A stretch of DNA of 64,000 nucleotides from an uncultured Alphaproteobacteria bacterium (lineage in GTDB: Bacteria; Pseudomonadota; Alphaproteobacteria; CAAHEQ01; UBA3637): NCBI GenBank assembly GCA_949292205.1, contig CASEYR010000004.1, forward strand, positions 1 through 64,000, given 5' to 3'. The notes under the pieces are model-generated. The model worked only from the letters and a program-made list of their open reading frames with translations. It searched no databases and had not been told where the DNA came from. Both the position numbers and the translations under genes were made by a program. Of the stretch, positions 1-64,000 are shown one piece after another. Each line of letters starts with the position of its first letter. The first letter of the stretch is position 1.

Positions 1-1
1 A

Positions 2-790
2 AGCGGAAAGTTAGTCGGCAATAGCTGTTGTGAACATCCGGGGCATGACGGAACGTGCTGTGATGAAAACAGTGAAAATTGCTGTCCGCCAGATAAACCA
101 TTATATGCCAAAGGAAAATGCTATGATTGTGAAGAACAAGTTGTTGCATTTGGACGGGATATGGTGAATACGGAAACGCGTGATAAATATGTTCAAATTT
201 GCAACAGATGTCAAGACCGTTGGCTGTCATCGCCAGCATATCCTAATTATAGATGCTATAAGCCTTGTCCGAAGGGACAGATAATAGATGTTGAGGGAAA
301 ATGCCATTCCTGTGAGGATCCCTCTATGTTTAATGTTGTCGGAACAGATACGTCATGGTATCTGAGTGCTTCTGAATGTTTCAAATGTTCAGGACGGTTT
401 GCCGGTTCGGCAATATATGGTGGATGGGATAATTATGGGACAGGTTGTTATGATTGTGATGATCCTGAACAATCGGTAGATTTTGGAACATATGGAACTC
501 CTAGTTATACAGGTGGAAAACGAGATCACCAAAATGCATGCAATGCTTGTCCAAACAGACGGTCGATAAATGATGAGTATTGTGCAAAATACTGCACGGA
601 TGGTCAGATATGGGATAATGTCGGGCAATGTCATACGTGTGATGAACCGCAAGATTTCTCTGTCAAAGGCGTTCCCGAAGATAAGTGTGCTTGTCCGGGG
701 GTTAGGTATCTGGATGGGGATATTTGTAAAAAGTGTCCCACAGATGTTAGCTCGTTAACACCGGAACAACAGGCTCAATGCAGTGGATAG
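2..790 (+). CDS. Cys-rich protein, 5' end cut by window edge
   Basis: The frame is already open at position 2 and runs without a stop to TAG at 788-790, so the gene starts upstream of the window; the ATG at 161 is internal. The visible 262 residues are packed with cysteines, mostly as CxxC pairs (for example CYDCEE, CNRCQD, CHSCED, CFKCSG, CHTCDE, CKKC), separated by 15-25 residues rich in Gly, Asp and Tyr. Such spacing resembles disulfide-bonded or metal-binding extracellular repeat proteins, so export and disulfide formation are likely (inference). The missing N-terminus hides any signal peptide. I do not recognise a named family. A terminator hairpin follows 16 nt after the stop. Confidence 0.75.
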   Translation, partial: SGKLVGNSCCEHPGHDGTCCDENSENCCPPDKPLYAKGKCYDCEEQVVAFGRDMVNTETRDKYVQICNRCQDRWLSSPAYPNYRCYKPCPKGQIIDVEGKCHSCEDPSMFNVVGTDTSWYLSASECFKCSGRFAGSAIYGGWDNYGTGCYDCDDPEQSVDFGTYGTPSYTGGKRDHQNACNACPNRRSINDEYCAKYCTDGQIWDNVGQCHTCDEPQDFSVKGVPEDKCACPGVRYLDGDICKKCPTDVSSLTPEQQAQCSG

Positions 791-805
791 AAAGTCAATA
801 TATAA

Positions 806-842
806 AACCACCGACGCTTCTTCCTGTTAATCGTCGGTGGTT
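806..842. terminator. Bidirectional hairpin between Cys-rich gene and accA
   Basis: A perfect 11-bp stem, AACCACCGACG (806-816) with CGTCGGTGGTT (832-842), and a 15-nt loop. It lies between the converging ends of the Cys-rich gene and accA. The A-rich 5' flank gives a short U-run for the minus strand, so it may serve both genes. Confidence 0.7.
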
Positions 843-867
843 ATCTGATATCTATTCGACTTAATCG

Positions 868-1821
868 CTATTTATTCAATAAGCGGGTCATATCCAAGAA
901 CTTTTCATGTCGGAAGTGAACCAGCTCGTCCGGCTTGACCTCTGACCATTTCCGAATATGGTTTTCAATCACGTCTGCAACCGCTTTCATTGTTTCTTGC
1001 GGAAAACGATGGGCTCCGCCAACCGGTTCCGGAATAACCTCGTCAATAATTCCAAGCTCTAATAAATCTGAGGCCGTTAAGTGTAAAATCTCGGCCGCCT
1101 TGGAGGCATACTTGAAGTCTTTCCACAAAATAGAGGCGCATCCTTCCGGTGAAATGACCGAATAAATCGAGTTTTCAAGCATTAAAACACTATTGCCCGC
1201 TGCCAGTGCAATTGCTCCGCCGGAACCGCCTTCGCCGATAATGCAAGAAACTAAGGGAACGCGTAAATCTAAACAGGCTTCGGTTGATGTCGCAATCGCT
1301 TGACCTTGACCCCGCTCTTCGCCCTCTAACCCCGGAAAAGCACCGGCCGTGTCTACTAACGTAATAACGGGAACATCAAATTGTTCCGCCAACTTCATTA
1401 AACGAATCGCTTTTCGATAGCCCTCCGGCTTTGCCATACCGAAATTATGCTCTAATCGCGACTCCGTGTCATGGCCTTTTTCGTGTCCGATAACCATGAC
1501 CGTGCGACCATTCAACTTTGCAAAACCGCCGATAATCGCTTTATCCTCAGCAAACGTTCTGTCGCCGGACAAAACACAAAAATCAGTGAAAACCGTCTGA
1601 ATGTAGTCCATCGTGTGTGGGCGATTTTCATGGCGCGCAACCGCTGCTTTTTGCCATGGGGTCAAATTCTTGTAGGCTTGTGCCAATGCTTTTTCCCGCT
1701 TGGTCGTTAAGCGATCCAGCTCGTCCGCGATATTTAAGCCCCGTTGAGATTGGGAGACTTTTAAAGCCTCAATCTTGGCATCAATATCCATTAAAGTTTG
1801 TTCAAAATCTAAATATTGCAT
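868..1821 (-). CDS. accA: Acetyl-CoA carboxylase carboxyltransferase subunit alpha
   Basis: At 317 residues this matches the usual AccA length (E. coli 319). AccA forms the carboxyltransferase half of acetyl-CoA carboxylase with AccD, moving the carboxyl group from biotin-BCCP to acetyl-CoA to make malonyl-CoA, the first committed step of fatty acid synthesis. Family landmarks are visible: the N-terminal helical segment, a crotonase-fold core with the Gly-rich IIGEGGSGGAIALAAGN near residue 195, and the PEGCASILWKD segment after it. The gene stands alone; a good promoter lies just upstream on the minus strand and AAAGGA precedes the ATG. Confidence 0.97.
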   Translation of the reverse strand: MQYLDFEQTLMDIDAKIEALKVSQSQRGLNIADELDRLTTKREKALAQAYKNLTPWQKAAVARHENRPHTMDYIQTVFTDFCVLSGDRTFAEDKAIIGGFAKLNGRTVMVIGHEKGHDTESRLEHNFGMAKPEGYRKAIRLMKLAEQFDVPVITLVDTAGAFPGLEGEERGQGQAIATSTEACLDLRVPLVSCIIGEGGSGGAIALAAGNSVLMLENSIYSVISPEGCASILWKDFKYASKAAEILHLTASDLLELGIIDEVIPEPVGGAHRFPQETMKAVADVIENHIRKWSEVKPDELVHFRHEKFLDMTRLLNK

Positions 1822-1850
1822 CTTTATTCCTTTTCAAATTGCTTTTTTCA

Positions 1851-1879
1851 ATTATACAAGCTATACTTCTAAAAGTCCA
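1851..1879 (-). promoter_or_regulatory. Sigma70-type promoter of accA
   Basis: On the minus strand TGGACT (1879-1874) and TATAAT (1856-1851) are separated by 17 nt, about 30 nt before the accA start codon. Confidence 0.65.
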
Positions 1880-1918
1880 GTCTTTCGTGGATTTTGTCAT
1901 AAAAAGGAAATATTATCT

Positions 1919-2233
1919 ATGATATCAGTGGTTGACAAGGTTTTGATTTTAGCCGGAACGCTTTGGGTCGTGGCCGTCGGGTTCGTTATCTTTTCTTGGG
2001 TCTTGCAGGCTCGGCAACAAATGGTCTTGCGGTATATCGCTGCTCGATTAGAGGCTCTGGAGAAAAAAATAGCTGAATCGGCGCAACATAAAATCGATTC
2101 GGAGCCTAAAAAGCAATCCGCTTTACCTCCGGAAACAACAATCGCAATCGCAAAAGACGAACCGTTATCAAAATACGAAGAAGTGACGCTGCCTGATGAA
2201 ATCGATATTAACTTTGTTGATCGTGGCGTTTAA
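1919..2233 (+). CDS. Small single-pass membrane protein
   Basis: A 104-residue protein. The ATG at 1919 is chosen over the upstream in-frame ATG at 1775, which lies inside the divergent accA, because AAAAGGAAA sits about 10 nt before 1919. Residues 9-30 (LILAGTLWVVAVGFVIFSWV) form one transmembrane helix, followed by a basic/amphipathic stretch with coiled-coil character (ARLEALEKKIAE) and a flexible acidic tail. The 3' end overlaps the next gene by 38 nt, so the two are probably translationally coupled. No family recognised; its coupling to a periplasmic binding protein suggests an envelope role only by context. Confidence 0.6.
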   Translation: MISVVDKVLILAGTLWVVAVGFVIFSWVLQARQQMVLRYIAARLEALEKKIAESAQHKIDSEPKKQSALPPETTIAIAKDEPLSKYEEVTLPDEIDINFVDRGV

Positions 2234-4031
2234 CCTGTTCGTCGGCGTTAGTCTGTTGGAGGCTTCGGTGGCTTTGGCTGCCCCTGTTCATGGTGTGGCC
2301 TTATATGGAGAGCCAAAATATCCGGCGGGGTTTGCTGCTTTTGATTATGTGAATCTAAAGGCTCCGAAAGGGGGGCGATTGGCTCAGGCCGCTTTCGCTT
2401 CGTTCGATACGTTTAATCCGTTCGTCATTAACGGAGTGCCTGCCCCCGGTATCGGCTTGCTCTATGATACTCTGATGAAGCAGAGCTTGGATGAACCCTT
2501 CTCGTTATACGGCTTGGTCGCCGAAACAATTGATATTGCCGATGACAGATCATCTGTGGCCTTTCGGTTGAACCCAAAGGCTCGGTTTTCTGACGGAACG
2601 CCTATTATCGCCGATGATGTTGTCTTTTCGTTTGAAATGCTGCGAGATAAAGGGTTGCCCATGTATCGCGCGTATTACCGAGATGTTTTGGATGTATCGG
2701 CCCCCGATAAACAAACGGTTGTCTTTAATTTGTCTAAGGAAACAAATAGAGAGCTTCCCTTGATTTTGGGTGAGCTACCCGTCTTGTCAAAAGCATGGTG
2801 GCAAAATCGAGATTTTACTCAGACATCATTGGAGATTCCGGTTACTTCGGGGCCTTATCGAATTAAGGCTTTTCAACCGGGGCGGTTTATCGTGTATGAG
2901 AGAAATCCATCTTACTGGGCAAAGGACCTAAATGTGAATCAAGGGGCTTATAACTTTGATGAAATTCAATTTGATGTTTATCGGGATACCACTGTTGCCG
3001 TGGAGGCTTTTAAAGCCGGCTTGATTGATGTGCGGTTGGAAAATGAGGCTAAAAAATGGGCGACTTTTATTCAAACCGACCTTGTTCAGTCGGGGCGTGT
3101 GAAAACGGGGGTCTTCCCGCATCATATGCCGGCCGGTATGCAGGGCTTTATTTTTAATCTGCGACGCCCCATTTTTCAGGATATCCGTGTTCGGCAGGCT
3201 TTGGGATATGCTTTCGATTTTAACTGGACAAATAAAAACCTCTTCTTTAATGCCTATAAACGGACAGAAAGCTATTTTGAAAACTCTTTTTTAAAGGCTC
3301 CGCCTTCGCCGAATCAGGATGAGTTGGCTCTGCTGGAGCCGATACGCTCATATATTCCTGAGTCCGTTTTTACCGAAAGCTATGAGGCTCCCGAACATAC
3401 CGGAAATATCCGATGGAATCTGGGACAGGCTTTAGAGCTGTTGGATGACGCCGGTTGGCGTGTATATCGAGGCGTCTTGATGAATAAAACAGGGGAGCCG
3501 TTCCGATTTGAGATTTTATTGGATAGCTCGTCCTCAGGCACTTGGGAACGTGTCCTGTTGCCGTTCGTTGATCGGTTAAAACGCATCGGTATTATGGCCG
3601 AAATTCGCGTCGTTGATCCAATCCAATATAAAAACAGATTGGATTCCTTCGATTACGATATGATTGTCGGCGTCTGGGGGCAATCTTTTTCTCCCGGAAA
3701 TGAACAACGTTATTTTTGGGGCTCCGCTGCCGCCGATACCGAGGGAAGTTGGAACTTTAGCGGTATTCAAAATAAAGGTGTTGATGCCCTGATAGATGCC
3801 GTCGTTCGTGCCGATACAAGGCAAGATCATTTGACCGCCGTTCATGCTTTGGATCGCGTTTTATTGCACTTGCATCTTGTTATTCCGCATTGGTATGCGC
3901 CGGCTCATCGCTATTTGTTCTGGAATAAGTTCGGTCTGCCGAATCAAGTTCCGATTAAGGGAACCGATTTGTTGTTGTGGTGGGATAAAAATGCTGAAAA
4001 GAGTGCGCTTGCTAATGGGGAGAGGCATTGA
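2196..4031 (+). CDS. ABC transporter solute-binding protein, family 5 (YejA-like)
   Basis: A 611-residue periplasmic oligopeptide-type binding protein. Residues 1-28 are a signal peptide ending ALAA-P. The start of the mature protein (HGVALYGEPKYPAGF, then DYVNLKAPKGG) is typical of the YejA branch, known from microcin C / peptide uptake with permeases YejBEF. The family 5 core signature is seen in FRLNPKARFSDGTPIIADDV near residue 120. No permease or ATPase gene is adjacent, so its transporter partners must be elsewhere or it acts as an orphan receptor. The gene overlaps the preceding membrane-protein gene. Confidence 0.88.
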   Translation: MKSILTLLIVAFNLFVGVSLLEASVALAAPVHGVALYGEPKYPAGFAAFDYVNLKAPKGGRLAQAAFASFDTFNPFVINGVPAPGIGLLYDTLMKQSLDEPFSLYGLVAETIDIADDRSSVAFRLNPKARFSDGTPIIADDVVFSFEMLRDKGLPMYRAYYRDVLDVSAPDKQTVVFNLSKETNRELPLILGELPVLSKAWWQNRDFTQTSLEIPVTSGPYRIKAFQPGRFIVYERNPSYWAKDLNVNQGAYNFDEIQFDVYRDTTVAVEAFKAGLIDVRLENEAKKWATFIQTDLVQSGRVKTGVFPHHMPAGMQGFIFNLRRPIFQDIRVRQALGYAFDFNWTNKNLFFNAYKRTESYFENSFLKAPPSPNQDELALLEPIRSYIPESVFTESYEAPEHTGNIRWNLGQALELLDDAGWRVYRGVLMNKTGEPFRFEILLDSSSSGTWERVLLPFVDRLKRIGIMAEIRVVDPIQYKNRLDSFDYDMIVGVWGQSFSPGNEQRYFWGSAAADTEGSWNFSGIQNKGVDALIDAVVRADTRQDHLTAVHALDRVLLHLHLVIPHWYAPAHRYLFWNKFGLPNQVPIKGTDLLLWWDKNAEKSALANGERH

Positions 4032-4040
4032 TTTTTATGC

Positions 4041-4069
4041 TTGATTTTTACTAAAAAAAACGATATAAC
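4041..4069 (+). promoter_or_regulatory. Promoter for the Sel1-repeat gene
   Basis: TTGATT (4041-4046), 17 nt spacer, TATAAC (4064-4069), 31 nt before the ATG at 4100. An AAAAGGATCC Shine-Dalgarno region lies between. Confidence 0.6.
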
Positions 4070-4099
4070 GAAAAAAGAGTAACAAAAAGGATCCTGATA

Positions 4100-4840
4100 A
4101 TGAAATACGCTGTTTCGTTTTTATGTTTGGCTTTGGCTTTGGGAGTGTCGGTGGAGACAAAGGCTCAACTGGCTTTTTGGAACTATGATGACGGAGATAA
4201 TGCAACCGTTATTCCGGCCGAGTGTGACGGTGTTTTTGATGAAAATCGTGGCGGGGTCTTTTTGCCGACGCCGGAAGAAATGCGTGAACAAGGGGAGAAG
4301 TTTTTATTGGACAGTAATCCCGAAGAACGAAATAAAGCCGGCTATTGCTTGATTGCGGCGGCTTTGCAGGGAGATGTGCCGGCTCAATATCGTGTCGCCC
4401 AGCTGTATAATAAAGGCTTGGTTTTACCGCAAGATGAATTAAGTGCCTATAAATGGGCTTTTATTGCCTCGTTGAACGGAAATAAAGACGCTGATAGATT
4501 GGCTTTGTTGTTAGAACGCTTTTTAACGACAGAGGATATTGAATTGGCTACTTCCTCTATTCAGGCTTTGGTTCCGACTATTCACAATAAATATCAGAAA
4601 GAGTTGGCCGAACAAGAAAAACGGGTCGCCGAAAAACAAGCTCAACTAGATGAAATTAATACCGAAATTGACTCTATTCTGGGAATTAATACAAAGGATA
4701 TCGTGACTCGCAGAACGAATAAACAGAGGGCATCGGGGAGTGTGACCCCTGCTTCGGCATCAGCATCAAACGCAGTAAAACAGGCTAAGAAAAGTGTGCC
4801 CCAAGGTTCTATTTTTTCAGAGGCCGATAGACCTAAATAA
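4100..4840 (+). CDS. Exported Sel1-repeat protein
   Basis: A 246-residue protein with a signal peptide (residues 1-22, ending TKAQ). Residues about 75-130 hold one clear and one weaker Sel1-like (TPR-type) repeat: a CLIAAALQGDVPAQYRVAQL helix pair and then DELSAYKWAFIASLNGN. Sel1 repeats are protein-interaction scaffolds, often in periplasmic or envelope signalling proteins. From about residue 165 the chain becomes a charged coiled coil (ELAEQEKRVAEKQAQLDEIN), followed by a Ser/Ala/Lys-rich tail. It has its own promoter and is followed 20 nt later by another small exported protein, probably in the same transcript. Function unknown. Confidence 0.75.
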   Translation: MKYAVSFLCLALALGVSVETKAQLAFWNYDDGDNATVIPAECDGVFDENRGGVFLPTPEEMREQGEKFLLDSNPEERNKAGYCLIAAALQGDVPAQYRVAQLYNKGLVLPQDELSAYKWAFIASLNGNKDADRLALLLERFLTTEDIELATSSIQALVPTIHNKYQKELAEQEKRVAEKQAQLDEINTEIDSILGINTKDIVTRRTNKQRASGSVTPASASASNAVKQAKKSVPQGSIFSEADRPK

Positions 4841-4860
4841 AATAAGATAAAGGGGGAATC

Positions 4861-5238
4861 ATGAGGCTGTGGGGTCTTGTCTTGATAATCACTTCTTTGT
4901 TTGCGGGGGCTTGCCCTTCGAAAGCGGATTTCTTGCCGGGGACAGATGATATCCCTTTGATGGACGGTATCGAATTAACCGAATCCAGCGATTTTTCTTT
5001 TGATACGCCCGCCGGTCAAATCTTGACCTTAAGCGGCGAAACAGCTCAATCTCCCGAAGATGTTCGCTCTTTTTACGGTAAGACATTAACTGCTTTGGGC
5101 TGGGTTCGAAAAGGAAAAGATGCTTACACTCGGGACGGCGATTCCATTCAATTGACTATTCGTCGTATCGGGGGAAAAACACACGTGTTGTTTGATGTGA
5201 CCTTGACAGGTGGAACGGAAAATCAAAAAAAGTCTTGA
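4861..5238 (+). CDS. Small exported protein of unknown function
   Basis: A 125-residue protein with an N-terminal signal peptide (hydrophobic 3-20, cleavage near SKA-D). The mature part, with PLMDGIELTESSDFSFDTP then a predicted helix (SPEDVRSFYGKTLTALGW) and two beta-rich segments, looks like one small alpha/beta domain. A clear AAGGGGGAATC ribosome site lies just before the ATG. It probably shares a transcript with the Sel1 gene. The promoter of rpsT begins inside its last codons. I cannot assign a function; the location should be periplasmic. Confidence 0.65.
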   Translation: MRLWGLVLIITSLFAGACPSKADFLPGTDDIPLMDGIELTESSDFSFDTPAGQILTLSGETAQSPEDVRSFYGKTLTALGWVRKGKDAYTRDGDSIQLTIRRIGGKTHVLFDVTLTGGTENQKKS

Positions 5239-5263
5239 CTTTTAGTGTTTTGAGGTGTATAAA
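5235..5263 (+). promoter_or_regulatory. Strong promoter of rpsT
   Basis: TTGACT (5235-5240), exactly 17 nt, TATAAA (5258-5263). The -35 box overlaps the stop codon of the upstream gene. It leaves a short 5' leader before the rpsT ATG at 5305. Confidence 0.75.
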
Positions 5264-5304
5264 GGAGCCCTCGGTTTATTTATTATTTACATTTGGGGAA
5301 AAAA

Positions 5305-5577
5305 ATGGCCAATTTAAAGTCAGCAAAAACGCGTATTAAACGCAATCAAAAGAGAGAAAAAATTAATCTGGATCGCTTGAATGCCGTCCGGACAGAAGAA
5401 AAGAAAACACGTAAGGCCGTCGCTGCCGGAGATAAAGAAGGCGCTAAAGCTGCTTTCAAGTCTGCTGAAGCTGCTCTGGCTCGTGCTGCCGGTAAAGGAA
5501 CTGTTCACAAAAAAACAGCTTCCCGTCATATCTCTCGTTTGGCTCAGGCTGTGAAATCTTTGTTCACAAAAGCTTAA
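5305..5577 (+). CDS. rpsT: 30S ribosomal protein S20
   Basis: A 90-residue, very basic, helical protein beginning MANLKSAKTRIKRNQ, the conserved S20 N-terminus, and containing KTASRHISRLAQAVKSLF near the end. S20 binds 16S rRNA early in 30S assembly. The in-frame ATG at 5293 is rejected because TGGGGAA, the ribosome site, sits between it and 5305. The gene is monocistronic, with its own promoter and an intrinsic terminator. Confidence 0.97.
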   Translation: MANLKSAKTRIKRNQKREKINLDRLNAVRTEEKKTRKAVAAGDKEGAKAAFKSAEAALARAAGKGTVHKKTASRHISRLAQAVKSLFTKA

Positions 5578-5594
5578 GCCCGAAATCAGATTAT

Positions 5595-5636
5595 AAAAAA
5601 ACCACCCACTTTTGAGCGTGTCGGTGGTTTTTTTGT
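5595..5636 (+). terminator. Intrinsic terminator of rpsT
   Basis: AAAAAACCACC ... GGTGGTTTTTTT: a stem of about 11 bp with a 16-nt loop and a seven-T tail, starting about 18 nt after the rpsT stop. Confidence 0.85.
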
Positions 5637-5718
5637 CGTTTTTTGATAAAGACAGATAATGTGCCGAATTAAATAGATCGTCTTGTCTTCCCTTTTACAA
5701 AAGAGTGGAAGACGATTA

Positions 5719-5747
5719 TTGTCTTTTATTGGTTTTTACGATATAGT
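5719..5747 (+). promoter_or_regulatory. Promoter upstream of structured elements 1 and 2
   Basis: TTGTCT (5719-5724), 17 nt, TATAGT (5742-5747). No coding sequence follows for over 500 nt; transcription from here would run straight into the first two copies of the ~75-nt structured element. Confidence 0.55.
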
Positions 5748-5805
5748 AACGTGTATCCCGATTGTCTAATACATTGAACCTTGGGAGATAATGGGATTTT
5801 ATTAT

Positions 5806-5879
5806 GGGCGGATATCGGCGAATAAGGTATATCCGAATAAGCCGAGCCGGTAGTGTATACGGTTTCTTAATATCCGCCC
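5806..5879 (+). ncRNA. Structured ~75-nt element, copy 1
   Basis: Outer stem GGGCGGATAT (5806-5815) pairs perfectly with ATATCCGCCC (5870-5879). Inside, TCGGC (5815-5819) can pair with GCCGA (5841-5845), and AGCCG (5845-5849) with the CGGTT around 5860-5864, giving a three-way-junction-like or two-inner-hairpin fold. The GAATAAG heptamer occurs twice. A second, imperfect G/C hairpin follows (CCCGCCTG / CAGGGGGG) but it lacks a T-run. RNA versus DNA function is not proven; the strand is inferred from the upstream promoter and from G-U pairs in copy 3. Confidence 0.5.
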
Positions 5880-5904
5880 GCCTGATAGACAGGGGGGGTA
5901 TTAT

Positions 5905-5978
5905 GGGCGGATATCGGCGAATAAGGTATATCCGAATAAGCTGAGCCGATTACTGTGAACGGTTCTTAATATCCGCCC
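5905..5978 (+). ncRNA. Structured ~75-nt element, copy 2
   Basis: Same architecture as copy 1: GGGCGGATAT (5905-5914) with ATATCCGCCC (5969-5978), and inner arms TCGGC / GCTGA and AGCCG / CGGTT. It lies 25 nt after copy 1 in the same orientation. Loop sequence differs from copy 1 (GATTACTGTGAAC against GGTAGTGTATAC) while the arms are kept. There is no terminator-like hairpin after it. Confidence 0.5.
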
Positions 5979-6023
5979 GCCGTATTCTTATTTTCAATTA
6001 AAAAATGTTTTTAATCCCTTGGG

Positions 6024-6052
6024 TTGCTTTTATATTATTTTTACGATATACT
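6024..6052 (+). promoter_or_regulatory. Promoter upstream of element copy 3 and lipoprotein gene
   Basis: TTGCTT (6024-6029), 17 nt, TATACT (6047-6052). The flanking TTTTTACGATATA is nearly identical to that of the promoter at 5719-5747, so element and promoter appear to have been duplicated together. The predicted start near 6059 gives a ~205-nt leader to the lipoprotein ATG at 6266. Confidence 0.55.
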
Positions 6053-6145
6053 AAAAGCACTTTCCAATTGCGGAGAGTATGGGCGTAAGAACCCATCATG
6101 CCGGAGTGCATCAACCACTCCTAAATTATGTTGACATTCGCCGAA

Positions 6146-6220
6146 GGGCGGATGTCGGTGAATAAGGTTACGGCCGAATAAGCCGAGCCGATTGGTATGA
6201 ACGGTTCTTAACATCCGCCC
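6146..6220 (+). ncRNA. Structured ~75-nt element, copy 3, in the leader of the lipoprotein gene
   Basis: Outer stem GGGCGGATGT (6146-6155) pairs with ACATCCGCCC (6211-6220). Relative to copies 1 and 2 the A-T pair at the ninth position is changed to G-C on both sides, a compensatory change. The inner arm is TCGGT / GCCGA (one G-U pair), and AGCCG / CGGTT is kept. The last three bases of the outer stem (CCC, 6218-6220) are also the first three of the terminator stem that follows, so the two helices compete. This is the layout of a transcription-attenuation leader or riboswitch. Confidence 0.55.
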
Positions 6221-6243
6221 ACTTTGCAAAAAGTGGGTTTTTT
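6218..6243 (+). terminator. Leader terminator directly after element copy 3
   Basis: CCCACTTT (6218-6225), GCAA loop, AAAGTGGG (6230-6237), then six T. It lies 22 nt before the lipoprotein ATG, upstream of its AAGGAG ribosome site, so read-through is needed for expression from the promoter at 6024-6052. It shares three bases with the outer stem of copy 3. Confidence 0.75.
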
Positions 6244-6265
6244 AATACTTAAAAGGAGTTAAGAA

Positions 6266-6691
6266 ATGAAAAAATCAGTATTTACTATTATAATGGCGAG
6301 TGTTTTGTTGAGCGGGTGCGCCAGCATTGTCGGCTCTACATCGGAAACGATATCATTTAATTCAAATGTTGTCGGCGCCGAAGCCGTTATTAAAAATAAA
6401 CACAATGCAACTGTTTATTCGGGACCTTTACCGATGACGCTATCTTTGCGAAAAAAAGCCGGCTTTTTTTCGGGAGAAACGTATCGGATTGTTGCCCGTA
6501 AAAACGGATATGTTTCCCAATCACAAACATTGGATACCGATTTATCCGGTTGGTATTGGGGAAACATTTTGTTCGGAGGACTTATCGGTATGTTGATTGT
6601 AGATCCCGCAACGGGAGCTATGTGGACTTTTGAGTCAGACAATGTCTTTCTTAATTTGCCTAGACGAGAGATGTCCCATAATCATTTATAA
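6266..6691 (+). CDS. Small outer-membrane lipoprotein, unknown function
   Basis: A 141-residue protein with a lipoprotein signal: MKKSVF, hydrophobic stretch, lipobox LLSGC with the acylated Cys near residue 18. The mature part starts ASIVGSTSETISFNS, reminiscent of small lipoproteins with a PEGA-like beta domain (VVGAEAVIKNK, then GPLPMTLSLRKK), followed by a hydrophobic Gly-rich segment (WGNILFGGLIGMLIVDPATG). A good AAAAGGAG precedes the ATG. Expression is probably governed by the structured leader and terminator upstream. A bidirectional terminator follows. No specific function can be assigned. Confidence 0.75.
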   Translation: MKKSVFTIIMASVLLSGCASIVGSTSETISFNSNVVGAEAVIKNKHNATVYSGPLPMTLSLRKKAGFFSGETYRIVARKNGYVSQSQTLDTDLSGWYWGNILFGGLIGMLIVDPATGAMWTFESDNVFLNLPRREMSHNHL

Positions 6692-6700
6692 TCAAGCAAA

Positions 6701-6724
6701 AAACCCGTCGGAAACGACGGGTTT
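6701..6724. terminator. Bidirectional terminator
   Basis: AAACCCGTCG (6701-6710) pairs with CGACGGGTTT (6715-6724) around a GAAA tetraloop. It serves the lipoprotein gene and the converging SIMPL gene; the A-run on its left gives a T-run for the minus strand. Confidence 0.85.
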
Positions 6725-6751
6725 CGTGTGATTTGCCAATTCAATCGTCAA

Positions 6752-7468
6752 CTAATCCAAATAATACTCGACGGTTGATACAACCCGAACCGTTTTGTTG
6801 ATTTGTTGACTTTCTGAGGCTCCCGGCGTTTGTTCGCGCGGTAAAATGGAGAAGACCCCTTGATTGGCTCGCTTAATTTTTCCGACACGGGCATCCGAAC
6901 TTTTTGCAAACTCGTCAGCCGCTTTCCGTGCATTTTCGGTCGCTTCTTGTAACATCGCCGGCTTGATGTCATTCAGCCCCGTAAATAAATACGCTACCGG
7001 AGATCCGTATTCTTGGTTGTCAAATAAAACACCTTGGGAAACCAAGGAACCTATCCCTTGCAGTGATCTTTCTACCGTATCTACCTGGGGCGAACGAACC
7101 AGAACCGTTTGTGTTAAAATATAGCGGGGACCTTTTGTATTATCGCGATACGGATTCGCCATTAAATCATTCGTGTTGATACGTCCGATTAAAATCTCGG
7201 AAGAAGAAAATCCCTGCTTTACTAAATAGCTTTGAATCTTGGAGAGGTTTGTTTCCAGCGTCTTTTGTGTGTCGGCTAAAACGGTTCCCGTGGATTGAAA
7301 CTTAATCTCCCAAACGGCTAAATCCGCTTTGACATTTTGTTCGGCAAGGCCTTTGACCGTGACGGAGCGATTGTTCATATGAGCTTGGTAATAATAATAG
7401 CCGGGTGCAAAACCGCCTGCCGTAATCCCTAATGCAATTAAAAGTGCCGGTAATGTTTTGATTTCCAT
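6752..7468 (-). CDS. SIMPL-domain (DUF541) membrane-anchored protein
   Basis: A 238-residue protein. The upstream in-frame ATG at 7483 is rejected because its own codons (AAAGGAAA) are the ribosome site for the ATG at 7468. An N-terminal hydrophobic segment (LPALLIALGITAGGFAPGYY) acts as anchor or signal, followed by a SIMPL domain (SVTVKGLAEQNVKADLAVWEI and on). SIMPL proteins form periplasmic or surface oligomers; roles in oxidative stress are reported for some members, but the biochemical function is not settled. The gene is monocistronic and diverges from ccrM. Confidence 0.85.
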   Translation of the reverse strand: MEIKTLPALLIALGITAGGFAPGYYYYQAHMNNRSVTVKGLAEQNVKADLAVWEIKFQSTGTVLADTQKTLETNLSKIQSYLVKQGFSSSEILIGRINTNDLMANPYRDNTKGPRYILTQTVLVRSPQVDTVERSLQGIGSLVSQGVLFDNQEYGSPVAYLFTGLNDIKPAMLQEATENARKAADEFAKSSDARVGKIKRANQGVFSILPREQTPGASESQQINKTVRVVSTVEYYLD

Positions 7469-7535
7469 TTGATTTCCTTTCATTTCGTGGTATGATGTTT
7501 TACACTGATTCTTATAGTATAAACAAGAAAACTAA

Positions 7536-8654
<1,119 letters not shown>

Positions 8655-8664
8655 ACGACTTTTC

Positions 8665-8985
8665 CTATTGATTTTGAGATGCCGTATTCAATAATGTTGT
8701 CAAAATGGATTTAGCTTGTTGTTCTGTTTCCGTTTCTAACGTCGGTGTTTGTTCCTCTGTCGGAATGAGTTGATTCAGACAACTTGCCGTCATCTTTTTG
8801 ACGGTCGTGCGAACCGGAGACGCAAATGCCGAACCGTCTTGAACCGCATTCATAGCCTCTGTCGTCAGGCAAGCCTTGATGCGGGTTTTTGTTGCATCAA
8901 CCGAGGATCGCATCGTGTCGGGAGTCAATTGTGAACAAGCCGTCATCAAAAATGCCGTAGTTAAAATAATAAGTGATTTTTTCAT
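8665..8985 (-). CDS. Small lipoprotein, unknown function
   Basis: A 106-residue protein starting MKKSLIILTTAFLMTACS, a short signal with lipobox LMTAC (Cys17). The rest is polar, helical and Thr/Gln-rich with two further cysteines (KACLTTEAM, ASCLNQL). The stop is 10 nt from the converging ccrM stop. An AAGGAG site precedes the ATG. It lies directly downstream of rlmB in the opposite order on the minus strand (rlmB ends at 9001, 15 nt away), so it may be cotranscribed with it. No family recognised. Confidence 0.65.
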   Translation of the reverse strand: MKKSLIILTTAFLMTACSQLTPDTMRSSVDATKTRIKACLTTEAMNAVQDGSAFASPVRTTVKKMTASCLNQLIPTEEQTPTLETETEQQAKSILTTLLNTASQNQ

Positions 8986-9000
8986 GATATTCTCCTTTCC

Positions 9001-9753
9001 TTATTGATCCGGATGTTGGCGACGAAACTCGTATAACGTCAGAGCTGCCGCATTTGATACATTTAAACTTTCAATCGCCGGATTAATCGGTAATTTTGTC
9101 GTATAGTCGCAACTTTCCTGTGTCAATCGACGCATTCCGCTTCCTTCAGAACCCATAACAAAGGCACTTTTGAGCGGTAACTTCATATCTCCGATACAGT
9201 TGGTTGCGTATCCGTCCATGCCGATACACCAGAAATCATTCTCTTTTAATTTTTCCATTGCTCGTGATAAATTCGGAACGCGAATCAGCGGAATCAACTC
9301 GAGAGCTCCGCTGGCGGATTTTGCCAGCGTCCCCGTTTCGTTCGGAGCGCCTGCCTCCGGAATAATAACGGCGGCTGCATCAAATGCAACAGCTGATCTT
9401 AAAATTGCCCCGATATTATGTGGGTCGGTTACTTGATCTAAAATTAAAACAACACTGCTCTTGTCCGTCTTAGTCGCTTTGATTAACTGCTCTAATGTAT
9501 AAGCCGGTAATGGTTCGCAGCGGGCAACTAACCCTTGATGAACAGCTTCCTTTCCGACAAGCGTATCCAAATACTCTTTCTGAACCAAGCGTGTCGGAAT
9601 TGTTGTTGGTATCTTTAATGCCTCAATCGCTCCTTTCGTATAATAAAGCTCGGTTATCTTGCGAGCTTTGTTTTGAAGTGCCAGCGTAACGGGATGACGA
9701 CCATAAATCAGAACGTCTTTTGTGGCTTGTTTCTGTGTTGTGTGTCTTGACAT
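9001..9753 (-). CDS. rlmB: 23S rRNA (guanosine-2'-O-)-methyltransferase, TrmH/RlmB family
   Basis: A 250-residue SPOUT-family enzyme. Residues 17-90 form the L30e-like substrate-binding domain (YGRHPVTLALQNKARKITEL), and the C-terminal part carries the three SPOUT motifs: LDQVTDPHNIGAILRSA, VMGSEGSGMRRL and LPINPAIESLNVSNAAAL. The closest function is RlmB, which 2'-O-methylates G2251 (E. coli numbering) in the peptidyl-transferase P loop. A TrmH-type tRNA role cannot be excluded from sequence alone. The start is 3 nt from the end of the preceding minus-strand gene, so the genes are coupled. Confidence 0.92.
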   Translation of the reverse strand: MSRHTTQKQATKDVLIYGRHPVTLALQNKARKITELYYTKGAIEALKIPTTIPTRLVQKEYLDTLVGKEAVHQGLVARCEPLPAYTLEQLIKATKTDKSSVVLILDQVTDPHNIGAILRSAVAFDAAAVIIPEAGAPNETGTLAKSASGALELIPLIRVPNLSRAMEKLKENDFWCIGMDGYATNCIGDMKLPLKSAFVMGSEGSGMRRLTQESCDYTTKLPINPAIESLNVSNAAALTLYEFRRQHPDQ

Positions 9754-9756
9754 TTG

Positions 9757-10521
9757 TTATTCCTTATTAAAAAGAGATAAAACGGGAATCGAGTGAGCTA
9801 AATCAACCGTAAACGCCAAGGGTGTGCGAGTATTGAGGGCTCGTGTTAATGCTTCGGGTAACGGTTGTTGTACCGCTCGCAAATAGTTGGCGGTTTGGAT
9901 TAATAAATCCGTGCTTTGAATTTGAACCGTCAACGATTGAATCGTTCCGTCTATCCATCCCCACAAACGTCCGATTGATTGTGTCGGAATCGTAATTGTT
10001 CCTAAAATCTGAATGATTGATTGTCCTCCCTTAAATGCTTCCGCTTGAAAGAGAATGTCATTTCCGTGCGGGCGGAGTTTTAAAACGATAGACCCTTGAA
10101 AAATATCTTGATTTAATAAAACTAGCGCCTCTATCGGCTTCATTAAAAAATCTGCCGGCGCTTGAAAGTGTCTAAACGTATTTATGACCTCGGCACCATC
10201 ACGATCCAATAGCGTTTGGGCAAAATCGGCTTTCACACCTTTGAAACGTAATGTGATCTCGCTTGGTGTGGCTTGGATTAACAGCTTGTCTACATTTATA
10301 AAGACGGGTGAATCCGAAAAAGTTGGTTGATATAAAACGACTCCGTCCCCAAGCAGTGGATGAACGGCCGAATGATAGCCCATCTCCCGCGGAGAAAATG
10401 AGGCTATCTTTTGGTAGCGTATTAAGGTGTCTTCGGCTCCGCTTTGAACAATCCATACATAGATTAAGCCTGAAAGGATAATTAACAAAAGCGTGCATAA
10501 TACGATAAAACGGCGCATCAT
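9757..10521 (-). CDS. Membrane-anchored periplasmic protein, unknown
   Basis: A 254-residue protein with one N-terminal transmembrane or uncleaved signal segment (FIVLCTLLLIILSGLIYVWIV) and a beta-rich exported part. Its later segments (VVLYQPTFSDSP, EITLRFKGVKADFAQ, GTITIPTQSIGRLWGWIDG) have the alternating pattern seen in AsmA/DUF2125-type envelope proteins, but I cannot place it in a family with confidence. The start codon overlaps the stop of the upstream gene (ATGA, 10518-10521) and the stop lies just before rlmB, indicating a three-gene transcript led by the gene starting at 11864. Confidence 0.65.
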   Translation of the reverse strand: MMRRFIVLCTLLLIILSGLIYVWIVQSGAEDTLIRYQKIASFSPREMGYHSAVHPLLGDGVVLYQPTFSDSPVFINVDKLLIQATPSEITLRFKGVKADFAQTLLDRDGAEVINTFRHFQAPADFLMKPIEALVLLNQDIFQGSIVLKLRPHGNDILFQAEAFKGGQSIIQILGTITIPTQSIGRLWGWIDGTIQSLTVQIQSTDLLIQTANYLRAVQQPLPEALTRALNTRTPLAFTVDLAHSIPVLSLFNKE

Positions 10522-11864
10522 GGATTTTCTCCGTTAATTTGAAAACAGCCCATGTCCGGACAAGGGTGTGTGTTCTTGATTTGGATCAAGCCTTCGGGCT
10601 TTTCTTTTTCGGCTGTGTTTGAGATTGCGGTAAAAGCCCCCTCAACAATATTCCAACCGATAGGAAGTAAACGTCCGCTTGCCCGCAATGGAACCGGTTC
10701 ATCTATCCATGCCATTCCGGATAAATCAACGCGATGGACGTGAACGGCCGCTTGCCCTGAAACGGGTTGTTTTAATAATCGACTGGCTGCCAATAAATGC
10801 GGTACTTGATCCAAAACGGCAGGTGGTGTATCCGGTGGGGTCTGAGTTGATTCTGGGCGAGGTTCTTTCGTATCCGATGTGGATAATGGAAGTTGATTTG
10901 ATGATGTGGAATTAGTGAGTTCTTCCTCTTGGAGCGGTGTTAAGTATACTGTGGGGGAATCAATGGAAGTAACTTGACTTTTTTCTGTTACATCGGGTAA
11001 TGTCGGTGTTACAACGGCTGCTGCGGTCGGCGGTGTTTCCGACTCCGGAGATTTGTCTGTTAAAGAGAGCGGACGAATCGGGGTAACTCGCATTAAAGGT
11101 GTCCCTCTTTCTTGACGAATGACCGTTGGCAAGGGAGCATTTGATTTTGTTTTTACCACTTGTTCCTTGCTTAGTCGTGGCGATGAGGGAAGTCGACGAA
11201 CACGAATCTGTTTTTCATTCAAATCTAGGTCCGCAAAAAAGACGACCTCGTCCCGATTAGGACGATCTTTTTCCGATCCAAAGAAATAAATTAAGTGTGC
11301 TTTCGGACAAATCTCATGAGCTTTTGAAATCACGGTATTTAGCAAATCTTGTTGAACGGATTCATCTTCAAAAACAGAAATCGTATCTGTTATCGCGAGA
11401 ATACGAACGGGTGAACAAGCTTCAAATGCGCCATAGGTGCCGTTTTGTGCTTGACTGCTTTTCATTTGCCCGATAAATCGCATGTTGAAACGAGAATCAT
11501 TTCCTAAATCAAACGATAAAGATTGAACACCTTGTTTTGTTGAAAAACGATCAATAATCGGGGTATCAATGCGTGTTTCGCCGGTCCAGTATCCCTCTTT
11601 GAAAAAACCGTAAATCTGTTCAACCGGTTGTCCGAATGCATCACGAACCGTAACGTTTGCGTATCCGTTGACCCATCCGTCAGTGCAATTTGTGGCTTCT
11701 GTATCCAATCGCCAACCGGTGATGTTTTTTTGTGTTAAGTAGTGAATGCCACAAGAACCATCATCCGTCTTAATTGTGGTGTCATCCAATGGTAAGGATT
11801 CACCGACAACAGTCGTTGATAGCAGAATTGCAAAAAACAAAAAAAAGAAAAAATGTATCTTCAT
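10518..11864 (-). CDS. Exported protein with Pro/Thr-rich linker, unknown; probable leaderless mRNA
   Basis: A 448-residue exported protein beginning MKIHFFFFLFFAILLSTT with a signal peptide. The globular N-terminal half has paired cysteines (GSCGIHYL, ATNCTDG, FEACSPVR, HEICPKAH). A long low-complexity Pro/Ser/Thr linker follows, then a C-terminal ~80-residue domain with two Cys near the end (PCPDMGC). An in-frame ATG at 11912 exists, but a perfect promoter (TTGCAA-17-TATAAT) lies between the two ATGs, so translation must start at 11864; the predicted transcription start falls on or next to this ATG. No family recognised. Confidence 0.65.
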   Translation of the reverse strand: MKIHFFFFLFFAILLSTTVVGESLPLDDTTIKTDDGSCGIHYLTQKNITGWRLDTEATNCTDGWVNGYANVTVRDAFGQPVEQIYGFFKEGYWTGETRIDTPIIDRFSTKQGVQSLSFDLGNDSRFNMRFIGQMKSSQAQNGTYGAFEACSPVRILAITDTISVFEDESVQQDLLNTVISKAHEICPKAHLIYFFGSEKDRPNRDEVVFFADLDLNEKQIRVRRLPSSPRLSKEQVVKTKSNAPLPTVIRQERGTPLMRVTPIRPLSLTDKSPESETPPTAAAVVTPTLPDVTEKSQVTSIDSPTVYLTPLQEEELTNSTSSNQLPLSTSDTKEPRPESTQTPPDTPPAVLDQVPHLLAASRLLKQPVSGQAAVHVHRVDLSGMAWIDEPVPLRASGRLLPIGWNIVEGAFTAISNTAEKEKPEGLIQIKNTHPCPDMGCFQINGENP

Positions 11865-11871
11865 GGTTTGA

Positions 11872-11900
11872 ATTATACCGAAAAGAAACTTGTCTTGCAA
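11872..11900 (-). promoter_or_regulatory. Promoter giving a leaderless transcript
   Basis: Minus strand: TTGCAA (11900-11895), 17 nt, TATAAT (11877-11872). The ATG at 11864 begins 8 nt after the -10 box, where transcription should start, and no Shine-Dalgarno site is possible. Confidence 0.7.
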
Positions 11901-11935
11901 CCTCTTTTTCATAAAAAAATGCTTGGAAAAAAGAG

Positions 11936-11964
11936 TTTACAAAAATAAGGAAAAGAAGTATAAT
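11936..11964 (+). promoter_or_regulatory. Promoter of the 12-15 kb gene set
   Basis: TTTACA (11936-11941), 17 nt, TATAAT (11959-11964). The -10 box overlaps the ATG at 11963, which therefore cannot be a start codon for this transcript. It is divergent from the promoter at 11872-11900. Confidence 0.65.
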
Positions 11965-12004
11965 GGAGCAAAGCAAATGTGTTAAACCGTGGAGAAATCG
12001 GGTG

Positions 12005-12181
12005 ATGGATGGCAGGTTAAAAAAAACAATTAAGGGAATAAAAAAAACAACCGGTATTTTAAAAAAAATAACACGGTTTGTGTTTGCCCCTGTTATTTTT
12101 TATGGGATCAGTCAAGAATTGCAACTGTGGCTGTTATCGGGGTTGTTGTGGGTATGCCTGAGGCAACTTGGAGCGTTTTAA
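12005..12181 (+). CDS. Short ORF, possible N-terminal part of a frameshifted gene
   Basis: A 58-codon ORF starting MDGRLKKTIKGIKK. The ATG at 12005 is chosen because GGAG lies 10 nt before it and the promoter's -10 box covers the earlier ATG at 11963. A lysine-rich N-terminus leads into a hydrophobic stretch (FVFAPVIFYGIS). The frame then stops at 12179-12181, while the overlapping +2 frame continues with another hydrophobic stretch and a long ORF that has no ATG or ribosome site of its own upstream. This pattern suggests one membrane protein split by a frameshift between about 12100 and 12127. Two coupled genes remain possible. Confidence 0.4.
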   Translation: MDGRLKKTIKGIKKTTGILKKITRFVFAPVIFYGISQELQLWLLSGLLWVCLRQLGAF

Positions 12182-13182
12182 CGACGGTCGGACGTGTTGT
12201 TAAAAGTATTGCTCTTGCCGTTCCGCCACTGACTTTTAGTCTTGTGAAAAGTTTTGGAACCGCTTGTTTGAGCGCTTCGTCCTTTTATTATCAGCAGATT
12301 TTTGGTGGGAATGAGCAGATACCTAAATCAAATGAATCCACCAATCAAATCGCCATCGTTCGGGAAGAACGCTTGGATTATTCCTCGGGTGGGATAATTC
12401 GGCAGACTAATCATTCCGAAAGACAGAGTGTATTAGCCCAGTCAATTAGCGGAGAACTGTCGGATAAAAGCGCTTGTTTGATGCCTCGGTCAGCGGTCTC
12501 CGAAACAGATTCACGAATAAGCGGGGCATATGAATCCAATTTGAATTTGATGCCGGCTTTTCCGAAAATGCCGAGGTCTATGGCCGGAGTTATTCATAAG
12601 ATGGTTTATTCGGCGGCGGAAAAGTCCGGTGACTTTAGCCGTATCGGAAATGGATTGATTATTATTCAAGATAAAATAAATTCGAATAATTTTATCAGTT
12701 GTCACATTGGGTTCAGACCTTTGGAAAACCTTGATTCCGGTGCATATAATGTCATCTTTGGATATCAAAAACCCTTGTCGGGGAAAACGGTTTTGGGGCG
12801 AAGTTTATCAGGAACTTGTTTTAATATAAAAATGGGTGATGTCGCGATCGGAATTAATTTGGTTGATGATGCGGGAAAATCAAAATTGGTTTTGTCGAAA
12901 TGCCGGGATGATTTGCCGGTTTATTCGATGGTCAGAAGAGACGGTATCTTGTTGGTGACGGTTGATGAAAAAATGAATACGATACCTGTTCGTCAAGTGG
13001 AGTATGTTGCTTCGGTTTTGGCTATGTCGGTTGACAAAAATATGCGGAATAGCGCCATTCGCAAGGATTTAATCATACATCAGACGCGGGCAAAAGATGT
13101 TTTTGCCGAAAGAAAAAAAAGGTTGTCTTCACAAAAAAAAGTTGAAATAAACAGTGGTTATAGGTATTATAACGAAAGATAA
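12127..13182 (+). CDS. Unknown protein with N-terminal membrane segment
   Basis: A 351-codon ORF; the earliest start in frame is GTG at 12127, with an ATG at 12154, neither with a good ribosome site, so the true N-terminus may come from the preceding short ORF by frameshift. Residues 1-45 are hydrophobic, then a polar linker leads to a folded domain from about residue 140 (MPRSMAGVIHKMVYSAAEK onward) with two Cys pairs (SCHIGF, GTCFNIK, SKCRDDL). The C-terminus is strongly basic (RKKRLSSQKK). The next gene begins 23 nt later. No family recognised; envelope association is inferred. Confidence 0.5.
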   Translation: MAVIGVVVGMPEATWSVLTTVGRVVKSIALAVPPLTFSLVKSFGTACLSASSFYYQQIFGGNEQIPKSNESTNQIAIVREERLDYSSGGIIRQTNHSERQSVLAQSISGELSDKSACLMPRSAVSETDSRISGAYESNLNLMPAFPKMPRSMAGVIHKMVYSAAEKSGDFSRIGNGLIIIQDKINSNNFISCHIGFRPLENLDSGAYNVIFGYQKPLSGKTVLGRSLSGTCFNIKMGDVAIGINLVDDAGKSKLVLSKCRDDLPVYSMVRRDGILLVTVDEKMNTIPVRQVEYVASVLAMSVDKNMRNSAIRKDLIIHQTRAKDVFAERKKRLSSQKKVEINSGYRYYNER

Positions 13183-13205
13183 TAAATCATTTGGGAGGAA
13201 AAATA

Positions 13206-14996
13206 ATGATGATTCAGGATATGAAAAAAAAGGTGAGCTATGTTGTTCTGGGAGCTTTGTTGGTTACGTCGGTACCCGCGATGGCTCAGCTATCGCAAAT
13301 GTTAAGCTCAAGTGAGTTGGGGGTGAGTGGTAATGCGAATGTCGTGGCACCGTCACCAGCTGCTTCAGGATCGTCTTCACAGACAGCTGCCGGTGCAACG
13401 TCGGCAACGTCATCAAGCTCGGCAACTTCATCAACGTCGGCGACTTCTTCTCAAAGTTCTGCCGGAACGACAGATTCCGGAACTCGTGTTATTAATCAGG
13501 GTTTTGGAAGTTCTCTGGTTCGGGAAAGTATGCAAAAAGATACGGCCGATATGACACAGGCCGAACTGGATTTTCGTGCTGCCATTCAGGGGACTCCGAC
13601 CTCTGATATGAATCAGTTAATCAACGATTTAAAGGCTGCCGCAGATGATGCTAAAACGACAACCAGCGGAGGTGTCCAAGCTATTTCCGGAACAGTTGAC
13701 CCCAATAATTTAAATGAAAAGCAAAAACAAATTATTGAGGCGGCAAAAGCAAATGCTTCGGTTCAGGTGCAAACTCAAACGACAACCAATGCGTCCTCCG
13801 GTTCTGTATCTCCGACTGCCGGTGCGACGGCTGGTTCTGCTACAGCTAATTCAGCTACAGCCAATTCAGCTCCGGCTAATTCAGCTCCGGCTTTTGGTCC
13901 AACAGTTGAGGCGGCAAATGCATTGAAGCAAGGGCAGACAGCGGATAATCCGTTTTCCGTTTTTGATAGTCAAAATACGGCTATGAATACCGGTAATCAA
14001 AATACTGTGGCGGATAAATTCTTGGATTCTTATACGAATGGATTTGATCCTAATGCAACGATTAAACAGGAAGCCGAACAGGTCATGAATAATGTTCAAA
14101 ATACTGTGGCGGAAAATGAGAAAAATTTAGCCGAAGCAACGGCAAAATACGAAGATGCAAAAGCAAAGCATGAAGAGGCTAGCCAACGAAGACAAGAGGC
14201 TGAGAAAAAATACCAGACTGCCATAGAAGAGGCGAATGAAGCAAGGTTGGAGCGAGAGGCTATTGAAGAGCAGTTGAAGAATTCATCATTAAGTGCTACC
14301 GAACGGGAACAGCTTGAAAAACAGTTGGCTGACGCAAAAGAAAAGGAAGCCCAGAAAAAGGCAGAGAAGGATTCTGCAAATCAAGAAGCTTCTGCGGCGA
14401 AAAAGGAGATGTTTGCGGCTAAGAATGAGGAAGTTAAGGCGACTAAAGCAAAATCGGATGCCGAATTGAAAAGTATGGGATATGAAACAGATGGAAACGG
14501 TAATCTGTTAAATACGGCGGCTAACTATGAGCTTTATAAGGAAACAGTTCCGGGGGCTACGCCCGAAGATTTTGCACAATCCGTTGAGAAAATGAATGGT
14601 TGGGGGTTTTATGGGGATGAGACTCCGGCACAGGCTTTAAAGGATAGTTTGGCGGTTCAAAACGCTTTAAATATGGTTTCGGAAGAAGATAGAGGGCTTA
14701 TTGAAAATGCCTTACATAGAGCCGGAGAATACGGATATTCCGATAATATGGTCTTGGAGGATAATCAAAAAGCAGTTTTAGATCGTGTCGCTTCGTGGCA
14801 GGAGCAAAATGCCCAACTGATAGCTGCTGGAAAAGATCCGATTAGTTTTCGGGATTATGTTAATCGGGGCGGCTTGAATCGGACAGTAACCATTTATCGG
14901 AGTAAAACATTTTGGCATGACTTGGTTGATAATGGTTATGGCGAGCGTGTTTCCGATTCTTTCGGTGATACCGGCATTATCAGAAAGAGAAAGTAG
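13206..14996 (+). CDS. Large exported low-complexity / coiled-coil protein
   Basis: A 596-residue protein. The ATG at 13206 follows GGGAGG by 8 nt. A signal peptide ends near PAMAQ. Residues about 45-100 are an Ala/Ser/Thr/Gly-rich stretch; another run has short repeats (TANSATANSAPANSAP). Residues about 290-425 form a long charged coiled coil dense in Ala, Glu, Lys (for example AKAKHEEASQRRQEAEKKYQ). A globular C-terminal domain follows, ending RKRK. The architecture suits a fibrous secreted or surface protein. I cannot tie it to a known system. A terminator follows at 15050. Confidence 0.65.
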   Translation: MMIQDMKKKVSYVVLGALLVTSVPAMAQLSQMLSSSELGVSGNANVVAPSPAASGSSSQTAAGATSATSSSSATSSTSATSSQSSAGTTDSGTRVINQGFGSSLVRESMQKDTADMTQAELDFRAAIQGTPTSDMNQLINDLKAAADDAKTTTSGGVQAISGTVDPNNLNEKQKQIIEAAKANASVQVQTQTTTNASSGSVSPTAGATAGSATANSATANSAPANSAPAFGPTVEAANALKQGQTADNPFSVFDSQNTAMNTGNQNTVADKFLDSYTNGFDPNATIKQEAEQVMNNVQNTVAENEKNLAEATAKYEDAKAKHEEASQRRQEAEKKYQTAIEEANEARLEREAIEEQLKNSSLSATEREQLEKQLADAKEKEAQKKAEKDSANQEASAAKKEMFAAKNEEVKATKAKSDAELKSMGYETDGNGNLLNTAANYELYKETVPGATPEDFAQSVEKMNGWGFYGDETPAQALKDSLAVQNALNMVSEEDRGLIENALHRAGEYGYSDNMVLEDNQKAVLDRVASWQEQNAQLIAAGKDPISFRDYVNRGGLNRTVTIYRSKTFWHDLVDNGYGERVSDSFGDTGIIRKRK

Positions 14997-15049
14997 ACGA
15001 ATAAGGCTGTTTGAACGTAAACCCTGAAAGTTTTGTCACTGATATTAAG

Positions 15050-15085
15050 GAAAAGCCAAGGTTATTTTGCCGGGCTTTTCTTTTT
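15050..15085 (+). terminator. Intrinsic terminator
   Basis: GAAAAGCC (15050-15057) pairs with GGCTTTTC (15073-15080), followed by TTTTT. It ends the 12-15 kb transcript. The rest of the 323-nt gap up to 15319 is A+T-rich with no gene that I can support. Confidence 0.75.
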
Positions 15086-15256
15086 GTGATTTGATGATTG
15101 ATGAATTGTATCGTTAAGCGATTTTTTTCTTGGGATATATTCCATTTTGGGAGAATAATAAAACAAATGTATTTTATTTTTTCGGAGGTTTTGTTTGTCT
15201 GTAAAGCAGTTCTGTTTGTTGATGAATCTGTTTTTGAAAAATGAGACAAAAAGCTG

Positions 15257-15286
15257 TTGATTTTTGATTGATTTTGTGGTTAAAAT
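15257..15286 (+). promoter_or_regulatory. Possible promoter of the gene at 15320
   Basis: TTGATT (15257-15262), 18 nt, TAAAAT (15281-15286), 34 nt before the ATG at 15320. A moderate match. Confidence 0.4.
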
Positions 15287-15319
15287 AGAGACATCGCTAT
15301 TTTAGAAAAGGATAATCTC

Positions 15320-16378
15320 ATGAAATTTCAGATTTTCGGCTTGATTTGTTTAACGGCTATCGGGATGTGCTTGCCTGTGGCGGCTCAGACAGATGCTAAC
15401 TCTTCTTCATCGGTCTTGGTTTGTCGGGCTCGGCAATGTGCCGTGGCTTCTTACTCTATGACGCGGGGCTTTTTATTTAATAAAATCGCTCAGATGATGG
15501 AAGGAAATATCGGAAAAACAGCTTTGTTGTGTGAGGCTGATCCGGTTTCTCATGTGTGCTTGTCCGAGGGGATTCGTGTTCAAGCCGAGGCAGCTTTCGC
15601 AAAGACTCAAATTTTTATTCCGACTGTTAAAATTGTTGATACAAAACTCTTGAAAGGTGGCGCCGGAATGGACTTGGTCTTGGATTATGATGTTCGTGCC
15701 AATCATACAATTCCTCGCTGTCAGTTGGGGATTTCTCGCTTGAATGTGGATTATGTCGATAAAGTCGAAATGACGACAAGTGATTTTTCTTGCGCTTTGA
15801 CGGAAACGGGGAATACCTCGCTGAACGTTACTTACAATATTGACTACCTTGATTTTGACTATGGTTTTATCGGCGCTTGGTATACTCTGGGGGTCGGGGA
15901 GGCCGTTCGGGGCGACAAGATCGGCTATGTCTTGATGCGCTTGACTGATAAAGTTCCTTTGAAAACAGTGGTCCAGTCCCCTAGAGAAGAACAGAAAAAC
16001 ACAGCACCTGTTGTTGATACGAAAGGTATATCGGTTGAGGCAGTTATTGAATCGGATATCTTGGCGGAAACTGCCGTTACACCAAAGCAAACAGTGATAA
16101 AGACCGAAAAAACAACAGCTGTTCGTCCTAAAACAATTAAAACAACGGTAACGGAAACGACAACGATTATCCCAGGACCAAACGGGGGAAATGCTGTTTT
16201 GCCGACTTTTAGAACGGTCGGGATTCCTGCAAATGCAACGATTGTTGAGCGGAGTTCTGATGAATCCGGTGTAGACAAAGCTTCTGTTCAGTTTGAGTCC
16301 TTTGCACAATCGTCCGAAACAAAACGTGAACGGACTCCGACAGAAATTATTTCGGATGTTATCTACTTGAACAATTAG
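15320..16378 (+). CDS. Exported protein, unknown, with Thr-rich C-terminal tail
   Basis: A 352-residue protein with a signal peptide ending PVAAQ. The folded part (residues about 30-215) has several cysteines (VLVCRARQCAVAS, LLCEADPVSHVCLS, PRCQLGI, SCALTET), probably disulfide-bonded, and beta-rich segments. The tail is low-complexity and contains TTVTETTTIIPGPNGGNAV; a similar Thr/Glu-rich run occurs in exported proteins of the pilus locus near 32.7 and 34.1 kb. The gene is followed 8 nt later by the M16 peptidase, suggesting an operon with it and rnhB. No family recognised. Confidence 0.65.
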   Translation: MKFQIFGLICLTAIGMCLPVAAQTDANSSSSVLVCRARQCAVASYSMTRGFLFNKIAQMMEGNIGKTALLCEADPVSHVCLSEGIRVQAEAAFAKTQIFIPTVKIVDTKLLKGGAGMDLVLDYDVRANHTIPRCQLGISRLNVDYVDKVEMTTSDFSCALTETGNTSLNVTYNIDYLDFDYGFIGAWYTLGVGEAVRGDKIGYVLMRLTDKVPLKTVVQSPREEQKNTAPVVDTKGISVEAVIESDILAETAVTPKQTVIKTEKTTAVRPKTIKTTVTETTTIIPGPNGGNAVLPTFRTVGIPANATIVERSSDESGVDKASVQFESFAQSSETKRERTPTEIISDVIYLNN

Positions 16379-16386
16379 GAACGTAT

Positions 16387-17646
16387 ATGATTCAGATTAA
16401 ATCTCTTTCAAATGGTATCCGCGTCGTCGTGGATCCCAATGGTCAGGCAGAAAGCGTTTCTTTGGGCGTTTGGGTTGGTGTCGGCGCTCGCTTTGAAACA
16501 CCCGATATTAACGGTATATCTCATGTCTTGGAGCATATGGCTTTTAAGGGGACTTTAAAACGATCGGCTTTTGATATCTCTCGCGAAATTGAGGATGTCG
16601 GCGGAATTATGAATGCTTATACCGGTAAAGATATGACCGCTTATTATGTTAAGGTCTTGAAAAAAGATTGGCGCTTGGGCTTGGATATCATCGCCGATAT
16701 CTTGCAACATTCTCAGATGGATGCCACAGAGTTGGATAGAGAGCAGGGCGTCATTATTCAAGAAATCAATATGAATAATGATACTCCCGATGATGTCGTC
16801 TTTGATATGTATCATGAAAAGGCTTATCCGAATCAGCCCTTGGGGCGAACGATTTTGGGAACTCCGGAAACCGTGCGGGCCGTTACCAGTCAACGCTTGT
16901 TGGACTATATGCATCGGCAGTATACAACAGACCGAATGATTATCAGTGTATCAGGTGATATTGATATAGATGATTTTGTGGCGGCTTGTGAAGATTTCTT
17001 TACGGAGGTTAATCCAAACTCGGGTAAAGAGCCGGAGCCTGCACAATATGTCGGTGGGGATATTCGTCGTCAAAAAGAAAATGAGCAAGTTAATCTGGTC
17101 TTGGGATTTGAAGGGTGTTCTTATACCTCTCCGGATTATTATACGGCAGCAATACTGTCCTCTATCTTTGGCGGTGGAATGTCATCCAGATTATTTCAGG
17201 AAATTCGGGAAAAACGCGGACTGGTTTACTCTATCTATGCCTTTAACTCGCCGGAAACAGACACCGGAACGTTTGGTATCTATGCCGGCACCGGCGAAAA
17301 GGAAGTCAGTGAATTGATGCCGGTTTTGTGTGATGAGATTATTCGCTTGCCGGAGACGATAACCGATGCCGAAATGGTTCGCGCAAAAGAGCGTTTGCGA
17401 GCCAGATTGTTGATGCGGTTGGAAAATTGGGGGAGTCATGCCGAAAGCAATGCCGTTGATATGATTATCCATGGACGCGTCATGACAAAAGAAGAAACTC
17501 TGGCGAAAATAGAGGCGGTTACAAAAGACGATTTGGTACGCTTGGGAAAACGTATTTTTAAAGGGATTCCAACATGTTCGGCTTTGGGACCGATTCAGCA
17601 GGTTATGCCCTATGAGCAAATCGTTGAGCGTTTGAAAAATGCCTGA
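16387..17646 (+). CDS. M16-family zinc metallopeptidase (processing-peptidase type)
   Basis: A 419-residue single-chain M16 peptidase. The inverted zinc motif HxxEH is at residues 46-50 (SHVLEHMAFKG), and the distal Glu ligand probably lies in the REQGVIIQEI helix near residue 125. The second domain (EVNPNSGKEPEP and after) has the usual inactive M16 fold with the Arg-Tyr segment near GMSSRLFQEIREKRGLVYSI. Length and sequence match the alphaproteobacterial peptidases related to mitochondrial processing peptidase beta. The substrate is not known. The stop overlaps the rnhB start by 8 nt. Confidence 0.92.
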   Translation: MIQIKSLSNGIRVVVDPNGQAESVSLGVWVGVGARFETPDINGISHVLEHMAFKGTLKRSAFDISREIEDVGGIMNAYTGKDMTAYYVKVLKKDWRLGLDIIADILQHSQMDATELDREQGVIIQEINMNNDTPDDVVFDMYHEKAYPNQPLGRTILGTPETVRAVTSQRLLDYMHRQYTTDRMIISVSGDIDIDDFVAACEDFFTEVNPNSGKEPEPAQYVGGDIRRQKENEQVNLVLGFEGCSYTSPDYYTAAILSSIFGGGMSSRLFQEIREKRGLVYSIYAFNSPETDTGTFGIYAGTGEKEVSELMPVLCDEIIRLPETITDAEMVRAKERLRARLLMRLENWGSHAESNAVDMIIHGRVMTKEETLAKIEAVTKDDLVRLGKRIFKGIPTCSALGPIQQVMPYEQIVERLKNA

Positions 17647-18268
17647 TTTATCTTATGAAGCAACTTGTTCTTCCAAAGGTCTTGTCTTTGGATTTGATGA
17701 AGCGGGAAGAGGTCCGTGGTGCGGTCCGGTCGTGGCGGCTTGCGTGTGTTGGCCGAATCTGCATATCCCTGAGGATTTAGCGAAACAAATCAATGATTCT
17801 AAAAAATTAACGGCGACTAAACGTGAAAAAGTGTTCCCTTTGATTATGGCATCAAAGGCAATCGTCGGTATCGGTCAAGCTTCGGCTACCGAAATAGATG
17901 AAATAAACATTCTACAAGCCTCTTTCTTAGCAATGTATCGTGCTTTGATGCAGGTTCGCGAAAAGGGTTTTTTCCCTGCTGTCGCTTTGATCGATGGTAA
18001 TAGACTGCCGAAATGGGATATCCCTTGTCAGGCAATTATCGGCGGTGATGGTCAATCTCTGTCTATCGCTGCCGCCTCTATTATCGCAAAAGTAACCAGA
18101 GATCACATCATGCAAGCGTTGGCTTTGGAGTATCCTCAATACGGCTGGGATAAAAATGCCGGATATGGAACGGCTTTGCATATTCAAGCGTTGGAAAAAT
18201 ACGGGGTAACACCCCATCACCGTAAGTCTTATGCACCGGTTAAACGTGCTTTGGGACTAACTGATTAG
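17639..18268 (+). CDS. rnhB: Ribonuclease HII
   Basis: A 209-residue enzyme that cuts the RNA strand of RNA-DNA hybrids and removes misincorporated ribonucleotides. The motif FGFDEAGRGPWCGPV around residue 20 holds the catalytic Asp-Glu pair. IDGNRLPKW near residue 115 and the SIIAKVTRD segment near 150 supply the remaining active-site residues typical of type II RNases H. It is translationally coupled to the M16 peptidase (8-nt overlap), and its stop codon overlaps the converging rdgB stop by 4 nt. Confidence 0.96.
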   Translation: MPDLSYEATCSSKGLVFGFDEAGRGPWCGPVVAACVCWPNLHIPEDLAKQINDSKKLTATKREKVFPLIMASKAIVGIGQASATEIDEINILQASFLAMYRALMQVREKGFFPAVALIDGNRLPKWDIPCQAIIGGDGQSLSIAAASIIAKVTRDHIMQALALEYPQYGWDKNAGYGTALHIQALEKYGVTPHHRKSYAPVKRALGLTD

Positions 18269-18849
18269 CTCTGTTTCAGGTAAGCAAGCAATTTCTCTAA
18301 CGCTTTTGCCCGATGTGATATCTTGTTCTTGATGTCAGAATCTAAAACCCCGCATGTCACATCATACCCGTCCGGAATGAAAATCGGATCGTAGCCGAAC
18401 AAATGTGTTCCTGATGCTTCGGGGGCTATGCGTCCCGTCATCTTGCCAATAAAAAGATGTTCCGAATTTGGTCCCGTTACCAAAGCCATACAACAAATAA
18501 AGTAGGCTGTTCTGTCGGGATTATCGCCCATCTGTTCCCAAACCGTATTAAATACCGCCGGATAACCGCCATGTTTTTGGGCAAAGCGTGCCGAATACAG
18601 TCCGGGGGCTCCGCCCAGTGCATTGATACATAATCCGGAGTCGTCTGCTAAAGTCGGAAGTCCTGTTTGAGCATAACCGGCACGGGCTTTGAGTAAGGCG
18701 TTTTCTTCAAACGCCGTTCCTGTTTCTTCAACATCTGTTAGGCCGGCTTCCGTTGCTCCGATAACGGTGATGCCGAGTGGCGATAAAATGGCTTGTACCT
18801 CTTCTATCTTGTGTGCGTTATGGGACGCTAAAACTAATTTAGTCAGCAT
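18265..18849 (-). CDS. rdgB: dITP/XTP pyrophosphatase
   Basis: A 194-residue HAM1/RdgB family nucleotide pyrophosphatase that removes non-canonical purine nucleotides (dITP, XTP). Family motifs: [13 protein letters not shown] at the N-terminus, [11 protein letters not shown]-type segment ([13 protein letters not shown]), [14 protein letters not shown] with the catalytic acidic pair, SARFA, and [11 protein letters not shown]. The start overlaps the end of rph by 11 nt, the common rph-rdgB arrangement. Confidence 0.96.
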
Positions 18850-19570
18850 GGTTCACCTCAAAAATCACTTCTTTCTGTTTCTGAATCAGCTCGCCAATTC
18901 CTTTTTGGGCGAGAGCAAGAAGTTGATTGAACTCGTCCGGTGAAAAAGGACCGTGCTCGGCCGTTCCTTGAACCTCTATCAAGCCACCTCGACCGGTCAT
19001 AACAAAGTTAGAGTCCGTTCCTGCCGTTGAGTCTTCCGCATAATCCAAATCTAAAACAGGACGACCGTCAACAATACCACATGAAACAGCTGCAACAAAA
19101 TCCGTAACCGGAAGAACATCCCACCCTTTTTGCGGCATTACCTTGGATAGCGCCAGATAAAGTGCAACAAAACCTCCTGTTACCGATGCCGTCCGTGTCC
19201 CGCCGTCGGCTTGTATCACGTCACAGTCAATTTTGACCGTCATACCGTCAAGTGCTTTCATGTCAACGGCGGCTCGTAAAGCACGTGCAATCAGGCGTTG
19301 AATCTCTTGTGTCCGACCTTGTTGTCCTTTTTTGGCTTCTCGCTCCATACGCGTGCCGGTGGAACGGGGAAGCATTCCGTATTCTGCCGTAACCCAGCCT
19401 TGCCCCGTTCCTTTGACCCAGAGTGGAACACGATCTTCTATCGTTGCCGTACACATAACATGCGTGTCTCCCCACTGAATGAAACAGGAACCTTCAGCAT
19501 ATTTATTGGCGTTCGGTATCATTTTGACGGGACGTAATTCATTCTCCCGACGACCGGATAATCTTGTCAT
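18839..19570 (-). CDS. rph: Ribonuclease PH
   Basis: A 243-residue phosphorolytic 3'-5' exoribonuclease that trims tRNA 3' ends. The N-terminal [33 protein letters not shown] (written here as adjoining segments near residue 75), [20 protein letters not shown] and [18 protein letters not shown] are diagnostic for RNase PH. It forms a coupled pair with rdgB. An AAAGGAG ribosome site precedes the ATG. The paralogous RNase PH folds of PNPase are encoded separately at 24695. Confidence 0.96.
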
Positions 19571-19657
19571 CTTTATTCTCCTTTATCTTATTCGGGTAGA
19601 TATTATCCCGATTCGTCTGAAAAAGCAAGTGATTACGTCAGGAAAAGCGTTTTACCT

Positions 19658-19685
19658 CTTGATTTTTGAATCAAAAACATCTAAA
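19658..19685 (+). promoter_or_regulatory. Possible sigma32-type promoter of grpE
   Basis: CTTGATT (19658-19664) followed about 11-12 nt later by AACATCTAA resembles the heat-shock consensus CTTGAAA / CCCATnTA. It sits about 40 nt before the grpE ATG, as expected for this chaperone gene, but the -10 half is an imperfect match. Confidence 0.35.
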
Positions 19686-19722
19686 TATATGCGTATGTAA
19701 AATTGAAATAGAGGTCGAATAA

Positions 19723-20340
19723 ATGAATCCAAAACAAAATCATCAAAATATAAAAGATAAACTACAAGAAGCTATGACCGATAAAAAAGACGAACATCGT
19801 GATCATAAAAAAGAACAAATGGAAGATGTTGCCGTTCCTGAAAAGGAAAGTGAAACTTTGGAAAAGTTGGCGGCAGAAGTGGCTCATTGGAAAGATTTGG
19901 CCATGCGAACCGCTGCCGAAATGGAAAATTTGAGAAAACGCACTCAAATCGATATGGAAAAAGCCGCTCGGTATGCTAACGGCTCCTTCGCAAAGGATTT
20001 GCTGCCCGTCGCAGATTGTTTGGAGCAGGCAATGGTCTGTGCTCATCAGGAACTGGATAAGGAAAAGAAAGAAGGAAAAGAGGCTGATCCCGTCGTGATA
20101 AATCTGTTGAAAGGGATTGAAATGACTCATCAAAATCTGATGAGCGCTCTGAAAAAACAGCAAATTGAAAAAATGGAAAGCTTGGGAAAAGTTTTTGATC
20201 CAAACTTGCATAAGGTTATTCAAGAAGTTGATGATGCCGAAAAAGAAGCCGGAACCATTGTTCAAGAGCTACAGGCCGGATACACTATCGGCGGTGATCG
20301 TGTTCTGCGAGACGCTATGGTTATCGTATCTCGGAAATAA
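19723..20340 (+). CDS. grpE: GrpE, nucleotide exchange factor of DnaK
   Basis: A 205-residue co-chaperone that releases ADP from DnaK. A charged disordered/coiled-coil N-terminus (about 60 residues) leads to the GrpE core: WKDLAMRTAAEMENLRKRT, FAKDLLPVADCLEQAM, and the C-terminal beta domain ending RVLRDAMVIVSRK. The signature GKVFDPNLHKVIQEV is visible. It is monocistronic here, without dnaK/dnaJ or hrcA next to it, and has an intrinsic terminator. Confidence 0.95.
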   Translation: MNPKQNHQNIKDKLQEAMTDKKDEHRDHKKEQMEDVAVPEKESETLEKLAAEVAHWKDLAMRTAAEMENLRKRTQIDMEKAARYANGSFAKDLLPVADCLEQAMVCAHQELDKEKKEGKEADPVVINLLKGIEMTHQNLMSALKKQQIEKMESLGKVFDPNLHKVIQEVDDAEKEAGTIVQELQAGYTIGGDRVLRDAMVIVSRK

Positions 20341-20354
20341 AAAAAACGTATTAT

Positions 20355-20386
20355 AAAAATGCCGTCAAAAATGACGGCATTTTTTA
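20355..20386. terminator. Terminator between grpE and ndk
   Basis: AAAATGCCGTCA (20356-20367) pairs with TGACGGCATTTT (20372-20383), with a T-run on the right and an A-run on the left, so it can work for both converging genes. Confidence 0.88.
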
Positions 20387-20405
20387 TGGTCAGATGTGTG
20401 TTATC

Positions 20406-20828
20406 TTAACCGACGATTTCGCAACCCGAAAACCAGAAAGAAATTTCACGGGCAGCACTTTCTTCGGAATCAGAACCGTGCACACTGTTACAGGGAAGTT
20501 CTTGTCCGAATTCGGCACGAATCGTTCCGGGGGCTGCGTTTTGCGGGTTCGTTGCACCCATAATCTCGCGATATTTTGCAATCGCGTTGTCCCCTTCTAA
20601 AACTTGAACTACAATGGGGCCCACCGTCATGGATTCAACCAGTCCGGCAAAAAACGGCTTCCCTGTGTGTTCGGCATAAAATTGACCGGCTTGTTCGGGG
20701 GTCATCTTGACCCGTTTTTGTGCAATAATGCGTAGCCCGGCAGCTTCTATCTTGGCGTTAATCGCTCCGGTCAGATTCCGTGCCGTTGCATCCGGTTTTA
20801 TCATTGAAAAAGTCCGTTGTTGTGTCAT
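20406..20828 (-). CDS. ndk: Nucleoside-diphosphate kinase
   Basis: A 140-residue kinase that equilibrates NTP/NDP pools through a phospho-His intermediate. The N-terminal [15 protein letters not shown] contains the conserved Lys; residues 86-104 hold the [20 protein letters not shown] region, and [19 protein letters not shown] carries the active-site His (NxVHGSD). Length and motifs are canonical. The GGAGATAAC ribosome site lies before the ATG. Convergent with grpE. Confidence 0.97.
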
Positions 20829-20874
20829 GTTATCTCCTTTGTTTCAAAACGAGACGGTTGTATCACGTCATACT

Positions 20875-22014
20875 CTAAAAGTCAATCCCTTTCGGGGGTT
20901 TCTGTTGAAATGCAATAGACCGAAGTAATTTATCCCACTGTGTCCAAATTTTTTCAGGAGAATATGTTTGAATGCTTTTATGTGCTGCTTTCCCGAGCCG
21001 AATGCGATCTTGAGGAGATTTAATTAAGTGAATGAGAGCTCTCGCAAAATCTTCAGGGGTGTTGTCGGTTAAAAGACCTGTCTTCCCGTCTTGAACTAAC
21101 GCATTGATTCCGTCTGCCGATTTTAACCCGACAATCGGAAGGCCGACAGACATGGCTTCGGTTACTGTTAAGCCCCATCCTTCGAAAAGACTGGGGGTCG
21201 CATAAACCGTCGCTTCGTAATATAGCGGAAGTAAATCTGGCGTTTCGGGTAAAAAAGAAACGCACTCTGTCAGATTTAAGTCATTTACCGTTTTCTGACA
21301 TAGAGTTTCATAATCCGAATTATGACTGCCTCCACACAGAATCAGGCGTGCTTGTGGCATATGTTGGCATACGATAGAAAAAGCTTGAATCAGAAGAAGT
21401 TGATTTTTATTCGGCTCCAGTCGCCCGATAGATAAAATGATTGGATTTTGATGGGCTCGATCCGTTTTGCGTTCGTGTTGTTCAACGGCGTTTCCGATAC
21501 ATACAACGGGGGTTTTCGGGGAAAAAGAATGCATCTCGGTTTGAAAGGAAGATAATAAAACTTGGACGCAACTCGTATGGCTCAAAAGAGATAAATACCT
21601 CTTTCGGACGGCGGGGCGGCTTGTCTTTTTTAATGCAACACATGGCGGAACATGTTGCATTAAAACCGTCGGGTAGCCGGAGGGAAGACGCTCTAAGTCA
21701 TTCCATGAAAAACATAATACGACATCCGGTTTTTCGCGGTGCAACAAAAACGGATAAACCCACTTCATGATCCTTTTGCGAATCGTTTTTCCGAATATAA
21801 AAAGAGATTTCGGTGCCGCATTTATCAACCGAACACGATTGTCCAGTGGATAAAAAGGCGTTCGTTTCGTCGGGCTTTCCGTTATCCCTATGATATCCCA
21901 GCCTTTTTCTGCCAATGCCGTTGCCAAAGAGCAAAATACTTTTTGAACGCCACCGGCACGATGAAGTGTGTCTGCCGTATAAACAAATAGGCATTTTGTT
22001 TTTTTCTTTTCCAT
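20875..22014 (-). CDS. Glycosyltransferase family 4 (GT-B)
   Basis: About 379 residues from the ATG at 22014 (MEKKKTKCLFVYTADTLHR); an ATG 54 nt further upstream has no support. The N-terminal Rossmann domain shows the donor/acceptor loop HRAGGVQKVFCSLATALAEKG. The C-terminal GT1-like domain starts near NPIILSIGRLEPNKNQLLLI and has the EX7E nucleotide-sugar motif in PSLFEGWGLTVTEAMSVGLP. Such enzymes transfer sugars from nucleotide donors during LPS, capsule or exopolysaccharide synthesis. The substrate cannot be told. No other polysaccharide gene is adjacent. No ribosome site precedes the start. Confidence 0.85.
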   Translation of the reverse strand: MEKKKTKCLFVYTADTLHRAGGVQKVFCSLATALAEKGWDIIGITESPTKRTPFYPLDNRVRLINAAPKSLFIFGKTIRKRIMKWVYPFLLHREKPDVVLCFSWNDLERLPSGYPTVLMQHVPPCVALKKTSRPAVRKRYLSLLSHTSCVQVLLSSFQTEMHSFSPKTPVVCIGNAVEQHERKTDRAHQNPIILSIGRLEPNKNQLLLIQAFSIVCQHMPQARLILCGGSHNSDYETLCQKTVNDLNLTECVSFLPETPDLLPLYYEATVYATPSLFEGWGLTVTEAMSVGLPIVGLKSADGINALVQDGKTGLLTDNTPEDFARALIHLIKSPQDRIRLGKAAHKSIQTYSPEKIWTQWDKLLRSIAFQQKPPKGIDF

Positions 22015-22079
22015 ACTGTGAGATATAATGTGTTGAGATGAAAAAGTGCAAGATGTTTTTGTATCCATTTTTTTTACGA

Positions 22080-22108
22080 TGGACTTTTGGGCGAAAAAGT
22101 TGTATAGT
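22080..22108 (+). promoter_or_regulatory. Promoter of rbfA operon
   Basis: TGGACT (22080-22085), 17 nt, TATAGT (22103-22108), 25 nt before the rbfA ATG. Confidence 0.55.
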
Positions 22109-22132
22109 GCAACAAAAAATGGAGAAAGAAAA

Positions 22133-22528
22133 ATGAGTCAGGCAAAAGAACCGTCACAAAGACAATTACGTGTTGCAGAAGAAATCAGACATGTTTTGGG
22201 ACGAATGTTTTCAGAAGATAGTCTGTTTATTGAGGGATTAAAACCCGCTTATGATATGATTACGGAAGTTACGATCTCGCCGGATTTGTCCTACGCAACC
22301 GTTTTTATTCGCTCGATTGAACCGGTTCAGACGTCCGAGCAGGTTTCTCTGCTGAATGCTCATAAGGGAAAATTCAGGTATCGTGTCGGAAAGAGTATTC
22401 GATTGCGTATTGTTCCCGACTTGGTCTTTAAGGAAGATGTGCGATTTGAAGAAGCTCATCACATGGACGATATCTTGAATGATCCCCGCGTTAGAGCCGA
22501 TGTCGATAAGTATAAGGAGAATGCTTAA
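22133..22528 (+). CDS. rbfA: Ribosome-binding factor A
   Basis: A 131-residue 30S maturation factor. The start at 22133 follows GGAGAAAG and gives the typical N-terminus (SQRQLRVAEEIRHVLGRMF). The KH-like fold core is recognisable in ITEVTISPDLSYATVFIRS and in FRYRVGKSIRLRIVPDLVF, ending in the DDILNDPR motif. RbfA-TruB pairing is common in bacteria; here one extra gene is placed between them, and the three are tightly linked. Confidence 0.95.
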   Translation: MSQAKEPSQRQLRVAEEIRHVLGRMFSEDSLFIEGLKPAYDMITEVTISPDLSYATVFIRSIEPVQTSEQVSLLNAHKGKFRYRVGKSIRLRIVPDLVFKEDVRFEEAHHMDDILNDPRVRADVDKYKENA

Positions 22529-22529
22529 T

Positions 22530-23261
22530 ATGCAACACTATGTAGAAATACCATGCGATTATTTGAAACAATTGAATGCTTCCGATAAATCGGAATATTA
22601 TCTAAAATCTTTTTCTTATAATGATAGAGAGGTTAGGGCTTTGATGTTGTTTGAGGCGACAAATGCTTCTAATTCTTTTTTTGGTGTTGATCCTGATTTT
22701 AATCAAAAGTCTCTGTTGGAGAAATATGACAGCGTATTAAGGGAAATTGCCGCTCATCAATATCAATGGGGACGGAACTTTGTCTTTGGCATTTTTGAAA
22801 AAAAATCAACTTATGATCGCTTGGTTGGTGAAATCGGTGTTAAAACGACCTCTTTTATTTATACCGCCGAAGATGAGAAAAAAAATCCTATCGGCGGGCG
22901 AATCCAAGGAAAAGAGTTAAGTATTTGTCTGACGCAAAAGCAGGGGCTTGGGGAAAAATTAAGAGCTAAAGGGGTGGCTTTGGCTGCTACGGAAACGTTG
23001 CTTGACCAAGTGGCCGTTGAAGATCGCGGAGATGTGATTTTTGCTCGGGTTCGTTCGGATAATGAGGCTTCTTTACGGTTTTGTGCCAAATGCGGGCTAA
23101 CAAATCCGCTTGCCTTAAAAACTTTGGGAGGCAAGGCATGTGAGCCTATGTGGTTGTTACGTGCCGATGTTCAGTCGTGCTTGAAATACTTGAAGCAACA
23201 ACGAACGGAGATTTGCTTGCGTGGGAATATGAGACAACGGGCTGCCTTGTATGATCGGTAA
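22530..23261 (+). CDS. Probable GNAT-type acetyltransferase
   Basis: A 243-residue protein inserted between rbfA and truB. The start at 22530 is preferred over 22521 because AAGGAG lies 10 nt upstream and only 1 nt before 22521. The C-terminal half (GKELSICLTQKQGLGEKLRA, ALAATETLLDQVAVEDRG, then VRSDNEASLRFCAKCGL) follows the GNAT pattern of a Gln/Arg-x-x-Gly acetyl-CoA loop, helix and final VrxDNxaslrf strand, though the classic Q/RxxGxG/A is imperfect. The N-terminal half is unfamiliar. The end overlaps the truB start by 11 nt. Substrate unknown. Confidence 0.55.
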   Translation: MQHYVEIPCDYLKQLNASDKSEYYLKSFSYNDREVRALMLFEATNASNSFFGVDPDFNQKSLLEKYDSVLREIAAHQYQWGRNFVFGIFEKKSTYDRLVGEIGVKTTSFIYTAEDEKKNPIGGRIQGKELSICLTQKQGLGEKLRAKGVALAATETLLDQVAVEDRGDVIFARVRSDNEASLRFCAKCGLTNPLALKTLGGKACEPMWLLRADVQSCLKYLKQQRTEICLRGNMRQRAALYDR

Positions 23262-24153
23262 GCGACATCAGATTGATGGTTGGTTGGTTATCGATAAGCC
23301 GTATGATGTCGGTTCAACCAATGTCGTTTCTAAAATTAAATGGTCTTTGTCACCCTCTAAAATCGGACATGCCGGAACGTTGGATCCATTGGCAACGGGG
23401 GTTTTGCCGATTGCTTTGGGACGGGCAACAAAGTTAATTCCCTATGTTATGGACGGATCTAAAACGTATGAGTTTCAGGTGTCTTGGGGATGTGAAACGG
23501 ATACGGATGATGTGGCGGGGCAGGTTGTTCAGCGTTCCGATAATCGTCCGACAAAAGACGATATTGTATCGGTTCTGTCCGATTTTACGGGGGTTATTGA
23601 ACAAATGCCCCCTGCTTATTCGGCTTTGAAAATTAACGGGCGGCGTGCTTATGATTTGGCTCGTTCGGGGGAAGCGGTTTCTTTGAAGGCTCGCCCTGTT
23701 CGAATAGAGGCGTTGGAGTTACTCCGATATAGTCAAGACTCGGCCGATTTTCGGGTCGTTTGTGGTAAGGGAACGTATGTTCGTTCTTTGGGGCGTGATA
23801 TCGGTCGAAAATTAGGGTGCTTGGGATATATTACCGCTTTGCGTCGTGTGTCTTGCGGTCCTTTTTCACTGCAAGATAGTGTGCCGCTGTCACTATTTGA
23901 TGTCAAGCAAACTGCCGAAAATATCAAAATGATTCCGTTTGAGTCAGCGGCTTCTGTTTTGCCGGCGTTGGTCGTTTCCGAAAACATCGCATGGCGGTTA
24001 TCCATGGGACAACGTGTTCGAATACAAGAAGTTATTGACTCTTCCGCTTTCCCATCCGATGCCGTCGTTCGGCTGATGTTTGATAATCGGTTGATCGGCT
24101 TGGGGCGTGTGGAGCGGGGAATCGTTCATCCTTATCGGATGTTTCATGAATAA
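23251..24153 (+). CDS. truB: tRNA pseudouridine(55) synthase
   Basis: A 300-residue enzyme making pseudouridine-55 in the T loop of tRNAs. The N-terminal GWLVIDKPYDVGSTNVVSK and the catalytic motif KIGHAGTLDPLATGVLP (Asp near residue 48) are diagnostic, with CGKGTYVRSLGRDIG near 175. The C-terminal ~75 residues form the PUA-like RNA-binding domain. It overlaps the GNAT-like gene by 11 nt and closes the rbfA transcript. Confidence 0.96.
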   Translation: MIGKRHQIDGWLVIDKPYDVGSTNVVSKIKWSLSPSKIGHAGTLDPLATGVLPIALGRATKLIPYVMDGSKTYEFQVSWGCETDTDDVAGQVVQRSDNRPTKDDIVSVLSDFTGVIEQMPPAYSALKINGRRAYDLARSGEAVSLKARPVRIEALELLRYSQDSADFRVVCGKGTYVRSLGRDIGRKLGCLGYITALRRVSCGPFSLQDSVPLSLFDVKQTAENIKMIPFESAASVLPALVVSENIAWRLSMGQRVRIQEVIDSSAFPSDAVVRLMFDNRLIGLGRVERGIVHPYRMFHE

Positions 24154-24216
24154 AACTGACTTTTTCACTCGATTATCCGTATGGATATTCGGCGTGCGGA
24201 ATAACTGAAATAATAA

Positions 24217-24245
24217 CTTGATTTTTAGAAAAAAGTTTGGTATAA
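24217..24245 (+). promoter_or_regulatory. Promoter of rpsO-pnp
   Basis: TTGATT (24217-24222), 17 nt, TATAAT (24240-24245). It leaves a leader of about 105 nt before the rpsO ATG, enough for S15 autoregulatory structure, which I did not resolve. Confidence 0.75.
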
Positions 24246-24358
24246 TGCAACTGCTTTTTTTGAAGAGTGTTTTTGATGACCGGACTGGACGATATCTCGG
24301 TTCGTGCCGAAAAAACAGGAGAAAAAAGCTTAACTGACAATAACAGAAAGGATTTAAG

Positions 24359-24628
24359 ATGTCGTTAGAAAAAGAAAAAAAACAACAAATTATCAAGGAT
24401 TTTGCTATTAACGCCAAAGATACGGGGTCTCCGGAAGTGCAGATTGCCGTTCTGACAGAGAAAATCACGGCTTTGTCGGCTCACATGCAGGCTCATAAGC
24501 AGGATTTCCATTCTCGTCGCGGATTGATGAAAATGGTTGCGACTCGCCGGCGTTTATTGAACTATGTCAAAAATAAAGATGTAGCTCGGTACGAATCCTT
24601 AATCGCCCGTTTAGGCTTACGGAAATAA
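24359..24628 (+). CDS. rpsO: 30S ribosomal protein S15
   Basis: An 89-residue protein with the classical S15 blocks: [35 protein letters not shown] and [12 protein letters not shown], ending IARLGLRK. S15 binds the central domain of 16S rRNA and bridges to 23S rRNA. The rpsO-pnp order is conserved across proteobacteria. AGAAAGGATT precedes the ATG. Confidence 0.97.
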
Positions 24629-24638
24629 AAGCCATCTG

Positions 24639-24666
24639 CAGGAGGGCGTCAGGGGATGTCCTCCTG
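24639..24666 (+). promoter_or_regulatory. rpsO-pnp intercistronic hairpin
   Basis: CAGGAGG (24639-24645) pairs with CCTCCTG (24660-24666); there is no T-run. In E. coli the matching place holds an RNase III-cleaved hairpin through which PNPase represses its own synthesis, so this may be a processing site; that is inference from position. Confidence 0.5.
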
Positions 24667-24694
24667 ATTCATATGTAGGAAAGGAAAGAAGTAT

Positions 24695-26929
24695 ATGAGT
24701 ATTTTTAAAACATTTAAAAAGGAAATGGTTTGGGGCGGTAAAACGCTTTCTATTGAAACAGGTAAGATTTCTCGTCAGGCCGACGGAGCTGTCATCGTTA
24801 AATATGGGGATACGGTTGTTCATGCCGCTGTATGCGCTAGTAAAACAACACCGGATACGTTTGAAGATTTTATTCCGTTGACAGTTAATTATCAGGAAAA
24901 AGCTTATGCGGCCGGACGTATTCCCGGCGGATTCTTTAAACGTGAAGGAAAGCCGTCAGAATCCGAAGTGTTAATTTCTCGCTTAATCGATCGTCCGATT
25001 CGGCCGTTGTTCGTTAAGGGCTTTAATAATGAAACTCAGGTTGTTTGTACGTTAATCAGTCATGATTTGTCAACGCAACCCGATATCGTTGCAATGATTG
25101 CGGCTTCTGCTGCTTTGACAATCTCCGGATTGCCTTTCTTGGGGCCTATCGCCGGGGCTCGCATCGGATATATTGATGGCGCCTATGTCTTGAATCCGGA
25201 TATGAAGGCAATTAAACACAGTCAATTGGACTTGGTTGTCGCCGGAACATTGGAAGGTGTTTTGATGGTTGAATCCGAGGCTCAGGAATTATCCGAAGAG
25301 GTTATGTTGGGTGCTGTTTCCTTTGGTCATGAAAGCATTAAGCCGGTTATCGAAATGATTATTTCTTTGGCCGAAGAGTGTGCTAAAGATCCTTGGGAAG
25401 TTAAGGAAGAACCTGCTGAATATGCTTCAGTCCGTTCCGAAATTATGGACAAGTTGGGTGATGAAATTAAAGCCGCTTATAAAATCCATGAAAAGTTGGT
25501 TCGTCAAGATGCTGTCGCAGCCGTTCGGGAAAAAGCTCATGCTCTGTTCGCCGATCGCGAAGCCGAAGATGCTATCTGTGATAAGGTCTTCCATGAATTA
25601 GAGGCTCGTATCATGCGTGATGCCGTTCTGGAAACAGGCGTTCGTATCGATGGTCGAGATACCAAAACAATTCGTGTCATCGAAACTGAAGTCGGCTTGT
25701 TGCCAAAAGCTCATGGTTCGGCTCTGTTTACACGTGGTGAAACGCAGGCGATGGTCGTCGCGACTCTGGGAACAGGTGAAGATGAGCAAATTGTTGATTC
25801 ATTGGCCGGTGAATATAAAGAACCTTTCTTGTTGCACTATAACTTCCCGCCGTATTCCGTGGGTGAAGTTGGTCGAATGGGGTCTCCGGGACGTCGGGAA
25901 ATCGGACACGGTAAATTGGCCTGGCGGGCAATTCATCCGATGTTGCCGAAAGCCGAAGATTTCCCCTACACAATTCGTGTCGTTTCCGAAATTATGGAAT
26001 CTAACGGTTCTTCCTCTATGGCGACGGTCTGTGGTTCTACTCTGGCTTTGATGGACGCCGGTGTCCCGATGAAAAAACCGGTTGCCGGTATTGCTATGGG
26101 CTTGATTAAAGAAGGCGATCGCTTTGTTGTCTTGTCCGATATCTTGGGTGATGAAGATCACTTGGGTGATATGGACTTTAAAGTTGCCGGAACAAAAGAC
26201 GGTGTGACCGCTTTGCAGATGGATATTAAAATTACCTCCATTACAACCGAAATTATGAAAACGGCTTTGGCTCAGGCTCATGAAGGACGTCAGTTCATTT
26301 TGGGTAAAATGGCCGAAACTTTGGCGGCTCCGCGGCCGGAAGTCAGTCCGAATGCTCCGCGTATTCAGGCCTTTGTCATTGATAAAGAAAAAATTCGCGA
26401 TGTTATCGGAACCGGTGGTAAAGTTATCCGTGAAATCGTTGAAACAACCGGTGCTAAGGTTGATATCGAAGATGACGGAACAGTTCGTATCGCTGCTGTT
26501 GATCAAGCTGCCGGAAAAGCTGCTTATGATTGGATTCAAAGCATCGTTGCCGAACCTGAAGAAGGTAAAAACTACTATGGAACCGTTTGTAAAATTATGG
26601 ACTTTGGTGCATTTGTAACCTTTATGGGTAAAACTGATGGGTTGGTTCATATCTCGGAAATGGCTCCGTATCGCGTTGAAAAAGTAACCGATTTGGTTAA
26701 AGAAGGCGATAAAGTCTGGGTCAAGTGCTTGGGACAGGATAATCGTGGTAAAATCCGCTTGTCCATGAAGCGTGTTGATCAGGCTACCGGTGAAGATGTT
26801 GTCTTGCCGGAAGAGCCGAAAAAAGATCGGAGCGAACGTAAAGATCGCAAAGATCGGAAACATCACAATCATCATGGGTCGGTTGAGTCAACGGTTGAAA
26901 CACCGAGTTCGGAGTCGCCGATTGAATAA
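24695..26929 (+). CDS. pnp: Polyribonucleotide nucleotidyltransferase (PNPase)
   Basis: A 744-residue phosphorolytic 3'-5' exoribonuclease of the RNA degradosome. Domain order: first RNase PH domain (1-~140, with [20 protein letters not shown]), helical linker, second RNase PH domain (~315-540, with [16 protein letters not shown] and the [18 protein letters not shown] catalytic block), KH domain (~555-610, [13 protein letters not shown]), S1 domain (~625-695, [20 protein letters not shown]) and a charged His/Lys-rich tail. It is cotranscribed with rpsO and ends at an intrinsic terminator. Confidence 0.97.
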
Positions 26930-26947
26930 AACGGATTTTTGTTTTTT

Positions 26948-26980
26948 ATCCTCCCGACCAATTGCGGGAGGATTTTTTTA
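26948..26980 (+). terminator. Intrinsic terminator of pnp
   Basis: ATCCTCCCG (26948-26956) pairs with CGGGAGGAT (26965-26973), followed by a run of seven T. Confidence 0.9.
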
Positions 26981-27087
26981 TTTATCTTTTTAAGTGAGTA
27001 CTTAGGTTTCAGAGATATTAATCTACTTTCTCTTTTTCCTAAAAAAAGTTACAATACGGCACTGATTTCCGAAACCACTAAACGATT

Positions 27088-28050
27088 TTATTTTTGATAA
27101 ACAGCCCATGTTGTCTTGATGATGTTTTCTAAATCACTGTGTTGTGGATGCCATCCCAAAACAGCTGTCGCTTTGTCGGCATTGGCTATTAAAATTGCCG
27201 GATCCCCCGGACGACGCGGTGCAAAGCGATGTGGTAGGGTTCGACCGATGATTCTTTCCGTTGCTTGTAACATCTCTAAAACACTATGACCCGATCCGGT
27301 TGCCAGATTCAATTTTTGGCTTTCTTTCCCTGACGCTAAATGTTCAATCGCTAGGACGTGTGCCGAAGCTAAGTCGGTTACGTGGATATAGTCACGAATG
27401 CAAGTGCCGTCCGGTGTCGGATAGTCGTTCCCGAAAATAGATAGCTCGGGGCGAACACCGGTCGCAACCTCCATAATTACCGGTAATAAGTTTTGGGGAT
27501 TTTGCTCTAGCCCGCGAACGGCTCCGCTTGCATCATACCCAACCGCATTAAAGTAACGCAATGATACAAATGAAATTCCTTTGAGGCGATCATACCAATC
27601 TAAAAAGCGTTCAATCTCTAACTTTGTAAACCCATAAAAGTTAATGGGATTCACCGGACAGCTTTCATCAATGACTGATACATCCGGCATCCCGTAAACG
27701 GCTGCCGATGATGAAAAAACAAAGTGGTGCACATCGTTCGCCGCCATTGCATTCAGAACATTGAGCGTTCCCGTTATATTGTTTTCTGCATACTTTTCAG
27801 GATTTGCCATGGATTCTCCAACCGCTTTCTTGGCTGCCAGATGTATGACCGCATCACAGTTTTTGAGGGCTTGATTCAGAGCAGACTTGTCTAAAATGTC
27901 TCCTTGAATAAAATCGGCTTGCGGAAACAGATTCTCGGTTCGTCCCGTTGACATGTTATCAAAAACACACACGGAATGACCTTTGTTCAGTAACGCATGA
28001 ACAACATGAGATCCGATATAGCCGGCCCCGCCAATAACAAGAATACGCAC
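27088..28050 (-). CDS. galE: UDP-glucose 4-epimerase
   Basis: A 320-residue extended SDR enzyme that interconverts UDP-glucose and UDP-galactose. The Rossmann motif is VIGGAGYIGSHVV (residues 5-17), the catalytic Ser lies in FVFSSSAAVYG, and the YxxxK pair in INFYGFTKLEIERF. The GalE block NLATGSGHSVLEML and PRRPGDPAILIANADKA are present. It supplies galactose units for surface glycans; the nearest glycosyltransferase gene is 5 kb away. The gene starts 12 nt from the sodB end, so the two may share a transcript. Confidence 0.93.
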   Translation of the reverse strand: MRILVIGGAGYIGSHVVHALLNKGHSVCVFDNMSTGRTENLFPQADFIQGDILDKSALNQALKNCDAVIHLAAKKAVGESMANPEKYAENNITGTLNVLNAMAANDVHHFVFSSSAAVYGMPDVSVIDESCPVNPINFYGFTKLEIERFLDWYDRLKGISFVSLRYFNAVGYDASGAVRGLEQNPQNLLPVIMEVATGVRPELSIFGNDYPTPDGTCIRDYIHVTDLASAHVLAIEHLASGKESQKLNLATGSGHSVLEMLQATERIIGRTLPHRFAPRRPGDPAILIANADKATAVLGWHPQHSDLENIIKTTWAVYQK

Positions 28051-28062
28051 TTTTTCTCCTTT

Positions 28063-28671
28063 TCAGTTGTGTAAGTTATCTATCGCAAATTTCCAGTTCA
28101 GTAAATTATCAATGACGGCAGACAGAAAATCTCCACGCACATTTTGATAATCTAAATAATAGGCATGCTCCCACACGTCTATGCAAAGTAACGGCTTTTG
28201 ATTTTGACGTGTCAGCGGCGTATCTGCATTTCCCGTTGTTACGATTTTGAGCCGGTTGTCGTCCTGATCTAAAATCAACCATGCCCAACCACTGCCAAAA
28301 CGGGCAAGTGCTGCTTTCTTTAAGGCAGCTTTGAAAGCGTCAATGCTACCAAAGTCTTCCGTTAGTTTTTGTGCAAGAGGTTCGGGAATTATTTTGTTTT
28401 CTGCTTGATTAGTTAAGCTATTCCAAAAAAATTCGTGATTCCAGCATTGAGCCGCATTATTAAATAAAGTGGCATAAATATCATCAGATGCCGCTGTTAA
28501 AATAATTTCATTGAGTGTTTTGTTTTCAAACGGCGTGCCGGCAATTAAATCATTTGTATTTTTGACGTAGGTCGCATGATGTTTGCCATAATGAAATGAA
28601 AGTGTTTTTTCACTGATATATGGCTTGAGGGCATTCATCGCATAAGGAAGTTCGGGTAATTTGATTGTCAT
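28063..28671 (-). CDS. sodB: Superoxide dismutase, Fe-type
   Basis: A 202-residue Fe/Mn-family SOD. Metal ligands are visible: His in LSFHYGKHHATYV, His in QCWNHEFFW, and Asp/His in IDVWEHAYYLDYQN. The QCWNHEFFW block and GSGWAWL resemble iron-type rather than manganese-type enzymes. No signal peptide, so cytoplasmic. It has a perfect-spacing promoter and AAAGGAG ribosome site. Confidence 0.95.
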   Translation of the reverse strand: MTIKLPELPYAMNALKPYISEKTLSFHYGKHHATYVKNTNDLIAGTPFENKTLNEIILTAASDDIYATLFNNAAQCWNHEFFWNSLTNQAENKIIPEPLAQKLTEDFGSIDAFKAALKKAALARFGSGWAWLILDQDDNRLKIVTTGNADTPLTRQNQKPLLCIDVWEHAYYLDYQNVRGDFLSAVIDNLLNWKFAIDNLHN

Positions 28672-28691
28672 TTTTTATCTCCTTTCGGTAT

Positions 28692-28720
28692 ATCATAAGT
28701 TATTCTAATTTGATTTTCAA
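28692..28720 (-). promoter_or_regulatory. Promoter of sodB
   Basis: Minus strand TTGAAA (28720-28715), 17 nt, TATGAT (28697-28692), about 20 nt before the sodB start. Confidence 0.6.
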
Positions 28721-28801
28721 TTTTTATATAGGGCTTTTTTTATAAAAAGCGATTTTTTTGTTGGATAAAAAAAGCGTCTTTTGAAGAAATCCAGAAAATT
28801 G

Positions 28802-28830
28802 TTGCATCCAATGAAAAAAAAGGGTATAAT
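28802..28830 (+). promoter_or_regulatory. Promoter of tRNA-Leu
   Basis: TTGCAT (28802-28807), 17 nt, TATAAT (28825-28830), 13 nt before the mature tRNA 5' end. Confidence 0.75.
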
Positions 28831-28843
28831 AGGCAATGCAGAA

Positions 28844-28928
28844 GCGGTTATGGCGGAATTGGTAGACGCTCAGCGTTGAGGTCGCTGTGGAGAGATCCGT
28901 GGAAGTTCGAGTCTTCTTAACCGCACCA
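28844..28928 (+). tRNA. tRNA-Leu(GAG)
   Basis: 85 nt with encoded CCA. Acceptor GCGGTTA (28844-28850) pairs with TAACCGC (28918-28924), discriminator A, then CCA (28926-28928). Anticodon arm CAGCG-TTGAGGT-CGCTG gives anticodon GAG. The long variable arm is typical of tRNA-Leu. The T arm holds GTTCGAGTC. Confidence 0.95.
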
Positions 28929-28931
28929 GCT

Positions 28932-28959
28932 AAAGCACCTATGAGAGGTGCTTTTTTTT
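28932..28959 (+). terminator. Terminator of tRNA-Leu
   Basis: AAAGCACCT (28932-28940) pairs with AGGTGCTTT (28946-28954) and runs into TTTTT. Confidence 0.9.
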
Positions 28960-29110
28960 GAGTCACCTTTTGCGGGAATGATCAAATCCGGTCGTTGTTC
29001 TGTGTTTTTTTATCAAAAACCGCTTTGACTTCGATTGAGAATATGTTAAAACGTATTGTCAGATCGGTATTTTTGAGCTATACTTCAACGAAGGAGCTGT
29101 AGGAGGGAAA

Positions 29111-29584
29111 ATGGGCGTATATGATGAACTACCTTCTGTTTTTCGGAAAGATAAGCAAGCGGAAGCAAATCAAGAAACAAAACAACTTGCCGAACAGGCG
29201 GCGTTGGCTCTGGCTGATTTGGTTGAAGATTATCCTAAATGGACAATGTCGGAAATTCATCAGATGTTTTCTTTGTTGGATCAGGCTTTGTCCGTCTCCG
29301 GTGAAGAAAGATTTTTGTTAATTCGGGAGGCGTTTTTTAGAAAGGCTCATGATATTAAGGGGCAGGGAACGACCTTTGGATATCCTTTGATGACGGAAAT
29401 CGGATCCGTTATTTGTGATTATTTGCGAAATAAAACAGCTTTTAGTGATCATGATTTGGCTTTGATGCGAACCTGTGTTCAAGATTTATCTTTTGTTTTG
29501 GATAATCATTTGATGGGAGATGGCGGAGATAAAGCTTTACCTGTTCGTGAGCGGTTGGCCTCCGTAAAAGGAGATGAACAATAA
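29111..29584 (+). CDS. Hpt-domain phosphotransfer protein
   Basis: A 157-residue soluble protein. The Hpt motif AHDIKGQGTTFGYPLMTEIG carries the phospho-accepting His at residue 80, within a four-helix bundle. Such proteins shuttle phosphoryl groups between receiver domains in phosphorelays. It is the first gene of a coupled three-gene operon with a response regulator (1-nt overlap) and a sensor kinase. The kinase is not a hybrid, so this Hpt must receive phosphate from another protein or act back on the regulator. TAGGAGGG precedes the ATG. Confidence 0.85.
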   Translation: MGVYDELPSVFRKDKQAEANQETKQLAEQAALALADLVEDYPKWTMSEIHQMFSLLDQALSVSGEERFLLIREAFFRKAHDIKGQGTTFGYPLMTEIGSVICDYLRNKTAFSDHDLALMRTCVQDLSFVLDNHLMGDGGDKALPVRERLASVKGDEQ

Positions 29585-30258
29585 TGGATCGCTATCATAT
29601 CTTGATTGTTGATGATGATATGCGGTTGCGACGCTTGTTGCAACAGTATTTGGCCGAAAACGGTTTTGAGGTGTCAGAGGCGCCGAGTGCCGATGAAGCG
29701 CATTTATTGATGGATTTAATTTGCTTTGATTTAATCGTGATGGATGTGATGATGCCGGGGACAAACGGACAAGATATGGTTCGTATGATGCGACGGGAAG
29801 GAAATCAAACACCGGTCTTGATGTTGACCGCTATGGGGGAGCTTGATGATCGTATTAGCGGATTAGAGGCCGGAGCCGACGACTACTTGGGAAAACCATT
29901 TGAACCGAGAGAGTTACTCTTGCGTATTCATAGTATTTTAAAGCGAACTGAAAGAAAAACAGAAGGGGATAATATCTTGTTCGGAGATTGTGTTTTTAAT
30001 TCAAAAACAGGTCTTTTGTTAAAGGGGGGACAAGAAATGTCTTTGACCGGTGCAGAGTCTGATTTATTGCGTGTCTTGGTTGAAAATGCTGGCCAGCCTG
30101 TGTCTCGCGAGGATTTGGGGCGTTTGACCGGAACGGATAATGCACGAACGGTAGATGTTCAGATAACTCGTTTACGTAAAAAGGTGGAAACGGATATTAC
30201 TCATCCTGTCTGTATTCAGACAATGCGGGGACAAGGCTATGTCTTGGTTGTAAAATGA
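29584..30258 (+). CDS. OmpR-family response regulator
   Basis: A 224-residue two-domain regulator. Receiver domain: acidic pocket VDDDMRL near residue 10, phospho-acceptor Asp near 52 (LIVMDVMMPG), conserved Thr in MLTA and Lys in LGKPFEPREL. The C-terminal winged-helix (trans_reg_C) domain covers about 135-224 (DNARTVDVQITRLRKKVE, then RGQGYVLV). It is coupled on both sides: 1-nt overlap with the Hpt gene and ATGA overlap with the kinase gene. Targets are unknown. Confidence 0.94.
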   Translation: MDRYHILIVDDDMRLRRLLQQYLAENGFEVSEAPSADEAHLLMDLICFDLIVMDVMMPGTNGQDMVRMMRREGNQTPVLMLTAMGELDDRISGLEAGADDYLGKPFEPRELLLRIHSILKRTERKTEGDNILFGDCVFNSKTGLLLKGGQEMSLTGAESDLLRVLVENAGQPVSREDLGRLTGTDNARTVDVQITRLRKKVETDITHPVCIQTMRGQGYVLVVK

Positions 30259-31637
30259 ATAAAGAAAATAGCGGAGTTGTTTTTGTGCGTCAGGTCGGTC
30301 AATGGATTGGATACGGGTTTTATTTTTTACGCAAAAAGATTTTACCGAAAGGACTGCTTTACAGATTTATCTTGATTATTTTATTGCCTTTATTGCTGTT
30401 ACAGGCTCTGGTTTTAGTCTTCTTTTTTGATAGACACTGGGATACGATCAGTCGCCGATTGGCTTCGGATATCAGCGGTGAAATTGGAGCTGTGGCGGAT
30501 TTAATTTCTCTGGAGGAGGCTTCTTTGGAACAAATCCAGATGATGATTGATAGCTTAAATGGACAATTAGCACTAAAGCTACAATTTGATCCAAACGGAC
30601 ATATGCCTTTGATGCCTCTTCAAAAAGTAGAGTCAACCGTTCAGCCGTTGATGAGCGCATTGAAGGCATTGGGGTATCCGGTCGTTATTCAAGAAATGGA
30701 AAATCAGCAAAAAGCTATCTGGATTCAATTAAATCAAGGCGTGTTGCGGGCTGTTGTGCCCAGAAAGCGATTTTTTAGCTCAACGGTTGATGTTTTCTTG
30801 ATTTGGATGATCGGTTTTTCTATATTGCTTTTTTGGATCGCTTTTCTATTCATGAAAAATCAAGTCCGATCCATCGAGCGATTGTCCAGAGCGGCTGAGT
30901 TATTCGGACGAGGGCAGGCCGTCGGAACGTTTAAACCAGAGGGGGCAACCGAAGTGAAGCAGGCCGGAGCTTCTTTTTTGCTGATGCAAAACAGAATTCA
31001 ACGCTATCTGACGGAACGAACCGCTATGTTGTCGGGCGTATCTCATGATTTACGAACTCCGTTGACGCGTATGAAACTTCAACTGTCCATGGCGCCTCAA
31101 TCAGAAGCCGTAACGGATTTATTAAGCGATGTAACCGAAATGGAGCATATGTTGAATGCCTACCTCTCTTTTGCCAGAGGTGAGGGAAAAGAACTGCCGG
31201 AACCGCTGGTTCTAAATGAGCTGATTGATGGTATCGTTGACAAGTTGATAAAATGCGGACAAAAAATTGATTTTCATCCAGAACGATTGGTCGCTTTGGT
31301 TGGGCGTCAGAATGACTTAAGTCGTGCGATTACAAACGTATTGACGAATGCCGGACGGTATGCTTCTCAATCCGCAGTAACGCTGGGAATACATAATCAA
31401 ATGGCTCGCATTATTATTGATGATGACGGTCCCGGAATACCGCCAAAACAACGAACGGATGTTTTTCGGGCTTTTTATAGGATGGAGTCGTCTCGTAATC
31501 AACATACGGGGGGGATCGGATTGGGATTGACCATTACGCGAGATATCGTTTTGTCTCATGGTGGCGATATCGTTTTGGGAGATAGTCCGATGGGCGGATT
31601 GCGTGTTGAAATTTTATTGCCTCTTTCCGTTGCTTGA
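30255..31637 (+). CDS. Membrane sensor histidine kinase (EnvZ-like)
   Basis: A 460-residue kinase. Transmembrane helices near residues 36-58 (FILIILLPLLLLQALVLVFF) and 175-197 (VFLIWMIGFSILLFWIAFLF) flank a ~115-residue periplasmic sensor region. A HAMP segment follows (to ~250), then HisKA with the H box GVSHDLRTPLTRMKLQLS near residue 262, N box NVLTNAGRYA, and G boxes DDDGPGIPP and GGIGLGLTI. The layout matches EnvZ-type partners of OmpR regulators. It is the last gene of the Hpt-regulator-kinase operon. Confidence 0.94.
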   Translation: MNKENSGVVFVRQVGQWIGYGFYFLRKKILPKGLLYRFILIILLPLLLLQALVLVFFFDRHWDTISRRLASDISGEIGAVADLISLEEASLEQIQMMIDSLNGQLALKLQFDPNGHMPLMPLQKVESTVQPLMSALKALGYPVVIQEMENQQKAIWIQLNQGVLRAVVPRKRFFSSTVDVFLIWMIGFSILLFWIAFLFMKNQVRSIERLSRAAELFGRGQAVGTFKPEGATEVKQAGASFLLMQNRIQRYLTERTAMLSGVSHDLRTPLTRMKLQLSMAPQSEAVTDLLSDVTEMEHMLNAYLSFARGEGKELPEPLVLNELIDGIVDKLIKCGQKIDFHPERLVALVGRQNDLSRAITNVLTNAGRYASQSAVTLGIHNQMARIIIDDDGPGIPPKQRTDVFRAFYRMESSRNQHTGGIGLGLTITRDIVLSHGGDIVLGDSPMGGLRVEILLPLSVA

Positions 31638-31747
31638 TCGCAGGGGAATCGGTGACAGTTTCTTTTCTGACAGAGAAATTTGAAAACGGTGTTTGATGAC
31701 ACCGAGTGTTTTAGTATAAATCACTTGATATAAGATCAGCGCATAAA

Positions 31748-31783
31748 AAAAACACCCCTGTAAACAGAGGTGCTTTTTTGTAT
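31748..31783 (-). terminator. Terminator of the VirB2-like pilin gene
   Basis: On the minus strand GCACCTCTG pairs with CAGGGGTGT around TTTA, followed by a run of eight T. It lies just after the stop of the gene at 31795-32178; the right arm also has a T-run for plus-strand transcripts from the kinase operon. Confidence 0.85.
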
Positions 31784-31794
31784 AATGTTGATGA

Positions 31795-32178
31795 TTAGCT
31801 TAACGTATCATCAAAGCTGCTTAAGTTACCGATTGTTTGGTTCGCATCGGATTGTGTTACATAGTCCACAACGGCACCGGCAATAGCAACGATTGCTAAT
31901 CCGGCAGCCAAAGCAGCCAACCACTTCCAGTTGACTTTTCCGAAAATAGCGGCAAAGCCCAAACCAACCAAACCGAACCCGCCGACAACAAAGATAACGG
32001 CACGGACGTTTTTAAATGTGGTAATCATACGATCCGTAATTGTTTGGAATACGTCAGTGTTACCACCGCCCAATCTACCACCACCACCTGAGCCTGATAC
32101 CTGAGCAAATGCGTCAGTTGCCGCAAAAGCAATGGCGATGACCACAAACAGGGATAAATATTTTAAGAATTTTGTCAT
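31795..32178 (-). CDS. TrbC/VirB2-family pilin-like protein
   Basis: A 127-residue protein with a long signal peptide (to AFAQ, residue 26), a Gly-rich linker (SGSGGGGRLGGGN) and two hydrophobic helices (VRAVIFVVGGFGLVGLGFAA and WLAALAAGLAIVAIAGAVVD) separated by a short positively charged turn (FGKVNWK). This is the topology and turn sequence of TrbC/VirB2 conjugative pilins. No VirB3/VirB4 or other type IV secretion gene is adjacent; instead it is divergent from a type IVb pilus operon. It could be a subunit of a separate secretion system or work with this locus. It has its own promoter and terminator. Confidence 0.8.
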   Translation of the reverse strand: MTKFLKYLSLFVVIAIAFAATDAFAQVSGSGGGGRLGGGNTDVFQTITDRMITTFKNVRAVIFVVGGFGLVGLGFAAIFGKVNWKWLAALAAGLAIVAIAGAVVDYVTQSDANQTIGNLSSFDDTLS

Positions 32179-32235
32179 GACATTTTCTCCTTATAAGTAT
32201 AAATATCGGGAGGAACTTTTCCTGCCCTTATCTTT

Positions 32236-32263
32236 ATTCTACATCTTTTTTCTATTTTGTCCA
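32236..32263 (-). promoter_or_regulatory. Promoter of the VirB2-like gene
   Basis: Minus strand TGGACA (32263-32258), 16 nt, TAGAAT (32241-32236), with a ~55-nt leader to the start codon and AAGGAG next to it. Confidence 0.5.
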
Positions 32264-32386
32264 GTCCTTTTTATGAAGTAATCTTAAAAAACATGTTTTG
32301 TTAGTAAAAAATTAAAGATTTTGCCCGTATGATAGGGGAACAAAAACATTCATTCCAAAATAATGGCCAAAAAGGAATAATAAAAT

Positions 32387-33451
32387 ATGTTTGAACGAAA
32401 TCGTTATATGAAGTTGGGCGTCGCTCTTTTTGTCGGTGGCGTTTTAGGGTGTAGCACACAGGTATGGGCGGAAGTTGCCCAAGGCGATGGGGATCCGGCC
32501 GAGGTTGCTCCGGTTGAGTTGCCTGTCGGGGAGGCGGTGCAGGCTGTTGATTCCAAATCAGTTGAAGCACCAATTGCGGATATTCCCGATTTGCGTGCCG
32601 ATGAACAGGGAGAAACGGCCGAAAATGCCGTTGCAACCGTGACGGCTGACGGGGATTTTTTGTTGCCGACCTATTTGTTACCCGGTGAGACGGCTACGGT
32701 TACTCGGAAAACCGTTGTTGAGGAGATTGTTGAAACACCCGTTGACGGAGTGGATCAGGATAAGATGGCTGAGGCTTCAATGACGACGGAAGTTGTAGAT
32801 GAAACGGCCCCTGCTGATGTTGATATTTTTGCCGAAATTCAATCTTCGGGTGCTTTGGCCGAGAAAAAAACACCTTTGAATATCGGATCGGGTCATTCGG
32901 TTGAACCTTTGAAAACGGCCTCTGTTGCTGTGCAGAAAGCCGAGCAACCTCCTAGAAAACTGTTGTTGCCACTGGCTCCGATCGCTACGACCGGAGAGGC
33001 TGACCCCACCTTACCGCCTCGTGTGAGGGCTGTTGCTCCGTCCGCTTATGCAGATCAGATTTTAGCCAGCTTGGAAAAGGGTGAGCCTTTAGCGTTCTTG
33101 ATGCCTCGGGATTTGAAAATATCATTCTATCCTAACGAAAGTGCTTTTTCGGGACAGTCTTTGAAGTGGATTAAGGCTTTTGCTATCGCCGCATTGAATG
33201 ATCCGAGGTTGGTTGTTGAAATACGTGTCAGCTGTGAAAATGCCGATTTACAAGATAAGCGCTTGATTCTTGTAAAGAATGCTTTGCAAGGGGCTGGATT
33301 GTCAACGCATCAGATTATTGTTAACTACACAAACAGACCGGTTGATACAATGTTATTGCGTGCCGTTCCTCGTCCGGAGGCAAAGGAAATTGTGACAAAT
33401 AAAAATGAAACAAGTTTACCGAAAAATGCCTCTCGCGTTACAAAATGGTAA
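32387..33451 (+). CDS. Exported protein with OmpA-like C-terminal domain (pilus locus)
   Basis: A 354-residue exported protein. The N-terminal segment KLGVALFVGGVLGCSTQVWAE allows either lipoprotein processing at the Cys or ordinary cleavage at VWA-E. A long acidic, Pro/Thr/Val-rich linker follows (about 30-225). Residues about 235-335 resemble an OmpA-like peptidoglycan-binding domain (ISFYPNESAFSGQSLKWI, VEIRVSCENADLQDKRLIL). It opens the type IVb pilus locus and may anchor the apparatus to peptidoglycan, by context. Not a standard R64 pil gene. Confidence 0.65.
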   Translation: MFERNRYMKLGVALFVGGVLGCSTQVWAEVAQGDGDPAEVAPVELPVGEAVQAVDSKSVEAPIADIPDLRADEQGETAENAVATVTADGDFLLPTYLLPGETATVTRKTVVEEIVETPVDGVDQDKMAEASMTTEVVDETAPADVDIFAEIQSSGALAEKKTPLNIGSGHSVEPLKTASVAVQKAEQPPRKLLLPLAPIATTGEADPTLPPRVRAVAPSAYADQILASLEKGEPLAFLMPRDLKISFYPNESAFSGQSLKWIKAFAIAALNDPRLVVEIRVSCENADLQDKRLILVKNALQGAGLSTHQIIVNYTNRPVDTMLLRAVPRPEAKEIVTNKNETSLPKNASRVTKW

Positions 33452-33468
33452 AAATACATAAAGAAGTC

Positions 33469-33497
33469 TTGTTTTGTGAATGAAAATGAAGTAAAGT
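33469..33497 (+). promoter_or_regulatory. Promoter of the pilL-pilR genes
   Basis: TTGTTT (33469-33474), 17 nt, TAAAGT (33492-33497), 22 nt before the ATG at 33519. Confidence 0.5.
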
Positions 33498-33518
33498 GTT
33501 AAGCAAAGGAGTTTAACC

Positions 33519-34445
33519 ATGAAGAAACGGAATATATTTCAAAAGTCTTTTCTGGCAGGCGTGTTAACTTGCTCTTTGGGCGTAATGGGGTGTGCGACCG
33601 ACTATGATGGTAATGCGGTTGTTGTTGATGAAGGGGCTCCCGTTGCCGAGCCGTGCGTTGCCTCTGACTCTGATTGTTTTTTGACTGATCCCAGCGGTGT
33701 TTATCTGACTGAATCATTCGTGGAAACGTATGAGGTGTCTTCGGCTTCTGTTGCCGGAAAAGAAAAAAATCTTAAGCAGACAGATGTTTCGCAATCAAAA
33801 GGATTGCCTTCGGAAAGAGTGATTGCTATGTCTCGCCCTGCCGGGGTCAAGGCTGTTTCGGTTAAAGATAAACGACAACCTGTTCAACCGGAAATTTTTT
33901 CGGATGGTGTCGCCGTTACCACTGATACAACCGAGGTTGTTGTTGCGGATACAGCTCGGTCCGATGTGACAAATCCTTCGTCTGCTTCGGATGTGATAAA
34001 GAAAGAATCTTCTGAAACGCAAGTGGTTCAAAACGGTGATGTTGGGGTTGCTCCGCTGAAAACAGTTCGGACAACAATTACTGAAAAAACAACCCGAATG
34101 AAAGATGATAAGTCTAAAAAAGTAGACTTGCCTGCCGAAAAGGCAAAAACATTGGCTCAAAAAGTAACTTATGGTGAAAATACGCATGATTGGGAGGCTC
34201 CCGCCGGTGAAACATTGCGTTCATTGCTGATGAAGTGGGGGGAAGAATCCGGTTGGACGGTCGTTTGGAAGTTGGATCGCGATTACCACCTGGAAGCCGG
34301 TGTTGTGTTTAGAGGTAATTTTGTTGATGTTTCAGGGGCTTTGGTTCGATCTTTTGCTAGAGCAACGCCGGCTCCGATCGGAACGTTTTATAAGGGAAAT
34401 CGCGTGTTAGTTGTCAGTACGCAGGAGGATGAAAATGAACGCTAA
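33519..34445 (+). CDS. pilL: PilL/TcpQ-like pilus lipoprotein
   Basis: A 308-residue lipoprotein (signal with GVMGCATD, Cys near residue 27). A long disordered Thr/Val/Lys-rich region precedes a C-terminal ~85-residue TcpQ-type domain (HDWEAPAGETLRSLLMKWGE, then SGWTVVWKLDRDYHLEAG and an AFxRATPAPIGTFYKGNRVLVV-like end). TcpQ/PilL proteins help the secretin of type IVb pili to assemble and reach the outer membrane. It overlaps the secretin gene start by 11 nt, as in other type IVb loci. The symbol follows the R64 naming and is by position and domain. Confidence 0.75.
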   Translation: MKKRNIFQKSFLAGVLTCSLGVMGCATDYDGNAVVVDEGAPVAEPCVASDSDCFLTDPSGVYLTESFVETYEVSSASVAGKEKNLKQTDVSQSKGLPSERVIAMSRPAGVKAVSVKDKRQPVQPEIFSDGVAVTTDTTEVVVADTARSDVTNPSSASDVIKKESSETQVVQNGDVGVAPLKTVRTTITEKTTRMKDDKSKKVDLPAEKAKTLAQKVTYGENTHDWEAPAGETLRSLLMKWGEESGWTVVWKLDRDYHLEAGVVFRGNFVDVSGALVRSFARATPAPIGTFYKGNRVLVVSTQEDENER

Positions 34446-36090
34446 TGGTTTGAAGTTCGGTATTTTATTTGGGGTTTTGGGCGGCGTTTTTTTGTTGTCT
34501 GCCTGTAATAAGTATGTTGATGAAACAAATAAAAAGATTGAAACAACTCTGGAACGCGTTGAAGATTTGCGTCAAAGAGCAACGGTTCCGGATTTGCCAC
34601 AACCGGTGGATACCGTTCGGATGCAAAATGATATTTGGTTAGGTAATTCCAGTGTGAAAATTATGGAGGGGGATGCTTTGCCGGCTTGGCTGGAAAAGGA
34701 TAACAGTATTACTCTGTCCATAGCCGAGGAAACAACTTTGCCGACATTGGCTCAGGAAATTACGGATATGACGGGTATAACGGTTCGGTTAGATGATTTG
34801 AAGTCTGAAAATGCCGTCCCGACAGAAACTGTTCCGGTTAATTATTCCGGAAAATTAAGTGGATTGTTAAATTATTTATCTAATCGCTATAGTGTTTGGT
34901 GGCGTTATAAAAATGGTGTTATTACCTTCTTTACAAAGGAAACTCGTGTTTTTACGGTTTACGCTTTGCCGACAGAAACACAGATGCAGGCTTCATTGAC
35001 CGGCGCTTCTATGGGTGAAAACAGCAGTGGTGGTAGTGCGAGCTCCTCTTTGTCAACATCAGCTAATTTAGCTTTGTGGGATAATATTGAAGAGGGTGTG
35101 GAGCAAGTTGTCGGTGAAGAAGGTAAATTATCATTTAGTCGCGTGACGGGAACGGTAACCGTGACTGCAAGTCCGTTTGTGATTCAAAAAGTTGCCAGTT
35201 ATATTGCGAATTGGAATGAAAAGTTATCTCGTCAAGTTGCAATCTCTGTGAAAGTGTTGCAAGTGTCGATAGAAAATGAGGATAACTATGGATTGGATTT
35301 GCAGGCAGTCTTTAATTCAAATAATATTGAGGCATCTTATTCCAGTCCGTATTTCATTGATGCCGCAGGCGGTACGGCGGGTGCCGGTGCTGTTGGATTA
35401 TTGTCTATGACGTTGTTGCGTCCAAGTTCTAACTGGAAAGATTCAAAGTCAATTATTCAGGCGTTTTCAACGCAGGGAAAAACAGCTTTGGTAACAAGTT
35501 CCAGTGTAACAACATTGAATAATAAAGTTGCTCCGGTTCAGATTTCTACTTCTCAAAACTATGTGAAGGAAACAAATGTGACAACATCGGGCAGCGGAAC
35601 AGACAGAAGCACTGAAGTGGATATGGATACAGATACTTTGAATTATGGTTTTACGATGGAGATTTTGCCTCGTATTTTAGACCACGGACGATTGATTGTT
35701 CTGTTTTCTATGACACTAACAGACTTGTTGTCCTTGGATAGCTTTTCGTCAAATGGCGGTTATATGAATGGAAATAATCAGCAAAATTCGGATGAGGAAG
35801 ACGAAGATAGTGATACCGGTGATAAGGAAACAACAATCGTTCAATTACCAAAAGTTCAAATGCGGGGCTTTATGCAAGAAATTGCTATGCGTTCCGGTTC
35901 AACTCTGGTCTTGACTGGATTTGAAAGTGTTAATAATAAAATAGATACTGCCGGTATCGGTAAAGCTAAAATGGGCTTGTTGGGTGGTAAAGCCTATAGT
36001 CAGAATACGCGTGATGTGATGGTGATTTTAATGACTCCGGAAATTTTAGAGTCACCTTTGTCACCCGAAGCGCGTATGCGTGATTTTTAG
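34435..36090 (+). CDS. pilN: Type IVb pilus outer-membrane secretin PilN
   Basis: A 551-residue secretin lipoprotein: the ATG at 34435 is chosen because AGGAGG lies 6 nt upstream; the lipobox is FLLSAC. N-terminal region (ITDMTGITVRLDDLKSE) corresponds to the N0/N1 domains; secretin core from about residue 265 (QVAISVKVLQVSIENEDNYG) to the end (MRSGSTLVLTGFESVNNK, then DVMVILMTPEIL). A Ser/Gly-rich loop (GENSSGGSASSSLSTS) interrupts the periplasmic part. PilN forms the ring through which the pilus passes. It lies between pilL and pilO in the R64 order. Confidence 0.88.
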   Translation: MNANGLKFGILFGVLGGVFLLSACNKYVDETNKKIETTLERVEDLRQRATVPDLPQPVDTVRMQNDIWLGNSSVKIMEGDALPAWLEKDNSITLSIAEETTLPTLAQEITDMTGITVRLDDLKSENAVPTETVPVNYSGKLSGLLNYLSNRYSVWWRYKNGVITFFTKETRVFTVYALPTETQMQASLTGASMGENSSGGSASSSLSTSANLALWDNIEEGVEQVVGEEGKLSFSRVTGTVTVTASPFVIQKVASYIANWNEKLSRQVAISVKVLQVSIENEDNYGLDLQAVFNSNNIEASYSSPYFIDAAGGTAGAGAVGLLSMTLLRPSSNWKDSKSIIQAFSTQGKTALVTSSSVTTLNNKVAPVQISTSQNYVKETNVTTSGSGTDRSTEVDMDTDTLNYGFTMEILPRILDHGRLIVLFSMTLTDLLSLDSFSSNGGYMNGNNQQNSDEEDEDSDTGDKETTIVQLPKVQMRGFMQEIAMRSGSTLVLTGFESVNNKIDTAGIGKAKMGLLGGKAYSQNTRDVMVILMTPEILESPLSPEARMRDF

Positions 36091-36102
36091 GAGCTTTCAA
36101 TT

Positions 36103-37425
36103 ATGGTTGAGATGCCTAATACGTTAGAAAATGAAGGGAATGTCGGACGGGGATCTGCCGGCGGGAGCGTTATTGTTGACGGAACAAAATACGCCGTTGG
36201 TTTGATGTGGGCTCCTCTGCAAAATCCGGATGATCCCTTGCCTGAAATCAGAGAGGCGATGGAGGCTGAGCCGGGGGCTGATCTGTATTGTCAGCGTTCC
36301 TCTTCATCACCTCAATACGGCTTGGGAAAGACGTATTTGGGGCATCACAGCGGTGAACCCTCTTTGGCGGCTTCTGTGGCTTCGGCTTTGTCTGATAAAA
36401 CGTCTGCTTGCGGTGTTTTTAAGGTAGATGAGGGGTGGTGGTTTATCGCTATTCGGAATGATTTGATTTTGGCCGAGGAAGATATTCTGTTTGCAACCGA
36501 AGCAGAAGCAAAGAGAGCTTTTTTTGCCATGATGGCTGTTCCGGATTGGGGAATTCGTATTGTGCCCCCAGAATGGCAGGTTGAGGGATCTGTTCAAAAA
36601 TCTTTATCGGATTTGGTAAAAGGAACCAGAAAAACAAGATTATTTGAATTGAGTGCAACCAAAAAAACACAAATTTTGGTATTGGTTGCTATTCTGTTAA
36701 TCTTGTTGATCGGAGCCGTGGCCTATGTTATTGTGTCTTTATTGCAGGGGGTTTTTACTCCGGAGAAGATTGTTGTATTACCAACCCCCGAAGTTGTAAA
36801 GCCTGTTGAGCCGGCTCCGGAAAAGCCTAAGCCATGGGAAAAAGTTCCCGAAACCGATGCTTTCTTGAATAAGTGTTGGAATAATTCTTATCAATTAAGC
36901 TCTATTGTGATTCCGGGATGGCAGTTGGGAAAGGTTGTTTGTACGCCAAAGGGGATAACAACCGGATGGCGATTGTCTTGGCAACAAGGAGGTCGAATTG
37001 CTTGGCTGAAGGCTGCTTTGGATGAGTATAAATTAAATAAGATAACGGTTAAAGCGGATCCTTCGGGGAGTGCTGCAGAGGGAAGTATATCTTTTGCGGA
37101 TATTCCGATGGTGGCATCGGTTCCCTTGTTGACCGCCGATCAGCTGCGGGAACAGTTAACCGATATTAAGCAGGCAACGGCACAACCAATTCAGTTTTCT
37201 GAACAAACTATTTTAGATCCGCCCAATAATGCGGATGGGACTGTTCCTGCAAATCAACAGACATATAAGTACTTTTCTTTCTCTATCGCATCATCGTATT
37301 CTCCATGGGAATGGAAAGTCTTTTTTGATAAGTTTTCAGGATTAGAGTTTTTAAAAATAGAGTATGATCCGACGGTCGGATCGAGTAACAAGTGGACCTA
37401 TGAGGGGAGAATCTATGCAAAATAA
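36103..37425 (+). CDS. pilO: Type IVb pilus assembly protein PilO (PilO2 type)
   Basis: A 440-residue bitopic protein. Residues 1-185 form the cytoplasmic domain (VIVDGTKYAVGLMWAPLQN, GGxFKVDEGWWFIAIRND-type strand pattern), one transmembrane helix follows at about 188-212 (ILVLVAILLILLIGAVAYVI), and the rest is periplasmic with paired Cys (NKCWNNSY, KVVCTPKG) and a final EWKVFFDKFSGLEFLKIEYD segment. This topology and position match R64 PilO, part of the inner-membrane platform that aligns with the secretin. The stop overlaps the pilP start by 11 nt. Confidence 0.8.
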   Translation: MVEMPNTLENEGNVGRGSAGGSVIVDGTKYAVGLMWAPLQNPDDPLPEIREAMEAEPGADLYCQRSSSSPQYGLGKTYLGHHSGEPSLAASVASALSDKTSACGVFKVDEGWWFIAIRNDLILAEEDILFATEAEAKRAFFAMMAVPDWGIRIVPPEWQVEGSVQKSLSDLVKGTRKTRLFELSATKKTQILVLVAILLILLIGAVAYVIVSLLQGVFTPEKIVVLPTPEVVKPVEPAPEKPKPWEKVPETDAFLNKCWNNSYQLSSIVIPGWQLGKVVCTPKGITTGWRLSWQQGGRIAWLKAALDEYKLNKITVKADPSGSAAEGSISFADIPMVASVPLLTADQLREQLTDIKQATAQPIQFSEQTILDPPNNADGTVPANQQTYKYFSFSIASSYSPWEWKVFFDKFSGLEFLKIEYDPTVGSSNKWTYEGRIYAK

Positions 37426-38419
37426 AATGATTTCTTTTGTCAGTTTATTGTTGATTTCAATGATTTGTGCCGGAACCACAGTTCAGGCGGCCGACAAGCC
37501 GAAAAATAAAGAATCAAAAGTGGTTCAGGTAGAGAAGCAAGATCAAGATCAAAATCAAAAGGCTATGGATGCTGCAAGAAAACAGCTGGAAAAAGAGTTA
37601 AATGATACATCTCTGGCTGATAAAACAGCTGTGGATTTTCCTAATCGTCCTTCTTTGGGGTCGTTGGAGTTGGCTCCTTTACCGGGAATTAATGAGGCTG
37701 ACATCTCGGGGCCGGCACCGATGGCTCAGTCCGTATCTAAAAAAGATTTGCCGAGTGAGCAACTTTTAGGGCGTATTACTCCAGAGGTTTTTCAGGAAAT
37801 GGCTGACTTGGAGCGCGGAAATACTTTCTTAAAGTTACAAATGCAAAAAGAGCAACTGAAAAATGACTTGGAGAAATTAAAGGCTACCTATCGCCAGAAT
37901 CGATTGGATGAAATTTCAAAGCGTGAAAATGTTGTTCGCAGTCGTATCCAGTGGTGGCAAGAGCAAGAAAAAGTTCGTTTGGAAATAGAGAAAAAAGAAG
38001 CCGAAGAAAAGGCATTGGAAAAACAAATAGCCGAACAAGAGGCTTTGCGTGATAAATTACGTGAGGAAGCAATGAAGAAAGCTGAATCCGGAAAGGAGTC
38101 TAAAGGTGCTATAAAAACGGCTATTTCTTTGGAATCAAACCAAACATCACCTATCTTTGTTGATATGTATTCATTGATCAGTGTTCGGGGTATTCAAGGA
38201 AAATTAATTGCTCGCTTGAAAAACCTGTCGGATAACTCTATTATTACCGTAAAAGAGGATGATATTTTGCCGTCTGGTCACGTTGTGAAAAATATTACAA
38301 AAGATACGGTGTCGGTTGTATATGGGAATCGTCAGGATCAGTTATCTTTACAGGGGCAACCTGTTAAAGCTTCAACTAATCAAATAAAGACGGATACCGA
38401 GAGCAAAAATAATAAGTAG
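37415..38419 (+). CDS. pilP: Type IVb pilus biogenesis protein PilP
   Basis: A 334-residue exported protein; the ATG at 37415 follows GGGGAGAA and overlaps pilO. Signal peptide ends near VQAAD. Residues about 135-235 are a long charged coiled coil (KLQMQKEQLKNDLEKLKATY, EKKEAEEKALEKQIAEQ). The C-terminal ~75 residues (ISLESNQTSPIFVDMYSLIS, then VKEDDILPSGHVVKNITKD) fit the small beta PilP/InvF-like domain that contacts the secretin. It lies between pilO and pilQ as in R64. Confidence 0.8.
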   Translation: MQNKMISFVSLLLISMICAGTTVQAADKPKNKESKVVQVEKQDQDQNQKAMDAARKQLEKELNDTSLADKTAVDFPNRPSLGSLELAPLPGINEADISGPAPMAQSVSKKDLPSEQLLGRITPEVFQEMADLERGNTFLKLQMQKEQLKNDLEKLKATYRQNRLDEISKRENVVRSRIQWWQEQEKVRLEIEKKEAEEKALEKQIAEQEALRDKLREEAMKKAESGKESKGAIKTAISLESNQTSPIFVDMYSLISVRGIQGKLIARLKNLSDNSIITVKEDDILPSGHVVKNITKDTVSVVYGNRQDQLSLQGQPVKASTNQIKTDTESKNNK

Positions 38420-38446
38420 GCCAATGCTGAAAATAGAGGGAGTGCT

Positions 38447-41035
38447 ATGCTTGATAAGCAAGAGGCAGAAGATCGGACAGAAAAAGGGGATTCAGAATCT
38501 GCTGAAGCCGGACGCTCGGGTGTAGGTGTGGCTGTTCCTCCTCTGGCGCCACCCCCAGTTCGTCCGATAGCCCCTAAACTGGGTCTATTTCCTTCGTTTT
38601 TAACGAAAAAAAATACTTCTTCTCAAGGTGATTTAGAACAAAAAAATGCGGTCAATATGGTGTCGACCGAAGAAGTGGATAAGCGGGATTCTCTTGTTGG
38701 AGTTACAGAGGGTGTAAGTGCGCCGATTGTTCCTGAGTTTGTAGAGCAGTCCGTTCAAACGACAGACGCTCAGTCAGATGATTCCGGTGCGGTTACAGAG
38801 GGTGTAAGTGCCCCGATTATTCCTGAGTTTGTAGAGCAGTCCGTTCAAACGACAGACGCTCAGTCAGATGATTCCGGTATGGTTACAGAGGGGGTAAGTG
38901 CGCCGATTGTTCCTGAGTTTGTAGATCGGTCCGTTCAAACGACAGACGCTCAATCAGATGATTCCGGTATGGTTACAGAGGGGGTAAGTGCTCCGATTGT
39001 TCCTGATTTTGTAGAGCAGTCCGTTCAAACGGCAGACGCTCAATCAAATGATTTCGGTGCGAATGTAGAGGGGGTAAGTGCGCCGATTGTTCCCGAGTTT
39101 GTGGGACAGTCCGTTCAAACGGCAGACGCTCAATCAAATGATTCCGGTATGGTTACAGAGGGGGTAAGTGCTCCGATTGTTCCCGAGTTTGTAGAACCGG
39201 TTGCTCAAGAGTTGGAAACGAAAGAAATACGAAAAGTAGAGTTCGATGAAGATATGCTTGTATCTGATAACATAACCTCAACAGATGCAGTCCGTCAGGA
39301 AGACTTGGTGCATAAAGTGAAACCGCCGGTTGCAAAAGATATGGACGGGCTTAATTTGGAAACAGTTTCCAGTTTATCCGAAACGAATCAAAGTGCATCA
39401 TCTGATGATAAACAAACTTCTCAAGGAGATGTTGAGGTTTCAGATCAAAAGGTTGATTATAAATCGGCAAACTTTTTGAAGGATCTGTTCGCAAACGGAA
39501 ATGAGTGTGTTACTGTTGAGGGAGGAAACTTCCCTGTTAAAGAAGAAACTCGTGCTTTATTGGCTTTGTTTTCAAACGGTCGTTTTTTCGTTTCTGAATC
39601 AGCTCAGTTTGATGGTAAGGTTTTAGGGTTTGAATATTTGGCTCGCAAACGGCGTTTGCAGATTGGAAAACCTGAATATGTTCCAAGTATCGTTATTAAT
39701 GATATTTATGAATATGCTTCCAGAAATGTAACAAGTGCTCCGGTTGTTGAAAATGAAAATCAAGAACAAGCACGGATGCAACGTGACTTTGTGACAATTG
39801 TGTCTCGGGCAGCAATGAGTCGTGTTTCTGATATTCATATTGTTGTGGCCGATCATACAACCGTCATGTTCCGTGTGAACGGTTTGATGCAGACTGAAAT
39901 GGAGTATAACAAAGAGTGGGGAGAAAGCTTTGTTCGGGCGGCTTTTGCTTCATCGGATATTTCTGATTCCAACTATGCACAAAATGAATATCAGGCGGCT
40001 CAGAAATTAGGGCGAACGCCGTTACGGGGGTCTAACGGAAGATTGGTTTTGCCTCGGAATGTGTTGGGTATTCGTTTGCAGTTTAACCCGATTGCTTTCG
40101 GAACGCGGTATGTCGTTATGCGGTTGCTGTATGCTGAAGATAATTCGGAATCAGCTTCCAGTTTATCTGTTTTGGGCTTTTCCAAAAAAGAAGAAGAAAT
40201 GTTTTACCATATGCGTGCGGTTCCAACGGGTATCGTTATCGTGTCTGGGCCTACAGGTAGTGGTAAATCAACAACGCTACAACGTAACATGATTGCCATG
40301 TTACAAGAGCGTAATTATGAAATTAATCTGATTACGGTGGAGGATCCTCCCGAATACCCGATTCCGGGGGCTCGCCAAATGCCTGTTACAAATGCTTCCA
40401 TTGAGGAGGCTAAAGACCGTGAGTTTACAAAAGCTTTGTCGGCTGCCTTGCGGTCGGATCCTGATGCTTTGATGATCGGTGAAGTGCGGACTCTATCTGC
40501 TGCCGACTTGGCTTTTCGTGGTGCTTTGTCCGGTCATAACGTGTGGACAACCTTGCACGCTAATAGTGCCCCAGCAGTATTGATGCGGTTGCGGGATATG
40601 GGCGTTGAAGACTTTAAGTTGCAAGATCCGGATATTATGAAGGGAATGTTGGCTCAGCGCTTGTTCCGAAAAGTTTGTCCTTACTGTCGCGTAGCTGCGA
40701 AAGATCGTTTGGATCATCCTGCTGTTAAGAGGTTATATCGGGCCTTTGGTGATGCCGGTGTTGAATTTTCTTACTTGCGTGGTCCCGGATGCAAAGAGTG
40801 TGATTTCCGTGGTGTTAAGGGACGAACGGTGGTTGCCGAGTTCGTCGTGCCGGATGCAACTTTCTTGGATTTGATGATCCGTGGCGAATCGAAAAAGGCT
40901 CTGAATTATTGGATTAACGATTTGGGGGGGGTAACTTTACGTGAGGCTGCTTTATCCAAAATGTTGACGGGTGTTATTGATATTGAGGAAGTTGAACGCT
41001 GGACCGGTTTTTTGGATCAGCAAACAATAGCTTAA
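38447..41035 (+). CDS. pilQ: Pilus assembly ATPase PilQ with N-terminal 30-residue repeats
   Basis: An 862-residue type II/IV secretion ATPase. The catalytic half (about 430-860) has Walker A in IVSGPTGSGKSTTLQRN, the Asp box TVEDPPEYPIPGA, Walker B in DALMIGEVRTLSAADLAF and the His box HNVWTTLHANSA, plus a zinc-binding tetracysteine (KVCPYCR and GCKECDFRG). It powers pilus extension. The N-terminal ~330 residues are unusual: five and a half near-perfect 30-residue repeats (VSAPIVPEFVEQSVQTTDAQ and SDDSG...VTEG). Ordinary family members are about 500-560 residues, so the repeat region is an added disordered arm. Confidence 0.93.
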   Translation: MLDKQEAEDRTEKGDSESAEAGRSGVGVAVPPLAPPPVRPIAPKLGLFPSFLTKKNTSSQGDLEQKNAVNMVSTEEVDKRDSLVGVTEGVSAPIVPEFVEQSVQTTDAQSDDSGAVTEGVSAPIIPEFVEQSVQTTDAQSDDSGMVTEGVSAPIVPEFVDRSVQTTDAQSDDSGMVTEGVSAPIVPDFVEQSVQTADAQSNDFGANVEGVSAPIVPEFVGQSVQTADAQSNDSGMVTEGVSAPIVPEFVEPVAQELETKEIRKVEFDEDMLVSDNITSTDAVRQEDLVHKVKPPVAKDMDGLNLETVSSLSETNQSASSDDKQTSQGDVEVSDQKVDYKSANFLKDLFANGNECVTVEGGNFPVKEETRALLALFSNGRFFVSESAQFDGKVLGFEYLARKRRLQIGKPEYVPSIVINDIYEYASRNVTSAPVVENENQEQARMQRDFVTIVSRAAMSRVSDIHIVVADHTTVMFRVNGLMQTEMEYNKEWGESFVRAAFASSDISDSNYAQNEYQAAQKLGRTPLRGSNGRLVLPRNVLGIRLQFNPIAFGTRYVVMRLLYAEDNSESASSLSVLGFSKKEEEMFYHMRAVPTGIVIVSGPTGSGKSTTLQRNMIAMLQERNYEINLITVEDPPEYPIPGARQMPVTNASIEEAKDREFTKALSAALRSDPDALMIGEVRTLSAADLAFRGALSGHNVWTTLHANSAPAVLMRLRDMGVEDFKLQDPDIMKGMLAQRLFRKVCPYCRVAAKDRLDHPAVKRLYRAFGDAGVEFSYLRGPGCKECDFRGVKGRTVVAEFVVPDATFLDLMIRGESKKALNYWINDLGGVTLREAALSKMLTGVIDIEEVERWTGFLDQQTIA
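38701..39195 (+). repeat. 90-bp tandem repeats inside pilQ
   Basis: Repeats with a strict 90-bp period begin at 38701, 38791, 38881, 38971, 39061 and 39151 (last one partial). Each encodes a 30-residue unit containing EGVSAPIVPEFVEQSVQT. Copies differ at a few silent and non-silent positions, for example GCGCCG/GCTCCG and TTPE/TTPD positions, so copy number may change by slippage or recombination without changing frame. Confidence 0.95.
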
Positions 41036-41047
41036 AAAGAGGGCAAA

Positions 41048-42187
41048 ATGGTTAGTATTCCGACAAAGAAGAAAAGTAACAGCGAGGCAGTGGAGCAAAT
41101 CGGTCATATATCTAATGATATTAACACTTGGTATGCCCGTATCGTCGTTCGTTTGTTTACATCAGATCGTTTGGCTGTTTATCGAAAGTTAATGGCTTTG
41201 TTGCGCAATCGCTTTTCGTTGATGGATGCTTTGGATCGGATGCATCAAATTGCATCAAAAGATGGTAAAAATCCTGATGATACGATGGCTATTGCCGTGC
41301 GTCACTGGATGAAATCTATTCAAAACGGTGATTCTTTCTCTGTCGCTTTGCGGGGATGGGCTCCGTCAACTGAATTGTTAATGCTATCCGTCGGTGATGT
41401 GGCTAACTTGGAGTTGGCTTTGGAAAATACAATCAAAGTTGTCGAGGGTATGAACCGAATGAAAGCTCCGGTTGTGAATGCTATTGCTTATCCGATGTTC
41501 TTGATTTGTATGGTTATCTTTTTGATTTGGGGGGTCGGAAAATTCATGGTTCCGCCGATGGTTGCCGCCGTTCCGAATTTGATTTGGACTGGCTTGGCTA
41601 AATCTTTGGTTGATCTATCTTACTTTGTTGCCGATCATCCTTATTTATTGTTTGCAACTTTGCCTATTTTGTTTACAGGGATTGTGTTGACCTTTCCACG
41701 GTGGAAAGGTCGCTGGCGGGCAAAGTTTGATAAGGCTCCGCCTTGGTCAATTTATCGTATCTTTATTGGTGTCGGTTGGTTGTTGTCTTTAGCTGCTTTG
41801 GTTAAGGCCGGAACGCCGGTTTCAAAGGCTATGCGTTCCTTGAGAGCAGATGCCTCTAAGTATCTTCTCTACCGGATTGATCGCGCCTTGGTCTTTGTTA
41901 ATAATGGTGACAATTTGGGTGATGCTTTGTATAGAACGGGCTTGGGTTTTCCTGATGAGGAAGTTGTCGGAGATTTGCGAATTTATGCCGAATTGGATAA
42001 CTTTCCTGAGGCGTTGGAGCGATTGGCTGAAGATTGGCTGGAATCATCCGTGCGCGATATTGATCAAAAAGCGGCTGTTTTAAACGGATTTGCTATTTTA
42101 TTGATCGCTGCCGTCGTGGCGTGGGTTGTTATGGGAACTTTCGCTATGCAGGAGCAAATGGTCTCGGGAATGGGACTCGGCAGTTAG
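41048..42187 (+). CDS. pilR: Type IVb pilus inner-membrane platform protein PilR
   Basis: A 379-residue polytopic protein with T2SF/GspF-fold cytoplasmic domains. Helices near residues 150-172 (AIAYPMFLICMVIFLIWGVG), 198-218 (LLFATLPILFTGIVLTFP) and 345-368 (NGFAILLIAAVVAWVVMGTF). The first T2SF domain includes VYRKLMALLRNRFSLMDAL, the second WLLSLAALVKAGTPVSKAMR. It couples the PilQ ATPase to pilin extrusion. It is the last gene of the operon; the expected prepilin (PilS) and prepilin peptidase (PilU) are not in the window. Confidence 0.88.
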   Translation: MVSIPTKKKSNSEAVEQIGHISNDINTWYARIVVRLFTSDRLAVYRKLMALLRNRFSLMDALDRMHQIASKDGKNPDDTMAIAVRHWMKSIQNGDSFSVALRGWAPSTELLMLSVGDVANLELALENTIKVVEGMNRMKAPVVNAIAYPMFLICMVIFLIWGVGKFMVPPMVAAVPNLIWTGLAKSLVDLSYFVADHPYLLFATLPILFTGIVLTFPRWKGRWRAKFDKAPPWSIYRIFIGVGWLLSLAALVKAGTPVSKAMRSLRADASKYLLYRIDRALVFVNNGDNLGDALYRTGLGFPDEEVVGDLRIYAELDNFPEALERLAEDWLESSVRDIDQKAAVLNGFAILLIAAVVAWVVMGTFAMQEQMVSGMGLGS

Positions 42188-42191
42188 AAAA

Positions 42192-42224
42192 AGCAAAAAA
42201 GCCTCTGAAATAGAGGCTTTTTTT
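42192..42224 (+). terminator. Terminator of the pil operon
   Basis: AAGCCTCT (from 42199) pairs with AGAGGCTT around GAAAT, followed by eight T; directly after pilR. Confidence 0.9.
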
Positions 42225-42379
42225 TGGAGGTGTAGATCGGTTTTTTTTGGTTGAAAGAGGCAGGCTGGAGTCTATCTTTTTTTTATTAAATTGATGGATT
42301 AAAAATTTTTTTACTATTTTTGTTTTTTTTGCTTGCTTTTATAAAAAAAATATGGCATATATATCCCTGCATTCAAAAT

Positions 42380-42454
42380 GCGGGTGTAGCTCAGGGGTAG
42401 AGCGCGACCTTGCCAAGGTCGATGTCGAGGGTTCAAATCCCTTCGCCCGCTCCA
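42380..42454 (+). tRNA. tRNA-Gly(GCC)
   Basis: 75 nt with CCA. Acceptor GCGGGTG (42380-42386) pairs with CGCCCGC (42444-42450) with one G-T pair; discriminator T and CCA follow. Anticodon arm CGACC-TTGCCAA-GGTCG gives GCC. T loop GGTTCAAATCC is canonical. A possible promoter TTGCTT-17-CATATA lies at 42333-42361. The integrase gene begins 28 nt downstream. Confidence 0.96.
42430..42454 (+). other. Probable attachment site at the tRNA-Gly 3' end
   Basis: Tyrosine integrases encoded immediately downstream of a tRNA usually recombine in the tRNA 3' half, which is restored by the element. The T arm to CCA is the likely core. I did not find a second copy of this segment further right in the window, so the other junction should lie beyond 64000. 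Confidence 0.45.
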
Positions 42455-42482
42455 TTTAAAACAGCTTGTTTTTCAAGCACTT

Positions 42483-44129
42483 ATGAAGAGGATTCCACAA
42501 GAGACGTTGGAATCTTTTCTTTTTGAAAAATATAATCATATCAATAACTTACAAAATCAGGACACTTCAAAAACGCCTATTGAATCACACCACTACGAAA
42601 AGTGTGATGCAAACTGTGATGCACGGGTTCAAAAGTCTGCTCCACATTTATGGTTGCGAAACAATGTTTTTTATTGTAGAATAGAATTACCAAAAGTAGA
42701 TGGAAAACGCAGATATAAACGATTTTCTTTGCATACAAGCAATTATTATGAGGCAAAAACACTGATGGATCAACAACAATACATTGAACACACCGTTTTG
42801 AACGTTCATAAATTATTTGATAAAATGCTGTTAAAGGCTTGGCCAGAAGGAATTGTTAAGCCTAAGGAAACAAAGGAATTTATGGCATTAATTTCTGACT
42901 ATGCATTTGTCCAAAAAATTGCTCCAAAAATTGCCCAAAAAGACTTTAAAAACGTTTCCTGTTGCATGGATACCATATCTGAACATTTTAATACTTTGGA
43001 TCCATTTCAACAAATGCAACTGAATTTAATGCGCCAGATGCTGGATCAATTAGCAGATATAAACAACCAATTAAAGAAAACATCTTTTTCATCAGCAAAT
43101 GTTTTAACTACTGCTTCCCCTAAATACACGCTTGAATATGTTTTATCCATCATGCTTCAGAAAAAAGAGATATGCTTAGAAGAAAAAGTGCGAAAGAAAA
43201 ATACATTGATAAAAATGTTTCAATCGGCAAATCTGACACTAAAAAGCGAATACGATGAATATAATACGCCAGAAAAAATATCCACAATATCTGATTACAT
43301 CCAAAACAGGACGGACTTACAAGGAAATGCCAAACGTAAATATGTTCGTTATTTAGAAGAATTTATGAAAACCGCAAATAAACTACAACCAGAACATTAT
43401 AAATTAAACTTAATGGAATTATTGCCGAACATTAAAAAGACAAGCAAATCAGCCGTTAAACCGCATCTTCCCTATTCTGAAACTCAACTTTTAAATATAT
43501 TTGATCCGAAACATGATTTTTTCAAAGAAAATCCAGATTTATTTTGGATTTGCGCCGTGGCTCTTTTTACCGGAGCTAGAAGAAATGCAGCCAGCACACT
43601 TCAATATAAGGATATTGTCACAAAAGATGGTTTGAACTGTATTCATTTCACAGAAGAAGGAAGCAAAATTAAGCATTTAAAGAATGAAGCATCTGAACGA
43701 TTTGTACCCGTTCATAATCAATTATATGATTTAGGATTTATTGATTTTGTGAATAACAGAAAAAAGCAATTAAAGGCACAAGATTTAGATTTTATATTTC
43801 CAAGATGTAAAACAAAATCAGGCAATTACAGTGATAAATTAATCGTGCGCACATTAACTCAATTTCTTTTGGATATTAAAGTAAAATCAGTTATGAAAGA
43901 TGGATATGATTTTCATTCTTTCCGTAACAATGCCAGTTTGATTATGCAAAAAGCTGGTATTTCAGAATCCTTTATCAACGATATAATTGGGTGGGAAGGC
44001 AAAACAGTTATGTTGCACCACTATTCTAACCATCAATTAGATGAAATTAAATATCAGATGGATTGTTTTGAATATGATTTTTTGAAAGATCACTTTGCAA
44101 AATGGAAAGAAATTATGGCTAAAAAATAA
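42483..44129 (+). CDS. Tyrosine recombinase / integrase
   Basis: A 548-residue integrase, 28 nt after tRNA-Gly. N-terminal region has the DUF6538-like strand pattern (PHLWLRNNVFYCRIELPKVD). The middle (about 215-320) is the SAM-like core-binding domain (TLEYVLSIMLQKKEICLEEK). The catalytic domain shows Arg in ALFTGARRNAASTLQ, HSFRNNAS as the HxxR box, and the nucleophile Tyr in MLHHYSNHQ. It would insert the island into the tRNA 3' end. No Shine-Dalgarno is evident before the ATG. Composition is A+T-rich, unlike the pil genes just upstream. Confidence 0.93.
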   Translation: MKRIPQETLESFLFEKYNHINNLQNQDTSKTPIESHHYEKCDANCDARVQKSAPHLWLRNNVFYCRIELPKVDGKRRYKRFSLHTSNYYEAKTLMDQQQYIEHTVLNVHKLFDKMLLKAWPEGIVKPKETKEFMALISDYAFVQKIAPKIAQKDFKNVSCCMDTISEHFNTLDPFQQMQLNLMRQMLDQLADINNQLKKTSFSSANVLTTASPKYTLEYVLSIMLQKKEICLEEKVRKKNTLIKMFQSANLTLKSEYDEYNTPEKISTISDYIQNRTDLQGNAKRKYVRYLEEFMKTANKLQPEHYKLNLMELLPNIKKTSKSAVKPHLPYSETQLLNIFDPKHDFFKENPDLFWICAVALFTGARRNAASTLQYKDIVTKDGLNCIHFTEEGSKIKHLKNEASERFVPVHNQLYDLGFIDFVNNRKKQLKAQDLDFIFPRCKTKSGNYSDKLIVRTLTQFLLDIKVKSVMKDGYDFHSFRNNASLIMQKAGISESFINDIIGWEGKTVMLHHYSNHQLDEIKYQMDCFEYDFLKDHFAKWKEIMAKK

Positions 44130-44302
44130 CCACCTATCGCCACGTGCCATATGGCAGTCGCTAGCGCCAACCCACCACATCCCAAGGCTCCAACCGGCAT
44201 ATCCCAGCCATAAAAATAAATGCAACATCGTTAATTGGCTCATTTTTTAACAAGGCCTTTACATGCGAGAGTCCATGAGGGGCTATGCTTGTTCAGTAGA
44301 AA

Positions 44303-44617
44303 CTATTTTTTAGTCTCACGAAGTTTAAAATGACCTTTTGAAACGCTTTCTAAAACACCATTATCTTTTGTTCCACCTTTCATTTCAAACAAAAATAAGG
44401 TGATGATTTTTTTATCTTTAATTTTTTCTTTCCCAGAGGCTGAATAGAGATTGTAATAGGCAGCTGTTATTTCATCAACGGACAATTCTTTTTTGCCCAT
44501 TTTAACTGCTTCATAAAAAATCCGTAAAATTTTATCTTTAACGGTTTCTTTCTTTTTGACTTCAATCTTAAGTTTCTCTTTTATCTTATCTGGAACAGTA
44601 AAAATGTCTTCATTCAT
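44303..44617 (-). CDS. Small hypothetical protein of the island
   Basis: A 104-residue, Lys-rich protein (MNEDIFTVPDKIKEKLKIEV). The second half (ELSVDEITAAYYNLYSASGK and VLESVSKGHFKL) suggests a small helix-turn-helix or winged-helix-like fold, so a regulatory role for the divergent methyltransferase module is possible but speculative. A weak AAAGGGA precedes the start. The 173-nt gap between the integrase stop and this gene contains short palindromes (CACGTG, GCCATATGGC, CGCTAGCG) and no supported gene. Confidence 0.5.
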   Translation of the reverse strand: MNEDIFTVPDKIKEKLKIEVKKKETVKDKILRIFYEAVKMGKKELSVDEITAAYYNLYSASGKEKIKDKKIITLFLFEMKGGTKDNGVLESVSKGHFKLRETKK

Positions 44618-44744
44618 TGGCGCTTCCCTTTATTTTGATTTGCAACAAATTTATTTTAACACCTATTTTTTAATTTGTCAATAAAAAAATAAAAATAATT
44701 TATTATTTTTAATGACACCAAATAAAGATTTGTAAAAAATATTA

Positions 44745-44774
44745 CTTGACTTATTAATAAAACATTTGTATTAT
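44745..44774 (+). promoter_or_regulatory. Promoter of methyltransferase module 1
   Basis: TTGACT (44745-44750), 18 nt, TATTAT (44769-44774). It gives a ~210-nt leader before the ATG at 44994. This covers the 376-nt gap 44618-44993, in which I see no further gene. Confidence 0.55.
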
Positions 44775-44776
44775 AC

Positions 44777-44806
44777 ATTCGTTTTTAACACATCGATTCG
44801 TTTTTA
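44777..44806 (+). repeat. Operator-like direct repeat after the promoter
   Basis: ATTCGTTTTTA occurs at 44777-44787 and again at 44796-44806, a 19-nt offset, right at the predicted transcription start. This is a suitable place for a repressor; the protein is unknown. Confidence 0.4.
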
Positions 44807-44831
44807 CGAGCAGGTGCGATAAAAACAAAAA

Positions 44832-44862
44832 GGGGAGCAGACAGCTCAAATGTCCACTCCCA
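44832..44862 (+). promoter_or_regulatory. Leader hairpin upstream of module 1
   Basis: GGGAG..GACA pairs with TGTC..CTCCC across a 2x2 internal loop. It is not followed by a T-run, so it is not a terminator; it could be a translational or stability element of the leader. Confidence 0.4.
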
Positions 44863-44993
44863 CAATAGGGTTCAGAGAAAACAAACCCCATACGCAAGAA
44901 GCATTATAACATACTTTCTTTTAAAATGGAATGTTTTTCTTTGAATCCCAATAAAATTATTTTAATTCCCCTTTCTGGGGTGAAAGGAAAACA

Positions 44994-46190
44994 ATGACTA
45001 ATATCATTAAAAACAAGATTGCAGTAAACTGTAATCAAAAAGAAATTCAACAGATGGCCGTTGGTTCGGATGTTGAAACAATCGGAGAAGGCAGCAATTC
45101 GGCTGTTGATCCACAAAATTTAACAGATTCTGCAGAATCACATCTTTTGAAAGAAATGCCGAAAGTTGATGAAGCAAGCAATGATAATGGGGAACCAACT
45201 CTTCCTCCAACAACACCAGCAGGAGAAATGCCTCTCACGTCTGAATCAGAAGAAGATAAGGCTCTTTCGAAAGAAGAGATTGATAAAGCTGTTTCGGAAT
45301 ATAAACTGCAAAAAATGGTAGTGCTTGTTCCACCTGCAAAATACAGACGGACTAGCAATATATCGGTGAGTGCGTCAATTAAAAGATTACGTTATGAATT
45401 GGCTTTAAAACCATTTCTTTTGTCAATTCCCAAACGTCCAGGGGCGCATCCAGGGAAAGGGATTCCATCTAAAGCTGTTCTTGTTAAAAATTTGTATGGA
45501 CTGAGTCGATATGCCCGTGAACAGATTGAACATCTTGAAGCTGAATGGGTTGAAAAGGCTATTCTGTATGCGCTGGAATATAATGTACCCGCCACAGCCA
45601 CTTTAAGTTTTCGATTAAAAAAGGAATTTGAACAAAAAGCTAGAGAAGCCGAACGCATGGAAAAACAGGCAGAACGAAGCCAAAAATTTGCCCAAAGCGT
45701 TGAAAATTCACGAAAAGCAAATGTGGCAGATGCACATCATGCAGCCATTATTGATTTGACACAAATGCCTGCTAATTGTATTCCCGAAACGTTGACTCTG
45801 CCATTGGCAGAAGATGCTTTGGTTCTTGTAGCAGTAATGCCTGATAAGTTGCTTGATGCGATTGATTTGATCAATAAATGGGGTTTGACATACGTTGATA
45901 ATGTAGTATGGAACCGTGATCGTATTAAAGGTCAATATGTTTGGAGCAAAAACATTCACACCAATATCTTGATTGCGACTAAAGGAAATCTAGATGCGCC
46001 GATTGAATATCTTCGGATGGATTCAAATACGTTTGAACATCAAGAACCAGACCAAAAATGCTTACCGGATTATTATTTCAGTGAAGTAGAAGTGCTTGTG
46101 CCGGGAGGTAAGTATTTAGAGGTCTTTACTGCTCGTCAATACAGCGAGCAATGGTTTTCATATCAAGCGCAAGGAGGGAAAAATGTTTAA
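44994..46190 (+). CDS. MT-A70-like protein lacking the DPPW motif (module 1)
   Basis: A 398-residue protein. Residues 1-100 are acidic and disordered; about 100-205 is a helical, basic region (KRLRYELALKPFLLSIPKRP); 205-245 is a charged coiled coil. The C-terminal ~150 residues resemble MT-A70 adenine methyltransferases: LINKWGLTYVDNVVWNRD, NIHTNILIATKGN, and PGGKYLEVFTAR. The catalytic DPPW position appears as D254-LTQ, so activity as an adenine methyltransferase is doubtful. The stop overlaps the C5 methyltransferase start by 8 nt. A homologue with the same layout is at 59893. Confidence 0.7.
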   Translation: MTNIIKNKIAVNCNQKEIQQMAVGSDVETIGEGSNSAVDPQNLTDSAESHLLKEMPKVDEASNDNGEPTLPPTTPAGEMPLTSESEEDKALSKEEIDKAVSEYKLQKMVVLVPPAKYRRTSNISVSASIKRLRYELALKPFLLSIPKRPGAHPGKGIPSKAVLVKNLYGLSRYAREQIEHLEAEWVEKAILYALEYNVPATATLSFRLKKEFEQKAREAERMEKQAERSQKFAQSVENSRKANVADAHHAAIIDLTQMPANCIPETLTLPLAEDALVLVAVMPDKLLDAIDLINKWGLTYVDNVVWNRDRIKGQYVWSKNIHTNILIATKGNLDAPIEYLRMDSNTFEHQEPDQKCLPDYYFSEVEVLVPGGKYLEVFTARQYSEQWFSYQAQGGKNV

Positions 46191-47301
46191 TCCGCACGAT
46201 TATCAGAACTGCATGTTTATCGCATGCAGTGCCGGAGTTGGTTCAAGTAAACTTCATGATGTTGGTTATAACGTGTCAGCAGCAGTAGAAATTTTGCCGG
46301 AAAGATGGCGTCTTCACCATGATATTTATGGTAAAAATGATGAATGCAAGACGCTACTCTTTGATTTTGCCAAACACATTCCCGAATTGGTTAAAATCTA
46401 TAAAGAACGTCAGTGCCACGGCATAATTTTTACTTTGCCATGTCAACCATTTTCTTTGGCTGGAGGGCAGCATCTTGGGGACTATGAAACATGGTTGTTT
46501 TTGTCTGCTCTGGAATTGTGTCAAATGATTGCAAAAGAAAAAGATGCGGTTTTAGATTTTACCTTCTGGGAAAACGCCCCGTATTTCATCAGTCCAAATC
46601 AAGATAAAATTATTACCGATCGGCTAAATGGGGCGACAATTTTGCAACATATTACAGCGGTCATGAATTCTTTGGGACATGATGTGAATGCAGATAAAAT
46701 TGATGCAAGCCGCTATGGAACGGCACAGGCGCGAGTTCGTGGAATTATCCTCACGCAACGCAATAAGCGATGGGAATTCCCAGCACCAGATGAAAAAGTT
46801 TTGACCGTTCGTGATGCTATTGGATATGGAAAGTATAAGACGCTCGAATCAGGTCAATTCGATCCTGATGAAGAATTCCATCGGATTGGCTATATCAATC
46901 CATTACAAGCAGAATGTATAAGACATACAGCGACTGGATGTGCAGCTATCAACAATCCACCACCGTATAAGTTTGTCAATATTGATGGTAGCTTGTGTCA
47001 AGGTTCGCATACTGGTGTAGCAGGACGGAATGACTGGGATAAACCAGCACACACTATTATACAAGGAAGTGATTCTTTATGTGGTGATTGGACTCTTCAT
47101 CCCGGAAATTTACAGCCGGATGGGACTTATGACAATGCAAGATATTTCTCAGTGGCTGAGATTTTTGCGTTAACCGGTGTTGACAAGCGTTATACGGATG
47201 CAATTCCACCATGGGCCAGAAAGAATGACAAACTTTTGCGTGAAATATGCGGGGAAGCCCTACTTCCCAACTTGGTAAATCGAATCTTTTCCAATCGATA
47301 A
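46183..47301 (+). CDS. C5-cytosine DNA methyltransferase (module 1)
   Basis: A 372-residue Dcm-like enzyme. Catalytic Cys87 lies in FTLPCQPFSLAGG (motif IV); motif VI is represented by WENAPYF instead of the usual ENV; motif VIII is ASRYGTAQARVRGIIL; motif X is GEALLPNLVNRI. Motif I is degenerate (FIACSAGVGSSKL where FxGxGG is usual). It should transfer methyl groups to cytosine in DNA, with a short target-recognition region (about 220-310). No restriction enzyme gene is adjacent. AAGGAGG precedes the ATG, and translation is coupled to the MT-A70-like gene. Confidence 0.85.
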   Translation: MFNPHDYQNCMFIACSAGVGSSKLHDVGYNVSAAVEILPERWRLHHDIYGKNDECKTLLFDFAKHIPELVKIYKERQCHGIIFTLPCQPFSLAGGQHLGDYETWLFLSALELCQMIAKEKDAVLDFTFWENAPYFISPNQDKIITDRLNGATILQHITAVMNSLGHDVNADKIDASRYGTAQARVRGIILTQRNKRWEFPAPDEKVLTVRDAIGYGKYKTLESGQFDPDEEFHRIGYINPLQAECIRHTATGCAAINNPPPYKFVNIDGSLCQGSHTGVAGRNDWDKPAHTIIQGSDSLCGDWTLHPGNLQPDGTYDNARYFSVAEIFALTGVDKRYTDAIPPWARKNDKLLREICGEALLPNLVNRIFSNR

Positions 47302-47306
47302 ACATG

Positions 47307-47336
47307 AACCTCTGCTTTTTAAGCGGAGGTTTTACA
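47307..47336 (+). terminator. Terminator after the module 1 methyltransferase
   Basis: AACCTCTGCTT pairs with AAGCGGAGGTT with a T-rich loop and TTT tail. Confidence 0.7.
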
Positions 47337-47362
47337 TCTCATGTGAAAGGAGGTGATTTAAA

Positions 47363-47497
47363 ATGTCAAAAGAATATCAAGGCTTATTGGAAACTTTATT
47401 GGCAATTGATTCTGATCCTGACTTAACGGAAGAAGAAAAATATACAAAATTGGCTTCTATTCTGTGTACTGAATATATGCGTCGTAAGTTGAAATAA
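47363..47497 (+). CDS. 44-residue protein after module 1
   Basis: MSKEYQGLLETLLAID and on: a short helical, acidic-then-basic protein of 44 residues ending MRRKLK. An extended Shine-Dalgarno (AAAGGAGGTGAT) 6 nt before the ATG makes it a convincing gene despite its size. Its own terminator follows at 47503. It sits in the same relative place as the 45-residue ORF after module 2, though the sequences are not obviously similar. Confidence 0.6.
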   Translation: MSKEYQGLLETLLAIDSDPDLTEEEKYTKLASILCTEYMRRKLK

Positions 47498-47502
47498 TTT
47501 TA

Positions 47503-47537
47503 AGCCCCGGTAAAACCTTTGCTGGGGCTATTTTTTA
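47503..47537 (+). terminator. Terminator of the 44-residue gene
   Basis: AGCCCC (47503-47508) pairs with GGGGCT (47524-47529), followed by A and six T. Confidence 0.8.
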
Positions 47538-47728
47538 CTTTTGGAAATTTATTTTAGCAACTTTTAAAATTTTGGCTGTTCTATAAAAAAGACAATCGCG
47601 ACACTTTTGACTGTTTTTGCGTTGTGTTGGATTGAAGGAGGAACATAATTATAAATATTTATAACAGGATCCTAAAACGTTTCCTTTGTTAAAATTATAC
47701 TCTTAAGAATGTGATAAAAGTAATAAAA

Positions 47729-48469
47729 ATGATAAATAAAACATCTAATATAGAAAAGAATAATGAAAAAGAATTGTCTAAGATGGTTGAACTAATACAC
47801 GTAAATAAGGATATTGAAACAGGTCATCTTATCCGTCAGTCAATGAAATACCATTATCCAAATATTAATGATTGGATCAAATATAAAATAAAACAATCTA
47901 AAAAGAGAAAACCGTCTGAAAATTCTATTATTGAATCTGGTAGGCAGTTGGATGAATATTTAAATAAAAGTATATCCAAAAGAAAAGAAGATGGTAAAAA
48001 TTGGAGTGTTCAGCATGAATTATTTGATTGGATTGAAACTATCTATAATCCAACGGTATTTATGACCATTCAATTACCAGAACATTTAAAAACAGAGAAT
48101 ATTGAAGTAGCAAAGGAACGTTTTAGATCTGTACTATCCTATTTTGAAAGACAATTATTAGGTAGGCATTGGAACAAATATCATTTAAAGTTTATTTGTT
48201 TTTTAGAAGGTGGTATATCTGGTTATTGGCATGCTCATATCTTATACAATCAAGCAAACTTTAAGACGTGGCATCTGTGGTTAGCAGTAGATAATACATT
48301 AAAATATTTTGATTGGCCCAATTATTGTATACACTTAGATATAATAAATGCGAATAAGACACCAGTAATTAAATATTGTTTTAAAGAAGTGAAGGTAGAT
48401 GTGAACGGACATTTTGATAGTTCTCGTTTTTGTTTGTCTGAAGAATTATTTGATAAGCCAAAACATTAA
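47729..48469 (+). CDS. Putative HUH-type Rep/relaxase-like protein
   Basis: A 246-residue protein from the ATG at 47729 (a GTG at 47711 is also possible). Three motifs occur in the order and spacing of rolling-circle initiators: FMTIQLP (111-117, motif I), WHAHILY with His-x-His at 168/170 (motif II, HUH) and KYCFKEV with Tyr216-x-x-Lys219 (motif III, YxxK). If real, it is a single-tyrosine nickase for plasmid or phage replication or transfer. Family assignment is from motifs only. It has its own terminator and no ribosome site as strong as its neighbours. Confidence 0.55.
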   Translation: MINKTSNIEKNNEKELSKMVELIHVNKDIETGHLIRQSMKYHYPNINDWIKYKIKQSKKRKPSENSIIESGRQLDEYLNKSISKRKEDGKNWSVQHELFDWIETIYNPTVFMTIQLPEHLKTENIEVAKERFRSVLSYFERQLLGRHWNKYHLKFICFLEGGISGYWHAHILYNQANFKTWHLWLAVDNTLKYFDWPNYCIHLDIINANKTPVIKYCFKEVKVDVNGHFDSSRFCLSEELFDKPKH

Positions 48470-48491
48470 ATTAAGTAAAAGGGATATTATT

Positions 48492-48528
48492 AGCTGTAGG
48501 ATTTATGATCTTACAGCTTTTTTTTTAT
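48492..48528 (+). terminator. Terminator after the Rep-like gene
   Basis: AGCTGTAGGAT pairs with GATCTTACAGCT, followed by nine T. Confidence 0.85.
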
Positions 48529-48857
48529 TTTAATTTGGTGAAGGTAAGTAAAAGTATAATCCGTCCATTTTTTGAAGAAAGCTGACGAAAACGTACTTTA
48601 TCTGTAAATGATGAGCAATTTTTTAGATATTATTCATAACACTATCCCAATGAACCAGAAACAAGCCACCGGACACAACGGATTAAAAAAGTGACTCAAC
48701 CTATACCAAAAATAAAACCGCTCACCACGGATGATTTAAATGATTTTGGGGTTTTAAGGATAAAAAAATAAAACTAGCCACACATAAAAGGGACCAGTTA
48801 ATTTGTTTACTTTATAGTTTTGATTTTGCGTAACTATGAAGTAAAATTAAAAAATAT
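48529..48857. other. Gene-free stretch, possible gene remnant
   Basis: 329 nt with only very short ORFs. One reads MMSNFLDIIHNTIP then QATGHNGLKK before a stop, with no ribosome site; it might be debris of an older gene. I see no RNA gene, repeat or promoter that I can support. Confidence 0.3.
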
Positions 48858-49469
48858 CTAATCCATCAGCTTGTGAATGTCGTATTCGTCATATCCTTCA
48901 TAGTAATAGCTAACGTTGATTCCTTTCATAAAGACTTCTCGGTTCTCTATTTTATTTGTGAGTGCGTTTTTCAAAAGATGTTTAATTTCTATATCCTTAA
49001 TTGGGCTGCGTTCCATGGCTGACAAATAATCATTCTTATCAACCTTGTTCCAATCCACAACTTTTTTGAGTTCCTTTTTTAGGATCAAGTCCAACCAGAT
49101 ACGTGTTGCGCGTCCGTTTCCTTCTCTAAAAGGGTGGGCAATATTCATTTCAACGTACTTTTCCACGATTTCATCAAAAGTTGTCTGTGGCATTTTATCA
49201 ATTTGTTTTAATGATTGGGGCAGATACATAACAGGAGCAAACCTAAAATTCCCTTTTGAAATATTTACATCACGCATTTTACCTGCAAATTCGTAAATAT
49301 CTCCGAACAGGTATTTGTGAATCTGCTTTAAACCTGCAAACGTTCCTACCTTAATCGTATCAATTTTACCACTATCAAACAGTTTCTGAGCTTTTTTCTT
49401 GCTAATTAGTTCTTCCTGCTTGTTCAGTTCAACTTGATTCGTGATGTTCAGTTTATTCTTTAAAACCAT
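48858..49469 (-). CDS. Fic-domain protein (protein AMP-transferase family)
   Basis: A 203-residue protein with the full Fic active-site motif [12 protein letters not shown] (catalytic His112), preceded by the usual [19 protein letters not shown] region. Fic enzymes typically move AMP (sometimes other nucleotide parts) onto target proteins and often act as toxins or effectors. I see no antitoxin helix motif (S/TxxxE-G/N) that I can place confidently, and no separate small antitoxin gene directly adjoining. GGAGA precedes the ATG. It follows a three-gene minus-strand group (50.3-49.5 kb). Confidence 0.88.
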
Positions 49470-49534
49470 TTGAAGTCTCCATGCGTTTTTGTTCCCATTT
49501 TAGACAAATATCAGATAAAAGGCAACTGTTTTTT

Positions 49535-49861
49535 TCACCATTCCGAACCAGTCATTATAGTGAGTACCCTGTTTGTCATAGTTGGATCAGCAGGATCTTC
49601 AGACATAAAGCGGTAATTTTGGTCGTAGTAATCGATTTTGGCTATAATTTTTTCACCTTTATAATCAAATGAAAGATAATCATGCTCACTGTATACGTCA
49701 TTATTCTTGTTAAAATCATTAAAAGTTCTGACCCGTTCCAATATTTCAGCCACTTCCTTTTCAGACTTCATACGGATACCAAGTGTGAGCATGACCTGAA
49801 CGTTTTTAAAGGATCTTCTAGCTTCATCATTCAATCTACGTATCATTTCTGTCTTATTCAT
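49535..49861 (-). CDS. DUF3768-family protein
   Basis: A 108-residue protein starting MNKTEMIRRLNDEARRSFKN. Landmarks of DUF3768, a small alphaproteobacterial family common on plasmids and integrated elements, are VMLTLGI, NDVYSEHDYLSFDYKGEKI and SEDPADPTMTNRVLTIM. The function is unknown. The ATG at 49861 follows GGAG by 5 nt and comes directly after the stop of the upstream gene, so they are coupled. Confidence 0.8.
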   Translation of the reverse strand: MNKTEMIRRLNDEARRSFKNVQVMLTLGIRMKSEKEVAEILERVRTFNDFNKNNDVYSEHDYLSFDYKGEKIIAKIDYYDQNYRFMSEDPADPTMTNRVLTIMTGSEW

Positions 49862-49863
49862 AA

Positions 49864-50061
49864 TCACTCCACATTAAAATATTCGCAAACGGTAGCTAAT
49901 AAATGGTCGTAATTACTGCTTGTTGCTTCTTGCATAAAGGTGTCTATTTCGGATTGAGGCAATCTGTTTTTTATCATAGCTCGTCTGCAAATACCAAGAA
50001 GGTTATATGCGTTTGAGTCTTGCCCTATTAATTGGACTGTAATCTCTGGATATTTAGGCAT
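49864..50061 (-). CDS. Small conserved island protein
   Basis: A 65-residue protein beginning MPKYPEITVQLIGQDSNAYN and containing LGICRRAMIKN and a TSSNYDHLLATV segment. Similar short proteins are widespread in plasmids and prophages as uncharacterised accessory genes (recollection, not searched). The start is the ATG at 50061 after GGAGGTG; the upstream gene's stop overlaps it by 8 nt. Confidence 0.6.
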   Translation of the reverse strand: MPKYPEITVQLIGQDSNAYNLLGICRRAMIKNRLPQSEIDTFMQEATSSNYDHLLATVCEYFNVE

Positions 50062-50344
50062 TGGCACCTCCAAAACGTTGAACTAAAACAAACTTGCGAA
50101 ACTGACGTAGTGCATTGATATAGGATTGATGGCTACGTCTACCTTCAGACCATTTTTCACCAGTAAGGCCATAGAGTTTTAAGTATTCATTTATTTGAGC
50201 TGATAATTGTTCTTCTGTAATATGTTCCCTTTCACAGATTTTATTGATACGCCAGACATAATCTATAGCTGTACTTGGGCTTCCATTTGCACTAAATTCT
50301 TTATAACCTTTGTTGAGTAAGTAGCTTCTGAATTGATTTAACAT
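50054..50344 (-). CDS. Hypothetical protein with integrase-like SAM fold
   Basis: A 96-residue protein (MLNQFRSYLLNKGYKEFSAN). The pattern of four helices with PSTAIDYVWRINKICER and QSYINALRQFRKFV resembles the core-binding (SAM-like) domain of tyrosine recombinases without a catalytic domain. The ATG at 50344 follows AAAGGA. First of a coupled group with the 65-residue and DUF3768 genes. It may be a recombinase fragment or a stand-alone DNA-binding protein. Confidence 0.5.
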   Translation of the reverse strand: MLNQFRSYLLNKGYKEFSANGSPSTAIDYVWRINKICEREHITEEQLSAQINEYLKLYGLTGEKWSEGRRSHQSYINALRQFRKFVLVQRFGGANA

Positions 50345-50379
50345 TTTTATTTTTCCTTTCAAGATTAGTGTTTTCACAT

Positions 50380-50511
50380 TTATTTCATAACAACATCAAT
50401 AACACAGGGGGACATTTTTTCATGTAATTCATCTGCCGCCTTTGAAACTTCTGGATAATTCTTATAAGGTGTAGGCAAAACTATCCCGTCTAAAACAATG
50501 TACCAATACAT
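50380..50511 (-). CDS. 43-residue hypothetical protein
   Basis: MYWYIVLDGIVLPTPYKNYP and on, 43 residues, ending VIDVVMK. AAAGGAG lies 8 nt before the ATG at 50511, and the gene fits the spacing of the minus-strand group. No family recognised. Confidence 0.5.
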   Translation of the reverse strand: MYWYIVLDGIVLPTPYKNYPEVSKAADELHEKMSPCVIDVVMK

Positions 50512-50694
50512 AACAAATTCTCCTTTCTTTTCCGTTAGTTATTGTCTATTTGTTATGTATAGTATTATATCAAAGTTGGGATGAAAATGGAGCGCTAAAA
50601 ACACAAAAAAGTAGAAAAAAATGCACTTTTTTAGCAAAAATTAGCAAAATATTAGTAAATGGGGCTAGTTTTTCACATGCACCCGTTGTAATAT

Positions 50695-50723
50695 TTGACT
50701 CTTTGATATGTTTGTGTTATGAT
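50695..50723 (+). promoter_or_regulatory. Promoter of the coiled-coil gene
   Basis: TTGACT (50695-50700), 17 nt, TATGAT (50718-50723). The -10 box contains the ATG at 50719, so that ATG cannot start translation of this transcript. Confidence 0.6.
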
Positions 50724-50757
50724 TAAATTTTATTTAATAAGGAAATTTGATGAGGAT

Positions 50758-51060
50758 GTGGATTTAATTAAATTAAGAGCTACGCGACAAAAATCTGTTC
50801 TGGAACAAAATCTTTTAGAAGCGAAACAGGAAGCAAAAAAATTACGAGATTCAATAGCTGAAGCAAAGGATCGTTTGGTAGAGTTGAAGCTTCAAAAACA
50901 ACTGAATATACAGGAAAAAGAGCTTAAACGCAAAGAAGAAGGCCTGTTTTTGGATCAAGCCCGAATAGACGTTGACACCGAGGACGAAATAGACCTCTTA
51001 CGTGGCATTAACGGAATTGAGTTTGATGTATACAAAATTTTTGAGGTAGTAATAAATTAA
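50758..51060 (+). CDS. Small coiled-coil protein
   Basis: About 100 residues. The frame opens with an ATG at 50719, but this lies inside the predicted -10 box; the GTG at 50758, after GAGGAT, is the first plausible start downstream, though not certain. Nearly all of the protein is a charged helix (EAKQEAKKLRDSIAEAKDRL, LQKQLNIQEKELKRKEEG) ending in a short acidic domain. Unknown function; its stop is 29 nt from the converging end of the seven-gene operon. Confidence 0.5.
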   Translation: MDLIKLRATRQKSVLEQNLLEAKQEAKKLRDSIAEAKDRLVELKLQKQLNIQEKELKRKEEGLFLDQARIDVDTEDEIDLLRGINGIEFDVYKIFEVVIN

Positions 51061-51089
51061 CCCCTTTAATATTAATTCTCTATAATACC

Positions 51090-51680
51090 TTAATGGGATT
51101 TTGATTGAATATTTAAGGGAAGTAAATGAACTGAGTGCGTATTTATAATTGTATGAATAGCCCTAATTACTTCTCTATCATTTGAATAAAGGATCCCCTT
51201 TCCTCCAACTTTTTGCCAGGAAATAATGTTTTTTTTCATATCATCAATCAAAAAAGAATCAACCATAGGATCCACAAAATACTTCTTACTGAGTGGTGTC
51301 ACAATAATTTTAGAAGAATCCCGAATTCCTCGAATATTCTGACGAATCCAATTCTCCTTAATTGTTTTTACCCTATCAAAACGAGTTGCATATTCTGGGG
51401 AGGGGCAAAAACCACTTAAAAAATGCACTTCATCAAAATGTTGTGCGCAATAATTATACAGAAAAGATGCATTTTTTGTAGGTTTCATCGTTTTCCAAAA
51501 ATCATCCACACAGTCACAGAAATAAAATAACTTCTGCTGACTAACTTTTTCAGAGCTTGTTAATTCACGATCCGGTCTATCCTTAAAAATATGACTATCC
51601 ACATGGCACATTTCGCGTGCTTGTCTGGAAAAATCAGCTAAAACGCCATCTACATCAAGAAAGCATACTCTTTTCTTCAT
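51090..51680 (-). CDS. HAD-family phosphatase (5'-nucleotidase-like)
   Basis: A 196-residue HAD hydrolase with the nucleophile motif FLDVDGVLADF (Asp8, Asp10) at the N-terminus; VHFLSGF and LSKKYFVDPMVDSFLIDD supply the later motifs. The small size and motif style resemble deoxyribonucleotidase-type HADs. It is the last gene of the operon that starts with argS; the upstream SDR ends 4 nt before its ATG. In a biosynthetic setting it could remove a phosphate added by the kinase of the operon; that is inference. Confidence 0.75.
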   Translation of the reverse strand: MKKRVCFLDVDGVLADFSRQAREMCHVDSHIFKDRPDRELTSSEKVSQQKLFYFCDCVDDFWKTMKPTKNASFLYNYCAQHFDEVHFLSGFCPSPEYATRFDRVKTIKENWIRQNIRGIRDSSKIIVTPLSKKYFVDPMVDSFLIDDMKKNIISWQKVGGKGILYSNDREVIRAIHTIINTHSVHLLPLNIQSKSH

Positions 51681-51684
51681 TATT

Positions 51685-52482
51685 TTAATTATCTATTGAA
51701 TAACCTGGATATTTAATAGATATTCCTCCATCAATATTTATAACTTGACCATTTATATAATCGCTTTCCCCCGATAATAAAAATTCAATTAATTTATTGA
51801 TTTCCATAAAGTTTGCCAATCTCTTATTTGGAATAGAACTCAACTCATTTTTAGTATTCTTTTTAACTTTATATTTATCGAATCCTTTAACTTCCGCTTG
51901 ACTTCCGTAAATATCTACATCCCCATTTATACCGGCCAAACGAATTGTATTACAAATAATTCCTTTATCAGCAAATTCACAAACAACATTTCTAGAAAAT
52001 GCCTCCAAAGCAGCTTTAGAGGCTGAGTACGCTGCACTTTTATGTGAGCCGTATATTGATAAAAGAGAGGAAATATTAACAATATGCAATGGTTGCTCAG
52101 CCAAAATATTTTTCTGAACCAACTTTTTTGTTAAATAAGCAGTTCCTAAATAATTGACGTTCATAATATTTTTCATATTTTCATATGAAAGAGTTGTAAT
52201 ATCGTCTATATTGTCACAGGCAGCACAGTTAATTAATCCGGAAATACCAATATCATTTATTTTTTCAACAAAATCCTCTATCGATTCCTGTTTATTTAAA
52301 TCAAGTACCAATATTTGAAAGTTATTCTCACATTTTTTCAAATGATTAGCTATCAATGGAACATGTTCTGCTTTTTGAACCGTCAATATCATTCTGTAAT
52401 TCCGTTCAAGTAGGAAACTGGCCAATTGCCCCCCAACATTACCTGCCACACCTGTTAGAATAATATATTTTTTATTCATCAT
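51685..52482 (-). CDS. Short-chain dehydrogenase/reductase
   Basis: A 265-residue classical SDR: cofactor motif LTGVAGNVGGQLASFLLE at the N-terminus, NAA-type strand (GLINCAACDN), catalytic Ser in IVNISSLLSIYG and YSASKAA with the Tyr/Lys pair. The end (GQVINIDGGIS) is canonical. Likely an NAD(P)H-dependent ketone or alcohol converting enzyme. Its ATG overlaps the stop of the upstream ligase (ATGA), so it is translationally coupled. Confidence 0.88.
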   Translation of the reverse strand: MMNKKYIILTGVAGNVGGQLASFLLERNYRMILTVQKAEHVPLIANHLKKCENNFQILVLDLNKQESIEDFVEKINDIGISGLINCAACDNIDDITTLSYENMKNIMNVNYLGTAYLTKKLVQKNILAEQPLHIVNISSLLSIYGSHKSAAYSASKAALEAFSRNVVCEFADKGIICNTIRLAGINGDVDIYGSQAEVKGFDKYKVKKNTKNELSSIPNKRLANFMEINKLIEFLLSGESDYINGQVINIDGGISIKYPGYSIDN

Positions 52483-53645
52483 TTTTTCCTTTTTAATTTT
52501 AGAGAATGAAGTAATCCTGAAACATGATCAACAAAAACTGAATCCATCGGAATACTCAATGCATCAGATACTTTCTGTTTAAACTGTTCCTCATAAGACA
52601 GTAATTCTGGATCAAAGAGACGAATATTAACTGTTTTGTTTACCAAATGTTGCACAAGAGCACATTTAAAACCTAATATGTCAGCGATAATTTCCAAAGT
52701 ATCCTTTGGATAGAACCCATTTATTGAAACATCAGAAGAACGTCCAACCAACACTAAACGACCATCTGCATCAAATCGACCAATATCTGTCGTCAAATAA
52801 CAGCTAGATGATTCGTCAATAAATTTTCCATCTAAATCAACATGACGCCCTATATTTGGAGAAAATATTTTAACCATAGGCTTATTTTCTACTGTTTCAA
52901 GCTCAACATGAATTGAATTGTCTACAGGATATCCAACTGTACCTAATGATTTTTTTGATGCTTCTTGATCGAAATGTGTAAGTGAGGCAGTCTCTGTTAA
53001 ACCATATCCCTCATGTAGATCAAATCCTTTTTCTCTGAACATTTTAATTGCTTTGGTACTTAATGGGGCTCCTCCAGAATCAATTAAAATATTCCCATTT
53101 GCTTCAAATTGTTTCTGAGAAAGTATGTCTAAGATAATTGGATTTGCAAGAATAACTGTTTTATCATATTTATTAGCATTTATTCTAATAAAATCACACA
53201 AATCAGCGGGGGGTAAATATCGATATTGAGCGTTATTTCGATTTGCATTCAATATGCCGGCAACAAAACTAAAATTATACGAAGTTGGCATAGAGGAGAG
53301 GATAATGGAATTATTCGTTATATTATATATTTTTTTATACCAATCCAACGTGTAATCTATTTTGAATTTTTCAAATGCAAAAATTCTAGGAGCTTCTGTA
53401 CTGCCGCTTGTCATCATACCTATATAAAAATCATCACTTTTAGTTTGAATTGATGGAACAAATAAGCTTGTACAGTTGTCTGTATAGACCAATCTCAAAT
53501 CTGTTTTATTCTCACTAGATGGGAGTAAAATAAGTTTTTTATTCAAAGATAGAATTTTTAATGCTACAGATGCAAATGTGTTCTGATCTGTTGCTGTCAA
53601 ATAAAATAAGGGGTACTGTTGGATTACTTGTTCAAATTCTGTCAT
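52479..53645 (-). CDS. Compact adenylate-forming (ANL) ligase
   Basis: A 388-residue acyl/aryl/amino-acid adenylating enzyme. Motifs: MMTSGSTEAPRIF (P-loop-like core motif with Glu-Ala in place of Gly-x), LHEGYGLTETASL, and the hinge TTDIGRFDADGRLVLVGRSS. It is shorter than usual ANL ligases (500+ residues): the N-terminal domain is reduced and the C-terminal ~85 residues are compact, so substrate and partner use may be unusual. The start at 53645 follows GAGGAG, 2 nt after the asnB-like stop. No carrier-protein gene is found in the window. Confidence 0.82.
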   Translation of the reverse strand: MTEFEQVIQQYPLFYLTATDQNTFASVALKILSLNKKLILLPSSENKTDLRLVYTDNCTSLFVPSIQTKSDDFYIGMMTSGSTEAPRIFAFEKFKIDYTLDWYKKIYNITNNSIILSSMPTSYNFSFVAGILNANRNNAQYRYLPPADLCDFIRINANKYDKTVILANPIILDILSQKQFEANGNILIDSGGAPLSTKAIKMFREKGFDLHEGYGLTETASLTHFDQEASKKSLGTVGYPVDNSIHVELETVENKPMVKIFSPNIGRHVDLDGKFIDESSSCYLTTDIGRFDADGRLVLVGRSSDVSINGFYPKDTLEIIADILGFKCALVQHLVNKTVNIRLFDPELLSYEEQFKQKVSDALSIPMDSVFVDHVSGLLHSLKLKRKK

Positions 53646-53647
53646 TC

Positions 53648-55393
53648 TCACTCCTCAAAGTTGAAAGTTAATAAAAACTGGTAAATAGCTGCAATTTTCC
53701 AATATAAATCTGAAGGTAAGGCATTATTTTGATTTTTTAAATCCTCCCACAGGTAAGAACTAAAAATTTTGTTCATATAATAAGAATGTGAAATTTTATC
53801 ACTATTGTCATATAAGTATTTCATGATAATCGCATTATAATTTTGCGAAGGGTTAACAAAAGCCTGTTTGCGCCGATTAACAATACCTTCAGGTAAATAT
53901 TCTTTCGCGATTTCTTTAATAATGGATTTTTCTATATTGTTTTCAATTTTTTTATTCCCAGGAAGAGAAAAAGCCATTTCTACAAATTTATAGTCTGTAA
54001 ATGGAACTCTGCATTCCACTGAATTTGCCATTGACATTCTATCTTCTTGCATCAAATTATTCTGTAAATATGTTTTTACCGCCCAAAAAGCAATCGCATT
54101 TAGATGATCTGACAGGTCTGCTTTTTGATAAAAATTTTCTAAACATTTATCCGCCGTATCCAGTAAAAACCTTTCTGATGCAAAATGACTATTATACAGT
54201 TTGTCATTAATTAAATAGTTTTTTAATTGGTAATCCTTTATAAATTTAGGAGTTAAGTTTTGTTGCTGATAATACGGGAAATCATAATAATACCCCAACC
54301 ATACTTCATCAGAGCCCTGACCATTAATAACTATCCTATAACAATTTTGAGCAGCAAATGCATAATTACGGTACATTGAAAAATACACTTTATCCCAGAT
54401 AACCTCTTCCATATGATATGTAGCCTTTTCTAAAAATGGAACAGAAATATCGTCATGAGATACATGAACTGTATTATGGATAATATTTGGATATTTTTTG
54501 ACCACTTCTTGAGCATACTGAAAATCTATATTATTTTCATTTTTATCATATTGAATCGTCATAGAAAAAACAGGTTGCTTGGAATTTTTTGCAACTAAAG
54601 CTGTTAATAATGAACTATCCAACCCTCCAGATAAAAGGGTTGCGCTTTTTGCCACTCCCTGTAGGCGAGATAAAGTTGCTTTTTCTAGCCGACTTAATAT
54701 CTCATCTTTTGAAATATTTTCAGAAATTTGATTTAACGGTGTCCAATATTCACATTTTTTAAAGCCATTTTGTGAAAACTCAATATATTCCCCTGGGTTC
54801 ACATGATAGATATCTTTAAAATAGGTTTCACACTTACTATCCCAAAACCATAGGTATAAGTCTCTAAAAATCTTGTCAATATTAGGTTCTTTAACAATTC
54901 CATAAGGTATTAATCCCTTTACTTCTGATGAAAAATAGATTTTATCATCACAGATTTTATATACCAACTGTTTCACACCTAATCTATCCCTGATCAAAAA
55001 AAGTTTATTTAATCTCTTATCATAAATGGCTAAGGCAAAATCACCCTCTATGTACGATAAAAAATCAATACCAAATTTATCGTATAAAAAAGAAATCACA
55101 TGGGCATCTATAAAAGAATCAGGCATATTGAATTGAAAAATAAGTGATTTATAATTGTAAATTTCCCCATTTAAAGCAATGACAGAATTACTTGTTTCTA
55201 CGGGTTGATTAGAGCGTTCAGAAAAATCCAAAATAGACAATTTTGTATGACCTAGGGCAATATGACAATTTAAATATACTCCTGAAAAGTCTGGGCCTCT
55301 GTGCTTTATTTTATTGAGCCCATTTTTTGTTTGCTCTATTAATTTTTCATTTAGAGGTGCATTAGTATCAAAAATACCCACGATACCACACAT
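53648..55393 (-). CDS. asnB: Asparagine synthase (glutamine-hydrolysing) family
   Basis: A 581-residue two-domain amidotransferase. The N-terminal MCGIVGIFD begins with the nucleophile Cys2 of class II glutaminases (HRGPD and GHTKLSILD follow). The synthase domain has the PP-loop SATLLSGGLDSSLLTAL near residue 250 and DRMSMANSVECRVPF. Such enzymes adenylate a carboxylate and make it an amide; in secondary metabolism they also close rings or make other amides. The Shine-Dalgarno AAAGGAGGTAAG is formed by the last codons of the dehydrogenase gene. Confidence 0.93.
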   Translation of the reverse strand: MCGIVGIFDTNAPLNEKLIEQTKNGLNKIKHRGPDFSGVYLNCHIALGHTKLSILDFSERSNQPVETSNSVIALNGEIYNYKSLIFQFNMPDSFIDAHVISFLYDKFGIDFLSYIEGDFALAIYDKRLNKLFLIRDRLGVKQLVYKICDDKIYFSSEVKGLIPYGIVKEPNIDKIFRDLYLWFWDSKCETYFKDIYHVNPGEYIEFSQNGFKKCEYWTPLNQISENISKDEILSRLEKATLSRLQGVAKSATLLSGGLDSSLLTALVAKNSKQPVFSMTIQYDKNENNIDFQYAQEVVKKYPNIIHNTVHVSHDDISVPFLEKATYHMEEVIWDKVYFSMYRNYAFAAQNCYRIVINGQGSDEVWLGYYYDFPYYQQQNLTPKFIKDYQLKNYLINDKLYNSHFASERFLLDTADKCLENFYQKADLSDHLNAIAFWAVKTYLQNNLMQEDRMSMANSVECRVPFTDYKFVEMAFSLPGNKKIENNIEKSIIKEIAKEYLPEGIVNRRKQAFVNPSQNYNAIIMKYLYDNSDKISHSYYMNKIFSSYLWEDLKNQNNALPSDLYWKIAAIYQFLLTFNFEE

Positions 55394-55394
55394 A

Positions 55395-56417
55395 TTACTT
55401 ACCTCCTTTCAATTTTGAATGTACATAGTCAAGGGCTATATCTAAAACGGAGTGGCTATTTTCTTTTGATTTGTTTAAAAATGAAATCGTTTTATCATAT
55501 ATGATTCCAACTCGCCTATATACATATTCTGGACAATAATTTTCACCCTCACAATCAACATCAATAACACCGCCAGCATTACATAAAAAATCAGGAATGT
55601 AAACAATATTTTTGTCGTAAAGTACTTGCGCTAATGAGGGATTTTCTAATTGATTATTAGCTCCTCCTGCAATGAGTTTCACTTTTAAATCTTGAATATT
55701 ATCCTTTGTGATAGAGTTCCCCAAAGCGCATGGGGACAAAATATCGATTGTCCCTCTATAAACAATATCTGGAGTACATGCAATACATCCCAATTCATCA
55801 ACACTTTTTTGAACTATATCGGGTTGTATATCATATACAAATACATTGGCTTGTTCTGAACGTAATAATTTTACAAAACTATATCCAACTTTTCCTAATC
55901 CCTGTACAAAAACATTTATCCCTTTCAAATTAGGAGTTTTAAATATAACGGAAGAAGCCGCTTTAATAGCCTGGTATACACCAAAAGATGTTGCAGGTAT
56001 TTGTTGCCCCTTATAAAAAACTCCTCGAGCAAATTTTGTGTATTGTCTTAAAAAGTCCATATCCTTAACTGTTGTATTAACGTCATCTGCCGTATAGTAC
56101 TCTCCATTAATATAATTGAGAACATCCGCAAATTCCCTAAAAATTTCATTTCTCGATTTTTGATGGTTCCATTGATAAATAAGGGCTTTTCCACCACCAA
56201 ATGGTAAATCGACAACAGCATTTTTATATGTCATTGCTTTTGCCAATCGAGCAACGTGGTGAAGGGCCTCTTTTTCATCTAAAAATTCAAGCATCCTACA
56301 ACCGCCCAATGCAGGCCCCAAGGTCACATCATCAATAACGACAAATAGCCTCACATTTTCAGAAGTATATGAAATTGCCTTATAAAAATTATCATTTTGA
56401 ATAACTTTCAATACCAT
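55395..56417 (-). CDS. Leucine/phenylalanine/valine-type amino-acid dehydrogenase
   Basis: About 340 residues from the ATG at 56417, which has GGAG 6 nt upstream; an ATG 3 nt earlier is equally possible. Family motifs: DDVTLGPALGGCRML, AKAMTYKNAVVDLPFGGGKA with substrate and catalytic Lys, and the NAD site VFVQGLGKVGY. The first N-terminal residues are typical of leucine dehydrogenase (short form, no hexamer tail of GDH). The reaction is reversible oxidative deamination of a branched or aromatic amino acid. The start overlaps the end of the kinase gene by about 26 nt. Confidence 0.88.
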   Translation of the reverse strand: MVLKVIQNDNFYKAISYTSENVRLFVVIDDVTLGPALGGCRMLEFLDEKEALHHVARLAKAMTYKNAVVDLPFGGGKALIYQWNHQKSRNEIFREFADVLNYINGEYYTADDVNTTVKDMDFLRQYTKFARGVFYKGQQIPATSFGVYQAIKAASSVIFKTPNLKGINVFVQGLGKVGYSFVKLLRSEQANVFVYDIQPDIVQKSVDELGCIACTPDIVYRGTIDILSPCALGNSITKDNIQDLKVKLIAGGANNQLENPSLAQVLYDKNIVYIPDFLCNAGGVIDVDCEGENYCPEYVYRRVGIIYDKTISFLNKSKENSHSVLDIALDYVHSKLKGGK

Positions 56418-57297
56418 CATCTTCTCCACTATGTGTTTTAGTTTGATTAAAAGTTAATTCAAATAAATCAAATAATGTTTTCAGTGTATCAGCTTCCTTA
56501 TCACAATCCTTTTGAAGTGTGTTTTTTAATGTGTTCAGACGCAATAATATATCCTCTTTGTTCAAAAGAATACCATTTCTTTCCTTATGTAGAGTTTCAA
56601 CAACGCCCTTTTTAAAGTCAATTAATTCTGGCAATGAATCTCGGATTTTTCCTCTCTTGCAGAACTTAAAGGAATCAGCCAATGAGTCCCTTTCGATACA
56701 GTTAAGTGTACGTTCGAATCCTTCATTTGCTAAAGCATGGAAAGAAGCATCTATAAAATGGAGAGCATCCGCTTCATTTAACAGTTGTTCCTCATAACGT
56801 TCTACGGCACTCAAAAGGCTTATTATCAAAGGAACCACCAATACATACACGCCAATATGATAATTTTGTTCTTTTGCGTTTTTTATGACAAAGTTACAGA
56901 TAAAGTCGGTATCTCTTAACGTTCCAACATAAATAACGTTTTTCCCTTTTTCAAAGGCATTCACAAGAATATCTTCTTCCAAATCAAATAAAAAGCTATT
57001 TGTTAAGATAATAAAGTCTTTGCGATACTGTTTAACCTTATCATAGTCGGGATGATAACGACGATAGTTATCAATATCGACAACAACAAATTTTTCATCC
57101 GGATAATCCTGAAAAATTCTCTGAATAAGAGCTGTTTTCCCTGAACCCGGTTGACCTGAAGCAAAAATTAGTTTTGGATTTGATGAATTTGGAACTGAAT
57201 CAACGTGTTCTAGAACAATTTTTTCCAAACGAGCTTGGTATTCCTGGCCACGTTTTTTTCTTGTAACAGAAAAAAGTTCCTTTAATTCATCATTCAT
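56392..57297 (-). CDS. Zeta-toxin-like P-loop kinase
   Basis: A 301-residue kinase with Walker A GQPGSGKT at residues 48-55, the zeta-type block VVVDIDNYRRYHPDYDK (Asp74/76, Arg79-80, His82) and the VGTLRDTDF segment near 124-131, matching zeta toxins' substrate Arg loop. Zeta toxins phosphorylate UDP-GlcNAc; relatives phosphorylate antibiotics and other small molecules. No epsilon antitoxin gene is present; instead it overlaps argS by 8 nt and the dehydrogenase by ~26 nt, which argues for an enzyme in a pathway rather than a toxin. Confidence 0.8.
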   Translation of the reverse strand: MNDELKELFSVTRKKRGQEYQARLEKIVLEHVDSVPNSSNPKLIFASGQPGSGKTALIQRIFQDYPDEKFVVVDIDNYRRYHPDYDKVKQYRKDFIILTNSFLFDLEEDILVNAFEKGKNVIYVGTLRDTDFICNFVIKNAKEQNYHIGVYVLVVPLIISLLSAVERYEEQLLNEADALHFIDASFHALANEGFERTLNCIERDSLADSFKFCKRGKIRDSLPELIDFKKGVVETLHKERNGILLNKEDILLRLNTLKNTLQKDCDKEADTLKTLFDLFELTFNQTKTHSGEDDGIESYSK

Positions 57298-59104
57298 ATT
57301 GCCTCATTTTTGCTTGGAGTATTTTTTTTTCTACCCCTTTATCTAGAACGTATTCCATCTTTTTCTGAGGAGTTACCCCCAGTGTTTTAAGGCCATTAGA
57401 CAGGGTATTCTGTACAGCACGAATTAAAACCATATTACGTTCGGTGGCAGGACGGTTCGCTTTATCCACAAAACGCACACCAGCCTTAGCACCCATTGTC
57501 CATAAAGAGTGGAATTCTTTCGACAATTCTTCCAAGTATGACACAATCAAATGAGGTGCTCTTGATTGACCCGCGGCTTCAACAACTGCCGGATAGGCCG
57601 CGACTGTTCGGACCAGATTTCGTTCAGCTTCATTTGCTCCTTTGAGGAAGGAAGTCTTAGAAGCATCGATTTTATCTGCAGAATCCCCAAAAGTTTCCTT
57701 ATATGAGCGCATAACAGAATTAGAACGTGCAAAAGCGTATTGGATGTAAAAGACAGGGTTATCTTTTGTTTTTTCTTTTGCTTTTGACAAATCAAAATTC
57801 ATTTGTGTATTAGCACTCTTTGTTAACATGGAAAGTCTGAAGGCATCCGCATTGATTTCCTGTAAAATATCAGAGGAAAGAACAAAGTTACCAGCTCTCT
57901 TAGACATTCTGAAGGGTTTCCCATCCTTTTCCAAATTAACGATCTGGCATAAATCCGCCTCTAAATCAACTTGGCCATCTGTGACCGCATGAATGGCTGA
58001 TTGCATACGCTTAACATAACCGCCATGATCCGCTCCCCAAACGTCAATTTGTTTTTTAAATCCTCTTTTAAATTTGTCATAATGGTACGCAATATCTGAG
58101 GCAAAATAAGTTGTTGTTCCATCAGAACGCGCAATCACACGATCGGAATCATCCCCAAATTCTTTTGATTTGAATAAAAGTTGTGGTTTACTTTCCCATT
58201 CTTCCGTCTCTGTTTCACCTTGAGGTTTATCCAAAATACCTTGGTACAAGAGGCCTTTCTTTTGCATTAAGGCAAGAACCTTTTCCAAATTCTTGTTTTC
58301 AATTAAGGATTTTTCTGACGTGTAAACATCAAATGTAATTCCTAAATCCTTCAGGTTGCTTTTAATTAAATCCATCATTGAAGAAATAGCAAAAGCCTTT
58401 AAATAAGCTTCACGTTCTTCTTTCGGGGCTTTTAACCACTTATCACCATCTTGTTCTCTCAACTTTTGGGCAACTGGGAGTAAGTAATCACCAGGATATT
58501 GTCCTTCCGGCATTTTTTCCCCTTTATGACGACCAAAAAGTTCTTCATAACGCCAGAAAAGTGAATTACCTAAAACACCCACTTGATGTCCATAATCGTT
58601 GATATAATATTCGGTTGTGACATCATAGCCATTTTTCTTTAATAAACGGGAAAGGACATCCCCAAAAATAGCACCTCTTGTATGGCCCACATGCAAAGGT
58701 CCTGTCGGATTTGCAGATAAGAATTCTACATTTACCTTTTCGCCTTCTCCAATTTTAGAATCACCGTAGTGATCGCCTTCTGTAATGGCAGATCTTAATG
58801 CCTTTTCCCAAACTTCATCAGACAATTTGACATTAATGAAACCAGGGCCCGCGATGGTCACATCCGACATTTCAGAACGTTTTTTTAAGGCATCAGAAAT
58901 TGTAAGTGCCAACATCCTGGGATTTGTTCTAAACTGACGAGCAATAAACATTGCCGCATTTGTCGCATAATCCCCGAAATTTCGGTTGGCTGGAACCTCT
59001 ACCTTTATACTTGAAAGCCAATCCCCTTCAGGAAGTTTCCCTTCCTTCTGTAATTGCGCTAGTGTTTCTTGTATAACAGAACCCATTTCTGATTGTAAAT
59101 TCAT
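57290..59104 (-). CDS. argS: Arginyl-tRNA synthetase
   Basis: A 604-residue class I aminoacyl-tRNA synthetase that charges tRNA-Arg. The N-terminal tRNA D-loop-binding domain (1-~115) leads to the HIGH-like HVGHTRG motif (ANPTGPLHVGHTRGAIFGD), with KMSK seen as FRMSKRAGN near residue 400, and a DALR anticodon-binding domain from about 470. AAGGAGG precedes the ATG. It stands inside the mobile island as first gene of a seven-gene overlapping operon, away from any normal argS neighbours, and has a C-terminal extension of about 20 residues (EKKILQAKMRQYE). It may be a second, inhibitor-resistant copy. Confidence 0.93.
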   Translation of the reverse strand: MNLQSEMGSVIQETLAQLQKEGKLPEGDWLSSIKVEVPANRNFGDYATNAAMFIARQFRTNPRMLALTISDALKKRSEMSDVTIAGPGFINVKLSDEVWEKALRSAITEGDHYGDSKIGEGEKVNVEFLSANPTGPLHVGHTRGAIFGDVLSRLLKKNGYDVTTEYYINDYGHQVGVLGNSLFWRYEELFGRHKGEKMPEGQYPGDYLLPVAQKLREQDGDKWLKAPKEEREAYLKAFAISSMMDLIKSNLKDLGITFDVYTSEKSLIENKNLEKVLALMQKKGLLYQGILDKPQGETETEEWESKPQLLFKSKEFGDDSDRVIARSDGTTTYFASDIAYHYDKFKRGFKKQIDVWGADHGGYVKRMQSAIHAVTDGQVDLEADLCQIVNLEKDGKPFRMSKRAGNFVLSSDILQEINADAFRLSMLTKSANTQMNFDLSKAKEKTKDNPVFYIQYAFARSNSVMRSYKETFGDSADKIDASKTSFLKGANEAERNLVRTVAAYPAVVEAAGQSRAPHLIVSYLEELSKEFHSLWTMGAKAGVRFVDKANRPATERNMVLIRAVQNTLSNGLKTLGVTPQKKMEYVLDKGVEKKILQAKMRQYE

Positions 59105-59137
59105 ACAAAAGCCTCCTTAATTCATGAGCTGGCCCAT

Positions 59138-59166
59138 ATTATACCATGAAAATGGAAAAAAGTCAA
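59138..59166 (-). promoter_or_regulatory. Promoter of the argS operon
   Basis: Minus strand TTGACT (59166-59161), 17 nt, TATAAT (59143-59138). A near-consensus promoter with a short leader before argS. Confidence 0.8.
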
Positions 59167-59254
59167 CAAAAGTTTATTAATATTGATATGTTCATTCAAA
59201 TCTCACTTGAATTTTATGAGGATTCTTGTTAATCTATTCAGTAGGAGGGATCTT

Positions 59255-59400
59255 ATGGCTTATATAGTTAAAATTGGAAATGATATTCATACTGCGGATA
59301 TTGATGCTTATTACCCATCACTTGGATTTGGACTCTATAACGCTAAAGATTGGGAAAAAGTACGTGAACGATCAACCTTCATCGTTCAGGTTTTGGATAG
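59255..59400 (+). pseudogene. Truncated small ORF, broken at the junction near 59400
   Basis: MAYIVKIGNDIHTADIDAYY and on, from an ATG with TAGGAGGG upstream, reads sensibly for about 48 residues up to STFIVQVLD, then continues into what is antisense of a methyltransferase gene and stops at 59470. The natural C-terminus has therefore been lost by a rearrangement. Family not recognised. Confidence 0.55.
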
Positions 59401-59591
59401 ATACATTTCACTTGCCCAGCATAAAATGGTAGCAATGCCTTTAATGCTTCTAAATTATCACCTTGGATAATCATATTTTCAGTGTTTTTATCTCCATATC
59501 CAAGTTCAGATACTTCCTCTAATAGTTTATAGGGAGTTTTGGCCGCAGTTTTTAACGCTTCTTCACGTCCTAACCAATTCAATATAGGCAT
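59400..59591 (-). pseudogene. Broken type III (Mod) DNA methyltransferase, N-terminal piece
   Basis: From the ATG at 59591: MPILNWLGREEALKTAAKTP, VSELGYGDKNTENMIIQGDN, and ALKALLPFYAGQVKCIY. This is the well-known N-terminus of type III-like site-specific methyltransferases, where IDPPYNT with the catalytic DPPY normally follows KCIY. Here homology ends right at KCIY, after which six unrelated residues lead to a stop. Only about 65 of ~600 residues remain; no Res gene is present. The break joins it tail-to-tail to the truncated plus-strand ORF. Confidence 0.8.
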
Positions 59592-59714
59592 AGTTTAGTG
59601 TTCCTTTTATACATTTGATACATATATGTGAATTTTAGCAAAAAGTGTGTGATAAGGCAACATTTTTTTATTGGGGAAGGAAAAGTTTTTCATTTCAATT
59701 AATTGGAAAGATTT

Positions 59715-59750
59715 TAACCTAATTCCCGGATGGAACTAGGTTAATTTTTT
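59715..59750 (+). terminator. Intrinsic terminator before module 2
   Basis: AACCTAATTCC (59715-59725) pairs with GGAACTAGGTT (59731-59741), with a CGGAT loop and one mismatch, followed by AA and seven T. It lies 152 nt before the module 2 start and shields it from upstream transcription or acts as an attenuator. Confidence 0.7.
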
Positions 59751-59756
59751 TCAGGA

Positions 59757-59801
59757 ATGTCAGTTAATGTCATGTTGTGTCGTTTTATGACGTTTTATGT
59801 C
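59757..59801 (+). repeat. Five TGTCA-type repeats at exact 10-bp spacing
   Basis: TGTCA (59757), TGTCA (59767), TGTCG (59777), TGACG (59787), TGTCA (59797): a strict 10-bp period puts all on one DNA face. It stands 92 nt before the module 2 start codon. Such arrays are typical of iterons or cooperative operator sites. Confidence 0.7.
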
Positions 59802-59892
59802 AAATATTAAAGGGGGTTCATAACTGATAAACTAGTGCTTGTCAGCCGGGCGAGTGGTTCGAACGGTAAAAATTAAAACGAAAGGAAATAAA

Positions 59893-61053
59893 ATGACAAA
59901 CACAAATTTAGCTGAAAAATTAACTGAAACAACTATTGGTACGCCTCAAGAATTAGGTATGGATAAACTGGAACAATCTATTAAGGATGTAGCCAAGGAA
60001 ATTGAGGCAAAATATATAGAAATAAAGAAATTGCAAGCTGCCAATGATAATACTGAAATTGATCCAAATAATCCCGATGACCCTAATCAAATGAATCTAT
60101 TGAATGACTTTAACAATATCGATGAAAAAGTTAAGTCTTGTTTGAATACGATTAAGGAAAAAGGATTGTCGCCAGAAGAGTATGAAAAGAAATTTAATGA
60201 AACGTTTACTGTGGCTGAAAATTACTTGCGTTATGAATTAGAGATTTCCAATGTATTTAAGTCATTGCCAACAATGAAGGGCTTCAGATCCGATTTAACA
60301 GATGATGAAAATCAGCCACACACCAAAAAACAATATATTGAAACTGTTTATGGAATTCCTTATAAGACAGCATGGAGAATATCAAAACTAACAGAAAAAA
60401 ATGTGAATGATACGATTAGTTATGCTCGTGCGGCGAAAATGTTACCGACAACGGGGCTTGTGTTACGATTAGAAAAGTATTATTCAGAATCTTCTATAAC
60501 AGGGCAAAACAGTAATCCCCAAAAATCACCCCCAAAAGTAAAGAAAAAATCTGATAGTGATAAAATACAACAGGGTATTGATAATTTTAATGCTATTCAC
60601 GATTTGGCACCATTATCAGATCCAGATGCTACTTATAATATTATATATGCTGATCCTTCTGTAACTAAATATACGTTGGATGAATTAAAACAATATCATA
60701 TTCCTGCCTCTGAGAATAGTATTTTGTTTTTATGGACTCCTGTTTCTAAATTAAAAGAAATGCTTGAATTATTGGATGTTTGGGGATTTTCATATTCAGA
60801 ATCTGCAGTATGGGACAGAATGGATCAATCTCATCCCGGCACATACTTTAAGAACCAACATGATATTTTATTAGTGGGGGCAAAAGGTAATGGATTAAAA
60901 CCTCTGTCTAGGGAAAAATCTATTTGTCGTCTTAAATTAAAGGATGGTGAAATAAAACCAAATTATTATACTGAGATCCTTAAAATAATGTTCCCAGGCC
61001 AAAATTATTTCGATTTATTTGCTAATCCAACCAGTGTAACAGATGTGGAATAG
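59893..61053 (+). CDS. MT-A70-like protein lacking DPPW (module 2)
   Basis: A 386-residue protein; the ATG at 59893 follows GAAAGGAAA, and the in-frame ATG at 59839 is rejected. N-terminal ~150 residues are acidic and helical (QSIKDVAKEIEAKYIEIKKL), 150-210 contains a helix-turn-helix-like part (KQYIETVYGIPYKTAWRISK), and the C-terminal ~135 residues are the MT-A70-like domain (LLDVWGFSYSESAVWDRM, NQHDILLVGAKGN, FPGQNYFDLFANP). The DPPW position reads D254-PSV. It shares layout, and even the residue number of this Asp, with the module 1 protein at 44994. The C5 methyltransferase follows after 10 nt. Confidence 0.7.
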   Translation: MTNTNLAEKLTETTIGTPQELGMDKLEQSIKDVAKEIEAKYIEIKKLQAANDNTEIDPNNPDDPNQMNLLNDFNNIDEKVKSCLNTIKEKGLSPEEYEKKFNETFTVAENYLRYELEISNVFKSLPTMKGFRSDLTDDENQPHTKKQYIETVYGIPYKTAWRISKLTEKNVNDTISYARAAKMLPTTGLVLRLEKYYSESSITGQNSNPQKSPPKVKKKSDSDKIQQGIDNFNAIHDLAPLSDPDATYNIIYADPSVTKYTLDELKQYHIPASENSILFLWTPVSKLKEMLELLDVWGFSYSESAVWDRMDQSHPGTYFKNQHDILLVGAKGNGLKPLSREKSICRLKLKDGEIKPNYYTEILKIMFPGQNYFDLFANPTSVTDVE

Positions 61054-61063
61054 GGGGTGTACT

Positions 61064-62197
61064 ATGGAACAAAAGATTATGAAAAGTATGACTCTCTTTG
61101 CTAATGGCGGGATTGGGGAATATTATCTTAGACCAGAAAAAGACAATAATGGTAACGATGTATTTCCGCTGAGAGTTAAAAATGTGCTAGCAAATGAACT
61201 AATATTTAACCGTTGTCTTTGGTATCAGTCAATCTATCCGTATTGTAATGTTATACCAGGATCTATTGAATCACCTGACGTCTTTAATAAATTAGTGGAA
61301 TTAGGTAACCAAGAACAAATAGAGTTTCTTCAAGCATCTCCACCATGCCAAAAAATAACTATTGCAAATAATAATAAGAACAAAGGAAACGATCCAATAA
61401 ATCGGTTGGTATTATATGCGCTGGATATTATTAGACAAGTACCAACAATTAAAAGAGTCTTGTTTGAGAATGCACAAAACTGGTTTTCATCTTGTCCTGG
61501 TGCTGTTCCTGAGTTAAAAGGTCGCAATATTGGGGAATTTTTATGCGATGAATTAAGAGCTATGGGATTTAAATATATCCATAAAAGGATTCTTAATGCG
61601 GCTGATTTCGGTACTCCACAAAACAGAAAACGGTCTATTCTAATTGCTTCTAAGGATGTGGATTGGGAATGGCCAAAAGAAGAAGATAAAATTTCACTGA
61701 AAACAGCAATATCTCATTTACCTTCTTTGGAAGCCGGAGAGTTTTCTGATATTCCTTTCCATGATGCACCAGTCTGTAGCCCGAAAATTGTTGAAATTAT
61801 GAGGCATACACCAACAGGTAAATCAGCATGGGAGAACACTAATCCATTATATAGACCAACTTTAAAGAATGGTAGAACACCCAAGGAATACTGTTCGGCC
61901 TATTCAAGAAACGATTGGGACAAACCTTGCTGTGCTATCCTTATGAAGTCTAAATCTAACGGTGGTATGAGGTGCTTTCATCCAGGAAACTATAAAGGGA
62001 AAGATGAAAATGGTGATGATATATATTCAGATGCACGTAATTTTACGATAAGAGAATTGTTAATTATATGTGGCCTACCTGAAGATTATCCCACTCCTGA
62101 TTTTGCTGCAAATAATGACCAGTTGATTCGAGACATACTTGGAGAATCGTTTGCACCCCAGTTGGTAAAACGTCTTATTCAAACAATGCCAAAATAG
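61064..62197 (+). CDS. C5-cytosine DNA methyltransferase (module 2)
   Basis: A 377-residue enzyme from the ATG at 61064 (AGGGGG just upstream). Motif I is LFANGGIGE, catalytic Cys95 lies in QASPPCQKITIA, motif VI is LFENAQNWF, motif VIII is ADFGTPQNRKRSILIA and motif X is ILGESFAPQLVKRLI. The block RNDWDKPC and the later SDARNFTIRELLIICGLP match the module 1 enzyme (RNDWDKPA, NARYFSVAEIFALTG). A standard CPG/Dcm-type enzyme has ENV in motif VI; both island enzymes have ENA. No restriction endonuclease gene is adjacent. Confidence 0.85.
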   Translation: MEQKIMKSMTLFANGGIGEYYLRPEKDNNGNDVFPLRVKNVLANELIFNRCLWYQSIYPYCNVIPGSIESPDVFNKLVELGNQEQIEFLQASPPCQKITIANNNKNKGNDPINRLVLYALDIIRQVPTIKRVLFENAQNWFSSCPGAVPELKGRNIGEFLCDELRAMGFKYIHKRILNAADFGTPQNRKRSILIASKDVDWEWPKEEDKISLKTAISHLPSLEAGEFSDIPFHDAPVCSPKIVEIMRHTPTGKSAWENTNPLYRPTLKNGRTPKEYCSAYSRNDWDKPCCAILMKSKSNGGMRCFHPGNYKGKDENGDDIYSDARNFTIRELLIICGLPEDYPTPDFAANNDQLIRDILGESFAPQLVKRLIQTMPK

Positions 62198-62205
62198 GGG
62201 GAATT

Positions 62206-62343
62206 ATGCAGGAAATGAAAAATATAATTGCAATGTTGTATCCTGATGAAGAATTTTCTGAGAATGACCTGAATCAAATGGCGTATGATGCGTTGAGATT
62301 CTTCAGAATATGTTTGGGGTATGAATCAGATTATATAAGCTAG
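62206..62343 (+). CDS. 45-residue protein after module 2
   Basis: MQEMKNIIAMLYPDEEFSEN and on, 45 residues, acidic, ending ESDYIS. AGGGGG precedes the ATG, which is 8 nt after the methyltransferase stop, so it is probably coupled. It occupies the same place as the 44-residue gene after module 1. No family recognised. Confidence 0.55.
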   Translation: MQEMKNIIAMLYPDEEFSENDLNQMAYDALRFFRICLGYESDYIS

Positions 62344-62351
62344 AACAGATG

Positions 62352-62393
62352 TGTAATCCCGGTACGCCCAAGAAAAAAGTATCGGGAATTACA
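62352..62393 (+). repeat. Imperfect inverted repeat before the serine recombinase
   Basis: TGTAATCCCGGTAC (62352-62365) against GTATCGGGAATTACA (62379-62393), one bulge and one mismatch. There is no T-run, so it may be an operator or recombination-linked site rather than a terminator. Confidence 0.45.
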
Positions 62394-62458
62394 TAAAATA
62401 GCGTACAAATGACTAATAACAAATTATAATTATAACTATCGAAATGAAAGGAAAAAAT

Positions 62459-64000
62459 ATGTATAAAACAGATAAATCAATGGCTGCAGAAAAATGTCAG
62501 CAATGCGTACTTTTCGCGAGAGTATCCACTTCGGACCAATTTGATAAAGGGGCTAGTATTCCAGCACAAGTTGAAAAGTTAAGAGAATATTGTGAACGGA
62601 GAAACCTTAAGATCATAGCTGAATTTGAAATCTCTGAGTCCAGTACTATAGGAAATCGTAAAGAGTTTAAAAAGATGATTGAGTTCGTGAAAGCTCAAAA
62701 ACACAAGACAGCAATCGTTTGCCACTGTGTAGATCGTTTGCAGCGTGGCTATTCTGAATATGTTATTTTAGATACGTTACGAGCATCAGGACAGATTGAA
62801 TTACATTTTTATAAAGAAGGCTTAATTTTAACCAAAGATAGCAACTCAGCGGATATATCTAGGTGGGATTTTGGTATATTAGGAGCTAAAATGTATGTGG
62901 GGAATTTAAGGGATAACGTTAAAAGAAGTCAAGCCTATAAAGTTCAACAAGGACAGTGGTTGTCGTTTGCACCTATTGGATATTTAAATACTAGGGATGA
63001 AAAAGGACAGGCAGATATTATTGTGGATCCTGTACGTTCGCCCATGGTTAAAACTTTATTTGAAATGTATGCAACTGGACATGAATCATTAAAGACCTTG
63101 GAAACATATGCTCAAAAAATAGGACTAAAATCTGCTAGCAGGCTATCGACAAGGACAATAAGTAGAGTCCAAATTAACGATATGTTACGCAATAGCTTTT
63201 ACATTGGGACTATGGCTATACGGAAAAGGGTGAAAACGTCAGAAACATTATATTTACCACATCGTTATCCAACATTTATTACACGTGAATTGTTTGATAG
63301 GGTCCAAAGTATCTTAAATGATCGGCAAAAAAATAAGGAAACATCAAAAGCGTGGCAGGGGGAAGATGATTTTGTATTAAGAGGGCTAATTCGTTGTGCA
63401 CATTGTGGTGGATTGATGACTCCAGAGCAACATTATAAGAAGGGTAACAATAAAGTCTATCGATATATTAAGTGTAATCATAGCAGAGATAAAAATTGCC
63501 CACAAAAGTTAATTCCTGAATCTAAGGTACTAAAACAATTTGAAGAAAAAGTATTTAATCAGATTCATTTAGGCCCAAAAACGATTGAAACGATAAGAAA
63601 AGCCGTAAAAGAAGGAATGAAAGAAGATGTATTAACTCGAGCTTCAAATAAACGGACTATCACAATGCAAATTAATGCCCTAGAGGAAAAAAGGCAAAAA
63701 TTACTCTCTGCTTGGTTAGATGGTAAAGTTCAAGAAATAGACTATAATAAAATGAATTCTGAGATAGCCAAAGAAATTGAAGAAAAAAGGGAGATTGTAG
63801 ATAAATTAGGCGACCAATCTACCCAGTTGGATAACAAACTAGAACAGCTGTCCGAGTTTGCAATTCAAGCAAAAGACATGTTCACCAGTTCGATAAACTC
63901 AAAAAAACACAAAATCTTGAAACTGTTATTATCGAACTTGGAAATAAGTGGAGAAAATGTAATGTTTTCAATAAGAAAACCCTTCGATAAATTGCTTTTT
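62459..64000 (+). CDS. Large serine recombinase, 3' end cut by window edge
   Basis: The frame is open from the ATG at 62459 (after GAAAGGAAA) to the end of the window, 514 codons. The N-terminal resolvase domain (1-~150) has the catalytic Ser23 in FARVSTSDQ, followed by the Arg-rich VDRLQRGYSE. The recombinase domain (about 185-290, with GQWLSFAPIGYLN) and a zinc ribbon (RCAHCGGLM ... CNHSRDKNC) follow, then a coiled coil (INALEEKRQKLLSAWLDGKV). These enzymes integrate phages, ICEs and cassette elements. Its presence beside a tyrosine integrase suggests nested or composite elements. Confidence 0.93.
   Translation, partial: MYKTDKSMAAEKCQQCVLFARVSTSDQFDKGASIPAQVEKLREYCERRNLKIIAEFEISESSTIGNRKEFKKMIEFVKAQKHKTAIVCHCVDRLQRGYSEYVILDTLRASGQIELHFYKEGLILTKDSNSADISRWDFGILGAKMYVGNLRDNVKRSQAYKVQQGQWLSFAPIGYLNTRDEKGQADIIVDPVRSPMVKTLFEMYATGHESLKTLETYAQKIGLKSASRLSTRTISRVQINDMLRNSFYIGTMAIRKRVKTSETLYLPHRYPTFITRELFDRVQSILNDRQKNKETSKAWQGEDDFVLRGLIRCAHCGGLMTPEQHYKKGNNKVYRYIKCNHSRDKNCPQKLIPESKVLKQFEEKVFNQIHLGPKTIETIRKAVKEGMKEDVLTRASNKRTITMQINALEEKRQKLLSAWLDGKVQEIDYNKMNSEIAKEIEEKREIVDKLGDQSTQLDNKLEQLSEFAIQAKDMFTSSINSKKHKILKLLLSNLEISGENVMFSIRKPFDKLLF

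Follow-up and report, generated by a model that had tools for sequence, protein, structure and literature searches.

A mobile seven-gene operon joining a second arginyl-tRNA synthetase gene to six putative enzyme genes in an alphaproteobacterial genome

Results

Organization of the operon and its setting

The window analysed here is a stretch of 64,000 bases, namely the first 64,000 of the 65,920 bases of one contig. The genome it belongs to (G000; 1.32 Mb, 26 contigs, 96% completeness) is probably a MAG. Seven genes are located on its minus strand between positions 51090 and 59104, and Table 1 summarizes them together with the adjoining features. The positions, strand and family names given in a preliminary description of this DNA were all borne out, and so was the tight packing of the genes. 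The junctions in gene order are -8, -38, +1, -4, -4 and +4 nt, where the -38 nt junction (kinase/dehydrogenase) becomes smaller if a later start codon is taken. The near-consensus promoter that had been proposed in front of argS also has a TG ahead of its -10 hexamer and ranks first among the 39 promoter-like sites of the region; as a class, such sites are not in excess (39 observed against 41.7 in shuffles). Both hexamers are unchanged in the second operon copy described below. No exporter gene was found in the conserved block.

Table 1. Features of the operon and its surroundings, with positions in the window.
Feature	Positions	Strand	Evidence or remark
Promoter-like site TTGACT-17-TATAAT	59138..59166	-	34 bases upstream of argS; 11/12 consensus
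argS, arginyl-tRNA synthetase, 604 aa	57290..59104	-	TIGR00456 385.8 bits, cut-off 261.65; HVGH, KMSK
Zeta-toxin-fold kinase, 301 aa	56392..57297	-	PF06414 108 bits; residues mapped to 1gvn
ELFV (leucine/phenylalanine/tryptophan-type) amino acid dehydrogenase, 344 aa from GTG	55395..56429	-	PF02812 + PF00208
AsnB-type glutamine amidotransferase, 581 aa	53648..55393	-	TIGR01536 350 bits; aligned to 1ct9
Short ANL-superfamily adenylate-forming ligase, 390 aa	52479..53651	-	PF00501 54.9 bits, profile 153-352 of 384
SDR (short-chain dehydrogenase/reductase), 265 aa, FabG-like	51685..52482	-	PF13561 110 bits
HAD-type phosphatase, 196 aa, NT5C (nucleotidase)-like	51090..51680	-	phrog_2643 60.7 bits; PF06941 19.3 bits, below cut-off 24.8
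Conserved mobile block, seven genes and promoter region	50972..59264	-	97.4% identical to G036:C50 1798-10090; blastn
70-aa N-terminal stub of type III DNA methyltransferase, abutting the block	59379..59591	-	PDLC03644 positions 1-68 of 542, 7.7e-29
tRNA-Gly(gcc) and integrase (starts 42483), likely near end of island	42380..44129	+	ARAGORN; PF00589; G+C drop

The operon had been described as part of a mobile island. This is supported by the tRNA-Gly gene followed by an integrase gene, by the drop in G+C (0.34 in the island against 0.437 in the adjoining core-like genes up to about 42 kb) and by a serine recombinase at contig positions 62444-64129. Besides the operon, the island holds cytosine methylases, MT-A70-like proteins, a Fic protein and a replication-protein-like ORF. 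The 65,920-base contig showed no tRNA-derived repeat or attachment site that would mark the other end of the island. Since the methyltransferase stub lies just upstream of the operon, the operon sits at a rearranged site.

A second copy of the operon in another genus

The same block was found in G036, the MAG of Alphaproteobacteria bacterium RGIG9732 from yak omasum, which belongs to another genus (g12) of the same alphaproteobacterial order and matches record JAGCFA010000017. All seven genes are present in the same order and with the same spacing, the identity of 97.4% extending over one blastn alignment of 8,294 columns, and there are zero indels across the 8,015 bases of the operon. Therefore, chance assembly is not at issue. 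The flanks of the block differ on both sides. Native genes of the two genomes are only 44-69% identical (for example, 44% for ArgRS and 69% for Lgt), from which we conclude that the block was transferred recently between genera. The six genes that accompany argS thus occur together elsewhere, and the idea of a gene cluster in the preliminary description stands. However, the two known copies are closely related and come from one recent ancestor, so their co-occurrence counts as one event and cannot prove functional linkage.

Every gene has a dN/dS below 1 when the two copies are compared (0.036 for argS and 0.15-0.51 for the others), although there are few changes, which makes the values for single genes rough. 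In argS, 101 of the 115 differences fall in nt 600-1700, 85 of these at third positions, and this divergent tract raises the dS of the gene. The likeliest reading is that one argS copy recombined with an allele about 9% different, both alleles encoding nearly the same protein. Contamination of the MAGs was also considered and was rejected as the whole explanation, because in both genomes the block is on a contig with native-looking genes; one of the two contigs could still have been misbinned.

No other operon copy was found, the searches outside the order being samples or sensitive to close relatives only. Among the 43 genomes of the order, neither AsnB nor the ELFV dehydrogenase was detected besides G000 and G036, and the kinase had only partial homologues with 26-35% identity. 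In the phylum samples (398 genomes), the ligase gave no match at 1e-15, and there was one AsnB at 34% and one kinase at 26%. In the class sample, dehydrogenase homologues were mostly at most 40% identical over the enzyme (385 and 190 genomes in the two class samples), and the short stretches around the 19 best of them contained no other operon genes. The contigs found with a ligase homologue were that of G036 and one with a chance ANL ligase, the latter without any other operon homologue. Viral contigs yielded no close relatives of the dehydrogenase, ligase, AsnB, kinase or ArgRS, and their HAD homologues were distant. Plasmids and phages likewise gave only distant homologues of the operon proteins, the best plasmid-borne AsnB being about 30% identical to that of the operon.

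The metabolic enzymes

The dehydrogenase has both catalytic lysines and the active-site Asp, and its motifs MTYKNA, GGGKA and DDVNTT align with those of solved enzymes, the nearest of which are leucine dehydrogenases. The AsnB-type protein, aligned to 1ct9, keeps the glutaminase Cys2 and the ATP motif SGGLDSS. In both operon copies it has Gln359 at the position of E. coli Glu348, which we take to be a catalytic residue of the synthetase site. An acceptor other than that of AsnB is therefore likely.

The ligase matches PF00501 above the cut-off of 29.9 bits, but the match begins within the profile, so that its N-terminal domain is not full-length. No NCBIfam model came near its cut-off, and the best solved relatives are oxalate-CoA and OSB-CoA ligases. 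From these matches we classify the protein as a member of the ANL superfamily, at the superfamily level. For the HAD protein no Pfam model reached its cut-off; the best relatives are phage 5'-3' deoxyribonucleotidases, and NT5C falls just under the cut-off. Structure prediction from the two near-identical sequences gave a pLDDT of 35 for the ligase and 43 for the HAD protein, and both models are too poor for use.

One way to read these enzymes is as ordinary amino-acid metabolism, that is, as chance-assembled cargo for asparagine synthesis, branched-chain interconversion and translation in a small-genome gut bacterium. Each of AsnB and the leucine-type dehydrogenase, otherwise undetected in the order, could fill a gap there. 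Nevertheless, we regard this as highly improbable: a single function is indicated by the overlaps between the genes and by the exact conservation of the complete set of seven, the AsnB-type protein has Gln at the Glu348 position, and a kinase, an ANL ligase, an SDR and a nucleotidase are foreign to such a set.

The kinase

In the pairwise alignment to zeta (1gvn), the kinase keeps the equivalents of K46, D67, E100 and R158; K54 is the Walker A lysine and D76 corresponds to Asp67. V124 replaces the zeta Glu116, and H180 replaces Arg171, the Arg171 column being in a weaker part of the alignment. In the zeta toxin, alanine at E116 or R171 abolished both toxicity and ATPase (PMC6356619). With both equivalents replaced, UNAG is unlikely as the substrate; the kinase may have a different one or low activity. 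Its neighbours are argS and the dehydrogenase gene, and no small antitoxin gene is adjacent. A plain zeta toxin-antitoxin pair was therefore ruled out by the replaced residues and the absent partner. The kinase had also been suggested as a modifying self-protection enzyme; it may be one, and it has lost residues on which the activity of zeta toxins depends.

A broader defence or toxin module was considered as well, in which the zeta-fold kinase disables a target and the other proteins, including ArgRS, protect against the kinase or against attacks from outside that target ArgRS or tRNA-Arg. The toxin fold and the Fic-type candidate defence protein in the same island are in line with it. We find it quite improbable, because the two residues needed for zeta toxicity are Val and His, there is no antitoxin gene, no PADLOC model scores meaningfully on any operon protein, and five metabolic enzymes are left unexplained.

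Origin of the operon ArgRS

The preliminary description had proposed, as one of two alternatives, that argS is a resistant duplicate. Another ArgRS gene does exist in the genome (G000:C8), encoding an unrelated type with 24% identity to the operon ArgRS, so the operon argS is not the sole ArgRS gene. G036 likewise has a separate ArgRS of the C8 type (on C90). The operon type has the HVGH and KMSK signatures, and the C8 type is without KMSK. The operon-type argS is not kept by congeners without the other six genes, since the congeners do not have it: G014-G016 gave only weak matches of the C8 kind, and from these matches the C8 type appears to be their ArgRS.

Across the 43 genomes of the order both ArgRS types are patchy, the C8 type being present in many others. 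ArgRS types were often exchanged in the order and were even rebuilt from two types. In G001, G007 and G011 an operon-like ArgRS gene is beside SPOR-like, NagZ-like and Tat-like genes (names read by eye). In G007 the two ArgRS types occur together, and searches for other operon genes found none there, so coexistence of the two types alone is no proof of a link to the pathway.

The operon ArgRS is most closely related to the ArgRS of genus g12, to which G036 belongs, with 55-57% identity compared to 42-47% for other alphaproteobacterial ArgRS. In the tree (root for drawing only; the G030 row is a chimera), the operon pair and the g12 copies group outside the other alphaproteobacterial ArgRS, with a fork support of 82/100. 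The G+C of the operon argS is 0.385-0.394 and that of the g12 ArgRS genes 0.376-0.398, compared to 0.30-0.34 for the other six operon genes. The differing G+C and phylogeny suggest that argS has a history separate from that of the six genes and that the two parts were joined, probably in a g12-like host. The C-terminal ~20 residues of the operon ArgRS are absent from its relatives, and argS overlaps the kinase gene by 8 nt; this tail and overlap look like the junction of the two parts. Of 145 highly conserved positions, the operon ArgRS retains 132 (about 91%), a rate close to that of its relatives, and it should be catalytically active.

The strongest rival explanation arises from this mosaic. 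In a host belonging to the genus of G036, the six low-G+C genes may have landed immediately downstream of a housekeeping argS, and the block, argS included, may have been mobilised later, so that ArgRS is functional and unrelated to the pathway. The G+C and phylogeny of argS fit genus g12 while those of the six genes do not, the extra C-terminal residues and the kinase overlap are as expected at a junction, and the exchange of ArgRS types is frequent in the order. However, the composition and mosaic structure fit recruitment as well, because a landing site would have the same appearance as a recruited target gene. We consider a passenger argS somewhat unlikely, since two hosts, each already equipped with an ArgRS, have kept the whole gene intact under strong purifying selection, and since the upstream neighbours of the g12 argS genes are unlike those of the block.

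Discussion

Proposed pathway

The preliminary description proposed a small-molecule pathway with self-resistance by ArgRS. The first part is supported, as the seven genes behave as a self-contained mobile unit, which suits a dedicated pathway. The resistance part is weakened for three reasons: the ArgRS has no unusual loss of conserved positions, its composition and phylogeny are unlike those of the other six genes so that it was maybe a landing site carried along, and the conserved block has no exporter. Self-resistance or ArgRS-dependent synthesis is still plausible as judged from the sequences.

The reading that we favour, although tentatively and with somewhat less than even confidence, is a dedicated pathway in which an amino or 2-oxo acid is processed, a carboxylate is adenylated and both an amide and a phosphate take part; ArgRS would serve it as protected target, as supply enzyme or in both roles. 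Starting from an amino or 2-oxo acid, the six enzymes would yield a single small molecule. In this scheme the ELFV dehydrogenase would interconvert amino acid and 2-oxo acid, the SDR would reduce a carbonyl, the ANL ligase would adenylate a carboxylate, and the AsnB-type enzyme would move glutamine nitrogen onto a carboxylate. Phosphate would be added by the zeta-fold kinase and removed by the nucleotidase-like HAD protein, possibly holding an intermediate inactive in the cell. With less assurance, the product may mimic arginine or arginyl-adenylate. The linked ArgRS would then have been acquired from a rumen alphaproteobacterium in the genus of G036 and may sustain translation in the producer. 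A further possible role of this ArgRS is to feed the pathway, like AcmD in ascamycin and AbmK in albomycin synthesis.

Several observations favour a pathway with a linked ArgRS. Both hosts carry a different ArgRS elsewhere, the seven genes moved jointly and are intact in both copies with dN/dS below 1, AsnB and the ELFV dehydrogenase have no other detected copy in the order, and the overlapping genes stand behind one promoter. The different origins of argS and the six genes are what the recruitment of a target gene into a foreign pathway would produce, and known cases of the pattern exist for other synthetases (PMC12945691, PMC9032320). On the other hand, no resistance-like change is evident in the ArgRS, there are only two closely related copies while G007 has both ArgRS types without the operon, and the ligase and HAD models are of no use. 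A secreted antibiotic is disfavoured by the lack of an exporter in the block.

ArgRS might also be a supply enzyme only, giving Arg-tRNA or arginyl-adenylate with no resistance role. It looks catalytically complete, and VlmL in valanimycin synthesis is a precedent (PMC9032320), but among the seven proteins no aminoacyl-tRNA-dependent transferase is recognisable, and we consider this reading improbable. Within the favoured pathway with a linked ArgRS, the boldest form is that of a rumen mobile pathway leading to a new ArgRS-directed compound, possibly an inactive phosphate until release by the HAD protein, with an insensitive ArgRS captured within the order. We regard this form as unlikely. Even with a passenger argS, the block represents a recent transfer of an entire gene set between genera.

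Comparison with known systems

Two features of self-resistance clusters are found here, namely a second ArgRS elsewhere in both genomes and a synthetase gene within an enzyme operon. Independent co-occurrence of ArgRS and pathway was not found in the sampled genomes, the two copies sharing one recent ancestor, and the literature searched contained no ArgRS-linked biosynthetic gene cluster with self-resistance.

Among the individual enzymes, the kinase has the common fold of the epsilon-zeta and PezT kinases with the Walker A lysine and the Asp67, Glu100 and Arg158 equivalents, but differs from them by Val and His in place of Glu116 and Arg171 and by having no adjacent antitoxin. The AsnB-type protein has Cys2 and SGGLDSS in common with AsnB synthetases and the hydroxyamidotransferase 7ylz, but it has Gln359 at the Glu348 position.

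AcmD (AlaRS) and AbmK (SerRS) are examples of second synthetases that are encoded in a cluster and act in both biosynthesis and resistance (PMC12945691, PMC9032320). In the ascamycin (acm) system, AcmD is a second AlaRS inside a small-molecule cluster with the housekeeping copy elsewhere (PMC12945691), as for the ArgRS here. That system differs in being an AlaRS in a nucleoside sulfamate pathway of Streptomyces, and the likeness concerns the synthetase, the other six operon enzymes being outside the comparison. In the albomycin (abm) system, AbmK is a divergent second SerRS in the cluster, giving resistance and a biosynthetic substrate (PMC9032320); this is a thionucleoside-siderophore pathway where resistance was demonstrated, whereas the operon ArgRS is known from sequence. 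The supply enzyme VlmL (SerRS) of valanimycin (PMC9032320) is likewise a synthetase in a pathway operon, but the aminoacyl transfer step is known there, and no transferase is recognisable here. The producers of agrocin 84, mupirocin and borrelidin protect themselves via a second synthetase (PMC9032320), with LeuRS, IleRS and ThrRS as the respective targets and chemistry that is unrelated as far as can be told. Synthetase copies in clusters have served as pointers to antibiotics acting on alanyl-, seryl-, isoleucyl-, threonyl- and leucyl-tRNA synthetases. If the ArgRS link is functional, this compact operon would offer a way, open to direct testing, to a metabolite that is directed at ArgRS and made by bacteria whose genomes measure about 1 Mb.

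Sequence around the operon

Both copies of the operon were compared with respect to their surroundings, and the features concerned are listed in the table. In the window, the operon lies in the low-G+C mobile island between two methylase pairs, which are alike and of which one is located on each side. In the second copy, found in G036 (MAG RGIG9732, from yak omasum) on stretch L014, three genes flank the operon, and the window shares none of this flanking sequence except the beginning of the divergent gene. Several small ORFs in a row were also observed in L014, with repeated DNA around their 3' ends (47 nt at 100% identity and 78 nt at 78%); the repeats give these ORFs common tails, for example SQALAKRREGR and RQRG.

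Features around the operon copies and the chimeric ArgRS
Feature	Stretch	Positions	Remark
MT-A70/type II methyltransferase-like protein, then C-5 cytosine methylase	window	44994-47301	pair 1, island
Fic-domain protein	window	48858-49469	island; matches the PADLOC candidate defence family PDC-S04 very strongly, at 354 bits
Type III DNA methyltransferase, N-terminal stub	window	59379-59591	truncated at upstream edge of operon block
MT-A70/type II methyltransferase-like protein, then C-5 cytosine methylase	window	59839-62197	pair 2, island
Inorganic pyrophosphatase, S51 peptidase (PepE-like), divergent hexapeptide acetyltransferase	L014	20-1879	flank G036 operon
Small ORFs	L014	10913-13474
ArgRS	L042 (G030:C17)	5958-7697	chimera

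ArgRS types in related genomes

Two genomes of the same order bear on the operon-like (g12) type of ArgRS and the C8 type, the latter being native to G036. G007 has both types (L044 and G007:C27), and a search of this genome for the operon dehydrogenase, AsnB and kinase found none of the three. The ArgRS of G030 is a natural chimera, of C8 type over the first ~95 residues and of g12 type over the remainder, with the switch directly past the motif GPGFIN, which is common to both types. Its C8-type part is identical to the native ArgRS of G036 at 34/41 and 37/47 residues.
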